From Fluviirhizobium alvei (GTDB taxonomy: Bacteria > Pseudomonadota > Alphaproteobacteria > Rhizobiales > Rhizobiaceae), in the NCBI RefSeq assembly GCF_030551875.1, contig NZ_JAUOZU010000014.1, positions 62,001 to 126,000 of the forward strand: DNA of 64,000 nucleotides. The letters run 5' to 3'. Of the stretch, positions 1 through 64,000 are shown one piece after another; position 1 is the stretch's first letter, and each line of letters begins with the position of its first letter. The notes beneath the pieces are model-generated. The model ran no database searches, was not told the DNA's origin, and saw only the letters and a program-made list of their open reading frames with translations. A program made the position numbers and the translations under genes.

Positions 1-480
1 CTTGAGGTTCCAGCCGGCGCAGATGCCGGAGACGCCGGCGCCGATGACGAGCACCTTGAGACCAGCCGGCATCGGAACTTCCGGGGTCTTGCGATGGGCC
101 GTCAGCCCCATATCTTCGGCGATGATCTCGCCGTAATTCTCCGGCACCGGTTCCGCCATCGAAACGGAGAGCATGCGCGCCAGCTGGGCCGAGTCAGGCG
201 CGGGAATCGCAACCGGACGGCCCTGTTTCCAGGCGAGGATCGCCTCTTCGGCGGCCGAACGAACCTCGTCCTGGATGTTTTCGGGCAGTCCGCCATCGTC
301 ATTGTCATCCAGTCCCTTGCCACGCGCCGGGCAATAGGGCGGCTCGAGCCAGCGACTTTCCCCGGTCATCTGATAGAGCACGCTGAGCAGGGAGGGAATG
401 TTGGCGAGCCTGATCCCCTCACGCAGGAGCGCTGCGTCATCGTCGGTCGGAAGCTTCCTCGCTCCGGTTGCTGCGGTCAT
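1..480 (-). CDS. Baeyer-Villiger monooxygenase, 4-hydroxyacetophenone type (N-terminal part, cut by window edge)
   Basis: The 160 visible residues are the start of a flavin monooxygenase. Residues 1-140 form a helical N-terminal extension, followed by the FAD-binding Rossmann start LKVLVIGAGVSGICAGWNLK (GxGxxG). An extra domain of about 140-150 residues before the FAD fold is known from 4-hydroxyacetophenone monooxygenase, which inserts oxygen next to a ketone to make an ester. The ATG at 480 has a strong GGAGGAAA ribosome site seven bases upstream. The gene is transcribed away from an esterase, SDR and thiolase, which fits ketone catabolism. The substrate cannot be told from this fragment; the NADPH domain and the FxGxxxHxxxW fingerprint lie outside the window. 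Confidence 0.82.
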   Translation of the reverse strand, partial: MTAATGARKLPTDDDAALLREGIRLANIPSLLSVLYQMTGESRWLEPPYCPARGKGLDDNDDGGLPENIQDEVRSAAEEAILAWKQGRPVAIPAPDSAQLARMLSVSMAEPVPENYGEIIAEDMGLTAHRKTPEVPMPAGLKVLVIGAGVSGICAGWNLK

Positions 481-623
481 CAATTTTCCTCCTCCACGCC
501 TTGCCGATTGACGAAATGCAAACAGCTGGCTAAAAACAAGTCAAGCACCTCAAGCAAATGACTTAGCAGCGAGACGCGCTTCTTGCAACCCGCTTTTAAC
601 AAAGGGCAAGTCAGCTACATTGC
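481..623. promoter_or_regulatory. Divergent intergenic region between monooxygenase and esterase operons
   Basis: These 143 bases separate two genes read outward, so both promoters should lie here. The stretch is less GC-rich than its neighbours (around 510-560, with AAAAACAAGTCAAGCACC). I see no convincing -24/-12 element and no clear palindrome. Confidence 0.4.
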
Positions 624-1937
624 TTGGGGAAGGCGGGCGGACCCAACCGGTTTACCCGCAAGGCTCGAAAGGGAGGATCGAACCTGACACAGAACGCGCA
701 AGAATGGCGTCGGACCATAGAGGTAGCCGGCGACGGTCAGCCGTCTGAACAGGAAGCGAGGCTTGTTGTCAGCGGCACGGTGGCGCCCGGCTATGAAGCG
801 ATCGCCGAGACGTTTGCCGACAATTTCGCGTGCCGCAATGAGCGTGGCGCCTCGCTCCATATCCGGCATCGCGGCCAGACGATCGTCGATCTTCACGGAG
901 GATGGGCGGATGCTGGCCGGCCATGGACCGAGGAAACGGTCGGCATCATCTTTTCGGCGACAAAGGCGGCCACCGCGCTCTGCATCCATCTCCTCCATGC
1001 CCGCGGCAAGCTCGATCTCGATGGACGGGTCGCGGATCACTGGCCGAATTATGGCGTGCATGGCAAGGAAGCAACCACGATCCGGATGGTGCTCGACCAT
1101 TCGGCGGGCGTTCCTGCCATTCGGGCGCCGCTGCCGGCCCATGCCCTGACCGATCATGATCTGATGGCCGCAGCCATCGCGGCAGAGACGCCGTTCTTTT
1201 CACCCGGCAGCCGCACCGCCTATCATCCGGTCACCGGCGGATACATTCTAGCCGAACTTGTCCGGCGGATCGACGGCCGCAGCCTCGGCCGGTTCTTTGC
1301 CGAGGAAATCGCTGGCCCGCTCGGCATCGATTTCTGGATCGGCTTGCCCGAGGCGATCGAGCCAAGGGTGGCCCCGATCGAACATTTCCGACCGATGAGG
1401 GGTGGGGCGCCAACCGCTTTCGGAACCGCCGTCCGCGAAACCGGCTCCCTGCAAAACCTGTTCTTCTTCAATCACGGCGACTGGATGGCATCCGGCGTCA
1501 ATACAAGGGCGGGCAGAGCAGCCGAAATCGGTGCCGCCTCTGGCATCACCAATGCACGCGGTCTCGCCGGGCTCTATGATGCCATGCGGCCGGACGGTTC
1601 GCTTGGCCTTGGCGAGCGACAGATTACCGGTTTTTCGCAGGCGACATCGGCGACCCATTGCGATGGCATGTTGTTGCAACCCACCCGCTTTGGTCCCGGC
1701 TTCATGCTTTCGATGGACAACGACGGCACACCGCCAAGGGGCGACAGTTTCAGGATCGGACCACAAGCATTCGGGCACGTTGGCGCCGGCGGCTCGTTCG
1801 GCTTCCGGGATCCTGACCTCGACCTGTCAATGGCCTATACAATGAACCGAATGGGGCCTGGCTTCCTGGTCAATCCGCGCGGCCAAACGCTGATCGACGC
1901 CACCTACGCCTGTCTCAACCAGAATTTTCGACGTTAA
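624..1937 (+). CDS. Beta-lactamase-fold serine esterase (class C / family VIII type)
   Basis: A serine hydrolase of the penicillin-binding-protein/class C beta-lactamase fold. The SxxK nucleophile motif is SATK (residues 111-114 counted from the TTG at 624), in the setting IIFSATKAATAL. A tyrosine-containing stretch AYHPVTGGY follows about 100 residues later, and there is a C-terminal GHVGAGGSFGF segment matching the H/KxG motif. Family members of this length are usually esterases or lactone hydrolases rather than antibiotic resistance enzymes. The start is uncertain: there is no in-frame ATG, the TTG at 624 lacks a ribosome site, a CTG at 684 sits seven bases after GGGAGG, and a GTG at 780 agrees best with the length of relatives. 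Next to a Baeyer-Villiger monooxygenase, it probably hydrolyses the ester product. Confidence 0.78.
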   Translation: MGKAGGPNRFTRKARKGGSNLTQNAQEWRRTIEVAGDGQPSEQEARLVVSGTVAPGYEAIAETFADNFACRNERGASLHIRHRGQTIVDLHGGWADAGRPWTEETVGIIFSATKAATALCIHLLHARGKLDLDGRVADHWPNYGVHGKEATTIRMVLDHSAGVPAIRAPLPAHALTDHDLMAAAIAAETPFFSPGSRTAYHPVTGGYILAELVRRIDGRSLGRFFAEEIAGPLGIDFWIGLPEAIEPRVAPIEHFRPMRGGAPTAFGTAVRETGSLQNLFFFNHGDWMASGVNTRAGRAAEIGAASGITNARGLAGLYDAMRPDGSLGLGERQITGFSQATSATHCDGMLLQPTRFGPGFMLSMDNDGTPPRGDSFRIGPQAFGHVGAGGSFGFRDPDLDLSMAYTMNRMGPGFLVNPRGQTLIDATYACLNQNFRR

Positions 1938-1949
1938 TCCGGAGCTCCA

Positions 1950-2699
1950 ATGAATATTCAAGGCAAAAGCATCATCGTCACCGGCGCCGGGTCAGGCCTC
2001 GGCGCCGCCACCGCCCAATGGCTGATCGACCATGGCGCGCAGATTACCATCGCCGATCTCAAGGCACCGGAAACGATGCCGGCAGGGGCCATCTTCGCCC
2101 GGACCGACGTGACCTCGCCGGAGGATGCGGCGGGTGCAATATCGGCGGCGAAATCCAGCTTCGGAGCCGTGCACGGGCTCGTCAATTGCGCCGGCATCGC
2201 ACCTTCGGAGCGGATTGTTGGCCGCTCCGGTGCCCATGATCTTCAGAATTTTGCCCGCACCATCAACATCAATCTCATCGGTAGCTTCAACATGCTCAGG
2301 CTTGCAGCCGAAGCGATGCAGGCCAACGATGCGGATGAGAACGGTGAACGCGGTGTGATCGTCAACACGGCCTCCGTTGCGGCTTTCGATGGCCAGATCG
2401 GTCAGGCCGGTTACGCAGCCTCCAAGGGCGGCATCGCATCGCTGACACTGCCAGCCGCCCGCGAACTGGCACGCGCGGGCATTCGCGTGCTGGCAATCGC
2501 ACCCGGTATCTTCGAAACGCCGATGATGGCGGCGATGCCGCAGGCCGTTCAGGATAGTCTCGGCGCGACGGTGCCCTTCCCGGCCCGGCTCGGACGACCA
2601 AACGAATATGCAGCCCTTGTCGGCCACATCTTTTCCAATCCCTATCTCAATGGCGAGGTGATCCGCCTCGACGGCGCCCTGCGCATGGCGGCCAAGTAA
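1950..2699 (+). CDS. Short-chain dehydrogenase, type 2 3-hydroxyacyl-CoA dehydrogenase-like
   Basis: A 249-residue classical SDR. The NAD site is [12 protein letters not shown] near residue 11. A D-V motif (TDVTS) follows, then NCAG, a catalytic serine in [11 protein letters not shown], and the YAASKGG tyrosine-lysine pair. The pattern around [24 protein letters not shown] and the C-terminal [15 protein letters not shown] resemble 17-beta-HSD10/short-chain 3-hydroxyacyl-CoA dehydrogenases. The gene begins 12 bases after the esterase stop and ends 9 bases before the thiolase start, so the three are one operon. Its likely job is oxidation of a 3-hydroxyacyl-CoA just before thiolytic cleavage. 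The exact substrate is inferred. Confidence 0.83.
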
Positions 2700-2708
2700 G
2701 GAAAAACC

Positions 2709-3890
2709 ATGACCCAGTCTCTCGATCCGATCGTTATCGTCTCGGCGGTCCGCACCCCCATGGGTGGGCTGCAGGGCGCCTTTGCCGATCTCACCGCCTC
2801 CACCCTTGGTGCGGCAGCCATTCGCGCCGCCGTCAACCGGGCCGGCCTTGCCCCCGAGACGATAGAAGAAGTGGTGATGGGCTGCGTTCTGCCCGCCGGA
2901 CAAGGCCAGGCGCCCGCCCGACAGGCACTGATCGCCGCTGGTCTGCCACTCGCCGCCGGTGCCACCACCATCAACAAGATGTGCGGCTCCGGCATGAAGG
3001 CCGTGATGTTCGCCCATGACATGATCCGCGCCGGCTCGGTCGAAATCGCCGTTGCCGGTGGCATGGAATCGATGACCGGCGCGCCCTACCTGCTGCCCAA
3101 GGCCCGGTCCGGCTACCGGATGGGCCATGGCCAGGTGATCGATCACATGTTCCTCGATGGGCTCGAAGACGCTTACGATCGCGGCCGCCTGATGGGAACC
3201 TTCGCCGAAGATTGCGCCGCCGAAATGGGCTTCAGCCGCGAAAGCCAGGATGCCTTTGCGCTGTCGTCGCTGGAGCGCGCCCGCTCGGCCATCGCCGAAG
3301 GCCGGTTTGCCTCCGAAATCGTCGGCGTCGAAACCCGCAACGGGCTTGTCGATATCGACGAGCAGCCGGGTAAGGCCCGACCGGAGAAGATTCCCACTCT
3401 GAAGCCCGCCTTCCGCACCGGCGGCACGGTCACGGCCGCCAATTCCTCCTCGATCTCGGATGGCGCTGCGGCTTTGGTCCTGATGCGCGCCTCCGAAGCC
3501 GAACGTCGTGGCCTCAATCCCCTCGCCCGGATTCTCGGTCATTCCAGCCATGCGGCAGAGCCCGGCCGCTTCCCCACCGCCCCGATCGGCGCGATGGAAA
3601 AGCTCTACGCCAAAACCGGATTGGGCCGAGACGATTTCGACCTCTACGAAATCAATGAAGCCTTTGCCGTCGTCACCATGGCAACGATGAAGGTGCTGGG
3701 CCTCGATCATGAACGGGTCAACGTCAATGGCGGCGCCTGCGCGCTCGGCCATCCGATCGGAGCATCCGGCGCCCGTATTCTCGTGACGCTGTTGGCGGCG
3801 CTTAAAGCCCGGTCGTTCACACGCGGCATGGCCAGCATCTGCATCGGCGGCGGCGAAGCCACTGCCATCGCGGTGGAGCGCATCGGCTGA
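2709..3890 (+). CDS. Thiolase (acetyl-CoA C-acyltransferase)
   Basis: A 393-residue thiolase of normal length. The acyl-accepting cysteine is C92 in [13 protein letters not shown]. The second block NEAFAVV, the histidine in [18 protein letters not shown] and the C-terminal acid/base cysteine in [15 protein letters not shown] are all present, so the enzyme should be active. It cleaves a 3-oxoacyl-CoA with CoA, or condenses two acetyl-CoA in the reverse direction. It is the last gene of the esterase-SDR-thiolase operon and is followed by a strong terminator. A good AAGGAAAA ribosome site precedes the ATG. Degradative use is inferred from context; the same family also serves polyhydroxybutyrate synthesis. 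Confidence 0.9.
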
Positions 3891-3897
3891 TCCTGTC

Positions 3898-3931
3898 AAG
3901 AAGGCCTGTTTTCCAGAAACAGGCCTTCTTT
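3898..3931 (+). terminator. Rho-independent terminator after the thiolase
   Basis: A perfect 14-bp stem (3898-3911 with 3917-3930, arm AAGAAGGCCTGTTT) with a 5-base loop starts eight bases after the thiolase stop. The descending arm ends in TTCTTT, which serves as a short T tract. Confidence 0.85.
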
Positions 3932-4135
3932 CACCGACAGAAAAAGCATGGAACAAATCTAGGCACCCTTGCGGCGACGTCATGTGTACAAGCTTTAGGC
4001 GAAAGCACACGCTTAAGGCGTCACCGTAAAGCGAAAGCGCGGAATGCCTGCATATAATCACACCAGATTGCCGAAAAATGCAGCTTTTCTCGTCGAAATT
4101 CCGGCATTTTAACCGATCTTTATGAAAGTCCTGAG

Positions 4136-4166
4136 TTCATGAGCTGTAATAGGAGATGCTCATGAA
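4136..4166 (+). promoter_or_regulatory. Inverted repeat that could mask the start codon of the next gene
   Basis: TTCATGAGC (4136-4144) and GCTCATGAA (4158-4166) are perfect 9-bp arms. The 13-base loop contains the ribosome site AGGAG (4151-4155), and the start ATG (4162-4164) lies inside the right arm. In the mRNA the start codon would be paired while the ribosome site stays in the loop. This suggests translational control or simply an operator; no known motif is recognised. Confidence 0.5.
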
Positions 4167-4770
4167 ACCACTTCTTTCGCTTTCCGCCGCCTTGGCATTT
4201 TCAACGCTCATGATGACTTCCGCCATGGCGGAACCGCCGAAGCCGGACGTCAAGGCACTGATAACCGAGGCTGTGATCAAGGACATTCAGGGGTTCCTGA
4301 AGAATGACATTGTGACAGTTGCGATCGATGCGCAGAACAAGCGCCTATCGAAACTGACCCAGGCCGAAATCGATGCTGCGGACAAACAATGGGTCGAAGA
4401 GCGTGAGGCAGACGACAAGCCTCTGATCGCCGCGACTTTGTCCAATCCGCTCTCGGTCTATCTCAACCGCATCCAGGGCCGGTCGCTCGGACTTTACGCC
4501 GAAATCTTCATCATGGACCAGAACGGTCTCAATGTAGGCCAGAGCTCGATTACCAAGGATTTCTGGCAGGGTGACGAAGACAAGTTCCAGAAGACCTTCC
4601 AGGTGAGCAAAGACGCGATCTTCATCGATGAGGCGGAATGGGACGACGAGGCAAAGATCTGGCGCGCGCAGGTCAATTTCACGCTGACAGATCCGAGTGG
4701 CGCGACCCCGATCGGCGCGGCGACCGTCGAGCTTAACCTCACCGAGCTTGCCAGACGCGCTTCTTCCTGA
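4162..4770 (+). CDS. Small periplasmic protein of unknown function, partner of the chemoreceptor
   Basis: A protein of about 202 residues with a clear Sec signal peptide: MKPLL, a hydrophobic core, then cleavage after AMA before EPPKPD. The start at 4162 is preferred over the ATG at 4156 because AGGAG lies six bases upstream. The mature part is soluble and acidic. It contains a stretch (LYAEIFIMDQNGLNVGQSSITKDFWQGDEDKFQKTF) typical of Cache/PAS-like extracellular sensor folds: a beta strand, an MDxxGxxV turn, then DFWQGDE. It ends 61 bases before a methyl-accepting chemotaxis protein whose own periplasmic domain is of another type. It may be a secreted ligand-binding helper for that receptor, but no function is known to me. 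Confidence 0.72.
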   Translation: MKPLLSLSAALAFSTLMMTSAMAEPPKPDVKALITEAVIKDIQGFLKNDIVTVAIDAQNKRLSKLTQAEIDAADKQWVEEREADDKPLIAATLSNPLSVYLNRIQGRSLGLYAEIFIMDQNGLNVGQSSITKDFWQGDEDKFQKTFQVSKDAIFIDEAEWDDEAKIWRAQVNFTLTDPSGATPIGAATVELNLTELARRASS

Positions 4771-4831
4771 GCTGACGGGATGGGGTCAAAGTCCCCGTTT
4801 CGCGTGAACAACCCAACATTCGGACAGATCC

Positions 4832-6769
4832 ATGCTCAAGAACATCTCCGTCAGCGTTAAGGGCTTCGCCGCCTTCGGCATTCTGGCACTGCTCGCCATC
4901 GGCTCGAATTCGCTGGTCTACCTGCAGGCGCTCAACGCCGAGCAAGCCGTGGACAACAATCTTCTGGTCAACAGCATCGTCGACAAGAGCGGCGAACTTG
5001 CCGATGTCGTGACCGGCGCCAATCTTGCGGCCAAGAACTTCCTTCTGACCGGCGACCGCGATTACGTGAAAGCCTATGAAGAAACCGCGGCCCGTTTCGA
5101 CACCGAGGCCGATGCGCTTTCCAAGATGCTCGCCGACAACCTGTCGGATCAGAGTGCCACATTCTCTGAAGCCCGCGGCGCCATCGACGAATGGCGCAAG
5201 GGCGTCATCGCCCGTCAGTTCCTCGCCATGCGCGATCCTTCGACCGTCGAACTCGCCCGCGCTCTTGAACTGACAGGCGAAGGCAAGCAGAAGCTCGATA
5301 CGTTCGCGGCCAAGCTCGGCGAGGTCAAGGCAGCGCTCAACAGCCGAGCCACGGCTGCATCCGAGACCCAGGCATCCGCACTCACGAGCATGGAAACAAT
5401 CAACCTGATCGCGGCGCTTGCGGCGGTTCTGGCCGCAACGCTGATGGGCATTCTCAATTTCAGCCTCGTGTCGCGTCCCCTCGGCAAGATCTCCGACATC
5501 CTTTCGCGACTGGCTGCCGGTGACACCAACGTTCCCCATCTTGAACTCGGCAAGGACGAGATTGGCCGCATGGCCGAAACCGTCAAGGTGTTCCGCGAAG
5601 CGGCTATCGCCAACAAGCGTCTCGAAAGCGAGGCCGAGGAAAACCGCCGGAAGGCCGAGGCCGATCGCATCGCGGCCCAGGAACGGGCCGAACAGGAGGC
5701 CGGAGAGCGCCTGCGAGCTGCGACATCGGGGCTCGCCGCCGGCCTCAAGCGTCTGGCCTCGGGCGATCTGTCCTTCCAGCTCACCGAGCCCTTCTCTCCC
5801 GAGTTCGAAGCGCTGCGCAACGACTTCAATCTCTCTGTCGAGCAGCTGAACACCACTCTGTCGAACGTCATCAGCAGTATCTCCAACATCGAGAACGGTT
5901 CGCAGGAAATCGCAACCAGCGCCAACGACCTGTCGCGTCGCACCGAGCAGCAGGCGGCAGCGCTCGAGGAAACTGCAGCAGCCGTTGAGGAAATCACGTC
6001 CAACGTGGCGAACTCGACCAAGCGGACCGAAGAAGCCCGAGGCGTTGCCTCGCGCGCCAATACGGCGGCCAACCAGTCTTCGGAAGTGGTCAGCCATGCC
6101 GAAGAAGCGATGCGCCGGATCGAGACGAGCTCGCAGCAGATCTCCAACATCATCGGCGTGATCGACGAGATCGCCTTCCAGACCAACCTGCTGGCGTTGA
6201 ATGCCGGCGTTGAAGCGGCGCGCGCCGGTGAAGCCGGCAAGGGCTTTGCAGTCGTTGCTCAGGAAGTGCGTGAACTCGCCCAGCGTTCGGCCAATGCCGC
6301 CAAGGAAATCAAGGCCTTGATCCAGAACTCGTCGACGGAAGTGGCAGGCGGTGTCGATCTCGTTCGCAAGGCCAGCGACGCGCTGCGCACCATCGGCAGC
6401 TATATTTCCGAGATGAATGTCCATATGGATGCCATCGCCGTCTCCGCCAAGGAACAGGCCACCGGCCTTTCCGAGGTCAACCACGCCGTCAACTCCATGG
6501 ACCAGACCACGCAGCAGAATGCGGCCATGGTCGAGGAATCCACCGCAGCTTCGGCAACGCTCGCCAGCGAAGCGCAGCACCTCAAGGAACTGGTCAACCA
6601 GTTCAAGCTCGACCAGCGGGCGGCGATGCAGCCAGCCGAAACGCTGCGCCAGGTCGCCCGCACCATGGCCCGGCCGAGCCACGCCCCGGCAGCAAAGACG
6701 CATTCAGCCCAACCTGCCCGCCGGGTCGCGAACGGCACCAGCGCATCCCAGAGCTGGGAAGAGTTCTAA
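4832..6769 (+). CDS. Methyl-accepting chemotaxis protein
   Basis: A 645-residue transmembrane chemoreceptor. TM1 is at about residues 11-31. A helical periplasmic domain runs to about 185, and TM2 lies around 190-212. A HAMP domain starting at [11 protein letters not shown] and a second HAMP-like segment near 290-340 come next. A long cytoplasmic coiled coil carries the conserved tip [16 protein letters not shown] at about 444-460. The extreme C-terminus is SWEEF, matching the xWxxF tether that recruits CheR and CheB, so the receptor should adapt by methylation. It is probably co-transcribed with the small periplasmic protein upstream. The signal sensed is unknown. Its position next to the hydrogenase locus may be coincidental. 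Confidence 0.93.
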
Positions 6770-6824
6770 GACAGGTCCGGGAGGCAGCACGCATCGGCGC
6801 GGCGCTCTTTCGATCAAAACCGCG

Positions 6825-6858
6825 AACGGGCCATCCATCGGGTGGCCCGTTCTCTTTT
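6825..6858 (+). terminator. Terminator between the chemoreceptor and hupT (convergent genes)
   Basis: AACGGGCCATCC (6825-6836) pairs with GGGTGGCCCGTT (6840-6851) around a 3-base loop, with one G-U pair, followed by CTCTTTT. It lies between two convergent genes and may stop transcription from both sides. Confidence 0.8.
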
Positions 6859-6912
6859 CAGGCGCGCCTCGCGACAGGAGATCGCCATTCCGAGATTTTC
6901 AAAGAGGTCGGA

Positions 6913-8292
6913 TCAGACAGCGGAAGGAGACGCCGGCAGCAGAACCTGAAACTCCGCCCCTCCGCCGGCACGATTGCGAACGCTGATCTCTCCATCATAA
7001 TCCTGTATGATGGTGAAGGTGATCCAGAGACCGAGCCCGGTACCCTCGCCGACCGGCTTGGTGGTGAAGAAGGGTTCGAAGATCTTGCTGCGCTCTTCGT
7101 CCGAAATACCCGGCCCATTGTCCGAGACCAGCAATTCCACCATCGCCCCGGTCGATTTGGCGCGCAGATGCACCCGCCCGTCGGTCCGGTCGGCAACGGC
7201 AAAAAGCGCATTGTCGATCAGATTGACCACCACCTGGTGAATGCGTCCCTCATGAGCCTCGACGAAAAGGCCGGGCTCGCTGTCGATCGTCACCTCAGCT
7301 CGCGAATTCTTGGCGCGGATGGCGAGCTGGACCGAATTTCGCAGCACACGATCGAGATCGACCGTATGGCGCTCGCCGCTCTCACTGAAGGAGAGCCGGC
7401 GCAGGTTCTTGACGATATCGCTGACCCTGTCCGCCCCCTCGATCGTTCCTTCGAGAAGCGGCGCAATATCGGCGAGAATGGCATCGATCTTCAGCCGCTT
7501 GCGCTGTTCGGCGATCGCGTCGTCACCCGCACCCGCATGAACCGAATTCAGGTAGGTGACCAGATTCTTGCGGTAGCGATCGAGCGTATAGATGTTGGCA
7601 TAAACGAAGGAAATCGGGTTGTTGAGTTCGTGGGCGACGCCGGCGACGAGCCGGCCAAGGCTTGCCATCTTTTCCTGCTCGATCAGGCGCCGCTGGGCCT
7701 GCTGCAGTTCGAGATGGGCCTGGTGGAGATCCTGATAGGCCTGCCGCAATTCGCTGATCGGCCGGCCGGTGAGCACGGCCCCCGACCGGCGGCGGCGGCC
7801 ATCGAACAGGGCTGCACAGCGCATGGCGAGGCATTCTTCGCGCGCTTGCGCCGTCCTGAAATGCAGATCGCCCTCGAGCACCCTGCCCTGCTGGCCGGCA
7901 CTCATCAGCCGTTCGGCCTCCTTGCGGTCGGCCTCGATGACATAGTCGAAGATGCGGGTGCCGATGACCCTGGCCTCGTCCAGCCCCACCAGGCTGAGAA
8001 AGGCCGGATTGACCTTGCGGATGACGCCATCGCTGCCGCAGGCAATCAGAATGTCGGAAACAGAGGCTATGACGCTCGAAATGAAGGTCTGTGCCTCCTC
8101 GAGCTCGGCATTCTTGCGCTCGAGATCGGTCTCGTTGCGCAACAGTTCGGAATAGACCTCGTCCATGCGGTGGATCACATCCACCCACATGGATTCGCTC
8201 GAACCGTCGAGCGCGAACATGCCCGGCAGCGAGACCTTGCTGATCAGGTCCGCGCCGGCGCCTCGTTCGGTCTTGTCAGTCAGTTTCGTCAT
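6913..8292 (-). CDS. hupT: Hydrogen-responsive sensor histidine kinase HupT/HoxJ
   Basis: A 459-residue cytoplasmic kinase without membrane segments. A coiled stretch (about 45-70) leads into a PAS domain (about 70-185, with [16 protein letters not shown]). The phosphoacceptor helix holds the histidine of [12 protein letters not shown] near residue 220. The HATPase domain shows the N box [10 protein letters not shown]1 DNGPGIS, F box FEPFFTTKP and G2 GTGLGLW. In Rhodobacter capsulatus and Ralstonia this kinase is controlled by the regulatory hydrogenase HupUV/HoxBC and phosphorylates HupR/HoxA. HupR phosphorylation there corresponds to the less active, no-hydrogen state. Its start overlaps the hupR end by 17 bases, so it is the last gene of the hup-hyp operon. 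Confidence 0.92.
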
Positions 8293-9727
8293 CCCGATAG
8301 CGCCTCAGGTCATAGCGCTCGATCTTGCTCCGCAAACCGACGCGCGACAAGCCCAGTTCGTCGGCACTACGGCTGATATTGCCGTCATGACGCATCAGCG
8401 CCGCCTCGATGGCCGCCTTTTCCACCTCCGCCACGATATCCTTGAGCTGCCGTGCCTCCCCGGCCGGAACCACAGCAGCCGTCTCGCCATTGCGGATCGC
8501 CGGCGACAGAAGATCGGGCGCCAGCGGCGCATTGCCCTCCGAGAGCACCGTCATCCGCTGGATCTCGTTGTGCAGTTCGCGCACGTTACCCGGCCAGCCA
8601 TAGGCCGCCATCAGGTCGAGCGTGCGGGGATGAAAGCCACTGACCTGGCGGTTGAAGGACTGGTTGATCTGGGTGAGGATGCGGGCCGCGATCGCGGGAA
8701 TATCCTGCACCCGATCGCGCAGAGCCGGCATGTGGATCGGGAAGGCCGCCAGACGATAATAGAGATCGCGGCGGAAGCGGCCGGCGGCAACCTCGGCCAG
8801 AAGATCGCGGTTGGTGGCGGCAATGACGCGGACATTGACCTTGCGGGGCCGCTGCGCGCCCAGCGGACGGATCTCGCCTTCCTGCAGCACGCGCAGGAGT
8901 TTGACCTGAAAGGCCGGCGAGGTTTCGCCGATTTCGTCGAGAAAGATCGTGCCATTGTCGGCAAGCTCGAACAGGCCGATCCGGTCCTGGTAGGCGCCGG
9001 TATAGGCGCCCTTCTTGCAACCGAACAATTCGCTTTCGAGCAGATCATCGGGAAGCGCGCCGCAATTCTCGACGACGAAAGACTTTTCCGCCCGCGACGA
9101 TTCCTGATGGATCGCGCGCGCCAGAAGCTCCTTGCCGGTACCGGAGGCGCCAGTGACCAGGACCGACACATCGTAACGCGCCGCCCGACGGGCGAGCGAA
9201 ATCGCATCGACCAGCGGGCTGTCATTGCGATGGATGATGCGATCGAAACCGAAGGACTGGCTCTGGCTGCGACGGCGGTCGCTGATGACCTTCTGCAGCG
9301 CCTCGCTGGCCGGCTTCACCTCTATGCGCATATCGGTGACTTCATGCTGGAGCCGCCAGAGATTGGCACTCTCGCGAACGCAATCGATCAGCTTGTCGGG
9401 GCTCCAGGGCTTGGTGATATACTGGTAAATGCCCGCATTGTTGACGCCTTCGATTATATCGGCGGAATCGGTGTAGCCCGAAATGATGATGCGGATCGTA
9501 TCGGGCCAGAGTTCCCGTACCCGCTTGAGAAATTCGACGCCGGATTCGCCGGGCATGCGCTGATCGCAGAGAATGACCTGCACCATCTCGCCTTCGAGAA
9601 CTTCCTCGGCCTCGCGGGCATTGCGGGCACCGATGACCTCGAACTCGTCCGACAGGACGCGCTGGATCGCCTCGATCGAGCGGATTTCGTCATCGACAAC
9701 CAGAACGGTCGCGTGCGGATTGCTCAT
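8276..9727 (-). CDS. hupR: NtrC-family hydrogenase transcription activator HupR/HoxA
   Basis: A 483-residue response regulator. The receiver domain spans 1-125 with acid pocket D12/D13 and phospho-acceptor D55 in CDQRMPGE. The AAA+ domain has Walker A GASGTGKE (193-200), the sigma-54 contact loop GAYTGA (240-245; canonical GAFTGA) and Walker B IFLDEIGE (261-268). A Fis-type helix-turn-helix fills the last 45 residues ([21 protein letters not shown], split by a turn). The R. capsulatus homologue is known to work with sigma-70, but the near-canonical loop here and the two -24/-12 promoters in the locus argue for sigma-54. Its ATG overlaps the hypX stop as ATGA. It should activate hupSL transcription when H2 is sensed. 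Confidence 0.93.
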
Positions 9728-11406
9728 CCCATGGTCCTCCTCATGCCGATATCGCCGCCTGCCCGGTGGAGCGCCAGCGTTGCCGGCGTCCGTGATTTGG
9801 GCGTCTTGCGAATGAAATTGTAGCGGGCAACATGGTAGCTCGGATCAAAGCCATAGAAATTGCGCCGCATGCGTTTCAGTTCCTCCTCCCGATAGGCCGC
9901 AAGCGGCTTTTCGGCCTCATCACGCGCCCGGCGCGCGCGCTTGGCGGCAATCCGTTCGGCGATCTCCCCGGATGCAGCGAGCTCGGTTGCCGCCTGAAGC
10001 AGGTCCCGATCCGCCGCAACGATTATACCGGGTAACCGGCGCGTTGCGAGCCCGAGTTCGATCGCTTCATCGATCCCCATCGGCAAGCGCGCCTGTGTCA
10101 CGATACCCGCGCGTTCGGCGCCGATGCGGGCCGGCAACAGATAGGTCCAGTATTCCGAACCATAGAGATTGCCCATATCCTTGTAGTGCGGATTGAGGAT
10201 CACCCCTTCCCGCATCCACACCTCGTCGGCGGCCAGCGACAGGAATACCCCACCGGCACCTGCATTGCCGGTAACAGCCGCAATCACCAGCCGATCATCG
10301 GTTTCGATGATCGCCTGAACGAGATCGTTCATCGCGTTGATATTGGCCCAGGATTCATCCGCCGCACTGTCCGCGCTTTCGATGATGCCGAGATGGATGC
10401 CGTTCGACCAGCAATCGGCGTCGCCCCTGAGGACGAGAACGGAGGTGGGGCGCTGACGTGCCGCCAGGATTGCCGCGCGTAGAGCATTGCAGTCGGCCGT
10501 CGACATCGCGCCATTGTGAAAACGGAAATCGAGGAAGCCGACACCCGCCACCTCTTGGTACCGGCAGGGCTCGGGACCCGGAAGCTCCGGCAGGTCCTTG
10601 GCCTCAGCGCCGAGAAGCCGGATCGCCGGTAATTTGAGGCTGCTCCTCTGCGGCCTGCGAAGATGGCCGATCCAGAGCGCGCCGTCGCGAAAGGCCATAG
10701 CCAGGGAACCGCCCGATCTTGCAAGCAATGCGCCTGGCTCGCCCGACAGGCCTTCGGCCTCGCTGGCATCGAAGACCAGATAATCCTCGCCGCCAATGAC
10801 CAGCGCAGCACCCGGATCGCCATCCGAGGCGTGAACGACGTGAAGTGCCTCGGCAATCGTCTGGCGGGCCGGATCAAGCGTCCGATCGGAACGCCGGCAG
10901 GCACGTCGCTCACGGCCCTGGCCCCAGTTTGCTTCCATCGCCGGACCCTGCCCGGATCCGATCCGCTCGATGGCTTCGAACGTGCAGGCGACGGCCGCTT
11001 CGGTGACTTCGTGCCGATAGAGGCTGGATTTGCGCGCCAAACGCATCGGGAACTCGCGCCAGGCCCAGACCGGCCCGGCATCCATCTCCTCGCGCGCTTC
11101 GATCAGCGTCACGCCCCATTGGCTTTCGCCTTCGAGAATAGCCCAGTCGAGCGCATGCGGTCCGCGATCACCCCGAATACCGGGATGGACGATCAGCGAC
11201 CGTGTCTTGCGCCAGATATCGGCCGGGATCGGCCGCTTGAGGAAAGGAGCAAGGATGAGATCCGGCGCAAACAGCGCCACGGCCTCCCGCGTCAGATCGT
11301 CATGGATATCGAGCTCGACCGAGACGACATGTCCCGCCCGCCGGAGATCGACATGCAGCCGCTGCGAAAGCGAGTTGAAGCTGTGGCAGAGAAGCAGGAT
11401 GCGCAT
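9724..11406 (-). CDS. hypX: HypX/HoxX, CO-ligand synthesis enzyme of [NiFe] hydrogenase
   Basis: A 560-residue two-domain protein beginning MRILLLCHSFNSLSQRL. The N-terminal half (1 to about 240) resembles formyl-THF-dependent formyltransferases, with a VHPGIRGDRGPHALDWAI segment. The C-terminal half (about 270-500) is an enoyl-CoA hydratase/isomerase fold, with AAVTGNAGAGGVFLSLAADEVW. HypX proteins are known to make the CO ligand of the Fe(CN)2CO centre from formyl groups under air. The gene follows hypE with a gap of 7 bases and overlaps hupR by ATGA. Its presence implies hydrogenase is matured during aerobic growth. The start is chosen at 11406 because homologues begin at this MRIL and the upstream in-frame extension overlaps hypE. 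Confidence 0.92.
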   Translation of the reverse strand: MRILLLCHSFNSLSQRLHVDLRRAGHVVSVELDIHDDLTREAVALFAPDLILAPFLKRPIPADIWRKTRSLIVHPGIRGDRGPHALDWAILEGESQWGVTLIEAREEMDAGPVWAWREFPMRLARKSSLYRHEVTEAAVACTFEAIERIGSGQGPAMEANWGQGRERRACRRSDRTLDPARQTIAEALHVVHASDGDPGAALVIGGEDYLVFDASEAEGLSGEPGALLARSGGSLAMAFRDGALWIGHLRRPQRSSLKLPAIRLLGAEAKDLPELPGPEPCRYQEVAGVGFLDFRFHNGAMSTADCNALRAAILAARQRPTSVLVLRGDADCWSNGIHLGIIESADSAADESWANINAMNDLVQAIIETDDRLVIAAVTGNAGAGGVFLSLAADEVWMREGVILNPHYKDMGNLYGSEYWTYLLPARIGAERAGIVTQARLPMGIDEAIELGLATRRLPGIIVAADRDLLQAATELAASGEIAERIAAKRARRARDEAEKPLAAYREEELKRMRRNFYGFDPSYHVARYNFIRKTPKSRTPATLALHRAGGDIGMRRTMG

Positions 11407-11413
11407 CGCCGCC

Positions 11414-12466
11414 TCAACAGATCCGGGGCAACTGTTCGCCCGACAGCCAATCGACGATGCGGCCGCCACCGAAAGAGGTCGCCATCTGCACGAAGCAATT
11501 GTCATCCGCCACAACATGGCCGATCAGAGCCGCTTCCTGACCAAGCGGATGGGCCTGCATCGCCGCCAGAACCGCGTCGGAACCCTCTGGCGCAACGACA
11601 ACCACGAGCTTGCCCTCATTGGCGACATTGAGCGGATCGAGCCCCAGAAACTCGCACGCCGCCGCGACCTCCGGCTTGAGCGGAATGGCCTCCTCATCGA
11701 TCCGGAAACCGACTCTGGACTGGCTGGCGATTTCGTTGAGCGTCGCGGCGATGCCACCGCGCGTCGGATCGCGCATCAGGCGGATATGGGCTCCGCCCGC
11801 TGCCACCATGTCGGCCACGAGCCCGTGCAGCGCCGCGCTGTCGGAGACGATCGCGGTATCGAATTCGAGATTTTCGCGCTTCGACATCACTGCCACGCCA
11901 TGATCGCCGATCGAGCCGGAGACGATGACTGCATCGCCGGGACGGGCGGCATCCGAGCGCAGATCGAGCCCGTCGGGAACGCAACCGACGCCCGCCGTCG
12001 AGATGAAGACGCCATCGGCCTTGCCGCGCTCCACCACCTTGGTATCGCCGGTGATGATCGGCACGCCGGCTTCGCGCGAGGCTTCGCCCATGCTCTGTGC
12101 GATCCGTTCGAGATCGGCGAGCGGAAAGCCTTCTTCGATGATGAAGCTGGCCGAGAGATAAAGCGGCACCGCACCCGCCATGGCGATATCGTTGATCGTG
12201 CCATGGGCGGCGAGCGTGCCTATATTGCCGCCGGGGAAGAAGAGCGGCGACACGACATAGCCGTCCGTCGTCATGACCATGCGGCCGGCTGGCACCGAAA
12301 AGGCCGATTGATCATTGCCGGCTCGCAGCCAGTCATTGTCGAAGGCCTTATGGAATATGCCCTCGATCAATTGCCCCATGGCGCGACCACCCGCACCATG
12401 GGAGAGATCGACGCGGCCATGGGCGATATCGAGCTTGCGCTTGTAGGCCTTGAGCATCACATTCAT
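11414..12466 (-). CDS. hypE: Hydrogenase maturation protein HypE
   Basis: A 350-residue protein of the PurM/AIR synthase family ending in PRIC, the conserved C-terminal cysteine that is carbamoylated by HypF and then dehydrated with ATP to a thiocyanate, the cyanide donor. The N-terminal LSHGAGGRAMGQLI and TTDGYVVSPLFFPGGNIGTLA segments are typical. The start at 12466 is fixed by the ATGA overlap with the hypD stop (12463-12466). An in-frame extension upstream is only a shadow of hypD. HypE acts with HypC and HypD in the cytoplasm to add CN groups to the active-site iron. Confidence 0.96.
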   Translation of the reverse strand: MNVMLKAYKRKLDIAHGRVDLSHGAGGRAMGQLIEGIFHKAFDNDWLRAGNDQSAFSVPAGRMVMTTDGYVVSPLFFPGGNIGTLAAHGTINDIAMAGAVPLYLSASFIIEEGFPLADLERIAQSMGEASREAGVPIITGDTKVVERGKADGVFISTAGVGCVPDGLDLRSDAARPGDAVIVSGSIGDHGVAVMSKRENLEFDTAIVSDSAALHGLVADMVAAGGAHIRLMRDPTRGGIAATLNEIASQSRVGFRIDEEAIPLKPEVAAACEFLGLDPLNVANEGKLVVVVAPEGSDAVLAAMQAHPLGQEAALIGHVVADDNCFVQMATSFGGGRIVDWLSGEQLPRIC

Positions 12467-13620
12467 GCCACGGCCCTCCCGGCATCGACCTGACGCGCCT
12501 TTTCGCGGAAACGGCCATAGGTCCAGTGTGCCGCGCAGGCGCCTTCCGACGAGACCATGCAAGAACCCATCGGAGTATCGGGCGTGCAGACCGTGCCGAA
12601 CAGCTTGCAATCGGCCGGCTTCTTGACGCCGCGCAGAATGGCGCCGCATTCGCAGGCCGGATTGTCTTTCGCCGCCGGCGTCACCATCGAGAACCGCTTT
12701 TCGGCATCGTAGGCGGCATATTGCGGGCGGAGCCTGAGGGCGCCATAGGGCACTTCGCCGAGACCGCGCCATTCGAAACTTTCGCGCAGTTCGAAGAAGT
12801 TGGCCACTTCCGCCTGGGCCTTCTCGTTGCCAAGTGCGGTGACGGCGCGGATATACTGGTTCTCCACCACATGGCGGCCGTCATTGACCTGCTGCACCAG
12901 CATCAGGATCGCCTGGATGACATCGAGCGGTTCAAAACCGGCCACCACCACCGGCTTGCGGAATTCTTCGGCGAAGAATTCGTATGGCTCGGTGCCGATG
13001 ACGGTCGAGACATGGGCGGGACCGATGAAGCCGTCGATCTTGATGGTACCGAGCTTGCGCACATCCGGGCTTTCGAGAATGTTCTGGATCGCAGCCGGCG
13101 TCAGCACATGGTTGCAGAATATCGAGAAATTCTTGAGGTCCCTGGCAATCGCCGCCTTCAGTGCGAGCGCGGTGGGCGGCGTCGTGGTTTCGAAACCGAT
13201 GGCGAAGAACACCACTTCGCGGTCCGGCTCGGCTTCGGCAATCCGCAATGCATCGAGCGTCGAATAGACCATCCGGATATCGGCGCCCGCTGCCTTGGCC
13301 TTGAGCAGGCTCGAACCGTCAGAACCCGGCACGCGCATCAGGTCACCGTAGGTGCAGAGCGTGATTTCGGGCCGCAGCGCCAGCGCGATCGCCGCATCGA
13401 TGCGGCCGATCGGCAGAACGCAGACCGGACAGCCGGGTCCATGGATCATCTTCACGTTCGATGGCAGCAGGTCTTCGAGACCATAGCGTGAAATGGCATG
13501 CGTATGGCCGCCGCAAAATTCCATGAAATGGTAGGAGCGGGCAGGATCGGCCTGGGCGGCGATCTGTCGGGCAATATCCTTGGCGAGCCTTCCGTCGCGA
13601 TATTCGTCGATATATTTCAT
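12463..13620 (-). CDS. hypD: Hydrogenase maturation protein HypD
   Basis: A 385-residue iron-sulfur protein that holds the Fe(CN)2CO precursor together with HypC. Key motifs are FCGGHTHAISRYG (about residue 35), GPGCPVCVLPIG (about 65), IGFETTTPPTALAL (about 140) and the C-terminal cysteine cluster CECGAILRGVKKPADCKLFG, with further cysteines binding the 4Fe-4S cluster. It overlaps hypC and hypE by four bases each (ATGA), which indicates translational coupling. Length and motifs are complete, so it should be functional. Confidence 0.97.
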   Translation of the reverse strand: MKYIDEYRDGRLAKDIARQIAAQADPARSYHFMEFCGGHTHAISRYGLEDLLPSNVKMIHGPGCPVCVLPIGRIDAAIALALRPEITLCTYGDLMRVPGSDGSSLLKAKAAGADIRMVYSTLDALRIAEAEPDREVVFFAIGFETTTPPTALALKAAIARDLKNFSIFCNHVLTPAAIQNILESPDVRKLGTIKIDGFIGPAHVSTVIGTEPYEFFAEEFRKPVVVAGFEPLDVIQAILMLVQQVNDGRHVVENQYIRAVTALGNEKAQAEVANFFELRESFEWRGLGEVPYGALRLRPQYAAYDAEKRFSMVTPAAKDNPACECGAILRGVKKPADCKLFGTVCTPDTPMGSCMVSSEGACAAHWTYGRFREKARQVDAGRAVA

Positions 13621-13844
13621 GCCGCATCTCCCATGGCAGCTTCACGGATCAGGGCCAGCGTCCTCTCCGCCTCCTCCGGATCGATCTTGGCGAGCGCATA
13701 ACCGACATGCAGCACGAGATAGTCACCCACCTTCACATCATCGACGAGGGCCGTCGAAACAATCTTCGACACGCCGTCGAGCGTGACCTTGGCCATATCA
13801 TCGGGCAGCACTTCCTTGACCTGGACAGGAATGGCTAGGCACAT
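13617..13844 (-). CDS. hypC: Hydrogenase maturation chaperone HypC
   Basis: A 75-residue HypC/HupF-family chaperone beginning MCLAIP. Cys2, exposed after removal of Met1, binds the iron precursor delivered by HypD. A GGAGGAGATG ribosome site lies within the end of hypF, which it overlaps by ten bases. HypC hands the iron centre to the large subunit precursor. A paralogue, HupF, occurs at 20729-21025. Confidence 0.95.
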   Translation of the reverse strand: MCLAIPVQVKEVLPDDMAKVTLDGVSKIVSTALVDDVKVGDYLVLHVGYALAKIDPEEAERTLALIREAAMGDAA

Positions 13845-16111
13845 GTTGGCATCTCCTCCATTGCATTCTTCTCATTCATGATCACCGAGCGCGCGCAGGC
13901 GGCCTGGCCGAGCGCAATGCCGCCGTCATTGGCGGGCGCAAGTCGAGGCAGGAACGGCGTAAGCCCGCACTCGCGAAGCGCTTGCGCCAACCCCTCGGCC
14001 AGCACGCGGTTCATCACGCAACCGCCGCCGAGCACCACCTGCCTGATACCGGTCCCGGCAGTTGCTCTCGCCACCCACTCGGTGAAGCCGGCAATCAGCG
14101 TACCGTGAAAGAGGCCTGCCGCTTCCGTCATCGACAGCTGCCGTTCGGCAAGCCGCAACAGCAGTGGGCGGAAATCGAGCCGTCCATCGGCAATCGAAAA
14201 ACCACCAGCCATGGTCGAGACCATATCGACCTGCGCTTCCAGTTCCATCGCCGCCTGACCCTCATAGGACTGGGTAAGGCGAAGACCGGCGAGGGTCGCG
14301 GCCGCATCGAAAAGACGGCCGAGACTGCTGGTCAGCGGCGCACGCATGCCGCGGGCCAACATCGAAGCCAACTGGGTGGCGCCGGTATGATCCGGCCATA
14401 GCCTTTCGACATCCTCAAGCCGGCCTGAGGCCTGCAGCAGAGCCACCGCCATCCGCCAGGGTTCGCGCGCTGCCCGATCACCGCCGGGCAGCGGCAGCGG
14501 CAAAAGCGAGCCGAGGCGCTGCCATCGGGCACCGTCGAGCAGCAGCATTTCGCCGCCCCATCCCGTTCCATCGGTGCCATAGCCGTGACCGTCGAGCGCC
14601 AGACCGAGAACCGGACCCGAAAGACGATGCTCGGCCGTGACAGCCGCGACATGGGCCAGGTGATGCTGGGCCGTTACGATCGGCAGGTTGAGCGCTTCCG
14701 CCATCCGCACCGAGCGGAAATCCGGATGCAGATCGCAGGCGGCATATTCCGGCCTCACATCGAGGATCGAACAGAGATGGGCGATCGCCTCCCTCTGGAA
14801 TCGGATCGCCTCGGCATTGTCGAGCCCGCCGATATGTTGCGACAGAAAGGCCTCGCGACCGCGGGTGACGCAGACGGTGTTCTTGAGATCGGCACCGGTG
14901 GCGATGATCGAGGGGCCGTCAATGCCGAGATCGACCGGCTCCGGCACGAAGCCGCGGGCGCGGCGGATGAAGGCGGGCGCGCCATCGATCACCTGCAGGA
15001 CGGAATCATCGGCGCGGACGGCAATGTCGCGGTTGTGGGTGACGATCAGGTCGGCAATTGCCATCAGGCGGCGTTCGGCATCCGCATTGTCAGCCACCAG
15101 TGGTTCGCCACCGGGATTGGCGCTGGTGGCGACCAGCGCGGCGGGACAGTTTGGATTTTGCCGGGCGATCTCATCGAAAATGAGATGGTGCAGCGGCGCA
15201 TAGGCGAGCATGACGCCGATCCGGCGCAGACCCGGAGCGATGGATGCCGGCAACAGTCCGGCGCGAGCCTCGATGAGCACGATCGGGCTCGCGGGCGAGG
15301 CAAGCAACGCTTCCTCGGCTGCGGTCGGTCGGCCGAATTGCCGCACCGTCTCGAGATCCTGCAGCATGAGCGCGAACGGCTTTTCGTCGCGGCCCTTTCT
15401 TTCCCGCAGATTGGCGATCGCCTGCTCGTTGCGCGCATCGCAGAGCAGATGAAAGCCGCCGATGCCCTTGAGCGCGACGATGCCGCCTTCGAGGATCATC
15501 GCCGCAATCGCATCGACCGAATGGCTGAGGCCGGGCCCGCAGGCCGGACAGGCGACCGGCTCGGCATGGAAGCGGCGGTTGTCCGGATCAACGTAATCCG
15601 CAGCGCAGGCCTGGCACATCGGAAATGACGCCATAGAGGTCTGGGCGCGATCATAGGGCAGCGCGCGCGTGATGGTGAAACGCGGACCGCAATGGGTGCA
15701 GTTGACGAACGGATAGCCAAAGAAGCGGCTTTGAGGGTCAACAAGCTCGCTCCGGCAATCGGCACAGATCGCCGCATCGGCGCCGATGCGGGTGGCCGTG
15801 CGTCCGGACTGGCTGTCGAGGATCTCGAAGCGTTCACCACCGGTCGGTGCCAGCTCCAGCACGTCGATCGCATCGATGCGGGCAAGTGGCGGCGCCTGTG
15901 GCCGGATTGCGTCGGCAAAACGATCGGCCGCTCCGCCTTCGATTTCGATCAGCACGCCGGCGCTGTCATTCAAAACGAAGCCGGAAAGATCCATGGACCG
16001 CGCCAGCCGATAGACGAACGGCCGGAAACCGACGCCCTGAACGGCGCCGCGCACCCGGAGCCTGAGGCGCCGGGGCAGAGCTTCCGTCGGTTGGGCGAGC
16101 GCCGGTACCAT
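13835..16111 (-). CDS. hypF: Carbamoyltransferase HypF
   Basis: A 758-residue four-part enzyme that moves the carbamoyl group of carbamoyl phosphate to HypE. An acylphosphatase domain comes first (about 15-105, RGAVQGVGFRPFVYRLA). Two C4 zinc-binding segments follow (CADC...CTHC and CQAC...CPAC, about 115-195), then a YrdC-like adenylation domain (about 205-390, with LKGIGGFHLLCDA), and a Kae1-like carbamoyltransferase domain (about 400-745, with HHLAHVAAV and LALDGHGYGTDG). All parts are intact. It starts three bases after the hypB stop and overlaps hypC. The order hypB-hypF-hypC is the rhizobial arrangement. Confidence 0.96.
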   Translation of the reverse strand: MVPALAQPTEALPRRLRLRVRGAVQGVGFRPFVYRLARSMDLSGFVLNDSAGVLIEIEGGAADRFADAIRPQAPPLARIDAIDVLELAPTGGERFEILDSQSGRTATRIGADAAICADCRSELVDPQSRFFGYPFVNCTHCGPRFTITRALPYDRAQTSMASFPMCQACAADYVDPDNRRFHAEPVACPACGPGLSHSVDAIAAMILEGGIVALKGIGGFHLLCDARNEQAIANLRERKGRDEKPFALMLQDLETVRQFGRPTAAEEALLASPASPIVLIEARAGLLPASIAPGLRRIGVMLAYAPLHHLIFDEIARQNPNCPAALVATSANPGGEPLVADNADAERRLMAIADLIVTHNRDIAVRADDSVLQVIDGAPAFIRRARGFVPEPVDLGIDGPSIIATGADLKNTVCVTRGREAFLSQHIGGLDNAEAIRFQREAIAHLCSILDVRPEYAACDLHPDFRSVRMAEALNLPIVTAQHHLAHVAAVTAEHRLSGPVLGLALDGHGYGTDGTGWGGEMLLLDGARWQRLGSLLPLPLPGGDRAAREPWRMAVALLQASGRLEDVERLWPDHTGATQLASMLARGMRAPLTSSLGRLFDAAATLAGLRLTQSYEGQAAMELEAQVDMVSTMAGGFSIADGRLDFRPLLLRLAERQLSMTEAAGLFHGTLIAGFTEWVARATAGTGIRQVVLGGGCVMNRVLAEGLAQALRECGLTPFLPRLAPANDGGIALGQAACARSVIMNEKNAMEEMPTCA

Positions 16112-16114
16112 GGT

Positions 16115-17089
16115 TCAGGCCACCTTGGCGCGTGCGGCCCGCTGGGCGGCGGAGGCTTCGAGCCAGGCATAGAAGGCCTCCATGCCCTCGCCGGTGCGGG
16201 CCGAGACGATCAGCGTCTGTAGACGCGGATTGACGCGCAAGGCATTGGCGATGCAGAGGCCGACATTGAAATCGAGATGCGGCAGCAGGTCGGACTTGTT
16301 GAGGATCATCAGATCGGCCGCGGCGAACATGTCGGGATATTTGAGCGGCTTGTCTTCCCCTTCCGTCACCGAGAGCACCACCACCTTGTGGGCTTCGCCG
16401 AGATCGAAGGCAGACGGACAGACGAGATTGCCGACATTTTCGATGAACAGCGTCGAGCCGGCCACCGGCGCCAGGTCTTCGACCGCATGGCCCACCATAT
16501 GGGCATCGAGATGACAGCCCTTGCCGGTATTGATCTGGATCGCAGCCGCACCGGTCTCGCGGATACGGGCCGCATCGTTCGATGTCTGCTGGTCACCCTC
16601 GATGACGCTGATCGTGACGCGATCCTTGAGATCTTTGATGGTACGGACCAGCAGGCTGGTCTTGCCCGAGCCGGGACTGGACACGAAGTTCAGCGCGAAG
16701 ATGCCATTGCGATCGAAATGGCGACGGTTCTCGTCGGCATAGGCATCGTTCTTGGAGAGAATGTCACGCTCGACCTGGATGATCCGCTCCTGGCTCATGC
16801 CGGGAACATGAACGCCCGCGATACCCTTGCCGTAATGAACATCGCCCTTGTCGCCATGGTGATGGCCATGATCATGACCGTGATCGTCATGCGTATGGTC
16901 ATGGTGGTGGTGATCATGGGGATGGGCATGGTGATGATCGTGCCCCTCGCCATGGTGGTGATGATGGTGGTGCTCGCCATCATGATCATGATGATGATGA
17001 TGATCGTGACCATGATTATGGTGGTGGCCGCCGCCCTCATGCTTGTGGCCTTCGATGGATGCCGTTCCGCAACCGCATACCGTGCACAT
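16115..17089 (-). CDS. hypB: Nickel-inserting GTPase HypB with long histidine tract
   Basis: A 324-residue SIMIBI GTPase that loads nickel into the hydrogenase large subunit. Residues 1-8, MCTVCGCG, form the CxxCxCG nickel site. Residues 15-78 contain 38 histidines interspersed with Asp and Gly, a nickel store as in rhizobial HypB. The P loop is SSPGSGKTS (137-145). The conserved metal site between switch regions is [11 protein letters not shown], and NKSD gives guanine specificity. The ATG overlaps the hypA stop by one base and has GGAGGTGAT upstream. Nickel storage as well as insertion is inferred from the tract length. Confidence 0.97.
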
Positions 17090-17430
17090 CAGATCACCTC
17101 CATGTCCCTGATCTTCAATTCATCGCCGGCCGTCATCTGAACGCGATGACGACCACATTCGGGGCAGGCCCCGAACCGTTCCTGCAAAGGCACCGTCTTG
17201 CCGCAATCGAGGCACCAGCCCTCGCCGGCAATCCGGTTGATTTCGAGTTCGGCGCCGTCAGCAATCGTGCCGTGACGGACCGCCTCATAGCAAAAGAGAA
17301 GCGCCTCGGGATCGACATGGCTGAGCACGCCGACATCGAGCCGCACCGATTTGACCCGGCTCGCGCCATTCTTGCGCGCCGTTTCGCAAACGATATCGAT
17401 GACGCTTTCCATCAGCGACATTTCATGCAT
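17089..17430 (-). CDS. hypA: Nickel-binding metallochaperone HypA
   Basis: A 113-residue HypA beginning MHEMSLMES; His2 and Glu3 are the known nickel ligands. The zinc ribbon is CLDC...CPEC (about residues 73-93). The ATG at 17430 is chosen over one at 17436 because the mature protein must begin MHE and GGGAGG lies six bases upstream. It overlaps hupK by eight bases and works with HypB in nickel insertion. Confidence 0.95.
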
Positions 17431-18535
17431 CGGCATCCTCCCGCACATCGACCTCGAATGCCACGCACGGATCGAACAACACGGCCAGAAGCGCCACGGC
17501 GCGTGCGGCCTCCTCCTTCGCTCCGATCGGCGAGGACAGGAGCGTTTCGACGAAGGGACCGGCCGGATGGAAGTTCCACTCGGTCGGCGCCAGAATCCGG
17601 TAGGCCGAAAGCCTGCCATCATCACCGATCTCGGCCTGATGATAGAGCCGGCCGCGCGCGCATTCAACGCTGCCATAGCCGCCGGTGCCGGGCGTCGGCC
17701 CGCCAGCGGCAAGTGCTGTCCAGTCCGGCTGGCGGCCGGCGGCCAAAGCCGCAAGGTCTGAAAGGCAGGTGGCCACATCGGCAATGCGCGCCCGCAGGCG
17801 CCGGACAAGATGCGGTTCCGTAATCGAATATGCTCCGGCCTTCCGGGCATAGGCGCCCGTCTCGATGACGCGTCCCGGCAGATGCGGCATGGCGGCATAA
17901 TCGGGATCGCCGCATAGAAGCTCGATGACCGCATCATCATCGTCGGGCAGAAGCGGATCGGGCCTTGTCGATGGAAAGGCCGCGACGGCAACAAGCGTCT
18001 CTTCCATCCTGTCGAGAACCGATCCGGCCAGCGACCGGTCGCCATCCGCCGGAACGCCGAGCGCGCGGGCGGCATCGGCAAGCCGCGCGACATCCACGGC
18101 AAATTCCGGCCCCGCGACCGAACCGGTCCGGGCACGCGCAACGATTGCCTGCGAGGCCTGAAGTGCCGAACGCAGCTGCAGGCCCGCACTCGCGGCCATC
18201 GGCTGCGGCAGCGCTACCGGCCAATGCAGGACGAGCGCCCGGAGCGTCTCGAATATCCGTTCTGCCAGCAGACCCGCACTTGCGGCGCGGATTTCGCTTT
18301 CACCGATTGGGAGATCGGCCGCATTGAGGACGGCCATCCGCGCCGCGACGGATTGTGCAAAGCCGCAGAGCGAGAAGACCTGAGCGGCAAGCGCCGGTGC
18401 CTCTTCCGGCTGGCGCCCGACGAACATGCGGTTCAACCCCCGCGGCCGGCTGCCAGCGACCGCGACGGAACAGGCGAGCGCCCGCGACAGGGTCACCTCG
18501 ATCCGGATCGTGCCTGCGCCGAGAAGGTAGGTCAT
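17423..18535 (-). CDS. hupK: Hydrogenase accessory protein HupK
   Basis: A 370-residue protein distantly related to hydrogenase large subunits. The C-terminal region ILAPTEWNFHPAGPF...LFDPCVAFEV echoes the large-subunit block APTTWN...SFDPC, but the second C of the CxxC nickel pair is replaced, so it cannot hold the NiFe centre. HupK/HoxV is thought to act as a scaffold during iron-centre transfer to HupL, especially in air. It starts three bases before the hupJ stop in transcription order and overlaps hypA. Confidence 0.88.
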   Translation of the reverse strand: MTYLLGAGTIRIEVTLSRALACSVAVAGSRPRGLNRMFVGRQPEEAPALAAQVFSLCGFAQSVAARMAVLNAADLPIGESEIRAASAGLLAERIFETLRALVLHWPVALPQPMAASAGLQLRSALQASQAIVARARTGSVAGPEFAVDVARLADAARALGVPADGDRSLAGSVLDRMEETLVAVAAFPSTRPDPLLPDDDDAVIELLCGDPDYAAMPHLPGRVIETGAYARKAGAYSITEPHLVRRLRARIADVATCLSDLAALAAGRQPDWTALAAGGPTPGTGGYGSVECARGRLYHQAEIGDDGRLSAYRILAPTEWNFHPAGPFVETLLSSPIGAKEEAARAVALLAVLFDPCVAFEVDVREDADA

Positions 18536-18538
18536 GGG

Positions 18539-19051
18539 TCAGGCCTCTTCCCGCTTGCGGAAGTTGCCCCGCAACAGATCGCGCCGGTTGACCGGTGCCA
18601 GCGGAGCCGGGGGCGGTTCAAGCGCCATCGGATCGAAGAAGGCGCGCATCGCTTCCTCGGCGGTCTGAAGGGCCGTTTCCATATCGGCAAACTCAAAGAC
18701 CGGCGAAAAGAGCGAACAGGAATCCACCCGGCCGATCGTCTCGAGCTCTCCGGCGATGAACTCGACCTCGCCCGCTGGCAGGCCCATCCGGACCGTCGAG
18801 CCGGGCGGCACCGGATCGGAACCCGGACCATCCGGCAGGTCGACAGCCACCAGGTTCATGAACCAGGGGGTGGTGATAATGCCGATCGCGCGGCCACCAT
18901 GGCTGCGAAAGCCGGTTGCCGCGACCGAGAGCACGGAATTGCAGATCGGCACGTCCGCCATGGCGGTGGCGTGAACATGCCGGTAACGGTCTTCAAGCCG
19001 CTGGCCGATGACCGACGCCGGATCTGCAATCCCGAGCGCATCAACCGCCAT
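18539..19051 (-). CDS. hupJ: Hydrogenase assembly chaperone HupJ (HybE family)
   Basis: A 170-residue HybE/HoxT-family protein. Characteristic blocks are [13 protein letters not shown] (about 30-42), [12 protein letters not shown] (about 57-68) and [17 protein letters not shown] (about 120-136), plus the C-terminal [11 protein letters not shown] typical of HupJ. The family protects or proofreads Tat-exported small subunits. It overlaps hupI by eleven bases. Confidence 0.9.
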
Positions 19052-19253
19052 CGCCGAGCCTCATGAACTTCGATTGCAGTGCATCGCAGTTGGGACAGCG
19101 CCAGTCTTCCGGAAGCTCCGAAAAGGGCGTTCCTGGCGGGATCTGCCAGACGGGGTCGCCCTCGGCCGGATCATAGACATGCCAGCAGATGCCGCATTCC
19201 ATGCGATCCTGGCTGTCGGTCTCGCGCTTGCCGAAATTCTCGAAGGCACTCAT
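19041..19253 (-). CDS. hupI: Rubredoxin HupI
   Basis: A 70-residue rubredoxin with the two iron-binding pairs CGIC (residues 20-23) and CPNC (about 53-56), the latter in [14 protein letters not shown]. HupI/HoxR rubredoxins are needed for making O2-tolerant hydrogenases in air, probably by supporting proximal-cluster formation. It is coupled to hupH by ATGA and to hupJ by overlap. Confidence 0.95.
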
Positions 19254-20098
19254 TTGAAATAGGCCTCCTCGATTTCCCTCAGACGCACCGCGGAATCACG
19301 GAAATCTTCTTCGGCCGCAATCGCGACCGAGGGAATGTCGCAGATCTCGAGCGTGTCGAGAATGATCGTGTCCATGGCATTGAAGAACTGCACCGACCAG
19401 ACGTTGCGGGCGCCAGTGGCAACGACGCGACAGGTGCCATAACCGCGCGAGGTGAGCTGCACCGGGCCGGCACCGAGCGTCGTCTGCAGGAAACCCATGT
19501 CTTCCGGGCTCATCGGAAAGAGCGAAAAGGTGATGACATGGGCCGGATCGCCATCACGATAGCGCGCCGTACGATCGGCGATTTCCGTCAGCACCGGCAT
19601 GACATTCATGGCACCGGCAGGCGCAGGACCATGAACGATTGTCGTCGGCAATGCCGAACAGGCCTGGCGGACCGCCGCCGGAATGCTGGCCACCTCGACA
19701 TAGTCGGCAATCAGCCGGCCCTCGGCATCGGTGAAACGGATGCGCCAGACCCCGGCCATCACCGCTTCCTGCATCTGGGCGGTGACGCCATTGGCGAGAG
19801 CCGCAACACCCGCAACCTCGCCTTCGCCGAGCGTTTCGGTGATCAGCGTGCGGTCATCCTCGGGAAAATCGGTAATATCGAACAGGCGCCCCGGCTCATT
19901 CGCCTTCTGGATAGCCAGCGCATCGGCAATCTCCGGCAGCAGCCGAGCGGTATGATTGCAACGCCGGATCATTTCCTCTGCCGTGCTGGTGGCCAGAAAA
20001 TTGAGCTTTCGCGCCCTGAGCGGCGGTTCGGCGCCGATCGGCATCACGGTCATGGCCGTATCCTCGCCCTCCGGGGCGACCCAGAAACCCGCCTTCAT
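19250..20098 (-). CDS. hupH: Hydrogenase accessory protein HupH (HyaF/HoxQ family)
   Basis: A 282-residue member of the HupH/HyaF family. Landmarks are the C-terminal blocks RGYGTCRVVATGARNVWSVQ and ILDTLEICDIPSVAIAAEEDFRDS. The family supports small-subunit iron-sulfur cluster maturation in aerobically produced enzymes. The start at 20098 overlaps hupG by four bases (ATGA). There are no membrane segments. Confidence 0.92.
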   Translation of the reverse strand: MKAGFWVAPEGEDTAMTVMPIGAEPPLRARKLNFLATSTAEEMIRRCNHTARLLPEIADALAIQKANEPGRLFDITDFPEDDRTLITETLGEGEVAGVAALANGVTAQMQEAVMAGVWRIRFTDAEGRLIADYVEVASIPAAVRQACSALPTTIVHGPAPAGAMNVMPVLTEIADRTARYRDGDPAHVITFSLFPMSPEDMGFLQTTLGAGPVQLTSRGYGTCRVVATGARNVWSVQFFNAMDTIILDTLEICDIPSVAIAAEEDFRDSAVRLREIEEAYFK

Positions 20099-20544
20099 CG
20101 CACAATCTCCTTGCCGGCATGGGTGATGGTGACCTGCGGCCCACCGGAGGCCACCATGACGGGCGCATCCGGCGACAGAAAGCCGCTGATCTTTTCCATA
20201 TATTCGGACCAGTCGCGGATCTTGCCGATCACACCGACCGGCTGATCGCGCCGTGTGACGACAAGGCTCGGCATCACAACCACATTGAAGCGGGCCTTGA
20301 GCTTGTCTTCGGTGTTGCGACGGACGACGGCACCGCGCAGGCGGCCGTCAAAGGCATGCAAAAGCTCGGGAAGCACGACGGCAACATCATCGGCCTCCGG
20401 GCGTTGTGCCGGATCGCCGCTGAAAAACAGAAGCGCATGATCAGGCTCGCCGGCGGCGGGCGCCAGGAAGGCGTCGATGCTTGTCTCGTCCACCACAGGA
20501 AGTCGATGCCGCTCGCTCAGCGCGCGGACCAGAAAAGATGGCAT
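20095..20544 (-). CDS. hupG: Hydrogenase accessory protein HupG (HyaE/HoxO family, thioredoxin-like)
   Basis: A 149-residue protein with a thioredoxin-like fold but no CxxC, as in HyaE and HoxO. The central part VVRRNTEDKLKARFNVVVMPSLVV matches the thioredoxin beta strand and cis-proline region (MPSL). The family binds the Tat signal of the hydrogenase small subunit. The start at 20544 has GGAGGAGA directly upstream and is preferred over an in-frame ATG at 20562 that lies on the far side of this ribosome site. It is the first gene of the long operon hupG to hupT and has its own sigma-54 promoter about 62-78 bases upstream. Confidence 0.9.
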   Translation of the reverse strand: MPSFLVRALSERHRLPVVDETSIDAFLAPAAGEPDHALLFFSGDPAQRPEADDVAVVLPELLHAFDGRLRGAVVRRNTEDKLKARFNVVVMPSLVVTRRDQPVGVIGKIRDWSEYMEKISGFLSPDAPVMVASGGPQVTITHAGKEIVR

Positions 20545-20605
20545 AGTCTCCTCCACTTTCACTCTGCAGATTCTTGTCGTTGATCAATCTGCTCAAGGAA
20601 CAGTC

Positions 20606-20622
20606 TGCAAAGCGCATGCCAG
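20606..20622 (-). promoter_or_regulatory. Sigma-54 (-24/-12) promoter of the hupG-hupT operon
   Basis: On the minus strand the sequence is CTGGCATGCGCTTTGCA. It fits the consensus TGGCAYG-N4-TTGCW, with GG and GC exactly ten bases apart. Transcription would start near 20594, about 50 bases before the hupG ATG. Three palindromes lie just upstream. Confidence 0.82.
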
Positions 20623-20638
20623 ATTGAGGAAAGTTGGA

Positions 20639-20733
20639 TTCCATTGATCTGGAAGGGAAATTTTCGCTCGGAAGGAATATTTTACGGATGAAACTGGAAA
20701 GTCAATTTCCAGTGTGGAAAATTACTTTTCACA
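20639..20733 (-). promoter_or_regulatory. Palindrome cluster upstream of the hupG promoter (candidate activator sites)
   Basis: Three inverted repeats occupy the hupF-hupG gap: TTCCA-N6-TGGAA (20639-20654), ACTGGAAA-N5-TTTCCAGT (20693-20713, perfect 8-bp arms) and TGTGGAAAA-N4-TTTTCACA (20713-20733, one bulged base). The last two are centred 20 bases apart, two helical turns. They sit roughly 45-140 bases upstream of the predicted start site, a usual place for enhancer sites of NtrC-type activators such as HupR. The surrounding DNA is AT-rich. Binding by HupR is inferred. Confidence 0.55.
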
Positions 20734-21025
20734 TGTCGCGCAAATGCGCCGGCAATTCCGGTTCGCGATTGACGAGATCGGCAAAGAGCGCATCGAAATC
20801 GCGTCCCGCTACGGCTTCGGCAAGGCCCGAGAGCGCATTGTCGATGGCGCGGGCTTCTTCCGCATCGAGCACGCGGATCGCCGAGCCGAGATGGGTAAGA
20901 ACATGGGTGCCGGGCGCCTGCTCGCCGACCAGCATCATGGAAATCGCAACGATGTTGCCGTGGCGTTCGCACTGGGCCACGCAATCATTGCCGGTGACGA
21001 CCTGCATGGGGATGCCGATGCACAT
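20729..21025 (-). CDS. hupF: HypC-family hydrogenase chaperone HupF
   Basis: A 98-residue HypC paralogue starting MCIGIPMQV, with Cys2 as functional residue and a C-terminal tail longer than HypC. In Rhizobium, HupF stabilises the HupL precursor in air. The start at 21025 has AAGGAAG nine bases upstream; the open frame further upstream is not conserved. It is the last gene of the hupSLCDEF group and ends inside the palindrome cluster of the next promoter. Confidence 0.94.
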   Translation of the reverse strand: MCIGIPMQVVTGNDCVAQCERHGNIVAISMMLVGEQAPGTHVLTHLGSAIRVLDAEEARAIDNALSGLAEAVAGRDFDALFADLVNREPELPAHLRDM

Positions 21026-21098
21026 GATGTCTTCCTTTGGAAATGTCGGAAGGGCCGCCGGACATCGCCGACGGCCCGGTGCGGCCTTGGAAGAGCCA

Positions 21099-21674
21099 TC
21101 AGCCAGCGAGAAGGGCAGCGCCCGACAGCGCCACAAGGGCACCGGCAAACCGTCCGACGATCTGGCCCGTGCGTCCGAAACGGAGCGCAGCCAGACCGAG
21201 ACCGACGGCATGCAGGATGACGGTCGCCATCATGAAGCCAGCAACATAGCCTGCAGCGCTCGACATGCCGGGCAGTTCGGTCCCATGGGCATGGCCGTGG
21301 AAGAGGGCACAGATGCCGACGATGGCGGCGGCGGCCATGGTCGGAACCCGAACCTCGAAGGCCACCAGCAGCCCGAGCATGGCGACGGTGAGCGCGATGC
21401 CCGTCTCCACCATCGGCAGTTCGATGCCATAAATGCCCATGACACCGCCCAGTGCCATCACGGCAACGAAGGCGGACGGCACGATGATGCGGGCAGAGCC
21501 GCCAAGCGTCGAGGCCCAGAAGCCGACCGCGACCATGGCAAGGATATGATCCAGCCCGCTGAAAGGATGGCTGAAGCCGGAAAAGGCGCCATCGGCATGC
21601 AGGCCCGGATGAGCTTCGGCGAGACCCGGCAGCGCCAGGAGGGCGGCAGCCGCCGCGATTGTGCGATAATTCAT
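21099..21674 (-). CDS. hupE: HupE nickel permease
   Basis: A 191-residue HupE/UreJ-family transporter. A signal-like N-terminus ends at AEAHPG. About six membrane helices follow, with the nickel motif HPFSGLDH (HX5DH) at the start of the first mature helix and FHGHAHGTE further on. In Rhizobium leguminosarum HupE is a nickel diffusion facilitator. AGGAGGAAA precedes the ATG. It lies between hupD and hupF as in R. leguminosarum. Confidence 0.93.
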   Translation of the reverse strand: MNYRTIAAAAALLALPGLAEAHPGLHADGAFSGFSHPFSGLDHILAMVAVGFWASTLGGSARIIVPSAFVAVMALGGVMGIYGIELPMVETGIALTVAMLGLLVAFEVRVPTMAAAAIVGICALFHGHAHGTELPGMSSAAGYVAGFMMATVILHAVGLGLAALRFGRTGQIVGRFAGALVALSGAALLAG

Positions 21675-21683
21675 GGTTTCCTC

Positions 21684-22286
21684 CTAAAAGCTGAGTTCGG
21701 CCATCGGAAGACGGCGCTCGTAACTCTCATAATCGATGTCATTTTCGAGCAGGGGCGGAACATCCTCGTCCGCCGCCCGCGCTTTTACCGCGATGCCCCA
21801 TCCGCGCAGGATCTCGACCGCCGCCTCGACGGCAGCCGGCAGGACGGCCTTGACCGGCTCGGTCAGCGGCCCGCCCCAATCCTCGAGATCGAGCGGCTGG
21901 CAACCGATCAGCGCAAGCCGCTCGGGATAATGGCCCATGAGATCGGCAGCGCTCAGGACTTCCTGAAAGCCGGTCTGGTGCAGGCTCATCTTCTTGGCGC
22001 CGGTGAACTTGGGCACCTCGTCGTCTTCAACCAGCTTCATCGTGCCTGGCTCGAGACCATAATCGATGGCATCGAAAACGATCAGCCGGTCATGTTCGTT
22101 GACGAACTGCACCAGATAGAGACCCTGGGTACCGCCATCGAGAATGGTGACGTTTTCCGGTACCGAATAGGCCTTGTGGAAGGCTTCAACGGCGCGGACG
22201 CCAAAACCTTCGTCGGCCCAGAGAATGTTGCCGATCCCGAGCACGAGCACCCGGGGTTCGGATTGCGATTGGGGAACGCTCGCCAT
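21684..22286 (-). CDS. hupD: Hydrogenase maturation endopeptidase HupD
   Basis: A 200-residue HyaD/HybD-type protease. The nickel-probing residues are Glu in GNILWADEGFGV (about residue 26), Asp in VFDAIDYG (about 72) and His in MSLHQTG (about 103). It removes the last 15 residues of HupL after His581 once nickel is inserted. It follows hupC directly (no gap) and is preceded by GGGAGGA. Confidence 0.95.
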   Translation of the reverse strand: MASVPQSQSEPRVLVLGIGNILWADEGFGVRAVEAFHKAYSVPENVTILDGGTQGLYLVQFVNEHDRLIVFDAIDYGLEPGTMKLVEDDEVPKFTGAKKMSLHQTGFQEVLSAADLMGHYPERLALIGCQPLDLEDWGGPLTEPVKAVLPAAVEAAVEILRGWGIAVKARAADEDVPPLLENDIDYESYERRLPMAELSF

Positions 22287-23012
22287 TCAATCGTCCTCCC
22301 GGTCCTTGAACAGCCGCTCACCCGAGATCATCGACGAAATGATGCTCTGGCGGCTCATGATGTCTTCGCGAACGGCGACATAGATGTGGATCATCACGAA
22401 GAGCAGGATCAGCCACATGCCGAGATGGTGCCAGGTATGGATGTCCTGGCTGTTGGGCCAGATCGAGAAGACCCAGCCGAACAGGGCGTATTCCCAGCTG
22501 TCGCGGCCGGCACCTTCGCTGTAGAGCGCAAAGCCGGTGATCACCATGAAGAAGAGCGGCAGGGTGAAACCCAGGAACATGGCAAACTGCGCCAGCGGGT
22601 TATGGCCGACATATTTCTTCGGCTGGCGCACGAGGAAGGCATACCAGCCCACCTCATGCAGCCATTCCTTCCAGAACCGGCCACTCCAGAACGGCACATA
22701 GAAGATCTGCCGCGCATGGACATTGCCGACAAAGGCCCAGTAGACCCTGAGGATCAGGAAGACGGCGAGGATCTGCCCCGCCGCGAAATGGGCAAAGCGG
22801 ATATAGCCCATCAGGAAGTTGGCGCTCGCCTCCCCCGGAACCGAGGGCAGCGGCGAACCAATGAAATAGCCGGTCAGCGCCAGTGTCAGGATCGCGAAGG
22901 CATTGATCCAGTGCCAGATGCGCACCGGCGCCTCATAGACATAGACGCTCTGGCGTTCCACGGCCTTTTCGCCGTGGGAATCGGCTGCGGCAAGCGTGTC
23001 TTGGACTGTCAT
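22287..23012 (-). CDS. hupC: Hydrogenase b-type cytochrome HupC
   Basis: A 241-residue membrane cytochrome b with four hydrophobic helices (beginning about 33, 68, 135 and 195). Haem-ligand histidines are found in RIWHWINAF, IRFAHFAAG and IHTWHHLGMW. It anchors HupSL to the periplasmic face of the membrane and passes electrons to the quinone pool. The start at 23012 has GGGAGGCGGTC upstream. It lies ten bases after hupL, in the order hupS-hupL-hupC found for membrane-bound uptake enzymes. Confidence 0.95.
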   Translation of the reverse strand: MTVQDTLAAADSHGEKAVERQSVYVYEAPVRIWHWINAFAILTLALTGYFIGSPLPSVPGEASANFLMGYIRFAHFAAGQILAVFLILRVYWAFVGNVHARQIFYVPFWSGRFWKEWLHEVGWYAFLVRQPKKYVGHNPLAQFAMFLGFTLPLFFMVITGFALYSEGAGRDSWEYALFGWVFSIWPNSQDIHTWHHLGMWLILLFVMIHIYVAVREDIMSRQSIISSMISGERLFKDREDD

Positions 23013-23022
23013 GACCGCCTCC

Positions 23023-24813
<1,791 letters not shown>

Positions 24814-24836
24814 GATGGTGTTCCTACCCAAATCTC

Positions 24837-25919
24837 TTATGCGTCGGCTTTTTCGCGCTTGCTGGTCACGCGTTTGACAGCGGTCACGGCCGCATGCGCA
24901 GCGATGGCGCCGCCGACGACGCCGGCTGCCGTCATGCCGATCTTGTCGGCGTTTGCTTCGATGCCGAACTGGTTGATGGTGGTCAGCCGATCATAGAAGC
25001 TGCCCTTGTCCCAGAAACCGTCTTCCGAGCAGCCGATGCAGCCATGGCCCGACTGGATCGGGAAGGACACGCCCTCGTTCCAGCGCACGGTGGAACAGGC
25101 ATTGTAGGTGGTCGGGCCCTTGCAGCCCATCTTGTAGAGACAGTAGCCCTTGCGTGCGCCCTCGTCGTCCCATTCCTCGACGAACTGGCCGGCATCGAAA
25201 TGCGGCCGGCGGTAGCACTTGTCGTGGATGCGCTGCGAATAGAACATCTTCGGCCGGCCCTGGCGGTCGAGTTCGGGCAGTTTGCCGAAGGTGGTGATGA
25301 AGGTGACGACGCCGGTCATCACCTCCGCGATGGGCGGACAGCCCGGGACCTTGATGATCGGCTTGTCGAGAATGACCTTGTCGATGGGCGTCGCCTGGGT
25401 CGGGTTGGGCTTGGCGGCCTGCACGCAGCCCCAGGAAGCACAGGCGCCCCACGCGATGACCGCCATCGCGTCCTCGGCCATCCATTTCAGCTTCTCGACG
25501 AACGGCTTGCCGCCGTCGATGCAGAACATGCCATCCTCGTTGAGCGGCGGATTGCCCTCGACGGCGAGGATATATTTGCCCTTGTACTTCTGCTTGGTCT
25601 CTTCAAGGATCGCCTCGGCCTGATGGCCGGCTGCCGCCATGATTGTGTCGTCGTAATCGAGCGAGATCATCGACAGAACCACATCCTTCACAAGCGGATG
25701 CGCCGAGCGGATGAAGCTTTCCGAACAGCAGGTGCATTCAAGCCCGTGCATCCAGATGACCGGCACCCGCTCGTTGGTTTCCAGCGCCTGCGCCATGGCC
25801 GTCGCCGCACCGGGGCCAAAGCCGAGGCTTGCCGCAGTCAGGCTGCAGAATTTCGTGAAACTGCGCCGGGTAATCCCCTGGCGGCGAATGACGTCATAGA
25901 AGGTTTCAGCAGTTGCCAT
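24837..25919 (-). CDS. hupS: Uptake [NiFe] hydrogenase small subunit HupS, O2-tolerant type
   Basis: A 360-residue small subunit. The Tat signal ITRRSFTKF lies at 16-24 and is cleaved near AMAQA. The proximal cluster cysteines are C62, C64, C65, C160, C165 and C194. The offsets from the first cysteine (2, 3, 98, 103, 132) equal those of C17, C19, C20, C115, C120 and C149 in Ralstonia HoxK, so both extra cysteines of the O2-tolerant 4Fe-3S cluster are present. A C-terminal membrane helix (about 328-348) anchors it. The ATG at 25919 has GGAGG upstream. The gene follows a sigma-54 promoter. Confidence 0.97.
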
Positions 25920-25986
25920 ATGGTCCTCCAGCAATCCATCCCCAACATGTCGCCCGAATGACACCCGGGCGTTGTAGGAGGAGGGT

Positions 25987-26005
25987 TTGCAAGAAGCGGG
26001 CCAAG
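25987..26005 (-). promoter_or_regulatory. Sigma-54 (-24/-12) promoter of hupSLCDEF
   Basis: On the minus strand the sequence reads CTTGGCCCGCTTCTTGCAA. It matches TGGCACG-N4-TTGCW except for one base, with GG and GC ten bases apart. Transcription would start near 25977, leaving a leader of about 58 bases. An AT-rich stretch (26022-26070) lies directly upstream, where IHF-type bending would be expected, though no clear IHF consensus is visible. Confidence 0.85.
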
Positions 26006-26152
26006 AGCGATCAGGCTGTGGAGTTTCCTTTTATTTCTTTGAAATTTATAGCTATTTTCGAATATGACAAAACAAGGGACAGAGCCGGTCGGAAGCTTGG
26101 GCGGAAAGAAGCCTTGCAGCGGTGAAAACCGGCTTATCGCCTGCCATCCGGT

Positions 26153-27595
26153 TCAGTGAGCAGTGCAGACCATGCAGGGATCGAAGGAGCGGATCACATG
26201 CTGCAGCGCGGCAGATTTTGCTCCGAGTCCACCGGTGTCGAGCCCGGCCAGCGCGCTTTCGAGCGGTCCCGGCACGCCATCGGCATCGCGCGGGGAGAAG
26301 TTCCAGGTCGTCGGTGCGATGATCTGGTAACGCTCGATCCGGTCGTCGCGGATGCTGACCCAATGGCCGAGCGCACCGCGGGCGGCTTCCACCAATCCTG
26401 ACCCTGTTGCCGTGTCCGGCAGCGCGAAATGGCGGCAGAACTCATCTTTCAGCCGCAGCTCGCGCAGCCAACCGCGCATGGAATGAACCAGAAGGGCCGT
26501 CTCGATCAGCCGCGCGACGATGCGGGTTCTGACCGAGGTCGCTCCGGTCCGCGCAATCAGGGCACGGATCAGCGGATGGCCGGCCACGGCAAGACGTGCA
26601 ACGGCACCGGCTTCGGCCGGCATCTTGCCGAGCCGCGGCGCCTTTGCCCAGGAATAGGCGCGCTCCTTTTCGGCACTCGGAACCGTTTCGGAATTCCAGG
26701 GGCGGTCGCCAGATGGCAGAAACCAGGAATGGGCAACATCTTCGGAAATGCCGCCGACATCAAGTGCCGTGAGCGTGCCATCGGCAAGAAAGACACCGGA
26801 TGGCAACAGCGAACCATCGGCCGTATGATAGGCGCCGAAGGACAAGAGTCGGCCCGGCCCCTTGCCCAGTTCGGCGAGCGAGAGATCATCGGCAAGCCGC
26901 AGGAACTGGCAGAAATCGGCTGTGCCGGCTTCCGCATAGGCCGTCAGTTCCTCCTCGGTCTCGAGTGACAGGATCGTATCGAGAGATGCGCCGTAGAGCG
27001 CCTGTTCGAGAAAGACCTGAAACTCACCAAGCAGGGTCAAGAGCTGCACCCGCTCGCCGACATCGATGGCGCGCGTGGTACCGCCGGGCTGGAAAGCCAG
27101 CGAATGCGGCCATTTGCCGGCAATCACGCCCATGACCTCCAGGAGCCGCTTGCGCATTGGCAGGAACTGGGCAGAACCGCCGCCACTCACCGCCTTGAAG
27201 CGCGAAACGACGCCATCGAACCATGATCGGCCGCGATATTCGTCGCGAGCGAAATCCGGCATGAAGAAGAGATAGAAGTGGGTGAGGTGATCGGCAATGT
27301 TTTCCGCCGCGTGGGCGAGATTGGCCGCGATATAACCATTGGGTGCGGCGCGACCACCGGCGAGATTGCGCAAGGCGCTGGCCGCAGCAATCGATTGCGA
27401 CACCGAACAGATGCCGCAGATGCGCGGGGCGATGACCAGCGCATCCAGCCCCGGCCGACCGGCCAGCATCTGCTCGAATCCACGATAGAGCGTCGTCGTC
27501 ACCTCGGCGCGCTCGATGATGCCATCCTCAATATCAAGGCTGACTTCGAGGTCGCCTTCGACGCGGTTGAAGGGGCCGGCAATGACGCGGTTCAT
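26153..27595 (-). CDS. hupV: Regulatory (H2-sensing) hydrogenase large subunit HupV/HoxC
   Basis: A 480-residue large subunit with nickel ligands in RICGICSVSQS (about residue 58) and in SFDPCMVCTAH, where it ends exactly at the histidine. The absence of any C-terminal tail is typical of H2 sensors, which need no HupD-type processing. It forms a cytoplasmic pair with HupU and signals to the HupT kinase. The ATG overlaps the hupU stop by four bases. A separate block of about 230 bases divides it from hupS. Confidence 0.95.
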   Translation of the reverse strand: MNRVIAGPFNRVEGDLEVSLDIEDGIIERAEVTTTLYRGFEQMLAGRPGLDALVIAPRICGICSVSQSIAAASALRNLAGGRAAPNGYIAANLAHAAENIADHLTHFYLFFMPDFARDEYRGRSWFDGVVSRFKAVSGGGSAQFLPMRKRLLEVMGVIAGKWPHSLAFQPGGTTRAIDVGERVQLLTLLGEFQVFLEQALYGASLDTILSLETEEELTAYAEAGTADFCQFLRLADDLSLAELGKGPGRLLSFGAYHTADGSLLPSGVFLADGTLTALDVGGISEDVAHSWFLPSGDRPWNSETVPSAEKERAYSWAKAPRLGKMPAEAGAVARLAVAGHPLIRALIARTGATSVRTRIVARLIETALLVHSMRGWLRELRLKDEFCRHFALPDTATGSGLVEAARGALGHWVSIRDDRIERYQIIAPTTWNFSPRDADGVPGPLESALAGLDTGGLGAKSAALQHVIRSFDPCMVCTAH

Positions 27596-28605
27596 TCGTT
27601 CGGACCCTTGTTGCGCGGCGATCCGAGGACGACACGATCTGACGTCGCATTTTCGCGCACCCGTTCCGGCGTGGCGGACTTGGACAAGGCTGCGAGCGCC
27701 ACGAACCAGGCCTTGGGCATGTCGCGCGGCAGGCCGACCGGAATGCCACCGACCTTGGCCGTCTTGAGAAAATCCGTCGCACCTTCAAAACCGGGTTCGG
27801 TGCAGGCAATGCAGGAAAAGCCGCCATGGGTGCAGGAACCGCCACCGTTCCAGCCGCGCTGGTTGCAGTCGCCTGCAGCCTGGGTCGCCTTGCAGCCGAG
27901 ATGCTCCATCATGCAGCCAAGATCGGAAAACTTTTCCGCACTCGCCTTGAATTCGTAATATTCGTTGCGCTCGCAACCGTGATGGGCAAGCGTCTTGGCA
28001 TAGAATTTCGGTCGGCCGAGACGATCGAGATCGCGTTCGTCGAAATCGCCCATCTGGAGCGCGATGATCGTTTCCATGATCCAGCCGGGATGCGGGGCGC
28101 AGCCGGCGATATTGATCACCGGCAGACCCGACAGCGAGCGGTAATCCTGCCCGAGCACGCCGCCGGCCTCGCCGCCTTCATATTGCAGTCCCGAAGCCTC
28201 GGTCGGATCGGGCGCGATGGCATGAATGCCGCCATAGGAGGCGCAGGTGCCGACAGCCAGACAGTGATGCGCGCGCGGCGCAAGCCGTCTGACCCAATCC
28301 AGCATGGTGCTGCCTGTGCCGGCCAGCCGGTTGAAGAGGCCGCTTCCATTGGGCCCCCGCAGGACGGAGCCTTCGATACAGAGGAAATCGAGCGGAGTGC
28401 TGCCATCCTCGACGCGTTTCAGGATATCGATCGCTTCGGTGCCACTTTCCTCGCTGAGCGACGGATGCCAGAGCAGCTCGATGCCGAAGGATTTGAGTTC
28501 TCGCGCCCAGCCTTGCGCGCCATTGTCGAGCACGGACATGGTGCAACCGCCACAGCTGCCGGCCTGCAGCCACAGCAGCGTCATCGGTGATTCGGATCTG
28601 GGCAT
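27592..28605 (-). CDS. hupU: Regulatory (H2-sensing) hydrogenase small subunit HupU/HoxB
   Basis: A small subunit of about 337 residues with LWLQAGSCGGCTMS near the N-terminus, GTCASYGG and NIAGCAPHPGW for the proximal cluster, and a cysteine-rich C-terminal half for the other clusters (HHGCERNEYYEF, GCMMEHLGCKA, GGFSCIACTEPGF). It has no Tat signal and no membrane anchor, so the enzyme stays in the cytoplasm, as for the H2 sensor of the HupT/HupR pathway. The exact start is uncertain: ATGs at 28635, 28617, 28605 and 28584 are all in frame and none has a good ribosome site. It may be translated from a weak start as a low-abundance sensor. Confidence 0.92.
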   Translation of the reverse strand: MPRSESPMTLLWLQAGSCGGCTMSVLDNGAQGWARELKSFGIELLWHPSLSEESGTEAIDILKRVEDGSTPLDFLCIEGSVLRGPNGSGLFNRLAGTGSTMLDWVRRLAPRAHHCLAVGTCASYGGIHAIAPDPTEASGLQYEGGEAGGVLGQDYRSLSGLPVINIAGCAPHPGWIMETIIALQMGDFDERDLDRLGRPKFYAKTLAHHGCERNEYYEFKASAEKFSDLGCMMEHLGCKATQAAGDCNQRGWNGGGSCTHGGFSCIACTEPGFEGATDFLKTAKVGGIPVGLPRDMPKAWFVALAALSKSATPERVRENATSDRVVLGSPRNKGPNE

Positions 28606-28693
28606 GCCGGTAAACATCGGCGGTGAATGTCGCATCTCGATCGAAGGCGGTCAACCTTGGTCCCCGCCGACGGGCCGAACCGGAAGCCGGCGA

Positions 28694-29389
28694 TCACCAT
28701 TCAATCGCACTGCCGTCATAGGCAAAGAAGCCACCCGAAAGACCGCTTTTAAGACCGTCGAGCACGGAAAGCAGCGCTTCGGCACTCTCCGCAGGCGGCA
28801 TGCGGCTATGGCCAGCGGCATAGCCTTCCGTCAATGGTGTCGCCACCGTCCCGGGATGCAGCGCCGCCAGCACGGTTTCCGGATGCGTGCGGGCAAGTTC
28901 GACCGCGGCGGTGCGCACGATCTGGTTCAGGGCGGCCTTGGCGGCGCGGTAGGAGATCCAGCCGCCGAGCCTGTTGTCGCCGATCGAGCCGACGCGGGCG
29001 GACAGAAAGCCCATCAGGCTGCGATTGCGCCGATCGAGCTTTGGCGAAAAATGCTTGAGAACCAGCGCTGTGCCCACGGCATTGAGCGCGAACTGTTTCA
29101 TCATCGCGTCAGCAGAAATCTGCCGCAACGCTTTTTCAGGCCCGACCCCGTCAATCGTCAGGCCCCCGGTCGCGCAAAAGACGAGCTGGAAAGGGCCCTC
29201 AAGCCTTTCGGCAGCCTGAGCCACAGAAAGCTCGTCCGTCACATCAAGCCCATCGTCGCGACGCGACAGGCGAATAAGTTCGCCACAGTTGGTGTCGGCC
29301 GCGAGCGCCTCTGCGATTGCCGAACCGATCCCGCCGCTGGCGCCGATCACGATGGCCCGGTAGCCGGGCGATAAGGATGTCATTCGCAT
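28694..29389 (-). CDS. Short-chain dehydrogenase coupled to the photolyase gene
   Basis: An SDR of about 231 residues with the nucleotide site GASGGIGSAIAEAL near residue 15, a conserved FCATGG in place of NNAG, a serine strand LMGFLSARVGS and the YRAAKAALN tyrosine-lysine pair. It resembles the CsgA/sniffer-like SDR group often encoded beside bacterial cryptochromes. The start at 29389 has AAGGAG six bases upstream, just after the photolyase stop (29401). The two genes are therefore coupled. The substrate is unknown. Confidence 0.8.
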   Translation of the reverse strand: MRMTSLSPGYRAIVIGASGGIGSAIAEALAADTNCGELIRLSRRDDGLDVTDELSVAQAAERLEGPFQLVFCATGGLTIDGVGPEKALRQISADAMMKQFALNAVGTALVLKHFSPKLDRRNRSLMGFLSARVGSIGDNRLGGWISYRAAKAALNQIVRTAAVELARTHPETVLAALHPGTVATPLTEGYAAGHSRMPPAESAEALLSVLDGLKSGLSGGFFAYDGSAIEW

Positions 29390-29400
29390 TTCATGCTCCT

Positions 29401-30954
29401 TCAAACATCTGATCCGGCATCCAGCTGTTCGAGAAAAAGACGGGCGCTTCTGCGGTAACTGTCACGCTGGCTGTCATCCATCCGCCGCCACGCGGCGTAA
29501 GGCTGCGCCAGTCGATGGTTGCGCGAGAGCTTTTCCGCGTTGCGATCGAGGAAATCCCAATAGAGCGCGTTGAAGGGACAGGCGCCCTCGCCTGTCTTCC
29601 GACGGACATCGTAGGCGCAACTCTCGCAATAGTCGGACATTTTCGAGATATAGGCGCCGCTCGCCGCATAGGGCTTGCTGCCCATGATGCCGCCATCGGC
29701 AAACTGGCTCATGCCGATCACATTCGGCACTTCCACCCATTCAAACGCATCCGCATAGACTTCGAGATACCATTCATGCAGCGCATGCGGATCCAGTCCG
29801 GCCAGCATGGCAAAATTTCCGGTCACCATCAGTCGCTGGATGTGGTGCGCATAAGCATTGTCGATCGTTTCGCGGATCACCGTGGCGAGACAGTTCATGT
29901 TCGTCTCGCCGGTCCAGAAGAAGGATGGCAGCGGCCGCCCGGCGGCTAGGAAATTCATCGACACATAATCCGGCATATGCAGCCAGTAGATGCCGCGCAC
30001 ATATTCCCGCCAACCGATGATCTGGCGGATGAACCCTTCGACCGCATTGATCGGCGCCCGTCCTTCAAGATAGGCGCGTTCGGCGGCACGACAGAGCGCC
30101 ATTGGTTCGAGAAGTCCGATATTGATCGAAAAGGACAGGAGCGAATGATTGAGGAACGGATCGCCTCTCAACATTGCATCCTGCGTGTCTCCGAAATGCG
30201 GCAGGAAATCATCAAGGAATCGATCAGCGGCCTCTTCGGCCTGCTGCCGCGTCACCGGAAAGAAGAAGCCATCGACCGTCCCCATATGGTCGCCGAACCG
30301 GTTCGTGACCAGATCCATGACAGCGCGCGTGATGGCATCAGGAGAAAAGCGCGGACGTTTCGGGCGGAAGAGATCGGGTTTGGCTGGCTTGCGGTTTTCA
30401 CTGTCGAAATTCCAGCGACCGCCGACGGGCTTGTCGCCCTCCATCAGGAGACCGGTTCTGCGCCGCATGTCGCGATAGAAGAATTCCATCACCATTTCCC
30501 GCCGGCCTGTCGCCCAGACCTGGAACGTCTCGTGGCTGCAGAGGAAACGGTCGTCGGGGCGGATCTCGACCGGGCGTCCGGTTTGCGTTGCCCACTCCCG
30601 CATCGCTTCAAGCACGCGATATTCGCCCGGTTCCGTGACGATGATGCGCTCAGGCTCAAACGCTTCGACGGCCCGGATCAGTTCGCCGGTGAAGGACCCC
30701 CGGTTGTCGGGCGCGTCGAGCTGGCGATAGCAAACCCGATGGCCGAGAGCGCGCAACTCTTCGGCAAAATGGCGCATGGCCGACAGGATGAGGACGAGCT
30801 TCTTCTGGTGGTGACGGACATAGCCCGTCTCCTCGGCCACTTCACACATCAGCACGATATCGCGAGCGGGGTCACAGCCTGCAAGACTGGAAAGCGCAGG
30901 CGACAGCTGGTCGCCCAGGACAAGGATCAGATTGCGGCATTGCTCGACCGCCAT
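29401..30954 (-). CDS. phrB: Iron-sulfur bacterial cryptochrome / (6-4) photolyase (FeS-BCP, PhrB type)
   Basis: A 517-residue protein of the photolyase-related class known from Agrobacterium PhrB and Rhodobacter CryB. An alpha/beta antenna domain (1 to about 130) starts LILVLGDQLSPALSSL. The FAD-binding helical domain follows. Four cysteines, one in TNMNCLAT (about residue 353) and three in YCESCAYDVRRKTGEGACPF (about 440-456), match the known 4Fe-4S ligands in order and spacing. PhrB repairs (6-4) photoproducts with blue light; CryB-like members also affect gene expression. Which role applies here cannot be decided from the sequence. Confidence 0.9.
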   Translation of the reverse strand: MAVEQCRNLILVLGDQLSPALSSLAGCDPARDIVLMCEVAEETGYVRHHQKKLVLILSAMRHFAEELRALGHRVCYRQLDAPDNRGSFTGELIRAVEAFEPERIIVTEPGEYRVLEAMREWATQTGRPVEIRPDDRFLCSHETFQVWATGRREMVMEFFYRDMRRRTGLLMEGDKPVGGRWNFDSENRKPAKPDLFRPKRPRFSPDAITRAVMDLVTNRFGDHMGTVDGFFFPVTRQQAEEAADRFLDDFLPHFGDTQDAMLRGDPFLNHSLLSFSINIGLLEPMALCRAAERAYLEGRAPINAVEGFIRQIIGWREYVRGIYWLHMPDYVSMNFLAAGRPLPSFFWTGETNMNCLATVIRETIDNAYAHHIQRLMVTGNFAMLAGLDPHALHEWYLEVYADAFEWVEVPNVIGMSQFADGGIMGSKPYAASGAYISKMSDYCESCAYDVRRKTGEGACPFNALYWDFLDRNAEKLSRNHRLAQPYAAWRRMDDSQRDSYRRSARLFLEQLDAGSDV

Positions 30955-31094
30955 GGCGGTTGTCCTGACAGGCTGGAGATGAGTGCTTCAGATTTCCTGA
31001 AGGATACGCGCCGGCGACACCTTCGGATCATTGATCAAGCTGCTGCAAACCTGGGGGGATGGCTGGTTTGGCAGGAGCATACGGTGCGCAAGCT

Positions 31095-31222
31095 CTTCTC
31101 CCCTTGGGGAGAAGATGTCCGAAGGACAGATGAGGGGGATATGCCCAGCCCTCCTTTGGAACCTGTTGCTTCGGCCCCCTCATCCGGCGCTAACGCGCCA
31201 CCTTCTCCCCGCTGGGGAGAAG
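31095..31222. repeat. Rhizobial-type palindromic intergenic repeat (inverted pair)
   Basis: This occupies most of a 328-base stretch (30955-31282) without a gene. Two near-identical palindromes, CTTCTCCCC-TT-GGGGAGAAG (31095-31114) and CTTCTCCCC-GCT-GGGGAGAAG (31202-31222), flank inner arms AGATGAGGGGG (31128-31138) and CCCCCTCATCC (31175-31185). The whole can fold as one long imperfect hairpin. CTTCTCCCC palindromes joined to CCCCTCATCCGGC blocks recur in genomes of rhizobia and relatives. The rest of the gap shows nothing recognisable. Confidence 0.75.
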
Positions 31223-31282
31223 AGGCCACAACGATCCAGCCCTCATTGCAGCCCCTAAGGCAGACAGTTTTGCGCCGGACCT

Positions 31283-32407
31283 TCAGAGCACGCCCCAGGC
31301 ACGGAAACGGCCACGCCCGGTCATTTCCCGCAGACCGAGTTCGGCAACGATGCGCCGTGCCGCCTGCGGGGTCACATCCAGCGTCGAAGCCACCATGCTG
31401 GCCGACACAAGCGGGCGGGCAATGACGAGATCAATCAATTGCGGCAGGCGGGATGATGTCCGGCGATCGATGAGTTTGCGTTCCATCACCTGACGGGCGA
31501 GCAGCAGACGATCGTGATCCTTGAGCCCCTGCGCCGCACCGGCCGAAATTCCTTCCAGCAGGCTGAGAAGGCGGATGTTGCGATCGCGGTGCCGCCGCCG
31601 ATCGACGGGAATCGCTTTCAGCCCGTAATTGATCGCAGCAAGATGCCCCGCGGTGGTGATCCCTGCCTGTCGCAGGATCGCAGCGGCCAGCAGCCGGCCA
31701 AGCCAGTTCATATGCTGCAGCACTTCCAGGCTGTTCCAGGCATCGAGGCAGAGCACCGCCCGCAGAAGCGGCGGCAGGCCCTCCGTTTCCCTGAGCACGG
31801 ACTGCCATTCGGCGATGCGCTCATCCTCATCCCAATCAAGATCGTAAACCAGCGGATCCCGATCGCGCCTGTCGCGGCGGTCAGGCGCCCTGGCCTCGGC
31901 AATCGCCGCTTCCGACCGGATCAGGAGGGCATCGATCGCCGCCAGTTCTGCGGCCAGGGGATCACCCGGATCGGGCGCCTCGCCATCGTCGGCGGCATCG
32001 GGTTGCAGCGCTTCCTGGCTGTCTTCGGCACGATCACTCTGGGGAGGGGTGGGAGCGGATGTCTCCAGGCCCTGGAGATTGCGGATATTCTCCGCCTTGA
32101 GCGCCCAGCCCGCTGGCTGCAGCGCAATGCGCCGGCGTGTTTTCAGAACATCGCGCGCCATCGTCAGTTCATGGGTGGGGGTACGGATGTCATGTTCCGC
32201 ATCATGCAGAACGAGATCTTCCAGATGGACGAGTTCGCCATCGATCCACAGCGACGCACAGGCATCGGAAAAATGCAGCCGTTCGATCCATCCCGGCCCG
32301 ATCGGGGAGCGGGCGATCCGCTCGTCAAGCCGGGCCCAGAGCGCGGTCGCATCGGCAACCGGCCCTAGAAGACTTTTTAGCGGAAGTTTGCCGAGTTCAT
32401 AAACCAT
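31283..32407 (-). CDS. DUF1612 / helix-turn-helix protein (rhizobial RHE_PE00001-like)
   Basis: A 374-residue protein. The N-terminal domain (1-110) begins MVYELGKLPLKSLLGPVADA and carries the RLHFSDACASLWIDGELVHLEDLVLHD region. An acidic, proline-rich linker spans about 125-200, followed by an alpha-helical domain. The C-terminal helix-turn-helix (about 335-374) reads LVSASMVASTLDVTPQAARRIV. This layout is that of a family common on rhizobial plasmids whose function is not established. The C-terminal motif suggests DNA binding. The gene stands alone, beside the palindromic repeat, with no partner visible. Confidence 0.75.
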   Translation of the reverse strand: MVYELGKLPLKSLLGPVADATALWARLDERIARSPIGPGWIERLHFSDACASLWIDGELVHLEDLVLHDAEHDIRTPTHELTMARDVLKTRRRIALQPAGWALKAENIRNLQGLETSAPTPPQSDRAEDSQEALQPDAADDGEAPDPGDPLAAELAAIDALLIRSEAAIAEARAPDRRDRRDRDPLVYDLDWDEDERIAEWQSVLRETEGLPPLLRAVLCLDAWNSLEVLQHMNWLGRLLAAAILRQAGITTAGHLAAINYGLKAIPVDRRRHRDRNIRLLSLLEGISAGAAQGLKDHDRLLLARQVMERKLIDRRTSSRLPQLIDLVIARPLVSASMVASTLDVTPQAARRIVAELGLREMTGRGRFRAWGVL

Positions 32408-32486
32408 TGAAAAGATGGTAGATGACTCGTCAAACGAAAGCTATCCGTCTCCTGGGGATAGGGCCAAAAAGGCTGCATCCCTTTCG

Positions 32487-32513
32487 CCATTCGCGCCCAA
32501 AGGGCGCGAATGG
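32487..32513. terminator. Hairpin terminator after the SDR gene
   Basis: CCATTCGCGCCC (32487-32498) and GGGCGCGAATGG (32502-32513) form a perfect 12-bp stem with a 3-base loop. It lies 20 bases beyond the stop of the minus-strand SDR gene and before the start of the DUF1612 gene. No long T tract follows on either strand. Confidence 0.65.
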
Positions 32514-32532
32514 TCAGGTCATGCCGGATCGA

Positions 32533-33288
32533 TTACATCCGCATCAGCAGGCCGCCATCGACGGCAAGTTCGACACCGGTGATGTAGCTCGATGCATCCG
32601 AAAGCAGGAAGAGAGCCGCATTGGCCATGTCGTCAGCGGTGCCGACGCGGCCGAGCGGGGCATAGTTGGCGATTGCCTTGAGCGTATCGGCATCCCAACG
32701 GGCCTGCAGCGGCGTGTGCGCCATGCCGGGGCAGATGGCATTCGAACGGATGCCTTCGGCGGCAAGCTGCATGGCGAGCGATTTCGACAGCGCGCAGACG
32801 CCGGCCTTGGAGGCCTGATAGGCATCCTGCGGCTTGGGATCGCCGCGATACCACTGGATGGTCGAGAAATGCACCATTGCGCCGCCGCGCTCGGTCTTGC
32901 GCATGAAGGGAACCGCCGATCGCGCGGTCAATGCCATGGCCTTGAGATTGATGTCGAAGACCTGGTCCCAGACATCCATGTCCATCTCGAGCACGGACTT
33001 GTCGCGCCCGAACCAGAGCACGCCGGCGACATTGACGAGATAGTCGATGCTGCCGCGCTTGGCGCCAGCTGCTTCGATTGCAGAAGCGATGAACGCGGCA
33101 TCGGCGAGATCGCCCTGGTAATAGTCGAGCCGGTCGCCCGCTGCCGAGAGCGTTTCCGGCATCGGCTTGATGTCGAGCGCAGTGACGGTGGCGCCGGCGG
33201 CCAGCAGCTTGCTGGCGATCGCTTCGCCCATCCCGCCGCCTGCCCCGGTCACAACCGCGTGGCGTCCTGTGAAGTCATAGGTGATCAT
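32533..33288 (-). CDS. Short-chain dehydrogenase/reductase
   Basis: A 251-residue classical SDR: TGAGGGMGEAIA near residue 15, LDIKP for cofactor choice (Asp, so NAD is likely), VNVAG, a serine strand VHFSTIQWYRG, YQASKAG, and the family end SYITGVELAVDGGLL. It is read divergently from an aldehyde dehydrogenase across a 145-base region, which suggests shared regulation. Its substrate is probably an alcohol or hydroxy compound within the same pathway, but nothing in the sequence fixes it. Confidence 0.82.
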   Translation of the reverse strand: MITYDFTGRHAVVTGAGGGMGEAIASKLLAAGATVTALDIKPMPETLSAAGDRLDYYQGDLADAAFIASAIEAAGAKRGSIDYLVNVAGVLWFGRDKSVLEMDMDVWDQVFDINLKAMALTARSAVPFMRKTERGGAMVHFSTIQWYRGDPKPQDAYQASKAGVCALSKSLAMQLAAEGIRSNAICPGMAHTPLQARWDADTLKAIANYAPLGRVGTADDMANAALFLLSDASSYITGVELAVDGGLLMRM

Positions 33289-33375
33289 AGTCGTCCTTCC
33301 TGCCAGACAGAGTCTCCAATGGCTGCCAGCTTAATGCGATTTTCACGGCCATCAAGCCCATTTGGAAAAAAGTTG

Positions 33376-33391
33376 CTAGAATCGAAAAATT
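33376..33391. promoter_or_regulatory. Candidate operator in the SDR / aldehyde dehydrogenase divergent promoter
   Basis: CTAGAATCGAAAAATT at 33376-33391 matches CTAAAATCGAAAATTT before the ABC transporter (36434-36449) at 14 of 16 positions. Both lie in AT-rich stretches 40-100 bases before a first gene. They may bind the XRE-cupin regulator encoded between them. Confidence 0.4.
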
Positions 33392-33433
33392 ATGTAGCTT
33401 GGTCTCCATATTCGAAATTCAGAAAGGGAACCC

Positions 33434-34816
33434 ATGTCGCAATCCACCTTCAATGTTGTTTCGCCGATCGATGGCTCGGTCTATCTGACGCGCCCCTATG
33501 CCGGGGCCGCCGAGATCACCCGGACGGTCGAAGCCGCCCGTGCCGCCGTATCGCGCTGGCGCCGGGTTCCCGTCGCCGAGCGCGCAGCCCTCGTTGCCGC
33601 CTTCGGCGAAGAAATGAAACGCCGCGCCGACCAGCTTGCCGATGCCGTCTCCTGGGAAATCGGCCGGCCGCGCTGGCAGGCAGATGAAACCGGCCGTCTG
33701 GCGCTCGTTGGCGAACTCCTGGCCAAGGATGCAGCTACAGCCCTCGGCGATCGCGATTTCGAGAGCGATGACAATATCCGCCGCTTCACCCGCGCCGTCC
33801 CGGGCGGCCTGCACCTGTCGATCTGCGCCTGGAACTACCCGACCGCCATGCTGGGCTATCTCGTCAGCCAGCCGCTGATTTCCGGCAATGTCGTCATTCT
33901 CAAACATTCGCCGCAGACACCTTTGATCGCCGAAATTGCAATCGAAGCATGGAAGGCAGCGGGCGGACCGGACGGCGTGTTCCAGACGCTGCATCTCAGC
34001 CACCCCGATGCGGAACGGCTGATTGCGGCCGGCACGTTCGATGCCGTCAATTTCATCGGTTCGGTCAATGGCGGAAAGCGGGTGCATGCCGCAGCCGGCG
34101 GAACCATGACGCAGGTTCATCTCGAACTCGGCGGCAAGGATCCGGCCTATATTCGTGCCGATGCTGATATCGAAGCGCTGATCCCCGATATTGCCGAAGG
34201 CTGCTTCTCCAATGCCGGCCAGAGCTGCTGCTCGGTGGAGCGCATCTATGTCGATCGCAGCGTTCTCGGCCGCTTCAATGAGGCGCTTGTCGAGGAGGCC
34301 AAGAAATGGACGATCGGTCATCCGATCAACGACAAGGCGATGATTGGCCCGGTGGTGACGGCGATTGCCGCTGACCGCATCCGGGGACAGGTCGCCAGCG
34401 CGGTCGCCGGTGGTGCACGCCTCCTGCATGGTAGCGAGACCAGTCTCGGCGCCACCTACGTTCCCGCCCAAGTGCTTGTGGATGTCGACCATTCGATGTC
34501 GATCATGCGCGACGAACTGTTCGGACCGGTTGCCTGCATCCAGGGCGTCGATGGCGATGCCGAAGCCATTGCGCTCATGAACGACAGCACTTTCGGCCTC
34601 TCGGCCAGCATCTGGACCCAGGATATCGACAAGGGGCTGGATCTGCTCGATGAGGTGGAAGCCGGCACGGTCTATCTCAACCGCTGCGACCATGCCGACC
34701 TCTATCTGCCCTGGGGCGGCATCAAGAATTCGGGCCTCGGCCGCACGAACGGTCGTGTCGGACTGGTGGAAACCACGGCACCCAAGGCCTTCCACATTCG
34801 CCGGAAGATCGGCTGA
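33434..34816 (+). CDS. Aldehyde dehydrogenase
   Basis: A 460-residue NAD(P)-dependent aldehyde dehydrogenase. Landmarks are the cofactor loop ICAWNYPTAML, GSVNGGKRVHAAAG, the general-base glutamate in VHLELGGKDPAY (about 232) and the catalytic cysteine in NAGQSCCSVERIYV (about 265). AAAGGGAA precedes the ATG. It is followed two bases later by the amidohydrolase gene. Given the nearby glutamine-synthetase-like ligase and XRE-cupin regulator, it may oxidise a gamma-glutamyl-aminoaldehyde or similar product, as PuuC does in putrescine breakdown. That role is inferred. Confidence 0.88.
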   Translation: MSQSTFNVVSPIDGSVYLTRPYAGAAEITRTVEAARAAVSRWRRVPVAERAALVAAFGEEMKRRADQLADAVSWEIGRPRWQADETGRLALVGELLAKDAATALGDRDFESDDNIRRFTRAVPGGLHLSICAWNYPTAMLGYLVSQPLISGNVVILKHSPQTPLIAEIAIEAWKAAGGPDGVFQTLHLSHPDAERLIAAGTFDAVNFIGSVNGGKRVHAAAGGTMTQVHLELGGKDPAYIRADADIEALIPDIAEGCFSNAGQSCCSVERIYVDRSVLGRFNEALVEEAKKWTIGHPINDKAMIGPVVTAIAADRIRGQVASAVAGGARLLHGSETSLGATYVPAQVLVDVDHSMSIMRDELFGPVACIQGVDGDAEAIALMNDSTFGLSASIWTQDIDKGLDLLDEVEAGTVYLNRCDHADLYLPWGGIKNSGLGRTNGRVGLVETTAPKAFHIRRKIG

Positions 34817-34818
34817 TC

Positions 34819-35595
34819 ATGGCGGACAGATCCTCTCTCACGGCGCCCTCGAGCGGCGCCGTGGAACTTTTGACGCCGGAGGGAACGAGCCCGTTCCTTC
34901 TCGTCTGCGAACATGCCGGCGCCGAGATCCCGCCCGGTTGGGACGGTCTCGGCCTCGATCCGGCCTTCCTGTCCACCCACTATGCCTACGACCCCGGCGC
35001 GGCCCTCGTGACCCGCCGGCTCGCACAATCGCAAAATGCCCGCGGCGTGCTGGCGCGCTATTCCCGCATCTTCCTCGATTACAATCGCTTCGCCGATGAT
35101 TGGGACTATATCCGCCCCGATCTCGGCGGCATTCCGGTGCCAGGCAATCTTTCCATCGAGGCCGAGGATCGTGAGCGCCGGGAAGCGCTGGCAGTTCTAC
35201 CCGTCCGCGCGGCGATCGAAACGGCACGCGGCAATGCTCGGGCTGTCATATCGGTTCACAGCTTTACCCCCGTGATGGCCGGGGAATTGCGCACCGTCGA
35301 TGTCGGGCTTCTTTGGGATGAGGACAACGCCTTCGTCAGGATCGCTCTTGAAGAACTGATGCGCCTTGCGCCCCTGTTCGATTTGCGACCCGGCGACAAT
35401 GCTCCCTACGATCTGCGCAAGGTGGGGGCGCGCAGTCTCAAAACCCACGCGGCCGATCACGGGCTCCCCTATTTCTATGTCGAGGTGAACAACGGCCTTT
35501 TTTCCAATCCGGAAACTTCGGATCGGGCGATTGCCTTGCTGGACGAAACCCTGAACGCTGTGTTACGCCGTCAGTCGGAATGGGATTTTGCATAG
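34819..35595 (+). CDS. N-formylglutamate amidohydrolase family enzyme
   Basis: A 258-residue member of the FGase/HutG2 family. Metal- and substrate-binding blocks are LLVCEHAGAEIPPGW (about 28-42), SRIFLDYNRFADDWD (about 82-96), AVISVHSFTP (about 142-151) and YFYVEVNNGLFSNPE near the end. The family hydrolyses N-formylglutamate or related gamma-glutamyl amides. It follows the aldehyde dehydrogenase by two bases. With a glutamine-synthetase-like ligase at the other end of the cluster, it could remove glutamate from a gamma-glutamylated intermediate. Confidence 0.84.
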   Translation: MADRSSLTAPSSGAVELLTPEGTSPFLLVCEHAGAEIPPGWDGLGLDPAFLSTHYAYDPGAALVTRRLAQSQNARGVLARYSRIFLDYNRFADDWDYIRPDLGGIPVPGNLSIEAEDRERREALAVLPVRAAIETARGNARAVISVHSFTPVMAGELRTVDVGLLWDEDNAFVRIALEELMRLAPLFDLRPGDNAPYDLRKVGARSLKTHAADHGLPYFYVEVNNGLFSNPETSDRAIALLDETLNAVLRRQSEWDFA

Positions 35596-35666
35596 CAGCA
35601 TGACAGATTGCATGGGCCGGCTTTGCCGATGAAATCAGCGACTTCAAGAGGGTGATCGGGGCAGGT

Positions 35667-36296
35667 ATGACCAACGAGCTTGGCGAGACGATCCGTCAGA
35701 CACGTAAGCAGTTGAAACTGACCCTGCGCGAACTGGGGGAACGGTCTGGCCTGACAGTTTCCCAACTTTCCAAATTGGAGAATGGAAAGCAGCGCATTTC
35801 CGTCGATGTCGCACTCAAGATCGCCGGTGTCCTGCGCGTGCCCGTCACCTCACTGCTGGCGGCTCCGCGCCAGATGCCTCTCGGCCGGCGCTCGATCACG
35901 CGCGCCGGTACCGGTACCCAGCATCAGACCGAAGGCGTGATTTTCGAGGTTCTCTGCAGCGATTTCCGCGACAAGAGCAACATCTTCTGGAATGTCACCA
36001 TCTCCGGCCGCACGATCGAGGAAACCGGCGGCTGGCGACGGCATTCGGGCGAGGAATTCATCCAGGTCCTGTCCGGCATCCTCGAATTGCACAGCCGCCA
36101 CTATGAGCCGCTCATCATGGCTCCGGGCGACAGCATCCTCTTCGATGGTGAAATGGAACATGCCTATGTGTGCCACAGCGAAGAGCCGACACGGCTTTTC
36201 ATGTCCAACACCATGATGCGCAACCCGATCCCCGACCTGCCTGAACTTGCGCCCGTCAGACCCGCTGGCCCGCGCCGGGCACGGCGACCTGCCTGA
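35667..36296 (+). CDS. XRE-family transcription regulator with cupin domain
   Basis: A 209-residue regulator. An N-terminal XRE helix-turn-helix (about 5-60, LTLRELGERSGLTVSQLSKLENG) is joined to a C-terminal cupin (about 110-190, with HSGEEFIQVLSGILELHS and PGDSILFDGEMEHAY). This layout is shared with PuuR, the putrescine-pathway repressor, and with many regulators of amine and amino acid use. The ATG at 35667 is chosen over a GTG at 35652. It lies inside the catabolic block it probably controls. Confidence 0.88.
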   Translation: MTNELGETIRQTRKQLKLTLRELGERSGLTVSQLSKLENGKQRISVDVALKIAGVLRVPVTSLLAAPRQMPLGRRSITRAGTGTQHQTEGVIFEVLCSDFRDKSNIFWNVTISGRTIEETGGWRRHSGEEFIQVLSGILELHSRHYEPLIMAPGDSILFDGEMEHAYVCHSEEPTRLFMSNTMMRNPIPDLPELAPVRPAGPRRARRPA

Positions 36297-36433
36297 GCCA
36301 CTCGGCAATTCGGCCGCTCGTCCGACCGATCGGACTGCGTCTGGATTGGCGCCAGAGGCGTTCCGGCGCCCTCCCCGACCGGCGCAATCTCTGACTGTTT
36401 TGTCGCGAAAATTTCCTCAGGAGTTATTTTTTT

Positions 36434-36449
36434 CTAAAATCGAAAATTT
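36434..36449 (+). promoter_or_regulatory. Candidate operator before the branched-chain-type ABC transporter
   Basis: CTAAAATCGAAAATTT (36434-36449) lies in a markedly AT-rich patch (36419-36460) and copies the motif at 33376-33391. It is 80-95 bases upstream of the first transporter gene. Confidence 0.4.
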
Positions 36450-36495
36450 TCTATTGTCATGCGGCGTTTCGGCACATAACCTTTCCCCATAACAC

Positions 36496-36516
36496 GGTCC
36501 GACATCGCATCGGACC
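36496..36516 (+). promoter_or_regulatory. Hairpin directly before the ribosome site of the transporter operon
   Basis: GGTCCGA (36496-36502) and TCGGACC (36510-36516) form a perfect 7-bp stem with a 7-base loop, abutting the ribosome site AGGGGGAC. It could act in the mRNA leader or be an operator; the sequence does not decide. Confidence 0.4.
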
Positions 36517-36530
36517 AGGGGGACTTGCTC

Positions 36531-37271
36531 ATGTTGGCCGTCACGGCAATCGGAAAATCCTTTGGAGGCGTTCGCGCTCTTTCTGACGCCAGCCTCGACT
36601 GCGCACCCGGCGAGATCGTTGGCCTGATCGGTCCGAACGGCGCCGGCAAATCGACCCTCGTCAATGTCGTGACCGGTTTTCTGCGCCCCGACCGCGGTAC
36701 GGTGAAACTCGGCGCGCGGGAGATTACCGGTCTCGATGCGCGCGCGATTTCCGCTGCCGGCATCGCCCGAACATTCCAGAACCTGCGCGTCTTCGGCAGC
36801 ATGACGGTTCGACAGAATGTCGAGGTCGCCCATTCCCGCTGCCGGCAACTGAACCCGCAGAAGGCGGCGCGCGTCGATCCGGACAGCCTGCTTGCGACAT
36901 TTGGCCTGACTTCCGTTGCCGGCGCCCTCGCCAGCGAGTTGCCCTATGGCAGCCAGCGCTGGCTCGAGATCGCCCGCGCGATGGCCACCGTTCCGGATTT
37001 TCTCATGCTCGATGAACCGGCAGCCGGTCTCAACGACGAGGAAACATCGCGCCTCGGCACCGTCATTGATGGGGTGCGGCACACGATGGGAACCGGTATT
37101 CTGGTGATCGACCATGACCTGCATTTCATCAACCGGATCTGCAAGCGTCTTTTCGTTTTCGATCAGGGCAGCCTGATCGCGAGTGGCGCTCCCGAAACCG
37201 TCTGGTCCGATCCCCGCGTCATTGAAGTCTATGTCGGCGCCAGCGCGCCGGTCACAACCAGTGTCAACTGA
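36531..37271 (+). CDS. Branched-chain amino acid-type ABC transporter ATPase (LivG-like)
   Basis: An ATPase of about 246 residues. Walker A is GPNGAGKST (about 33-41), then the Q loop in ARTFQNLRVFGSM, the signature LPYGSQRWLEIARAM, Walker B FLMLDEPAAGL and the switch histidine in LVIDHDLHF. The FQNLRVF Q loop is typical of LivG. AGGGGGAC precedes the ATG at 36531 by eight bases. It is the first of five transporter genes in the same direction and pairs with the LivF-like ATPase at 38456. Confidence 0.9.
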   Translation: MLAVTAIGKSFGGVRALSDASLDCAPGEIVGLIGPNGAGKSTLVNVVTGFLRPDRGTVKLGAREITGLDARAISAAGIARTFQNLRVFGSMTVRQNVEVAHSRCRQLNPQKAARVDPDSLLATFGLTSVAGALASELPYGSQRWLEIARAMATVPDFLMLDEPAAGLNDEETSRLGTVIDGVRHTMGTGILVIDHDLHFINRICKRLFVFDQGSLIASGAPETVWSDPRVIEVYVGASAPVTTSVN

Positions 37272-37299
37272 AGAACCTAGGCAAATTGGAGGGTAACTT

Positions 37300-38451
37300 A
37301 TGCGCATCAAGACAACCGGGATAAGCCTTGCCGTAACGGCCGCGCTTGGGCTGCCGGCCCTGGCATCTGCCGACGAAGTCAAGATCGGCATGGCCGCGTC
37401 GCTCACCGGCGCCTTTGCCCCCTATGTCGAAGTCGAGGGCGCCCGTTGCGAAGCGGCCCGCCTCAATGCGGCCGGCGTTGGCCCGAAAATGACGTTGCTC
37501 GTGGAAGATTCCCGCTCCGATCCGCCGCTGTCGGTGACCCTGGCCCAGAAGTTCCTCGATGAAGGCGTGCAGGTCGTGACCGGCATTCCCTTCCCCGATT
37601 CCCTCATTCCGATTGCCCAGGCCGCCGAGCCCTATGGCGCGATCGTTTTCTCGGCGCCGAACACCCAGGTCGAAATGCAGGTCACGGGTCTCACGAATTT
37701 CGTCGCCGGTGCGGTTCCCGATCCGGTCAATGGTGCGGCCACGGCTGAAGCCGTCTACAAGGCCGGCGGCCGCAATGCGCTGCTGCTTGTCTCTGCCGAC
37801 AATGGTTCCTGGTCGGAAAAGCTGCCGGTCTGGTTCGGCGAAGCTTTCGAGCATCATGGCGGCAAGGTGGTCGGTACGCTCAATTATTCGTTCGGCGTCA
37901 CTGACTGGTCGCCGCAGATCGCCCAGATCAAGGGCATGAACCCGGCGCCCGACGTCATTCACATCTCCTCGATGCTTCCGGATGTCGGCATCCTCATCCG
38001 CCAGCTGCGTTCGAACGGCTTTACGGGCTTTATCGTCGGCTCCGACGGTTTTGACGATCCGTCGCTCGAAGGCGCCGTCGGCGATGCAGCCGCCCTCGAC
38101 AAGGTGATGTTTGCCACCCACGGCGCTACCGGTGTCGGTTCGGATATCGACAAGTTCCTTGATGATTGCCGCAAGGCCGGCTTCAAGGTTCAGGGCATTT
38201 TCGATGCGCTGGGCGCCGATATGGTCCGCGAAACCCATGCCGCCGCCGTCAAGGCCGGTTCGACCGATGCCAAGGCGATCCTGGAAGCGCTCCGAGCCGA
38301 AGGCGGCAACCCGGCTGTTACTGCACCGATCGCCTCCTATGCGGAACATGGTGGCTATCCGGTCAAGGCCGTTCCGGTGATCGGCTTCAAGGACGGCAAG
38401 CGCATGGTCATCTCCAACGAGATGCCATCCTTCGTTCCGGCCTGGCAGTAA
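37300..38451 (+). CDS. ABC transporter substrate-binding protein (LivJ/LivK type)
   Basis: A 383-residue periplasmic binding protein with a Sec signal (MRIKTTGISL to ASADEV, cleavage near residue 24). The type 1 periplasmic fold starts VKIGMAASLTGAFAPYVEVEG. The family includes binders of branched-chain amino acids, amides and other small polar molecules. The ligand-pocket residues cannot be read with certainty. TTGGAGGG stands before the ATG. It sits between the two ATPase genes, and its substrate is probably degraded by the adjoining aldehyde dehydrogenase, amidohydrolase and ligase. Confidence 0.9.
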   Translation: MRIKTTGISLAVTAALGLPALASADEVKIGMAASLTGAFAPYVEVEGARCEAARLNAAGVGPKMTLLVEDSRSDPPLSVTLAQKFLDEGVQVVTGIPFPDSLIPIAQAAEPYGAIVFSAPNTQVEMQVTGLTNFVAGAVPDPVNGAATAEAVYKAGGRNALLLVSADNGSWSEKLPVWFGEAFEHHGGKVVGTLNYSFGVTDWSPQIAQIKGMNPAPDVIHISSMLPDVGILIRQLRSNGFTGFIVGSDGFDDPSLEGAVGDAAALDKVMFATHGATGVGSDIDKFLDDCRKAGFKVQGIFDALGADMVRETHAAAVKAGSTDAKAILEALRAEGGNPAVTAPIASYAEHGGYPVKAVPVIGFKDGKRMVISNEMPSFVPAWQ

Positions 38452-38455
38452 GCCC

Positions 38456-39163
<708 letters not shown>

Positions 39164-39166
39164 GCG

Positions 39167-40066
39167 GTGGAGTATTTCGTCCAGCAGTTTGTCAACGCCG
39201 TGGCTTTCGGTGCCGAATATGCGCTTCTCGCGCTTGGCCTCGCCGTCATCTACTCGATCATGCGGCTCATGAATTTCGCCCATGGCGAAGTCATTAGCAC
39301 AGCGGGCTATGCGGTTCTGCTTGCCATGTCGCTCGGCTTCACCTCGCCGTGGATCGCCGTTCTCGTGCCGATCGTTGCGGCAGGTGTCATCTCCGTCATC
39401 CTCGAACGTGTCGCGTTCCGTCCGGTGCGCAACGCGCCGGCGACGACCGGGATGCTAACCGCCTTTGGCGTCAGCATCATGATGCAGAACCTGCTGCAGC
39501 TTATGGTCTCGGCAAGGCCGCAAGCCATGCCGCTTCTCAATGGTCTCAGCACCACCTGGTATCTCGGTCCCTACGCGGTCTCCTCGTTGCAGATCCTCGA
39601 ACTTGTCGCCGCCATCCTCTGCATCGGCGCACTCGTTCTCTTTCTCAATCACTCCAATCTCGGCATCGCCATGCGCGCCGCCTCGCGCGATTTCGCCACC
39701 GTGCGCCTGATGGGCATTCGGGCGAACCGGGTCATCGCGATTGCCTTTGCGATTTCGGGCATCCTTGCCGGCGTGGCGACCGTCTTCATCCTGGCGCGTC
39801 GCGGCGGTGTCGCTCCCGACATGGGCTTCGTCCTGGTGCTCAAGCCCTTCGTTGCCTGCGTCATCGGCGGCTTCGGATCGCTGGCCGGCGCCGCCGTCGG
39901 CGGCATGCTGCTCGGCTTCATCGAGGTCGGCCTGCTGGTGGCGCTTCCGCAGGAATATGGTGGCCTCAAGGATGCCCTGACCTATGCCATCGTCATCGCG
40001 ATTCTCGTTTACCGCCCGGAAGGTCTGCTCGGATCGCGGCGCGAACTCGGCGACAAGGAATTCTGA
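39167..40066 (+). CDS. ABC transporter permease (LivH-like)
   Basis: A 299-residue permease with about eight hydrophobic helices. The N-terminal LGLAVIYSIMRLMNFAHGE is the family's MNxAHG signature. The coupling-helix region is RAASRDFATVRLMGIRANRV (EAA-like loop). It starts with GTG at 39167, seven bases after GGGAGG. Two genes downstream lies the ligase, so all belong to one transcript. Confidence 0.92.
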   Translation: MEYFVQQFVNAVAFGAEYALLALGLAVIYSIMRLMNFAHGEVISTAGYAVLLAMSLGFTSPWIAVLVPIVAAGVISVILERVAFRPVRNAPATTGMLTAFGVSIMMQNLLQLMVSARPQAMPLLNGLSTTWYLGPYAVSSLQILELVAAILCIGALVLFLNHSNLGIAMRAASRDFATVRLMGIRANRVIAIAFAISGILAGVATVFILARRGGVAPDMGFVLVLKPFVACVIGGFGSLAGAAVGGMLLGFIEVGLLVALPQEYGGLKDALTYAIVIAILVYRPEGLLGSRRELGDKEF

Positions 40067-40067
40067 C

Positions 40068-41156
40068 ATGTCCAAGACCAAGACTGGCAGCTCCGATTTT
40101 GGCTGGGTGCGACGCGCGCTCAAGGGTGGAGCCGTCACGGCTGTTCCCGTGATCCTCATCGGCGTCGGCATGATGCTCTTTGCCCCCAACTATTACCAGA
40201 ACCTCGCTGCCGCTGCGGTGCTCAACCTCATCATTGTCGTCGGGCTGCAGATCTTCATGGGCAATTCGGGCCTTGCCAATTTCGGCCACAGCGTCTTCGT
40301 CGGCCTCGGCGCCTATGGGATGGCAATCCTCGCCACCCCGGTGATGATGAAAAAGCTCTCGATTCCCAACGCGCCCTTCGGACTTGCCCAGGTCGAGCTT
40401 CATCCGGCGCTGGCGGCTGTGATCGCGCTTGCGGTCGTTGCGGTGATTGCGGTTTTCACCGGTCGAATCATTTCGCGGCTTTCGGGCGAAGCGACCACTA
40501 TCGTTACGCTTGCGCTGCTCATCATCTGCCATTCGGTGTTTCTGCAATGGCCGGCCCTGTTCAAGGGCAACCAGGCATTCTTCGGCATTCCCAAAACCGT
40601 CAGCCTGCCGGCGCTGATTGCCTTTGCTGTCTTCACCATCCTCATTGCGCGGCTGTTCCGCGAGAGCCCGAGCGGAATGCAGTTGCGCGCAACCGCCGAC
40701 AATCCTCGCGCAGCCGAAGCACTGGCCATCGATGCGCGTGCGCTCCGCCGCAAGGCCTGGCTGCTTTCCGCACTCGTCTGCGGCCTCGCCGGCGTGCTCT
40801 ATGCCAGCTTCACCGGCACGATCAGCCCGCGCCTCTTCTATTTCCAGCAGGTGCTGATGACGCTCGCCATGCTGATCCTCGGCGGTCTGGGAACCGTGAC
40901 CGGTGCGGTCATCGGCACCCTCATCCTCTCGATCAGCCTGGAACTCATCCGCTCGATTGAATCCGGCGTCGATCTCGGCCCGATCCATCTGCCCGAAATG
41001 CTCGGCCTTTCGGGCGTGGCCCTTGGCGCCGTGATCGTATTCTGCATGATCCTGCGGCCACAGGGACTGAGTAGCCGCTATGAACTCGACGAGGCGCTTG
41101 CCGTCGGGCTCGGCAAGCGCAAGACAGACATATCCACGACAGGAGACCAAAAATGA
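40068..41156 (+). CDS. ABC transporter permease (LivM-like)
   Basis: A 362-residue permease with around nine hydrophobic segments. The block IFMGNSGLANFGHSVFVGLGAY is the LivM counterpart of the LivH signature, and the coupling loop is AEALAIDARALRRKAWLLSA. The ATG at 40068 is two bases after the previous stop. Its stop overlaps the ligase ATG (ATGA). Together with the LivH-like protein it forms the membrane channel. Confidence 0.9.
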   Translation: MSKTKTGSSDFGWVRRALKGGAVTAVPVILIGVGMMLFAPNYYQNLAAAAVLNLIIVVGLQIFMGNSGLANFGHSVFVGLGAYGMAILATPVMMKKLSIPNAPFGLAQVELHPALAAVIALAVVAVIAVFTGRIISRLSGEATTIVTLALLIICHSVFLQWPALFKGNQAFFGIPKTVSLPALIAFAVFTILIARLFRESPSGMQLRATADNPRAAEALAIDARALRRKAWLLSALVCGLAGVLYASFTGTISPRLFYFQQVLMTLAMLILGGLGTVTGAVIGTLILSISLELIRSIESGVDLGPIHLPEMLGLSGVALGAVIVFCMILRPQGLSSRYELDEALAVGLGKRKTDISTTGDQK

Positions 41157-42544
41157 ACTTCGTCGAACAGGCGGCAGCCTACGCACCGTCATACGAAGCC
41201 GAATACCAGCGCCTGAAGGCCGCTGGCGTCCGCTATATCCAGAGCCATATGGTCGACATGGCCGGCACGCTGCGCACCAAGATCTCGCCCTTCAAGCTGT
41301 CTGCCAGCGGCGACGCCCTCAACGGCATTCTCTATTGTGTATCGCATGGGGACGGCCAGCCGATCGGCGATACCGCCTTCGAATCCTACATGGCATCGGG
41401 TGACAACGGTTTCCCCAACATCCAGTGCGTGGCCGATCCGGCCTCCGTGCGCCAACATGGCTGGCGGCCGGAGATGGCCTCGGTCATCTCCACCGGCTAC
41501 ATGCTCGACGGTTCGCCCTGCCTTGTCGACCCGCGCTATGTGCTCTCCAAGGTCGATGCCCGGCTGCGATCGCTCGGCTATACGGCAAAAGTGGCGCTCG
41601 AATACGAATTCGGCATCTTCCATGCCGATGAGGAACTGATGCAGCAGGGTCGCTTCCGCGAACTCAAGCCCTGGGGCCAGTCGCTCGTCAACTATGACAT
41701 CGCCCGCACCGGCGACTATCAGGATCTGGTGCTGGAATTCATGAAGCGGATGGAATCGCTCGGGATCGGCGTTGCCTCCTTCGTCACCGAATATGGCCAC
41801 GGCATGTATGAATTCGCGCTGACGCCGAAGGACGCCGTGGAAGCCGCCGACGATGCCGTGCGCGCCAAGCTGCATCTGCGCGAACTCTGCGCCGAACGTG
41901 GCCTTGTCGCCACCTTCATGGCCCGTTTCCAGCCGCCGGGCAAGGAAAGCGCCTGCGGGGCACACCATCACCTGAGCCTCTGGCAGGATGACAAGCCGGT
42001 TCTGGCAGCCGGCACCAACGCGCTCTCGCAAGTCGGCCAGCAATTTCTTGCCGGCATGCTCAATCGGCTGGCCGAAACGCATGTGTTCTTCCGTCCGACG
42101 ATCAATTCCTATCGCCGGCTTGATCGTGGCGCCTGGTCGCCGGAAGATGTCAGCTGGGGTTACGAGAACCGAACGGCTGCCATTCGCACCATCACCACGC
42201 CGACACCGTCTGCCTGCCGGTTCGAAAACCGGGTGCCGGGCGCCGATGTCAATCCTTATCTCACCGTGGCTGCCATGATCGCCGCCGGCGCCGAAGGGAT
42301 CGAAAAGGGGCTCGTACCGCGGGCAGCCGACGCCGGTTTGGCACCGGATGGCAGTGCGGTGCGGCTGCAATCGAACCTGACGGATGCCACGGAAGCGTTT
42401 GCCTCGTCGAAATTCTGCGCCGAAGCCTTCGGAAAGGAATTCCGCGACCACTATGCCGCAAGCCGGTTCAACGAGGTCGCCGCCTACGAGACCTGGAAGA
42501 CCCAGCGGATCACCGATTTCGAATGGCAGCGCTATTTCCTCTGA
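41153..42544 (+). CDS. Glutamine synthetase-like ligase (type III GlnT / gamma-glutamyl-amide synthetase family)
   Basis: A 463-residue glutamine synthetase fold. Metal and glutamate sites are seen in KVALEYEFGIF (about 140-150), SFVTEYGHGMYEF, the ATP/ammonia region CGAHHHLSLW (about 264-273) and the C-terminal RFENRVPGADVNPYL. The N-terminal GVRYIQSHMVDMAGTLRTK lacks the features of biosynthetic GlnA, including its C-terminal adenylylation tyrosine block. Relatives join glutamate to amines (methylamine, putrescine, ethanolamine). It is coupled to a LivM-like permease by ATGA, which suggests it acts on the imported compound. Confidence 0.83.
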   Translation: MNFVEQAAAYAPSYEAEYQRLKAAGVRYIQSHMVDMAGTLRTKISPFKLSASGDALNGILYCVSHGDGQPIGDTAFESYMASGDNGFPNIQCVADPASVRQHGWRPEMASVISTGYMLDGSPCLVDPRYVLSKVDARLRSLGYTAKVALEYEFGIFHADEELMQQGRFRELKPWGQSLVNYDIARTGDYQDLVLEFMKRMESLGIGVASFVTEYGHGMYEFALTPKDAVEAADDAVRAKLHLRELCAERGLVATFMARFQPPGKESACGAHHHLSLWQDDKPVLAAGTNALSQVGQQFLAGMLNRLAETHVFFRPTINSYRRLDRGAWSPEDVSWGYENRTAAIRTITTPTPSACRFENRVPGADVNPYLTVAAMIAAGAEGIEKGLVPRAADAGLAPDGSAVRLQSNLTDATEAFASSKFCAEAFGKEFRDHYAASRFNEVAAYETWKTQRITDFEWQRYFL

Positions 42545-42572
42545 TCTCCTGAAACGAGATCCAATAAACTGA

Positions 42573-42601
42573 CCTTAGCCGCAACGGCCTTGCGGCTAAG
42601 G
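42573..42601 (+). terminator. Terminator after the transporter-ligase operon
   Basis: CCTTAGCCGCAA (42573-42584) and TTGCGGCTAAGG (42590-42601) form a perfect 12-bp stem with a 5-base loop, 29 bases after the ligase stop. The convergent minus-strand gene ends at 42630, so it may serve both sides. Confidence 0.78.
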
Positions 42602-42629
42602 AACTGCTTTCACACGAAGTCTGGCGGGA

Positions 42630-42935
42630 TCAGATCCCCGATCCGTCCAGCTCCGGCGCATCCTTGCCCTGCCAGGGCGCCGGCATCGCGGGGCGCCCGA
42701 AAGCTGCGGTCGGCAGCGGCATCCAGCATTTGAGTTCGGGTTCGGCATATTGAACGATGCAGCCCGGCGAGGAATCGGCTGCGCGCCATCCTTCGCCGCC
42801 ATGAAGATCGCCATTGGACCAATAGGCCAGATCGACGGCCGCCGGCCCCTGTTCCGAAGGATGAATGGTGATCAGGATACGCGTGCCATCCTTTGGCGCG
42901 CTGCGCATATGTCTCCAACGATCCGGTTCGTCCAT
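42630..42935 (-). CDS. Small conserved protein of unknown function (SAPKDG type)
   Basis: A soluble protein of about 101 residues starting MDEPDRWRHMRSAPKDGTRIL, with a WMPLP segment near the end. The W..M.SAPKDGT...W.PLP pattern recurs in short phage-like and rhizobial proteins of unknown role. The start at 42935 is chosen because GAGGAGG lies six bases upstream. It stands alone between two outward- or convergent-reading operons. I cannot assign a function. Confidence 0.6.
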   Translation of the reverse strand: MDEPDRWRHMRSAPKDGTRILITIHPSEQGPAAVDLAYWSNGDLHGGEGWRAADSSPGCIVQYAEPELKCWMPLPTAAFGRPAMPAPWQGKDAPELDGSGI

Positions 42936-43135
42936 CGGGTCCTCCTCACCTTTCGCCATGCTTTGACCACTCTAGCACCGGCTCACTGTCCTTGCCATCG
43001 GATAGGTCGTCATCGTGGCGCCGCGCTCATTGCGCTTTCGCACGACAGGTGCCCTTCCATCTGATAAGGGTCTTTTGCGGCCATATTGTTGCCGTCTCCG
43101 GCCTGAACCTGACCCGATGGGCTTAAAGGAAAGCC

Positions 43136-44176
43136 ATGAAGCCAGTCGATGCACGCTATGTCACCGCCAATATCCCGGCCCTTCTCATTCGAAGCCTGAT
43201 CGCGGCCCTGACGGATTTCGGCCTCGATCCATCGCGTCTGTTCGTCGGGCTGGGTTTGAGCCTGCACGATCTCGATGATCCGACCTGCCGCGTCTCCTTC
43301 CGGCAGGGCCGGGAAATGATCGTCCGGGCCATGCAGATGGCCGGTGACCGCGCGCTCGGGCTCGAAACCGGCATCCGCGAGAAGGTCACTTCGGTCGGCC
43401 TCGTCGGTTATGCCATGCTGACGGCGCCAACGGTGGGTGACGCGGTGCGGTTGGGCATAGAGCTGCAAAAGGATACCGGCAGCATGCTCGAATTCGACAT
43501 GCGCGCTTCGGACGAAGGTCTTGTGGTGACAGCGGCAAGCCGTTTCCACGATCCCGACATCTATGCCTTCCTGGTCGAGGAGGCCTTCGCAAGCTTCATG
43601 CGGATCGGCATCGAGCTGATCGGACCCGAATTCCGGCCGATCCGCGTCGACCTCGCCTATCCGGCGCCGAAACATGCCGATGTCTATCGACGGGTTTTCG
43701 GCTGCGAGGTGCGGTTCGGCCAGGTCGAGAATGCCTTTCTGTCCGATCCGGCCGACTATACCAGGCCGCTGGCCACGGCTGACGCCTTCTCGCACCGTCA
43801 ACTCACGGAATTCATGGCCTACAATCGCGCCCGCACCCGCGAGGCGACCGAAATCACCGAATCCGTCGAACGGGTGCTCCGCCAGACGCTGCAGGACAGC
43901 GCGACGATCGGCAAGGTCGCGCGCGCGCTCGGCATGAGCGAGCGGACGCTGCGGCGCCGGCTGGCGGAAAACAATGTGTCCTTCCAAAGCCTGATCGACG
44001 GCCTGCGCAAGAACCGGGCGCTGGAGCTGCTGGCCAATCCGCATATGTCGATCGAGCAGATCGCCCACGCCGTCGGCTTTACGGACCCCCATAATTTTCG
44101 CCGTGCCTTCCGGCGCTGGACCGGCACGACGCCCGGGGCAATGCGCAGTGACCTGTCAGCAATTTGGCCGGAATAG
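43136..44176 (+). CDS. AraC-family transcription regulator
   Basis: A 346-residue regulator. The N-terminal Arabinose_bd-like domain (about 20-210) is of the OruR/ArgR-type layout, with SFRQGREMIVRAMQMAGDRALGLETG (split) and GLVGYAMLTAPTVGDA. The C-terminal AraC helix-turn-helix pair (about 240-345) has SERTLRRRLAENNVSFQSL and IEQIAHAVGFTDPHNFRRAFRRWTG. AAAGGAAA precedes the ATG. The kinase-aldolase operon begins 98 bases downstream in the same direction and is the likely target. Confidence 0.9.
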   Translation: MKPVDARYVTANIPALLIRSLIAALTDFGLDPSRLFVGLGLSLHDLDDPTCRVSFRQGREMIVRAMQMAGDRALGLETGIREKVTSVGLVGYAMLTAPTVGDAVRLGIELQKDTGSMLEFDMRASDEGLVVTAASRFHDPDIYAFLVEEAFASFMRIGIELIGPEFRPIRVDLAYPAPKHADVYRRVFGCEVRFGQVENAFLSDPADYTRPLATADAFSHRQLTEFMAYNRARTREATEITESVERVLRQTLQDSATIGKVARALGMSERTLRRRLAENNVSFQSLIDGLRKNRALELLANPHMSIEQIAHAVGFTDPHNFRRAFRRWTGTTPGAMRSDLSAIWPE

Positions 44177-44274
44177 ACCCTCAATAGGTCAGCTCAACCG
44201 CTTTCGTGGTCCGGCCGGTTGCCGTTATCTTCTATGCAAGCGGCAAGGAGCAAAGGCCGCAAGGGGAAGAGGCC

Positions 44275-45888
44275 ATGACGCCCACGGCAAAAGCGAACCA
44301 ATACATTCTGGCGGTCGATCTCGGCACCAGCGGCTGCAAGGTCGGTTTGGTTTCGACGCGTGGCCAGGTGGTTGGCTGGGCCTTCGAACCCGTACAGATG
44401 ATGGTGGTGGATGCGATCGGCGCCGAACAAAGGCCGGATGATTGGTGGGCCGCCTTCATTGCCGCTGCCCGGCAGGTTCTGGCGCTTGAGCTCGTCCCGC
44501 GCGAGAGGATTGTCGCCATCTGCTGCTCGACGCAGGGCGAAGGCACCATTGCGGTCGACCGCGATGGCAAACCGCTGATGAATGCCGTCATCTGGCTCGA
44601 CATGCGCGGCGCGCGCCACCTGAAACAACAGATGCGCGGTTCGCTGAAGGTCGCAGGCTATGACGCGGTGAAACTGCAGAAATGGCTCAGGCTCTGCGGT
44701 GGCGCACCGGCCCTGTCCGGCAAGGACCCTGCCGGCCATATGCTGCTGATCCGCAACGCGTTTCCCGAAATCTACAAGCGCACCCACAAATTCCTCAATG
44801 TGCTCGATTATTTCAACCTGCGCCTCACCGGCCGCTTCTGCGCCACGCAGGATTCGATCCTCACCTCCTGGGTAACGGACAATCGCGACCCTGCCCATAT
44901 CCGCTACGATAGCGGCCTGATTGCAACCAGCGGCATCGACCGCGACAAGTTTCCCGATCTCGTGCGCTGCACCGATGTGATCGGTACGCTCCTGCCCGCA
45001 GTCGCCGAGAGCCTCGGTCTTTCCGCCAGAACGCCGGTGGTGGCGGGCGCAATCGACAATACCGCAGCAGCGATCGGGGCCGGCACCTGTGCCGATTATG
45101 ACACCCATCTCTATATGGGCTCCTCCTCTTGGATCGCCGCCCATGTGCCCTTCAAGAAGGTCAACGTCTTCAACCAGATCGCATCGCTACCCTGCGCCTC
45201 CGATACCCGCTACCTGATGATGGCGATGCAATCGAGCGGCGCCGCCAATATCGCCTTTCTCAAGGACCGGATCGTCTTTCACAAGGACGGCTTGATCGAC
45301 GCCGAACCATCGGTCGACACCTACCGGGTTCTCGATGAGATTGCCGCCCGTGTGCCGGCAGGTGCTGAGGGTGCGGTCTATCTGCCCTGGCTGTTCGGCG
45401 AACGTTCGCCCGTCGATGATCCGTCGCTCCGGGCCGGCATCATCAATCTCAGCATGGAACATAACCGCGAAACCCTGGTGCGGGCGGTTTTCGAAGGCGT
45501 GGCGCTCAACACGCGCTGGATGATGACCCCCGTCGGGCGTTTCATGGGCCGCCCGGTCGAGGAACTGACGCTAATCGGCGGCGGTGCCATGTCGAATTCC
45601 TGGTGCCAGATCTTTGCCGATGTGCTGAATGTGCGGATCCGCCAGCCCGAGGATCCGGTCAAGGCCAATGCCCGCGGCGCTGCCTTCATCGGTGCGGTCG
45701 GGCTCGGCCTGATGCGGCTCGAGGATGTGCCGGCGCTCGTGACGATCGACCGTGTCTATGAGCCGAACCGCGCCAATCGCGGCCTCTACGACGAGCGTTT
45801 CGGCGTCTTCAAGGAATTGCACAAGCGGCTGGCACCGCTTTACCGCAAACTCAACGGCTCGAAAGGCAGGGCACATGGTCAGGTTTAA
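44275..45888 (+). CDS. FGGY-family carbohydrate kinase
   Basis: A 537-residue kinase of the xylulokinase/glycerokinase fold. The first phosphate loop is LAVDLGTSGCKVGLV (about 11-25). A mid part has WLDMRGARH and ends in the ATP domain with GAIDNTAAAIGAG and LIGGGAMSNSWCQIFADVLN. GGGGAAGAGG precedes the ATG. It phosphorylates a polyol, ketose or sugar acid. The class II aldolase that overlaps its end suggests a kinase then aldolase route. The substrate is not evident. Confidence 0.88.
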   Translation: MTPTAKANQYILAVDLGTSGCKVGLVSTRGQVVGWAFEPVQMMVVDAIGAEQRPDDWWAAFIAAARQVLALELVPRERIVAICCSTQGEGTIAVDRDGKPLMNAVIWLDMRGARHLKQQMRGSLKVAGYDAVKLQKWLRLCGGAPALSGKDPAGHMLLIRNAFPEIYKRTHKFLNVLDYFNLRLTGRFCATQDSILTSWVTDNRDPAHIRYDSGLIATSGIDRDKFPDLVRCTDVIGTLLPAVAESLGLSARTPVVAGAIDNTAAAIGAGTCADYDTHLYMGSSSWIAAHVPFKKVNVFNQIASLPCASDTRYLMMAMQSSGAANIAFLKDRIVFHKDGLIDAEPSVDTYRVLDEIAARVPAGAEGAVYLPWLFGERSPVDDPSLRAGIINLSMEHNRETLVRAVFEGVALNTRWMMTPVGRFMGRPVEELTLIGGGAMSNSWCQIFADVLNVRIRQPEDPVKANARGAAFIGAVGLGLMRLEDVPALVTIDRVYEPNRANRGLYDERFGVFKELHKRLAPLYRKLNGSKGRAHGQV

Positions 45889-46528
45889 GGAAGCGCGACA
45901 GGAAATCGTCGAGACCTGCCGTTATCTTGCCGACAACGGCTATGTTGCCGGCACCGGCGGCAATATCGGCCTGCGCGTCGATGACAGGTTGATGGCGGTG
46001 ACCCCTTCAGCGACCGATTATTACACGATGACGGCCGAGGATGTGCCGTTGCTGTCGCTGGACACGATGGAGGTTGTCGAAGGCACGACGGTGCCGACGA
46101 TCGAGCGCAGTTTGCATGCCGCAATGCTGCGCAAGCACCCGACCCGCCGCGCCAGCATCCATACCCACCAGCCGATTGCGAGTGCCGTGGCGCTGCTGCA
46201 CGAACAGTTGCCATGGCCGACCGGAAGCGATTTCAGCGCACTCGGTGCCCATGTGGCCCTGGTCGGCTACCGACCGTCCGGCACCGGCATGCTGGCCAAA
46301 CTGTTCGCAAAATCGCTGAAAGCCGATATCTACGCCTACCTTCTGGCGAGCCACGGCGTCATCTGCGCCGGCGAAAACCTGGCGGTGGCCGTCGACATGA
46401 TCCGCAAGGTCGAAGCCGCCGCCGCCATCCATCTCAAGACAAGCATCGAAAAACGCACCAACCTCGATAGCGAACTCCGCACCTTCCTTCTGAATGTGCT
46501 GGAAAAGGCCGAGACCAAAGGAGCCTGA
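45875..46528 (+). CDS. Class II aldolase/adducin-family protein
   Basis: A 217-residue aldolase of the fuculose-phosphate type. TGGNIGLRVDDRLMAVTPSA gives the phosphate-binding part. The zinc histidines are in ASIHTHQPIAS (about 90-97) and in LLASHGVICAG (about 155). All expected ligands are present, so it should be active in cleaving a phosphorylated sugar. The ATG at 45875 lies inside the kinase gene (14-base overlap). It ends one base before the aminotransferase ATG. Confidence 0.87.
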   Translation: MVRFKEARQEIVETCRYLADNGYVAGTGGNIGLRVDDRLMAVTPSATDYYTMTAEDVPLLSLDTMEVVEGTTVPTIERSLHAAMLRKHPTRRASIHTHQPIASAVALLHEQLPWPTGSDFSALGAHVALVGYRPSGTGMLAKLFAKSLKADIYAYLLASHGVICAGENLAVAVDMIRKVEAAAAIHLKTSIEKRTNLDSELRTFLLNVLEKAETKGA

Positions 46529-46529
46529 C

Positions 46530-47993
46530 ATGAATATGGCAACCCGCCCTGCCACACCGGAAGCCTATGGCATCAGCGCCTGGCCCGACAACAAGGACCT
46601 GATGGACCGGCTGAACGCGCTCTTGAAACAGCCGCCGCGCGGCATTTCCAAGGCCAACATGCCGAAGGTGCTCGAGTATTTCGAACAGAAGTGCCAGACT
46701 TCCAAGGCCTGGGCCGCACGAGCGGCCGAGGTCATTCCAGGCGGCGTCCAGCATAATCTTGCCTTCAACTATCCGTTCGCGATCGCCGCTGCCAAGGTCG
46801 ATGGCGCCTATATGTGGGATGCGGATGGCAATCGCTACATCGATTTCCTGCAGGCTGGCGGCCCCACCCTGCTCGGCTCCAACTACCTGCCGGTTCGCCA
46901 GAAGGCGCATGCGATCATCGATGAATGCGGCCCGGTGACCGGCCTGCTGCACGAATATGAATTCAAGCTTGCCGAAATCATCCGCCAGCACATGCCGGGC
47001 GTCGAAATGTTCCGCATGCTGGGTTCGGGCACCGAGGCCTGCATGGGCGCGATCCGGCTAGCGCGCGCGCATACGGGCAAGAAGTGGGTGATCAAGGTCG
47101 GCGGCGATTATCACGGCTGGAGCGACCAGATGGTCTATGGCATGCGCGTGCCCGGCACCGGCCGCCGCGAGGCCACCGGCATTCCCAAGGGTGCCACCAA
47201 ATATACCCAGGAGGTCTTCCCCAACGAGCTTTCCACGCTGCGCCGCAAGCTGATGCTGAACCGGCTCAGGGGCGGCACCGCCGCCGTCATTCTCGAACCG
47301 CTCGGGCCGGAAAGCGGCACCCGCCCGGTGACGCCGGAATATAACCGCGAAGTTCGCAAGCTGTGCGACGAGTTCGGCGCACTCCTGATCTTCGATGAAG
47401 TCGTCACCGGTTTCCGCGTCGGCATGGGCGGTGCCCAGGGCTATTTTAACGTCGATCCCGATCTCACCGTGTTCGGCAAGTGCCTGACCGGCGGTTATCT
47501 GATGGCGGGCGGCATCGGTGGCCGCAAGGATGTGATGATGTCGCTGGTGGGCGGTATCGGCACGTCGAGCAAGCGGGCCTTTGTGGGCGGCACGCTGTCG
47601 GCCAATCCGCTCTCCTGCGTGGCAGGTTATTACGCCATAGAGGAAATGGCGAAGACCAATGCGCCGGTGCTGGCCGGCCGCGCCGGCGACCGGCTCACCA
47701 AGGGGCTGAAGGGCATCATCGATCGGCTCGGCCTGCCCTATGTCGTCTATAATATGGGTTCGATCGTGCATCTGCAGACCTCGGCAGTGCTCCTGATGAG
47801 CATGCGCAACCCGATCAAGCTGATGCGCGAGGCCAATGCCCGCAAGCATCTGATGGAAGAGATGGGGGCCGCCTATCTGGCGCATGGCGTGCTGACGCTG
47901 GCCGGCAGCCGCATTTACACGAGCATGGCCGACACCGACGAGGTGATCGACGATGCGCTCAACCGTTTCGAAGACGTCTTCAAGCTGGTGTGA
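46530..47993 (+). CDS. Class III aminotransferase (glutamate-1-semialdehyde aminomutase-like)
   Basis: A 487-residue PLP enzyme. Phosphate and cofactor sites are GSGTEACMGAIRLARAHTG (about 160-178), YHGWSD, LLIFDEVVTGFRVG (aspartate to the pyridine nitrogen) and the Schiff-base lysine in TVFGKCLTGGYLMAG. The N-terminus is longer than in HemL and lacks its exact pattern, so a catabolic amino-sugar or amino-polyol aminotransferase is more likely than haem synthesis. It is translationally close to the aldolase (one base) and to the next gene (two bases). Confidence 0.86.
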   Translation: MNMATRPATPEAYGISAWPDNKDLMDRLNALLKQPPRGISKANMPKVLEYFEQKCQTSKAWAARAAEVIPGGVQHNLAFNYPFAIAAAKVDGAYMWDADGNRYIDFLQAGGPTLLGSNYLPVRQKAHAIIDECGPVTGLLHEYEFKLAEIIRQHMPGVEMFRMLGSGTEACMGAIRLARAHTGKKWVIKVGGDYHGWSDQMVYGMRVPGTGRREATGIPKGATKYTQEVFPNELSTLRRKLMLNRLRGGTAAVILEPLGPESGTRPVTPEYNREVRKLCDEFGALLIFDEVVTGFRVGMGGAQGYFNVDPDLTVFGKCLTGGYLMAGGIGGRKDVMMSLVGGIGTSSKRAFVGGTLSANPLSCVAGYYAIEEMAKTNAPVLAGRAGDRLTKGLKGIIDRLGLPYVVYNMGSIVHLQTSAVLLMSMRNPIKLMREANARKHLMEEMGAAYLAHGVLTLAGSRIYTSMADTDEVIDDALNRFEDVFKLV

Positions 47994-47994
47994 C

Positions 47995-48651
47995 ATGGGC
48001 AATCCGGTGGACAAGGCATCGATCGAAGCCTCCCTCGGCCTTGCCGCGGCAAGGCTCAATGGCAAGGGGCTGCTGAAGCCGGGCGATACGCTTTCCCAGC
48101 GCATTCCCGAGGAAAATGCTTTCGTGACCGTCACGATCCGGGCCGGTCAGGATGTGCCGGATCTCTTCGCCTGGGCGAGCCTGTCGGGCACGCCGCAGGG
48201 CCTTCACCACCGCATCTATGCGGCCCGCCCCGATGTCGGTTCCATTGCAGCCGGTAGCTTCACCTGGATGTCTGCCCTACGTCGGCTCGACATGTCGTTG
48301 CCACCGGTCTTCGATGAACAGGTGCGTCATCTTGGCGTCGAGGGCAAACGCATCGGCATGCGCTCGACCGACGATCTGCAGGCCTCGCTCTTTGCCAATG
48401 GCGCCAATGCCTATTGCCTGGATGATCTGTCGCTCTGTTTCGGCATGGGGCTCGAGCGGTTGCTCCTCAATATCGAGATCCTCGAAAAATGCGCCGAATG
48501 TTTCGTGCTGGCCCAGGCCGCTGCCCGACGCGTCAAGACTATTCCCTGGCTGATCCGGTTCATCGCCAACGGCAGGCTGGTCAAGGACCGCAAGGACGCC
48601 GCCGCCCGCCACCTGCGCGGCGAGCGGTCGATCATGAAGGCGGGCTATTGA
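47995..48651 (+). CDS. Class II aldolase-like protein lacking the metal ligands
   Basis: A 218-residue protein with the overall pattern of class II aldolases: ASLGLAAARLNGKGLLKPGDTLSQRIP at the start, GLHHRIYAARPDVGSI in the centre and a helical end. Where the partner at 45875 has the zinc motif IHTH it reads AAGSF, and where that has SHG it reads NGANAY, so the zinc site is gone. It may be a non-catalytic subunit or a new activity. It is the last gene of the kinase operon. Its final 18 codons are copied again at 49821-49880. Confidence 0.68.
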   Translation: MGNPVDKASIEASLGLAAARLNGKGLLKPGDTLSQRIPEENAFVTVTIRAGQDVPDLFAWASLSGTPQGLHHRIYAARPDVGSIAAGSFTWMSALRRLDMSLPPVFDEQVRHLGVEGKRIGMRSTDDLQASLFANGANAYCLDDLSLCFGMGLERLLLNIEILEKCAECFVLAQAAARRVKTIPWLIRFIANGRLVKDRKDAAARHLRGERSIMKAGY

Positions 48652-48657
48652 GGCGGG
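48598..48657 (+). repeat. Direct repeat, copy 1 (3' end of the aldolase-like gene)
   Basis: Sixty bases covering the last 17 codons, the stop and AGGCGGG. They match 49821-49880 at 54 of 60 positions without gaps. The reductase gene 48725-49777 lies between the copies. Confidence 0.85.
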
Positions 48658-48724
48658 CTGGTGCATCCCGCCTTGATGCTACGAATACTTGTCTTTTCAT
48701 CAGAAGTAACGGGAAGGAACTTTT

Positions 48725-49777
48725 ATGCTCGAGACAGTACTCGTCACAGGCGGGAGCGGTTTTGTCGCCAGCCATCTCATCATGCAGCTGCTCGAAGCTG
48801 GCTATAATGTTCATACAACTGTCCGGAGCTTCGGCAACATCGCAAAGATGCAGCCACTCACCGATCTGTCTGAGCGCTATCCGGGCCGTCTTCATCTCTT
48901 CGAAGCCGATCTTCTCAAGGAAGGCTCCTTCGATAGTGCGATGGAAAACTGTTCGATCGTTTTCCACGTCGCCTCCCCTTTCAAACTGCCCGAGAAGATC
49001 CGGGACGGACAGACTGAAATGGTCGAACCCGCCCTTCGCGGCACACATAATGTGCTCGCCAGCGTCGAGCGGACCCAGAGTGTCAGCCGCGTTGTGATGA
49101 CCTCGACGATCGGTGCCATTTTCGGCGATTATGCCGATGTCAGAAGGATGAAGAACAACACAGTCTCGGAGGACTATTTCAATACCTCCAGCAATGTCAG
49201 CAATAACCCGTACCACTATTCGAAGGTCTTGGCTGAAAAGGCTGCGTGGGCCAAAGCCGGCGAACAGGATCGCTGGAGCCTCGTCACCATAAATCCAGGC
49301 ATGATTCTGGGGCCTTCGCTGACACCGGCCTCGGAGTCCGGCTCACTTTTCCTGCTTGATGAAATGTTCAAGGGCTACTTCTTCTACGGTATGCCGGACC
49401 TGAGTCTGGCCTGCGTGGATGTCCGCGAGGTTGCAACTGCGCACATTCGCGCTGCACAGAATCCGGCTGCCAAGGGTCGCTACATCGTCTCGGAAGATCA
49501 TACGCGAACTTTCCTGGAGATAGCGTCGGTCGCAAGACGTATTCATCCCAAGCCCTACCTGTTGCCCACCTGGCAGATTCCAAATGCTGTCGTTCGGCTT
49601 GTCGGGCCGCTGTTCGGCCTGACGCAATCCTACATGACCAATCACCTCGGCATTCGCTTTGCACTGGACAATCGCCGCAGCCGCGACGAACTCGGCATTG
49701 CCTACCGCCCCATTTCGGAAACGATCGCCGACCATTACCGCACTTGGGCCCAGCAGCGCCTGAATTCAAAGGCATGA
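48725..49777 (+). CDS. NAD-dependent epimerase/dihydroflavonol-reductase-like aldehyde reductase
   Basis: A 350-residue extended SDR: TGGSGFVASHLIMQLL at residue 8, the acidic region FEADLL, VFHVASPF, a serine strand VVMTSTIGAIFG and the catalytic NPYHYSKVLAEKAAW. The C-terminal half is that of dihydroflavonol-4-reductase-like aldehyde reductases. GGAAGGAA precedes the ATG. The gene lies between two copies of a 60-bp repeat and is less GC-rich than the operon before it, so it may have been inserted there. No other gene accompanies it. Confidence 0.83.
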   Translation: MLETVLVTGGSGFVASHLIMQLLEAGYNVHTTVRSFGNIAKMQPLTDLSERYPGRLHLFEADLLKEGSFDSAMENCSIVFHVASPFKLPEKIRDGQTEMVEPALRGTHNVLASVERTQSVSRVVMTSTIGAIFGDYADVRRMKNNTVSEDYFNTSSNVSNNPYHYSKVLAEKAAWAKAGEQDRWSLVTINPGMILGPSLTPASESGSLFLLDEMFKGYFFYGMPDLSLACVDVREVATAHIRAAQNPAAKGRYIVSEDHTRTFLEIASVARRIHPKPYLLPTWQIPNAVVRLVGPLFGLTQSYMTNHLGIRFALDNRRSRDELGIAYRPISETIADHYRTWAQQRLNSKA

Positions 49778-49820
49778 AAAGGTGAAGTCGTTCTCATTCC
49801 AAGCCTCGGTCGCCAGGGTT

Positions 49821-49880
49821 GCCGCCGCCTGCCACCTGCGTGGCGAGCGGTCGAACATGAAGGCGGGTTTTTAAGGCGGG
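49821..49880 (+). pseudogene. Direct repeat, copy 2: remnant of the aldolase-like gene end
   Basis: In frame it reads AACHLRGERSNMKAGF followed by a stop, against AARHLRGERSIMKAGY in the intact gene. The reading frame and stop are kept although nothing precedes it to translate. The six mismatches show the copies have diverged. It fills most of the gap before rtcB. Confidence 0.75.
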
Positions 49881-49888
49881 TTCGGAAC

Positions 49889-51331
49889 CTAACCTTTCAC
49901 TGTCAGCAACGGACGGATCTTCGCAACCTTCGCTACCATTCCGGCTTCGACCATCGGCTCCACGACGCTGTCGATCGGCTTGTAGGCATCCGGCGCCTCT
50001 TCGTTGAGGCGCGCCCGGATTTCCGCTGCAATATCCCGCCTCCCGTGCAGGGCCGGGCTGAGCGGATCGACGGGACCGATAACGCGCAGACCACCACCGA
50101 TCATCGCGTTGGATCGCGCTTCCTGACGCGAAAGCCTGCGCCCCGCACCATGCGCCGACGACGACAGGAGATCGCCAGAACCGCATCCTCTGAGCAACCA
50201 TGTGCCGTCCCCCATGGATCCGGGAAGAATGACCGGTTCACCGAGCCAAGAATAGGGACCGGCGCTCATCGCGTCTGCACCTTTCGCCGGGCAGGCTCCC
50301 TTGCGATGGCGTACGACTTCGCCATCCTCCCAAACGGTGTTATGTGGCGCATCGTAGACAAGATGATGATCGATCTGGCGACCCAGGATCCGTGACACCG
50401 CTTCCACCGCTGTGAGACCAAGCAGGAAACGGTTGGCAAAGGCAGCATTGGCCGCATTCGCATGGCCATTCATGAACCGCCGGTAGAGGGCCGGCTGCCG
50501 ATCCTTGGAAACGATCCGCCAATCAAGCCGAACCTTGGAGCTCGTTCGCATTCTCTCCTTTGTCGCCGTCCCGATCCGTTGCCCGAAATCGAGCGAGCCG
50601 GAATGGACGACGACAACAACACTGCCAGATTTGAGCCCGGCCGCCCTGGCGAATGCACCATCCGCGACCTGATCGACGCAACCGAATTCGACGAAATGAT
50701 TTCCGCCGCCAATCGTGCCAAGGATCGCATCGCGCCGATGACGATCATCGATCTGTGTATAGTCGGCAAAGTCGGGATCAATGTCGTCACAGGCGAAGAC
50801 ACCATGGTCTGACTGGCGCTCTAGATCCGCCCAGGCCTGATCGAGATCCAGCTTGGACAGAAGGCCGGTACGGTCATGTCCGAGACGATCGAGAAGGCCC
50901 GGCAAACCATCTCGCAAGATGGCGTAGCGATCATATCCCGTCAAAGCAACATCGCGTCCACCCTGAAAAAAGAGATGGCGGAGTTGATGGTCGAGTTGCG
51001 GATCTTTCAAGTCCTCTTCGGTGATGCCGTGAAGCACGAGCATCCGCATGCCGCACCCGATATCCGAACCGATCAGATGCGGTAGGACGGCTCCTTCCAC
51101 ATCGGCAACGACGCCAACGGGCACCGGTTTGCCCGGATGAAAATCAGGCGTCGTCACAATCGCCTTGATCGTCGCATCGTCTTTCGCGAGAGCATCGGGC
51201 GTCGGAAGGGCGCTGGCAAGGTCCAAAAGCGCATGCGCAAAATGTCGTTCCGGTTCGTCGCGCGCAACGACTGACCGGACGCTGTGCCCGGCGACATCGC
51301 TCGAGCAAAGAATGGATGGTTTGTTGGTCAC
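49889..51331 (-). CDS. rtcB: RtcB-family RNA ligase
   Basis: A protein of about 480 residues with all RtcB motifs: VEGAVLPHLIGSDIGCGMRM with the metal cysteine, GTIGGGNHFVEF, the histidine in VVVHSGSLDFG, NGHANAANAAFANR, HHLVYDAPHN, RKGACPA, and VILPGSMGDGTWLLRG followed by SSSAHGAGR, where the last histidine accepts GMP. RtcB joins RNA 3'-phosphate or cyclic phosphate to 5'-OH ends with GTP. The start is most likely the GTG at 51331, eight bases after ACGGAG. No archease, rtcA or rtcR lies in the window. Confidence 0.9.
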   Translation of the reverse strand: MTNKPSILCSSDVAGHSVRSVVARDEPERHFAHALLDLASALPTPDALAKDDATIKAIVTTPDFHPGKPVPVGVVADVEGAVLPHLIGSDIGCGMRMLVLHGITEEDLKDPQLDHQLRHLFFQGGRDVALTGYDRYAILRDGLPGLLDRLGHDRTGLLSKLDLDQAWADLERQSDHGVFACDDIDPDFADYTQIDDRHRRDAILGTIGGGNHFVEFGCVDQVADGAFARAAGLKSGSVVVVVHSGSLDFGQRIGTATKERMRTSSKVRLDWRIVSKDRQPALYRRFMNGHANAANAAFANRFLLGLTAVEAVSRILGRQIDHHLVYDAPHNTVWEDGEVVRHRKGACPAKGADAMSAGPYSWLGEPVILPGSMGDGTWLLRGCGSGDLLSSSAHGAGRRLSRQEARSNAMIGGGLRVIGPVDPLSPALHGRRDIAAEIRARLNEEAPDAYKPIDSVVEPMVEAGMVAKVAKIRPLLTVKG

Positions 51332-51429
51332 AATATGAACTCCGTAAAAGCCTGGGTTCAGCAGCCGCGGCAATACGGAGTGCAATCGCTATGACATGTC
51401 GTTCGAAGAAATGCAATCTTCAAGAAGAA

Positions 51430-51457
51430 CAAACGCGCAGCAACCGAAGTTGCCGCG
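51430..51457 (-). terminator. Terminator of the Rbs-type ABC transporter operon
   Basis: GCGC-A-GCAAC (51434-51443) pairs with GTTGC-C-GCGC (51448-51457) around CGAA. On the minus strand the stem is followed by GTTTGTTCTTCTT. It lies 40 bases beyond the permease stop. Confidence 0.65.
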
Positions 51458-51497
51458 CGCTCATGTCCGGTGCACGCCTCACCGGCTTTGGGAAACA

Positions 51498-52496
51498 TCA
51501 GCCGATGTCGGAGGCTTCGCGTCCGCGGGTGATCTGGGAAATCGTGACCGCCAGGATCAGCGCACCGCCGTTGAAAACATTGGTAACCCAGAGCGGAATG
51601 CCGAGCATGGACAGGCCGGTAATGCCGGTGGCGAGGAAATAGACCGCAACGATGGCGCCCCAGGGGTTGAACCGGCCCGGCTGGATCGTCGTCGCACCGA
51701 GAAACGCTGCGGCAAAGGCCGGCAGCAGGAAGTTGAGACCCGAATAGGGATCGGCCGATCCGAGAACGCCCGCATAGAGAATACCGGCGGCCGAGGCGAG
51801 GACGGCTGACATGACGAGCGCACCGACGCGCACCTTGTCGACCGAAATGCCGTTGAGGCGGGCCACTTCACGACCCCGTCCGACGAACAGCAGCCGGCGG
51901 CCGAGCGGCATGTAATCGAAGATGTACCACATGACCAGCGCCGCTGCGATGGCATAGTAGAACGCATAGGGAATGCCGAACAGCCGGTAGCCGACGGCGG
52001 CCATGATCAGGCTGTTGTCGATGCCGCCGATGGTGGAAGAATTGGTCATCCACTGCACGATGCCGCTCATCAGCGAGGTCGAACCGAGCGTCACCACCAG
52101 CGACGGGACCCGGAAATAGATGATGAAGAGCGAGTGGATCAGACCGACCACCACGCCCATGGCCAGAACGATCAGCAGCACGAGCAGGATCGGCATCTGG
52201 TGCCAGACATTCAGCACGCCGATGGTAGAGGCCGACAGCGTCAGCGTCGCACCCACCGACAGGTCGTAGTCGCCGGCCGTCAGCGGCACGATGATCGCCA
52301 GAGCCAGAAGTGCGGCCGGCGCGTAGGAGGCGAACATGATCGAGAAATTGCCCCAGCTGAAGAACGAATTCGGCATGGCAATGCTGAAGGCCGCGATGAT
52401 CAGGACCCAGACCAGAAGCAGGGCATAACGTTCGAACTGCCGGGTCAGGTTCTTCCGGGAACGGTTCTGGGGAGCGGTCGTGGCAAGGTCTGTCAT
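51498..52496 (-). CDS. Sugar-type ABC transporter permease (RbsC-like)
   Basis: A 332-residue permease with eight to ten hydrophobic segments. The block IIVPLTAGDYDLSVGATLTLSA is the RbsC-family signature, and the coupling loop is VGRGREVARLNGISVDKVRV (EAA-like). The start at 52496 overlaps the ATPase stop as ATGA. It belongs to the class that imports pentoses, hexoses, polyols or autoinducer-2, but members that carry other small molecules are known. Confidence 0.9.
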   Translation of the reverse strand: MTDLATTAPQNRSRKNLTRQFERYALLLVWVLIIAAFSIAMPNSFFSWGNFSIMFASYAPAALLALAIIVPLTAGDYDLSVGATLTLSASTIGVLNVWHQMPILLVLLIVLAMGVVVGLIHSLFIIYFRVPSLVVTLGSTSLMSGIVQWMTNSSTIGGIDNSLIMAAVGYRLFGIPYAFYYAIAAALVMWYIFDYMPLGRRLLFVGRGREVARLNGISVDKVRVGALVMSAVLASAAGILYAGVLGSADPYSGLNFLLPAFAAAFLGATTIQPGRFNPWGAIVAVYFLATGITGLSMLGIPLWVTNVFNGGALILAVTISQITRGREASDIG

Positions 52497-54124
52497 TGTG
52501 CGGCTCGCATCGGTCGGTTTGTCGTGTGATAGGTGGGGGCGGTCGCGTAGCAAGCCTCGGAAATTCCCTCCTTGGTCAGGCTGTCGCCGGTCAGTTCGTG
52601 ACAGATCCGTCCCTTGGCGAAGACGAGAACCCGGTCGCAGATATCGGCCAGCTGCTCGGCTTCCGAGCTCGCGCAGATGATCGACATGCCTTCGGCCGCC
52701 GCCTTGCGCAGGGCGGCGAAAATCTGCTGGCGCGTGCCGACATCGACACCCTGGGTGGGTTCATCGAGAAGCAGGAGCGCCGGCGAACGGTTCATCCAGC
52801 GGGCAATCAGCACCTTCTGGGCATTGCCGCCGGAAAGGGCGGAAAGCTTGAGGTAGGGATCGTTGGGCCGCACCTCGAACTGGGTTCCCAGCACGTGGGC
52901 CTCATCAATCATGGCACGATTGCGCAGGAAGCCGCCGCGGAAGAAACGCCCGACATCGGGCAGGAACATATTGTCGACGATCGGCAGGCTATCGACACCG
53001 CTCGCGCCCTGGCGATCGCCGGGCAGAAGCGCAAAGCCCTTCTCGATCGCGGCCTTCGGCGACAGCGTCACCTGTTCGAACGGCTCGTTCTGTCCAATCG
53101 CGATCGTGCCGCTTGCGGCTGGCTTTGCCCCGAAAGCCAGATAGGGAACCTCTTCATAGCCCGAGCCGATCAGCCCGGTGAGGCCGAGAATTTCGCCCTT
53201 GCCGACATGAAAATCGGATGGCTGCAGCATGCGGCCGGCGAGATTGCGGAATGTAGCAAAGGGCTTGAGGCTTTCCGGATCCCGCTTGGCGTGGCCGCCG
53301 CGGCTGATGCTCTGGCCGACGATCATTTCCACGATCTTCTCGTGGGTCGCATCCTTACGATCGAGTTCGCCGGACTGGATGCCATCGCGCAGCACGGTGA
53401 TCCGGTCGGTAATGTCCATCACCTCGTCGATATCATGCGAGATGAAGATGACGCTGCAACCGGCCTTGGTGATGGATCGCACCAGTTCGAAAAGCTGTGC
53501 GACGCCGCTCGCCGGCAGGAATGGTGTGGGTTCGTCAAGCAGAACCAGACCCGGTTTGCCGGTTACGGCACGGGCCGCCTCGATATCCTCGAAGGCGCGG
53601 ACAATAGCAAGCAGCGCCCGCTGCACGGGGCTCAGCCGGTCCACACGCTCATGCGGATCGATGTCGAGACCGAAACGCTCAAGCGCATGACGGGCCGCCT
53701 TCTCCTCCTCAACCCAGTTGATGAAGGCGCGACCACCATGGGTCAGTTGCACGACACGCAGGTTTTCAAGCACCGTCAGCGATGGCACCAGACCGAGATT
53801 CTGGTGCACGAAGGCCATGCCGAGACGTCTCGCATCGCCTGCCCGCACTGGAAGTGAAACCTTTTCGCCGTTGAAGAACAGCGAACCGCCGTCATCCGGC
53901 GCGTGAAAGCCGGCCAAAATCTTGACGAGCGTGGATTTTCCCGAGCCGTTCTTGCCGAGCAGGCCATGAACTTCGCCCGGCATCACATCGAAGGAGACGT
54001 TGCGCAGCGCTTTGGCTCCGCCGAACGACTTGGATATGTTCTTCACCGACAGGACCGGGAGCGCTTGTGACGCTCCCGGGTTGATCGCCGGATCATGCCC
54101 TGTCTGACCCGACTGCAATGCCAT
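52493..54124 (-). CDS. Sugar-type ABC transporter ATPase, two domains (RbsA-like)
   Basis: A 543-residue double ATPase. The first domain (about 25-265) has Walker A GKNGSGKST, a degenerate signature DRLSPVQRALLAIVRA and Walker B LVLLDEPTPFL. The second (about 285-520) lacks a proper Walker A (LTGLIGSGYEEVPYL) but keeps the signature LSGGNAQKVLIARW and LLLLDEPTQGVDVG, the usual asymmetry of RbsA proteins. It overlaps the binding-protein gene by one base and the permease by four. Confidence 0.92.
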   Translation of the reverse strand: MALQSGQTGHDPAINPGASQALPVLSVKNISKSFGGAKALRNVSFDVMPGEVHGLLGKNGSGKSTLVKILAGFHAPDDGGSLFFNGEKVSLPVRAGDARRLGMAFVHQNLGLVPSLTVLENLRVVQLTHGGRAFINWVEEEKAARHALERFGLDIDPHERVDRLSPVQRALLAIVRAFEDIEAARAVTGKPGLVLLDEPTPFLPASGVAQLFELVRSITKAGCSVIFISHDIDEVMDITDRITVLRDGIQSGELDRKDATHEKIVEMIVGQSISRGGHAKRDPESLKPFATFRNLAGRMLQPSDFHVGKGEILGLTGLIGSGYEEVPYLAFGAKPAASGTIAIGQNEPFEQVTLSPKAAIEKGFALLPGDRQGASGVDSLPIVDNMFLPDVGRFFRGGFLRNRAMIDEAHVLGTQFEVRPNDPYLKLSALSGGNAQKVLIARWMNRSPALLLLDEPTQGVDVGTRQQIFAALRKAAAEGMSIICASSEAEQLADICDRVLVFAKGRICHELTGDSLTKEGISEACYATAPTYHTTNRPMRAAQ

Positions 54125-55242
54125 TATTCGATGCCCCAGAGCTTGCGGAAACCAGCCTTGTAGGCGTCACCGTAGCCGGTGTCGAACTGGGCCGGGGTGC
54201 CGGCTTCATGCGCGTTGTTCTTGTCGAAGATGTAGAACGGAACGTTGAGCGCCGTCGGGCTCTTCATGCCGCAGGCATCGCGCAGATGGCCGTCGATCGT
54301 GGCGTAGGCGATCCAGTCGAGGCTCTCGCCGATATCCATGTCGGCCAGGCCCTGCTGGATGTAATCGAGCACGAAGGGCGTACCATTGAAGGTTGCAAGC
54401 TTCACTTCGCCGGTCTTGCCGGCCAGGCGCAATGCCGGGACGACGAACTGCGACATCGAGTCATAGATCGGGATCACGACATTGATCTCCGGATTGGCCT
54501 GTACGGCAGACTGGACGGCCGGCTGGATCTTGGTGCCCCATTCGGTCACGCCGACATTGATTTCCTGCACGATCTTGCAGTTCGGGCAGTTTTCGGCAAG
54601 CTGTTTCTTGAAGTTGGCAACCAGCGGAATGGTCGGCGGCACTTCGTTGGAGACGACGATGGCAATGTTTGCCTTGCCTTCGGTCGCAACGGTCGACCAG
54701 TCAGCCAGGATGGTGCCGATTTCGCCGAAGCCGATGGTCAGCGACGAAGAGACGACCGGGTTCTGCTCGAAGCTCGGATCGTAGAAATGCGAGGTCATGA
54801 CCTTGACGCCGGCTTCCTTGGCAGCCTTGAGCTGCGGCTCGATGGTGCCGGGATCGATACCCGAAATCAAATCGATGATGTCATACTTCTCGCGGATCGC
54901 CATTTCGACGCCCTGAACCCACTGGCTCGGCTGACCCTGGTTTTCCCATTCGCGCACTTCGAGACCGACTTCGGCGCCGGCGGTCTTCATGCGGTCGATG
55001 ATGCCCTTGAGGAACGGGTTGCCCGAATTGTTCGGGATCGAAAGCATCTTCTTGCCCTTGGCGCAGGCCATGGCATCGAAAGGCTCGCCCGGAGCAACGA
55101 ATTCCGGCTTGGCCTGATATTTTGCCAGGTTGGCCTTGGCACGCGCCAGTCCGTCTGCGGCCTCATCGGCATGGGACGGGCCCGCCAGGCACAGAAGAGC
55201 GGCAAAAGAAGTGATAGATGCGAGCAGGACGCGTTTGTTCAT
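54124..55242 (-). CDS. ABC transporter substrate-binding protein (sugar-binding, LacI-like fold)
   Basis: A 372-residue periplasmic protein. The signal peptide runs MNKRVLLASITSF to SHADEA (cleavage near 26). The mature protein has the type 1 periplasmic fold: KKMLSIPNNSGNPFLKGI, IDLISGIDPGTIEPQLKAAK, VIPIYDSMSQF. Three or four cysteines (MACAKG, ENCPNCKI, DACGM) are unusual for such a protein. GGGAGACTGAC precedes the ATG at 55242. The operator-rich region upstream and the LacI regulator point to repression without substrate. Confidence 0.9.
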   Translation of the reverse strand: MNKRVLLASITSFAALLCLAGPSHADEAADGLARAKANLAKYQAKPEFVAPGEPFDAMACAKGKKMLSIPNNSGNPFLKGIIDRMKTAGAEVGLEVREWENQGQPSQWVQGVEMAIREKYDIIDLISGIDPGTIEPQLKAAKEAGVKVMTSHFYDPSFEQNPVVSSSLTIGFGEIGTILADWSTVATEGKANIAIVVSNEVPPTIPLVANFKKQLAENCPNCKIVQEINVGVTEWGTKIQPAVQSAVQANPEINVVIPIYDSMSQFVVPALRLAGKTGEVKLATFNGTPFVLDYIQQGLADMDIGESLDWIAYATIDGHLRDACGMKSPTALNVPFYIFDKNNAHEAGTPAQFDTGYGDAYKAGFRKLWGIE

Positions 55243-55298
55243 GTCAGTCTCCCAGACCACATTGCGCGGTCTCACCCCCTCGGCGGACCGCTTCTATG

Positions 55299-55312
55299 AA
55301 TGCGTATGCATT
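55299..55312. promoter_or_regulatory. Candidate LacI-type operator before the ABC transporter operon
   Basis: AATGCGTATGCATT is a palindrome (arms AATGC and GCATT, four-base centre) 57 bases upstream of the binding-protein ATG. Twelve of 13 bases, ATGCGTATGCATT, recur as ATGCGTATTCATT at 60552-60564. Confidence 0.6.
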
Positions 55313-55356
55313 GTTTGCGTAAAGTCGTCGGCAAGTCAATCGTCGAAAATCGAAAT

Positions 55357-55374
55357 CTTGCATAGGAATGCAAG
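55357..55374. promoter_or_regulatory. Palindrome in the transporter / lacI divergent region
   Basis: CTTGCAT-AGGA-ATGCAAG has perfect 7-bp arms. It lies between the two neighbouring operators of the 274-base divergent gap. It shares the ATGC core with them but differs at the flanks, so it may be a second-class site. Confidence 0.5.
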
Positions 55375-55477
55375 AAAACGCAGCTGCGGTGGCTTGTCTG
55401 CCCACAGATTGCGCGCAATGAACCTATTGAAACCTGAGGGTTTGGGCGCTACTCTGCAGGCGATCCACCGAAAAAAT

Positions 55478-55489
55478 GAATGCGCATTC
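55478..55489. promoter_or_regulatory. Candidate LacI-type operator before the lacI-like gene
   Basis: GAATGCGCATTC is a perfect 12-bp palindrome 28 bases upstream of the regulator's ATG, well placed for self-repression. It is the most symmetric member of the GAATGCGYATTC set. Confidence 0.6.
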
Positions 55490-55516
55490 GAAAGTCAGGA
55501 TCGGAAAGTAGCAGCA

Positions 55517-56596
55517 ATGACGCGGAACACGACCAGAACAACCTCTTTCGATGTCGCGGCCCTGGCCGGTGTCTCGCAATCGGCCGTATCGCGGGCCTTC
55601 ACGCCCGGATCCAGCATTGCGGAGGAAACGCGCCAGAAAGTACTCGAAGCTGCCAAGAAGCTCAACTACGTTCCCAACTCGATTGCCAGTTCGCTCACCA
55701 CAAAGCGCACGAACATCGTGGCGCTCATTCTCGGCAATCTTGGCAACCCTTTCTACGTCCATGTTCTGCACACCTTCTCCCAGCGCCTGCAGGAGCAAGG
55801 CAGGCAGGTTCTGATCTTTACGGTCGATCCGGGGGCGGAAAGCGATGAGGCGATCCTGCATCTCTTGAAATACCAGGTGGATGGCGTGATTCTCACCGCC
55901 GCGCAGCTTTCGACGCGCATGACCAGCATTTGCCATGACCGCGGCATCCCGATCGTGCTGTTCAACCGCTACATTCCCGGCTCGGATGCATCCGGCGTTC
56001 GCTGCGACAATGCCGGCGGCGGGCGCCTGATCGCCGAAGCGTTCCTGGCCGCCGGGGCGCGCAGTTTCCTGATGATCACCGGCGATCCCAAGGGCACGAC
56101 GAGCCAGGATCGCGCTCGCGGTTTCGTCGAACGCCTGCTCGAGGAAGGCGTGCGCCGCAGCGACATTGCCGAAATCGAGGGCAGTTCCTCCTATGAGGGC
56201 GCCTATAGTGCAGTCCTGCGCCATTTCGGCGACAAGAACCGCACGCGGCCGGAAGCGATCTTCGGCATCAACGACATCATGGCCATGGGCGCCATGGATG
56301 CGCTGCGGTTCCGGCTGGGCCTGAAAATCCCCGAGGACCTGATGCTTGCCGGGTTTGACGATATTCCCGAAGGCCGCCGAGCACCCTACCAGTTGACGAC
56401 GGTGCGCCAGCCGATCAACCAGATGGTCGATGAGGCTCTGGACATGCTGCATCTCGATGAACCGAGCCTGCCGATCGAACGGGGCCTCGATCACCCGATC
56501 GCCGGCAGATTGATCTGGCGCGGCACGATCCCCGTGCCACCGGCCTATCAATGGCCGGCAGGCACCACGCGCGAGGCCGAACCGAACGCGGAATGA
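55517..56596 (+). CDS. LacI-family transcription repressor
   Basis: A 359-residue regulator. The LacI helix-turn-helix (about 9-56) reads TSFDVAALAGVSQSAVSRAF with hinge PNSIASSLTTKRTN. The sugar-binding-like domain includes VALILGNLGNPFYVHVLHTF, FNRYIPGSD and GINDIMAMGAMDALRF, and the end is LAGFDDIPEGRRAPYQLTTVRQP. The ATG at 55517 directly follows the palindrome region; the open frame further upstream is not part of the protein. It is divergent from the ABC transporter and convergent with the hydantoinase genes. Shared palindromes suggest that it controls all three operons. Confidence 0.92.
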   Translation: MTRNTTRTTSFDVAALAGVSQSAVSRAFTPGSSIAEETRQKVLEAAKKLNYVPNSIASSLTTKRTNIVALILGNLGNPFYVHVLHTFSQRLQEQGRQVLIFTVDPGAESDEAILHLLKYQVDGVILTAAQLSTRMTSICHDRGIPIVLFNRYIPGSDASGVRCDNAGGGRLIAEAFLAAGARSFLMITGDPKGTTSQDRARGFVERLLEEGVRRSDIAEIEGSSSYEGAYSAVLRHFGDKNRTRPEAIFGINDIMAMGAMDALRFRLGLKIPEDLMLAGFDDIPEGRRAPYQLTTVRQPINQMVDEALDMLHLDEPSLPIERGLDHPIAGRLIWRGTIPVPPAYQWPAGTTREAEPNAE

Positions 56597-56623
56597 ACAG
56601 GATTTCATTGTTCCGGATATGAA

Positions 56624-56645
56624 AAGGGGCCCTTTCGGGCCCCTT
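56624..56645. terminator. Bidirectional terminator between lacI and hyuB
   Basis: AAGGGGCCC (56624-56632) pairs with GGGCCCCTT (56637-56645) around TTTC. It lies 28 bases after the lacI stop and just before the end of the convergent hyuB. Confidence 0.82.
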
Positions 56646-56648
56646 CCT

Positions 56649-58436
56649 TCATTCTGCAGCCTGACGTTCCGGCGGCGTGAAGCCGAAGTCGAACGGCGGC
56701 GGCGCACCGCGCACCTCGCGAACCTTCGCCCGCAGCGCATCCGTTGCCGCGACATCGACCTGATTGTCGTCGGTCAGCACCACACCGTAGCCATCCTTGG
56801 CCTGCTCGCGCGAGACCAGCCCGTAGCGCACGTCGCGCGCCACGATCTCGGCGGAACGATCGAGCGGATCGCCCCAGCCACCGGAGCCCGCCGTCTTGAA
56901 GACGATGCGGTCGCCCGGATTGACCTTGAGATTGTCGACCTTGGAGGGGATGCGGGTCGGCTCGTCCGAACCGGCCTTGATCATCCACTTGCTGGAGGTG
57001 CCGCCATGCAGACCGCCATTGATGCCCCAGGGCGGCACCACTTCGCGGTCGTCATGGATGGAAACCTGGCCGGGCTCGAGAACGCGATAGACCTTCTCGA
57101 TACCCGCACCGCCGCGATGCAGACCAGGACCGCCCGAATCCTGGATCGGCAGGTAACGCTCGACCAGAACCGGATAGTAGTTTTCGATATATTCGATCGG
57201 GGTTGCCGAGAAGAGCGGCCACCAGGCGTGACCGTCGAACCCGTCGCCCTTCGGACGACCCGGCACGCCACCGAACAGCAGTTCCATGAGCTGGAAATAC
57301 TTCTTGTCCTTGTCGTGACCGGAGAAGATGAAGTGCGGGCTGGTGCCGTAGCCGGCCGCCATCGAAAGCTGCGGCACGAACTTGCCGAGCGCGCCGGCCT
57401 GGCAATCGAAGAAGCGGGTGTGGGTGTTGAGACGGTTCGAAAGGGCCGCCGGGAAGCGCGGGTTGAGCAGGCTTCCTTCCGGCAGCACGATCTCGAACAG
57501 GTCGTAGAACCCTTCGTTGAACAGCACCGACGGATCGAAGGACATGATCATGTAGACGCCGAAGAACAGTTTGCACAGCCCTTCGTGGATGTGGAAGTTG
57601 ATCGGACCTTCCGCCTGGTCGTCCGTGCCGGTGAAGTCGAACACGGCGATATCGCCACGACGCGAGATCGTCAGCGTCATGCGGAACGGACCATTGCCGA
57701 GACCGTCATCATCGACATAGTCGGTGAAGCTGACCGGCTCTTCCGGAATATACTTCCGGATGACGACGCGCATGGCTTCGCGGGTGCGATCGAGCAGCAT
57801 GTCGCAGGCGGTCATGTAGGTCTCGCGGCCGAAACGGTCGCAGAGTTCCTTCACGCGCGTTGCGGCGGTGCGGCAGCCGGCGATCAGCGCCATCAGGTCG
57901 GCGCGGTTCATGTCCGGCGTGCGGGTGTTGTTCAACATGATGTCGAGAACACCTTCGTTGAGCACGCCCTTGGAATAGATCCGGACCGGCGGAATGCGCA
58001 GCCCCTCTTCCCAGATCGTGCGGGCGTTCGCCGGCATCGAACCCGGCACGGTGCCGCCGACATCGACCATGTGGCCGAAGATCGAGGAGAAGCCGACATG
58101 GACCCCTTCATGGAAGATCGGCATCATCACGCACCAGTCGTTGTTGTGCGAGATCGAGCCCTTGCAGGCATAGGGATCGTTCCAGACGAAGATATCGCCT
58201 TCGTTGATGTCGCCCTGGAATTTCTCCACGACGGACGGGATGTAGGAGCCGAACTGGCCGACGATCATCTGGCCGCGATGATTGCAGATCATCGGGAATT
58301 CGTCGTGCTGTTCGCGAATGACCGGCGACAGCGAAATGCGGACGACGACGCCGTCCATTTCGAAGCGGGCATTCTTGAGGGCGTTTTCGATGATATCGAG
58401 TGTAATAGGATCGACTTTGACGGTCATGGCGCTCAC
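56649..58436 (-). CDS. hyuB: Hydantoinase/oxoprolinase subunit B (HyuB)
   Basis: A 595-residue HyuB-type subunit. It has the N-terminal DPITLDIIENALKNARFEMD block, the family stretches NDPYACKGSISHNNDW and GHMVDVGGTVPGSM, and the C-terminal RDVRYGLVSREQAKDGYGVVL. With HyuA it makes an ATP-dependent enzyme that opens five-membered lactams: hydantoins, N-methylhydantoin or 5-oxoproline. It can start at a GTG (58436) that overlaps the hyuA stop as GTGA, or at an ATG (58427). It is the second gene of the operon and ends at the terminator shared with lacI. Confidence 0.9.
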   Translation of the reverse strand: MSAMTVKVDPITLDIIENALKNARFEMDGVVVRISLSPVIREQHDEFPMICNHRGQMIVGQFGSYIPSVVEKFQGDINEGDIFVWNDPYACKGSISHNNDWCVMMPIFHEGVHVGFSSIFGHMVDVGGTVPGSMPANARTIWEEGLRIPPVRIYSKGVLNEGVLDIMLNNTRTPDMNRADLMALIAGCRTAATRVKELCDRFGRETYMTACDMLLDRTREAMRVVIRKYIPEEPVSFTDYVDDDGLGNGPFRMTLTISRRGDIAVFDFTGTDDQAEGPINFHIHEGLCKLFFGVYMIMSFDPSVLFNEGFYDLFEIVLPEGSLLNPRFPAALSNRLNTHTRFFDCQAGALGKFVPQLSMAAGYGTSPHFIFSGHDKDKKYFQLMELLFGGVPGRPKGDGFDGHAWWPLFSATPIEYIENYYPVLVERYLPIQDSGGPGLHRGGAGIEKVYRVLEPGQVSIHDDREVVPPWGINGGLHGGTSSKWMIKAGSDEPTRIPSKVDNLKVNPGDRIVFKTAGSGGWGDPLDRSAEIVARDVRYGLVSREQAKDGYGVVLTDDNQVDVAATDALRAKVREVRGAPPPFDFGFTPPERQAAE

Positions 58437-60490
58437 TTTCCCTTCGAAACGGGCCAGATCAGGATATTGCCGTGCTTGTCGATCTCGGCATAGTGAGCCG
58501 GGAGCAGCACGGTGGTGGTGTCATATTGCCGAATGATCGCCGGGCCTTCCACGCGCGCGCCGACCCCGAGCTTGGCCCGGTCATAGTGATGGGTATCGAC
58601 CCATTTGCCATCGAAATAGGCGGGTCTGGTTTCGATGATCGCATCCTTGACGTCACTGCCAGAAGACACGAGATGAACCTCTTCGACCGGCGGCGTCGCG
58701 CCGCGGGCGACGACGCGCAGTGCCACCAGTTCCACCGGAACATGGAAGCGAACGCCATAGAGCCGTTCGTGGATGTCGTGGAAATCGGCCAGCGTCTGGG
58801 CAATGTCGCCCTTGGCATGCACATCCGCCGCGGAAACCGGCACGGCCACTTCGAAGCCCTGCTGCTCGTAACGAAGGTCGAGCGAGAAGGAGATCGAAGC
58901 GTCAGCCTCGCTGACTTCCTGCTCCTTCAGCCATTCCTGCGCCTTGGCTTCGAGTTCGTCGAACCGCGACCAGATTTCGGCCGGATTGAGACCCACCGTC
59001 GAGCGGATATAGGTCTGGACGAATTCGTTGCGGAAATCGGCTTCGAGGAAGCCGAGTGCGCAGAGCACGCCCGGATTGGTCGGCACGAGAACCGGATAGC
59101 AGCCGAGCAGTTCGGCCATGGCATTGGCATGCAACGGGCCGGCGCCGCCGAAAGCAACGATGCCGAATTCACGCGGATCGAGACCGCGCTGGACGGTGAT
59201 GACGCGGAGCGCACCGAGCATGACTTCGTTGGCGATGTCGATGATGCCCTTTGCGGCATCTTCCGGCGTCAGACCGAGCTGGCTGCCGACACGGGCCACC
59301 GCTTCGCGGGCGCCGTCCACATCAAGCGTCATATCGCCGCCGAGAAGCACCGGTGGCAGATAGCCGAGCACCACATTGGCGTCGGAGACAGCGGGTTCGG
59401 TGCCGCCGCGGCCATAGGAAACCGGACCGGGACGCGCACCTGCCGAACGGGGGCCGACGCGGAGCGAACCGGTCAGTTCCGACACATCGGCGATCGAGCC
59501 GCCACCTGCACCGACCGAACGGACATCGAGCGTCGGGACCTTGGCCGGGAACATGCCGACTTCGGTCGAACGCGAGATCGTTGCTTCGCCATCGATGATC
59601 ACCGCCACGTCGGTCGAGGTGCCGCCCATGTCGAAAGCGAGCAACTTGGAAAAGCCCGAGCGACGTGACAGCATGACTGTCGAGGTCACGCCACCGGCCG
59701 GACCGGAAAGAACCGTGTGCACCGGCCGCTCGGAAGCAGCGGCAGCACTCATCAGACCGCCGTCGGAACGCACGATATGCAGGCGGGCCGTGACGCCGTC
59801 CGCAGCCAGACGATCTTCGATTCGCGACAGGTAGCGCTTCATGATCGGACGGACATAATCGTTCATCACCGTGGTGATGGCACGGTCATATTCGCGGAAT
59901 TCCGGCAGGATGTCGGACGACAGCGATACCGGAATCTGCGGGAAGCGGGCCGCCACGATATCGCGGAGCGCGCGTTCGTGGGCCGGGTTTGCATAGGAAT
60001 GCATGAGCGAGATCGTCAGCGCCTCGATGCCCGACGAGCAGAGGTCGTCGATCAGCGCGGTCGCCTTGGCAAGGTCGAGTTCCTTGACCACTTCGCCGCG
60101 TGCATTCATGCGCTCGGGGATGCCGCGCGTATCGGCAAGCGAGGCAAGCGGATCGGGCTTGTCCATGTTGATCCAGCCAAACAGCGGGCCGGGCGTCCAG
60201 GCCTTGGCGAGATGCAGCGTATATTCGAACCCTTCGCTGACCAGGAGGCCGACGCGCGCGCCCTTGCCTTCCAGCACCGCATTGGTGGCAACCGTGGTGC
60301 CATGCAGGATCAGATCGAGATCGGAGGGCGAGATCCCCGCCTTCTCACAGATCAGCTTGACGCCAGCGGCAACGCCGATCGACTGGTCTTCGGGCGTTGA
60401 AGGCGTCTTGGCCTGGAACGTACGTCCCGTTTTTTCATCGTGCAACAAAAGGTCGGTGAACGTTCCACCGACATCGACACCGAGTCTCAT
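58433..60490 (-). CDS. hyuA: Hydantoinase/oxoprolinase subunit A (HyuA)
   Basis: A 685-residue HyuA-type subunit with an actin-like ATPase fold. The phosphate-1 site is MRLGVDVGGTFTDLLL. ILHGTTVATNAVLEGKGARV follows, then the phosphate-2 site LAFDMGGTSTDVAVI (about 285-299), SVGAGGGSIADV and FGGAGPLHANAMAELLG. The start at 60490 is chosen because homologues begin exactly MRLGVDVGGTFTD and GGGGATTT lies upstream. Substrates of the family include hydantoins, 5-oxoproline and acetone (as part of carboxylases). The acetone type is unlikely here because no third subunit is present. Confidence 0.92.
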   Translation of the reverse strand: MRLGVDVGGTFTDLLLHDEKTGRTFQAKTPSTPEDQSIGVAAGVKLICEKAGISPSDLDLILHGTTVATNAVLEGKGARVGLLVSEGFEYTLHLAKAWTPGPLFGWINMDKPDPLASLADTRGIPERMNARGEVVKELDLAKATALIDDLCSSGIEALTISLMHSYANPAHERALRDIVAARFPQIPVSLSSDILPEFREYDRAITTVMNDYVRPIMKRYLSRIEDRLAADGVTARLHIVRSDGGLMSAAAASERPVHTVLSGPAGGVTSTVMLSRRSGFSKLLAFDMGGTSTDVAVIIDGEATISRSTEVGMFPAKVPTLDVRSVGAGGGSIADVSELTGSLRVGPRSAGARPGPVSYGRGGTEPAVSDANVVLGYLPPVLLGGDMTLDVDGAREAVARVGSQLGLTPEDAAKGIIDIANEVMLGALRVITVQRGLDPREFGIVAFGGAGPLHANAMAELLGCYPVLVPTNPGVLCALGFLEADFRNEFVQTYIRSTVGLNPAEIWSRFDELEAKAQEWLKEQEVSEADASISFSLDLRYEQQGFEVAVPVSAADVHAKGDIAQTLADFHDIHERLYGVRFHVPVELVALRVVARGATPPVEEVHLVSSGSDVKDAIIETRPAYFDGKWVDTHHYDRAKLGVGARVEGPAIIRQYDTTTVLLPAHYAEIDKHGNILIWPVSKGK

Positions 60491-60539
60491 ATCAAATCCC
60501 CTACACGCATCGTTAGCTCCTTTTTCTTCGCCGCATCCA

Positions 60540-60564
60540 AATGAGTATTGCATGCGTATTCATT
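60540..60564. promoter_or_regulatory. Candidate LacI-type operator between hyuAB and leuCD-like operons
   Basis: The 25-base site starts AATGAGTA and ends GTATTCATT, with GCATGC in its middle. It contains ATGCGTATTCATT, almost identical to the site before the ABC transporter. It is 50-74 bases before hyuA and about 125 before the dehydratase gene, so one site could control both operons. Confidence 0.55.
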
Positions 60565-60687
60565 TCAGCATAGATTCGGTTCCAGTGGTTCTGCAAGAGG
60601 AAAGATGACTGGAGCCTCCAGTTTTTCATTCTTCACCGCATAGCCACCCAATGCCTCCCTCAATGGCCACCGGACATCGCCTACGCA

Positions 60688-62097
60688 ATGAACGCAAAAA
60701 CGCTATACGACAAGGTTTGGCAAAGCCACGTTATCAAGGATTTTGATGACGGTACGTCGCTTCTCTACATCGATCGCCATCTGGTCCAGGAAGTTTCGAG
60801 CCCGCAGGCCTTTGCCGGGCTTGCCGCCCAGAACCGCCGTTTTCGCCGGCCTGATGCGCATATTGCCGTGGCCGACCACGCGGTTCCCACCCGTTTGCGC
60901 CATCTCGGGCTGCCGGACGGACTGGCGGCGCGCCAGGTTGCCCGCCTCAAGGAAAACTGTCAGTCTTTCGGCATCGGCTATATCGACATCAACGATCGCC
61001 GGCATGGTATCGTCCATGTCATCGGCCCCGAACTGGGCTTCACCCTGCCGGGCGCAACTCTCGTCTGCGGCGACAGTCACACATCCACGCATGGTGCCTT
61101 CGGAGCCATCGCCTTCGGCATCGGCGCGAGCGAGTGTGAATGCGTATTCGCGACGCAGGTTCTGCGGCAGAAGAAACAGCGCACCATGCGCGTCAATCTT
61201 CTGGGTGAACTGCATCCTGGCGTCACCGTAAAGGACATCATCCTAGGTCTGATCGCCAAGATCGGCACCAATGGCGGCGTCGGTTATGCAATCGAATATG
61301 CAGGGCCCGTGATCGCATCGCTGTCGATGGAAGCCCGGATGACGCTCTGCAATATGTCGATCGAGGCGGGAAGCCGTGTCGGCATGATCGCCCCGGATGA
61401 AACGACCATCGCTTATGTGCGTGGCCGGCCGCTCGCGCCGGAGGGCGCGTTGCTCGCCAAGGCAGAGGCCTATTGGCGGACGCTTGCCTCCGACGCGGAT
61501 GCCAAATTCGATCGCGAGGTCGATCTCGACGTCTCTTCGCTTTCGCCGCAGGTTTCCTGGGGCACTAACCCGGGCGAGACCGCGCCCGTGAGCGGTGCGG
61601 TTCCGGATCCTTCGGTCGAAACCGACCCGGTCAAGCGGCAGAAGATGCAGCGCAGCCTCGCCTATATGGATCTGACGCCCGGCACGCCTTTCGAAGAGAT
61701 CCCAATCGATCGGGTCTTCATTGGCTCCTGCACAAATGGCCGCATCGAGGATCTGAGGCTGGCGGCGTCCGTGGTCAAGGGCCGCAAGGTCGCCGACAAT
61801 GTCGTGGCGATCGTGGTTCCCGGTTCGGCCACCGTGCGGCTTCAGGCCGAGGCGGAAGGTCTTGACCGGCTGTTTCGCGATGCCGGTTTCGAGTGGCGCG
61901 ATTCGGGCTGTTCGATGTGCGTGGCGATGAATGACGACCGGCTCAAGCCCGGCGAGCGCTGCGCCTCCACCTCCAACCGCAATTTCGAAGGTCGCCAGGG
62001 TCTCGGGGGCCGCACGCATCTGATGAGCCCGATCATGGCGGCGGCAGCGGCCGTGACCGGGCATCTCACCGATGTCCGCAAGCTGGAAGCGATCTGA
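60688..62097 (+). CDS. Aconitase-family hydratase large subunit (LeuC-like)
   Basis: A 469-residue protein resembling 3-isopropylmalate dehydratase large subunit. The active-site block is [20 protein letters not shown]. The 4Fe-4S cysteines are in FIGSCTNGR and [11 protein letters not shown], and NRNFEGRQG is conserved. It is the right length and complete. Nearby genes for amide hydrolysis and for an isocitrate-lyase-family enzyme argue against a leucine role and for hydration of another unsaturated diacid, as dimethylmaleate hydratase does in nicotinate fermentation. No good ribosome site precedes the ATG, so its start is moderately certain. Confidence 0.88.
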
Positions 62098-62099
62098 TC

Positions 62100-62753
62100 A
62101 TGGAAAAGTTCACAACCCTGACCTCGGTCGCAGCCCCCCTGCCCGAAGCGGATGTCGACACCGACATCATCTTCCCGGCCCGTTTCCTGCTGCTTCTCGA
62201 CAAGGCCGGACTCGGCAAGCACCTCTTCCATGAGCGCAGACATGCTGCGGACGGTTCGGCCACCGATTTCGTTCTCAACCGGGCACCGTTCGACCAGGCG
62301 AAAATTCTTGTTGCCGATGCCAATTTCGGTTCCGGCTCAAGCCGCGAACAGGCGGTCTGGTCGCTTACCGATTTCGGTATCCGCTGCGTCATCGCGCCCA
62401 GCTTCGGCGAGATCTTTTTCGCCAACTGCTTCAAGAATGGCGTTCTGCCGATTGTCGTCACCGGCGATACCCATGCCAATGTGATGGCGGCAGCGCGCAG
62501 CGGCGAGCCTTTCACCGTCGATCTCGAAGCGCAAACCGTCCTTCTGCCGAACGGGCCTTCGATCCGGTTCGATATCGATCCGTGGCGCAAGCGCGCCCTG
62601 CTGGAAGGTCTCGACGAGATCGGCACCATCCTTGCTGATGACGAGACGGATATCGCTGCGTTCGAACAGCGCCATCGCACCCAGCAGCCCTGGCTGTTTC
62701 TCGATGACGGCCGCCTTGAAAAATTTCTCGCACAGGGAGAACGGAATGACTGA
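62100..62753 (+). CDS. Aconitase-family hydratase small subunit (LeuD-like)
   Basis: A 217-residue swivel-domain subunit. DVDTDIIFPARFLL is the N-terminal block (LeuD usually has DTDQIIP). The substrate-site loop is NFGSGSSREQAVWSL, followed by APSFGEIFFANCFKNGVLPI. It begins two bases after the large-subunit stop. The D-T-D-I-I-F-P variant and the replacements around it fit a LeuD relative with altered specificity. Confidence 0.9.
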   Translation: MEKFTTLTSVAAPLPEADVDTDIIFPARFLLLLDKAGLGKHLFHERRHAADGSATDFVLNRAPFDQAKILVADANFGSGSSREQAVWSLTDFGIRCVIAPSFGEIFFANCFKNGVLPIVVTGDTHANVMAAARSGEPFTVDLEAQTVLLPNGPSIRFDIDPWRKRALLEGLDEIGTILADDETDIAAFEQRHRTQQPWLFLDDGRLEKFLAQGERND

Positions 62754-63384
62754 TCAGGATCTTTCCAGCAATTACCAGGGCGCCTTCGGCAAGCGCATCG
62801 GCTTCGGCAAGAAACCGGTGCTGCTGATGATCGATTTCGTCGAAGCCTATTTCGATCGTGGCTGCGCCCTGTTTGCCGATGTCGAGGATGCTCTCGCCTC
62901 CGCCCTCAGGCTTCAGGCGGCGGCCAGGGCTGCCGATGTGCCGGTCATCTACACCAACGTCGTCTATAACAAATCGGTCCTCAACGGCGGCCGCTTCTAT
63001 CAGAAGTCGATGACCCTCCATAATTTCGTCGAGGGCAGCCCGATGGGCGCCTGGCCGAAAGGCCTCGTGCCGCGCGAAGACGAGCTGGTGATTTCCAAGC
63101 AGTATCCATCGGCCTTTTTCGGCACCTCGCTTGCGTCAACACTCACCACGTTGGGCATCGATACGGTCATCCACACCGGCGTTTCGACATCAGGCTGCGT
63201 GCGCGCCACCTGTGTCGATTGCTGTTCGCACGGCTTCATCCCGATCATTGTCCGCGATGCGGTCGGCGATCGTCATCCCGCACCGCACGAGGCCAATCTC
63301 TTCGATATGGACGCCAAGTACGGCGATGTCGTGCGCGAAGCGGAAGTCATTGAATATCTCAAGAATATAGGAAAAGTTTCATGA
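62746..63384 (+). CDS. Isochorismatase-family cysteine amidohydrolase
   Basis: A 212-residue cysteine hydrolase. The catalytic aspartate is in VLLMIDFVEAYFD (about 30). The lysine is in ELVISKQYPSAFFGTSL, and the nucleophilic cysteine is in HTGVSTSGCVRATCVDC (about 153), with the usual cis-peptide before it. Relatives are N-carbamoylsarcosine amidase, maleamate amidohydrolase and other amidases. It overlaps the LeuD-like gene by eight bases and the following gene by four, so it belongs in the same pathway. An amide product of the hydantoinase is its likely substrate. Confidence 0.87.
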   Translation: MTDQDLSSNYQGAFGKRIGFGKKPVLLMIDFVEAYFDRGCALFADVEDALASALRLQAAARAADVPVIYTNVVYNKSVLNGGRFYQKSMTLHNFVEGSPMGAWPKGLVPREDELVISKQYPSAFFGTSLASTLTTLGIDTVIHTGVSTSGCVRATCVDCCSHGFIPIIVRDAVGDRHPAPHEANLFDMDAKYGDVVREAEVIEYLKNIGKVS

Positions 63385-64000
63385 GCAAGCGCAGCCTCAA
63401 GGCAGCCCTGGCCTCGGGTCAGTTCGTCGTCGCACCGGGAATCCATGACATGATCACCGCGGTGGTCTCCAACAAGGTGGGCTTCGATTTCGTCTATGCA
63501 TCCGGCTACTGGATGACGGCTTCGGCCTACGGCCTGCCGGATGCCGGCATCGCCACCTATTCGCAGATGCTCGACCGCGTCGCGACCTTGTGCCGGACGG
63601 TGAATGCCGGCGTAATCGCCGATGCCGATACCGGTTATGGCGGGCTTCTTAATGTCCACCACACGGTGCGCGGCTATGAAGAGGCCGGCGTTGCCGCCAT
63701 CCAGATCGAGGACCAGGAATTCCCCAAGAAATGCGGCCACACGCCCTTCAAGCGCGTGGTGCCGATGATCGACATGGTCGAGAAGATCAAGGTGGCGGTG
63801 GAAGCACGCCGCAACCCCGAAACGCTGATCATTGCCCGCACCGACGCCCGGCAGCCGGAAGGTTATGAGGCGGCCCTGAAGCGCGGTCTCGCCTATGGTG
63901 AAGCCGGTGCCGACATTGTCTTCCTCGAGGCGTTGGAAAGCGAAGAGGAAATGCGCGATGCCTGCCGCCGGGTGCCGCAGCCGATGATGGCAAACATGGC
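63381..64000 (+). CDS. Isocitrate lyase / PEP mutase-family carbon-carbon lyase (cut by window end)
   Basis: The first 206 residues of an (alpha/beta)8 barrel lyase. DADTGYGG binds magnesium. IEDQEFPKKCGH includes the catalytic cysteine of the KKCGH motif, marking it as a lyase rather than a mutase. IIARTDARQPEGYEAAL follows. Relatives are 2-methylisocitrate lyase, dimethylmalate lyase and oxaloacetate decarboxylase. Its ATG overlaps the amidohydrolase stop (ATGA). It probably cleaves the hydroxy-diacid made by the LeuCD-like hydratase into a 2-oxo acid and a second acid. Confidence 0.88.
   Translation, partial: MSKRSLKAALASGQFVVAPGIHDMITAVVSNKVGFDFVYASGYWMTASAYGLPDAGIATYSQMLDRVATLCRTVNAGVIADADTGYGGLLNVHHTVRGYEEAGVAAIQIEDQEFPKKCGHTPFKRVVPMIDMVEKIKVAVEARRNPETLIIARTDARQPEGYEAALKRGLAYGEAGADIVFLEALESEEEMRDACRRVPQPMMANM

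What the first reader, a model, noticed from the sequence alone, without database searches (positions are those of the whole stretch)
51498..64000. Candidate undescribed pathway: cyclic imide or hydantoin opened, de-amidated, hydrated and cleaved
Enzymes seen: ATP-dependent hydantoinase HyuA/HyuB, isochorismatase-type amidase, aconitase-type hydratase (LeuCD-like) and an isocitrate-lyase-family lyase with KKCGH. The last four genes overlap or nearly touch. Established knowledge: dimethylmaleate hydratase plus dimethylmalate lyase perform hydration and cleavage in Eubacterium nicotinate fermentation, and maleamate amidohydrolase is isochorismatase-like. Inference: ring opening gives a maleamate-like amide, then an (alkyl)maleate, an (alkyl)malate and finally a 2-oxo acid plus a carboxylic acid. 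Substituted maleimides (for example from tetrapyrrole oxidation) or alkyl hydantoins would fit. I know of no pathway described with exactly this gene set under one LacI regulator with a Rbs-type importer.
Basis: partly seen in the sequence, partly recalled or inferred. Interest (0 to 1): 0.78.

Follow-up and report, generated by a model that had tools for sequence, protein, structure and literature searches.

The report
LacI-controlled cyclic imide-type catabolic regulon
A bacterium carries a jointly controlled set of genes that probably imports a small nitrogen-containing ring compound, opens the ring, strips off its nitrogen, adds water and cuts the carbon chain; the gene set recurs in other bacteria, yet the compound it feeds on is not known.

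Summary
The window's LeuCD is not the leucine enzyme: the genome has second LeuC and LeuD copies, and the window's LeuC falls in a separate clade. A LacI-type palindrome close to TGAATGCGCATTCA lies in both divergent control regions here and in 9 of 9 orthologous loci with both regions in hand. The genome's one perfect match to TGAATRCGYATTCA lies elsewhere, upstream of an Fe-alcohol dehydrogenase whose relatives sit inside these operons in other species. So this is one regulon. Of 63 long loci with the same isochorismatase, 33 have the lyase, 24 LeuCD, 28 HyuA; control windows 0 of 20. Some clusters have a RutA-like monooxygenase or a flavin hydroxylase set instead of HyuAB. A conjugated cyclic imide opened to a maleamate-type half-amide, then maleate-type and malate-type acids, then cleavage, best fits all parts. 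Substrate and every reaction are inferred; a hydantoin/ureide route stays possible.

The parts
51498..52553 (-). permease of Rbs-type ABC importer
   Evidence: Pfam BPD_transp_2 1.2e-26
52493..54124 (-). ATPase with two ABC domains, same importer
   Evidence: Pfam ABC_tran 1.5e-36, two stretches
54124..55275 (-). periplasmic sugar-type binding protein
   Evidence: Pfam Peripla_BP_4 2e-24
55297..55310 (.). putative LacI operator TGAATGCGTATGCA between binding protein and lacI
   Evidence: conserved in orthologous loci
55477..55490 (.). putative LacI operator TGAATGCGCATTCG between binding protein and lacI
55517..56596 (+). LacI-family regulator
   Evidence: Pfam LacI 5.2e-13 plus Peripla_BP_3 3.8e-26
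56649..58436 (-). HyuB, ATP-dependent hydantoinase/oxoprolinase beta
   Evidence: Pfam Hydantoinase_B 7.6e-150; metal-site residues D45, H97, D100, H122 (counted from the GTG at 58436) align with D41, H99, D102, H124 of the 581-aa chain 6yra_B (ligands from PMC8453981)
58433..60490 (-). HyuA, ATP-dependent hydantoinase/oxoprolinase alpha
   Evidence: Pfam Hydantoinase_A 4e-96; best solved relative N-methylhydantoinase 7hk5
60549..60562 (.). putative LacI operator TGCATGCGTATTCA between hyuA and leuC
60688..62097 (+). LeuC-like large subunit of an aconitase-type hydratase, catabolic clade
   Evidence: Pfam Aconitase 5.6e-169; tree
61137..61150 (.). fourth operator-like palindrome, inside leuC
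   Evidence: with at most 2 mismatches also in leuC of L041, L076, L096, L097 and L099; may only reflect conserved protein sequence
62100..62753 (+). LeuD-like small subunit with altered substrate loop
   Evidence: Pfam Aconitase_C 7.5e-30; loop comparison
62746..63384 (+). isochorismatase-type amidohydrolase, D30/K118/C151 kept
   Evidence: Pfam Isochorismatase 1.6e-34; alignment
63381..64000 (+). PEP-mutase/isocitrate-lyase family lyase with KKCGH, cut by the window end (complete in L003:3381-4262)
   Evidence: Pfam PEP_mutase 7.5e-39; model and fold search on the L096 orthologue

Best explanation
The region is one LacI-controlled catabolic regulon on a repABC replicon. A Rbs-type importer brings in a small cyclic amide; HyuAB spends ATP to open the ring; the isochorismatase-type amidohydrolase removes ammonia from the resulting half-amide; LeuCD hydrates the resulting maleate-type diacid (or isomerises the malate-type acid); the PEP-mutase-family lyase cuts the substituted malate into a 2-oxo acid and a carboxylic acid. 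Dehydrogenases (HAD-like, HisD-like, SDR, and an Fe-ADH encoded elsewhere) oxidise a hydroxylated side chain or product. The ring is most likely a conjugated (maleimide-type) cyclic imide, because that is a substrate class on which HyuAB, RutA-type flavin chemistry, a maleamate-type amidase and a maleate-type hydratase could all converge. Shown: gene content, distinct LeuC clade, conserved operator, recurrence. Inferred: every reaction, their order, the sign of regulation and the substrate.
For: Genes and families. Second LeuC and LeuD on another contig; window LeuC in a 24-row clade apart from the 23-row clade with the second copy, SH-aLRT supports 95 and 100; LeuD loop DTDIIFPARFLLLLDKAGLG / GSSREQAV against [20 protein letters not shown] / GSSREHAP in the genome's second LeuD. 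Operator: 4 places with at most 2 mismatches in the window against a simulated mean of 0.475, all in this cluster; both control regions hit in 9 of 9 orthologous loci with both regions in hand, and in L234; in 8 whole genomes carrying the cluster or its parts 23 of 36 places and 10 of 12 perfect places lie at this locus, reversed control 0. Trans members: the perfect C15 site lies 260 bp upstream of an Fe-ADH that is the genome's best match (59%, next 38%) to the Fe-ADH of the L101 operon; in Devosia a site sits directly upstream of a distant hisD-sdr pair. Recurrence: of 63 long isochorismatase loci 33 have the lyase, 24 LeuC and LeuD, 28 HyuA, 6 RutA-like, 13 the flavin monooxygenase; 0 of 20 control windows have any of these. 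Catalytic residues kept in HyuB, isochorismatase and lyase.
Against: No substrate is shown. Best solved relatives of HyuAB and the isochorismatase are hydantoin/ureide enzymes. 30 of 63 long isochorismatase loci lack the lyase, 39 lack LeuC, and 6 show none of the tabulated ring-opening or downstream families, so the isochorismatase is not tied to one pathway. The RutA-like protein of one group scores above NCBI's cut-off for true RutA, which could mean uracil-like substrates there, and most loci of that group lack LeuCD and lyase. Operator-like sites also occur without any regulon gene (G028 C36, G000 C8, G022 C15), and with 3 mismatches allowed the window count is no more than chance.
Confidence: 0.52

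Rival explanations
1. Hydantoin or other cyclic ureide route: HyuAB opens a 5-substituted hydantoin and the isochorismatase acts as an N-carbamoyl hydrolase, giving an amino acid or enamine that becomes a 2-oxo acid; LeuCD and the lyase work on a diacid formed later.
For: Best solved relatives are N-methylhydantoinase and N-carbamoylsarcosine amidohydrolase. Some related loci hold an Asp/Glu/hydantoin-racemase-family gene, a PuuE-type allantoinase relative and a true-RutA-like protein. Next to the importer in G028 lies a gene that by eye reads like an FAD amine oxidase.
Against: Leaves LeuCD without an obvious substrate. Among the recurrent neighbour families that I named by profile none is an aminotransferase, amino-acid dehydrogenase, creatininase or sarcosine enzyme. 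The isochorismatase shares the PHEANLFDM stretch with NicF, while 1nba lacks it, though the tree does not place it with either.
Confidence: 0.27
2. A sugar-like or nucleoside-like compound carrying a cyclic imide or ureide (C-glycoside type) is the substrate: the ring is handled by HyuAB and the isochorismatase, the polyol part by HisD-like, SDR, HAD-like and Fe-ADH enzymes.
For: Rbs-type importer and LacI; HAD-like, HisD-like and SDR genes in the operon and HisD-sdr after HyuAB in L234; Fe-ADH by shared operator.
Against: hisD is found in only 4 of the 63 long isochorismatase loci. Importers of this class and LacI proteins are not limited to sugars (recalled).
Confidence: 0.12
3. Two unrelated pathways (ring opening; alkylmalate breakdown) that merely share a regulator or lie side by side.
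For: LeuCD plus lyase occur without HyuAB and isochorismatase in the stretches seen of Skermanella, Azospirillum and Methylobacterium plasmids.
Against: Operator in both control regions in 9 of 9 loci, and the shared gene set in 13 loci from several genera.
Confidence: 0.09

Closest known systems
Nicotinate/nicotine lower pathway (NicF or Ami maleamate amidohydrolase, maleate isomerase); pathway recalled
   Same: isochorismatase-family amidase; relatives' loci also hold a flavin monooxygenase like PnpA/HspB and a maleate-isomerase-type protein
   Different: ring opened by HyuAB here; diacid hydrated by LeuCD and cut by a lyase instead of being isomerised to fumarate
Nicotinate fermentation of Eubacterium barkeri (dimethylmaleate hydratase DmdAB, dimethylmalate lyase); recalled
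   Same: hydration of a maleate-type acid and lyase cleavage, same superfamilies
   Different: LeuCD is the bacterial LeuCD type (LeuC 744 bits to PRK05478; LeuD 230 bits to PRK01641 against 79 for the LeuD/DmdB family); ABC-import regulon; no orthology shown
Creatinine/N-methylhydantoin route (N-methylhydantoinase, N-carbamoylsarcosine amidohydrolase)
   Same: best solved relatives of HyuAB and the amidohydrolase
   Different: no sarcosine or creatinine enzyme among the recurrent neighbour families named; LeuCD and lyase in the same regulon
Caprolactamase CapAB (PMC8453981, passages)
   Same: same ATP-dependent family, metal ligands kept
   Different: NCBIfam CapA 517 and CapB 244 bits, cut-off 1000 each
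Petal death protein / methylisocitrate lyase
   Same: fold and active-site motifs; SGY and GG(K/R)TP as in petal death protein
   Different: 36% and 31-34% identity in the fold alignment of the L096 orthologue; no methylcitrate genes seen among the neighbouring frames

Membership tests
leucine biosynthesis LeuCD | groups with biosynthetic LeuC and is the genome's only copy | tested here: not met
   separate clade, second copies on C45
leucine biosynthesis LeuCD | LeuD substrate loop IIPK.YLK and GSSREHAP | tested here: not met
   IIFPARFLLLL and GSSREQAV
DmdAB dimethylmaleate hydratase | LeuD/DmdB-type small subunit | tested here: not met
   469+217 aa, bacterial LeuCD models score far higher; no DmdAB sequence was at hand for a direct comparison
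ATP-dependent hydantoinase/oxoprolinase HyuAB | HyuA and HyuB domains with metal-site residues | tested here: met
ATP-dependent hydantoinase/oxoprolinase HyuAB | ATP-dependent opening of a given ring | not testable with these tools
   needs purified enzyme
maleamate amidohydrolase (NicF/Ami) | isochorismatase domain with Asp-Lys-Cys triad | tested here: met
   D30, K118, C151 invariant in 14 sequences; triad roles recalled
maleamate amidohydrolase (NicF/Ami) | groups with NicF rather than with N-carbamoylsarcosine amidohydrolase | tested here: inconclusive
   long branches, no resolution
PEP-mutase/ICL lyases | catalytic Cys in K(K/R)CGH | tested here: met
   KKCGH in the window; 60 of 60 homologues in hand have K(K/R)CGH; role of the Cys recalled
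dimethylmalate lyase / oxaloacetate hydrolase | closest relative, Ser after TP | tested here: not met
   TPI, nearest 4iqd and 1zlp; Ser marker recalled; the E. barkeri enzyme itself was not at hand
LacI regulon | conserved palindrome with central CG at each control region | tested here: met
   binding itself not tested

The most novel reading that the evidence does not exclude
A widespread, undescribed bacterial route for substituted maleimides with a hydroxylated side chain (for example imides left from oxidised chlorophyll, haem or bilins, or a C-glycosyl imide), built around a core of maleamate-type amidase and substituted-malate lyase into which three unrelated ring-opening systems (HyuAB, RutA-like monooxygenase with amidases, flavin hydroxylase set) have been plugged.
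Probability: 0.2. Interest if true: 0.85.

Novelty: new variant of a known kind. Interest (0 to 1): 0.62.

Why it matters
If right, it names a regulon, a regulator and a DNA operator for a catabolic route whose core recurs in Rhizobiales, Rhodobacterales, sphingomonads and gammaproteobacteria, and whose genes annotation now files as leucine biosynthesis, hydantoinase and methylisocitrate lyase. It would correct those labels, give a LacI sensor by which the substrate can be found, and could answer what soil and marine bacteria do with natural cyclic imides.

Tried and rejected
Methylcitrate cycle: a search of the genome with the lyase finds only itself and one partial match (38% over 97 residues), but no prpC or prpD was seen among the neighbouring frames (by eye), so rejected as the main reading. 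Leucine biosynthesis spare copy: rejected. Vitamin B6 degradation was considered because the HAD-like protein also matches FHMPC dehydrogenase (157 bits, cut-off 500) and one related locus has a weak 4-pyridoxolactonase match; the HAD-like protein's better match is PRK06129 (364 bits, cut-off 347), so rejected. True uracil Rut pathway for the window: no RutA-type gene in the cluster. Pyridine or nicotinate degradation for the window: no flavin hydroxylase or maleate isomerase in the cluster, though they occur in related loci. Isochorismatase tree: no resolution between NicF and N-carbamoylsarcosine amidohydrolase. Rfam at gathering thresholds: nothing in the window. Paper searches (listings and abstract starts only) found no paper on this gene set; only PMC8453981 was looked into, by passages; PMC3370604 was not held. 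Subscription papers are mostly not held, so absence from print is not shown. VIA-align was not available, so Foldseek was used. Viral contigs and metagenomes were not searched.
Full report
1. What is there. The window is G000:C6:62001-126000 of a 5.2 Mb assembly in 46 contigs. Layout: permease, ATPase and binding protein on the minus strand (51498-55275); LacI on plus (55517-56596); HyuB and HyuA on minus (56649-60490); LeuC, LeuD, isochorismatase (ISO) and lyase (LYA) on plus (60688 to the end). The last four are 2 bp apart or overlap by 8 and 4 bp. The operon does not stop at the window end: L003 (C6:122001-141000) completes LYA (293 aa, to L003:4262) and adds a 3-hydroxyacyl-CoA/carnitine-dehydrogenase-type protein (HAD; NCBIfam PRK06129 364 bits, cut-off 347), a HisD homologue (TIGR00069 439 bits, cut-off 244) and an SDR; next comes, on the other strand, a gene that by eye reads like a TetR regulator. 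The contig carries repA, repB and repC genes (Pfam AAA_31, RepB, RP-C), so this is a secondary replicon.

2. LeuCD is not the leucine enzyme. The genome has a second LeuC (C45:348393, 61% identical) and a second LeuD (C45:339994, 49%). I built a quick tree of 56 LeuC rows, the window's and 55 of the 67 homologues in hand. The window's protein lies in a 24-row clade (SH-aLRT 95) that holds LeuCs of isochorismatase loci plus L037 and L042; the genome's second copy lies in a 23-row clade (100) of copies from other genomes of the order. LeuCs of L107, L114, L116, L123, L134 and one of L172's two, all isochorismatase loci, fall outside the 24-row clade, as do those of L038-L040. The LeuD substrate loop differs: DTDIIFPARFLLLLDKAGLG and GSSREQAV in the window, [20 protein letters not shown] and GSSREHAP in the genome's second copy.

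3. One regulon. Both divergent control regions contain a palindrome close to TGAATGCGCATTCA: 55297 and 55477 (binding protein/lacI) and 60549 (hyuA/leuC), with a fourth inside leuC at 61137. With up to 3 mismatches the window count (4) is no more than chance (mean 4.9); with up to 2 it is 4 against a simulated mean of 0.475, maximum 2 in 40 simulations, and all four lie in this cluster. In 9 orthologous loci where both control regions were in hand (L041, L076, L077, L078, L079, L080, L096, L097, L099) both hold a site with at most 2 mismatches; in L079 both are perfect. L098, L100, L122, L037, L042 and L090, also scanned, show one region only or weaker sites; L234, which extends L090's region, has both. 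In eight whole genomes chosen because they carry the cluster or its parts, TGAATRCGYATTCA with up to 1 mismatch gives 36 places, 23 of them at this locus, and 10 of the 12 perfect ones; the reversed pattern gives 0. With TGMATRCGYATKCA and no mismatch in ten genomes or records, 12 of 15 places lie at the locus; two of the ten (G003, G027) have none. In G028, where the importer and hyuA-leuC lie 17 kb apart, both keep a perfect site.

4. Trans members found by the operator. The one perfect match to TGAATRCGYATTCA in the window's genome (C15:23541-23554) lies 260 bp upstream of an iron-containing alcohol dehydrogenase. The Fe-ADH genes inside or beside isochorismatase/LeuCD/lyase operons elsewhere (L037, L077, L090, L098, L101, L106, L114, L161) are its homologues at 54-60% (a search of the loci in hand only), and a search of the window's genome with the L101 protein returns this gene first (59%; five others at 31-39%). 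In Devosia (G302) a second pair of sites far from the main locus lies directly upstream of a hisD (72%) and sdr (58%) pair and near another HisD-like gene (44%); that pair has its own LacI-like gene (42%), so it may answer to that one. In L234 hisD and sdr follow hyuA-hyuB directly. Sites with no regulon gene seen beside them: C8:4609 (G000), three on C36 (G028) and C15:15253 (G022). The other extra sites in G028 (C6:36750), G258 and G292 were not looked at.

5. Recurrence. ISO homologues at E <= 1e-40 occur in 38 of 301 genomes searched, the window's own included. Of these 80, 63 are at least 15 kb long: 33 have LYA, 24 LeuC and LeuD (18 of them with LYA), 28 HyuA, 6 a RutA-like protein, 13 the flavin monooxygenase; 43 have one or more of the three ring openers, 47 have LYA or the HMG-CoA-lyase-like protein, and 6 show none of the tabulated families. 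Twenty control windows of 20 kb from relatives gave 0 with LYA, LeuC, HyuA, RutA-like or flavin monooxygenase, one with a HAD-like and one with an amidase match; the controls come from fewer taxa than the 63. The window's gene set (HyuA 70% or more, LeuC 65% or more, ISO and LYA 60% or more) occurs in 13 loci: L041, L076-L080, L096-L100, L115 and L122; the named hosts are Rhizobium, Devosia, a Bosea MAG, Puniceibacterium and an uncultured Erythrobacter.

6. Ring openers that stand in for one another. Beside the same ISO family stand (a) HyuAB; (b) a RutA-like FMN monooxygenase, mostly with amidases and a related importer (L083-L089, L146, L147, L162, L166, L171), scoring above NCBI's RutA cut-off in L083 (622 against 498) but below it in L100 (340); LYA is present in L086, L087, L162 and L171 of these and absent from the other eight; (c) a flavin monooxygenase whose nearest solved relatives are PnpA and HspB, with maleate-isomerase/arylmalonate-decarboxylase-type proteins and a PuuE-type protein. 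Some loci hold two openers. A fourth layout in sphingomonads and gammaproteobacteria has HyuAB with a class III CoA-transferase and an HMG-CoA-lyase-type protein, mostly without LeuCD and LYA. A conjugated cyclic imide is a substrate class that (a) and (b) could both open to a maleamate-type half-amide, for which ISO's relative NicF is the known hydrolase, and whose product is what LeuCD-type enzymes hydrate; this convergence is inference from enzyme chemistry that I recall, not a test.

7. The enzymes. HyuB keeps the four metal ligands of caprolactamase: in the alignment with the 581-aa chain 6yra_B, which I take to be CapB from its length, D45, H97, D100 and H122 stand at D41, H99, D102 and H124 (ligands from PMC8453981, passages); IREQ.D is found in 33 of 36 HyuB homologues in hand. 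ISO keeps D30, K118 and C151, invariant in 14 sequences. Its best solved relative is N-carbamoylsarcosine amidohydrolase 26st (162 bits) before NicF 3ot4 (119 bits; printed as putative isochorismatase, the name NicF is recalled), and a tree does not settle which it belongs with. LYA keeps KKCGH; a model of the L096 orthologue (mean pLDDT 91.5) is nearest to 4iqd (42% identity), petal death protein (36%) and methylisocitrate lyases (31-34%). LYA shares the SGY and GG(K/R)TP motifs with petal death protein and lacks the serine after TP seen in 3fa3. That petal death protein prefers dialkylmalates, and that the serine marks oxaloacetate hydrolases, are recalled.

8. Verdict. A real, coherent and conserved catabolic regulon for which the open papers searched gave no description (listings only).

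Noticed in passing
window 9700-28635: A run of minus-strand genes that read like uptake-hydrogenase and Hyp maturation genes; the one at 26153-27595 is a nickel-dependent hydrogenase large subunit by Pfam, the rest named by eye.
   Followed up: partly
window 44206-48651: A second small cluster before the importer: FGGY kinase, class II aldolase, class III aminotransferase and a protein with no Pfam match.
   Followed up: partly
window 49889-51385: RtcB-family gene next to the importer.
   Followed up: no
L003:13865-17635: repABC genes on the same contig, so the cluster lies on a plasmid or second chromosome.
   Followed up: yes
L003:9545-12655: 1036-aa protein with many glycine-aspartate-rich repeats downstream of the cluster (by eye).
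   Followed up: no
L105, L113, L145, L157, L158, L168: Loci with HyuAB, the same isochorismatase, a class III CoA-transferase and an HMG-CoA-lyase-type protein, several with a TonB receptor: a possible alternative to LeuCD plus lyase.
   Followed up: partly
L038, L039, L040: LeuCD plus lyase without HyuAB or isochorismatase in the stretches seen of Skermanella, Azospirillum and Methylobacterium plasmids, with other importers; leuC and leuD are annotated as leucine biosynthesis.
   Followed up: partly
L233:12457-16689: Devosia locus with the operator, a second HisD-like gene and a protein that by eye reads like a MetE-type methyltransferase.
   Followed up: no
L217:550-6050: Next to the importer in G028: genes that by eye read like an FAD amine oxidase, a PLP sulfur-amino-acid enzyme and a Rieske oxygenase.
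   Followed up: no
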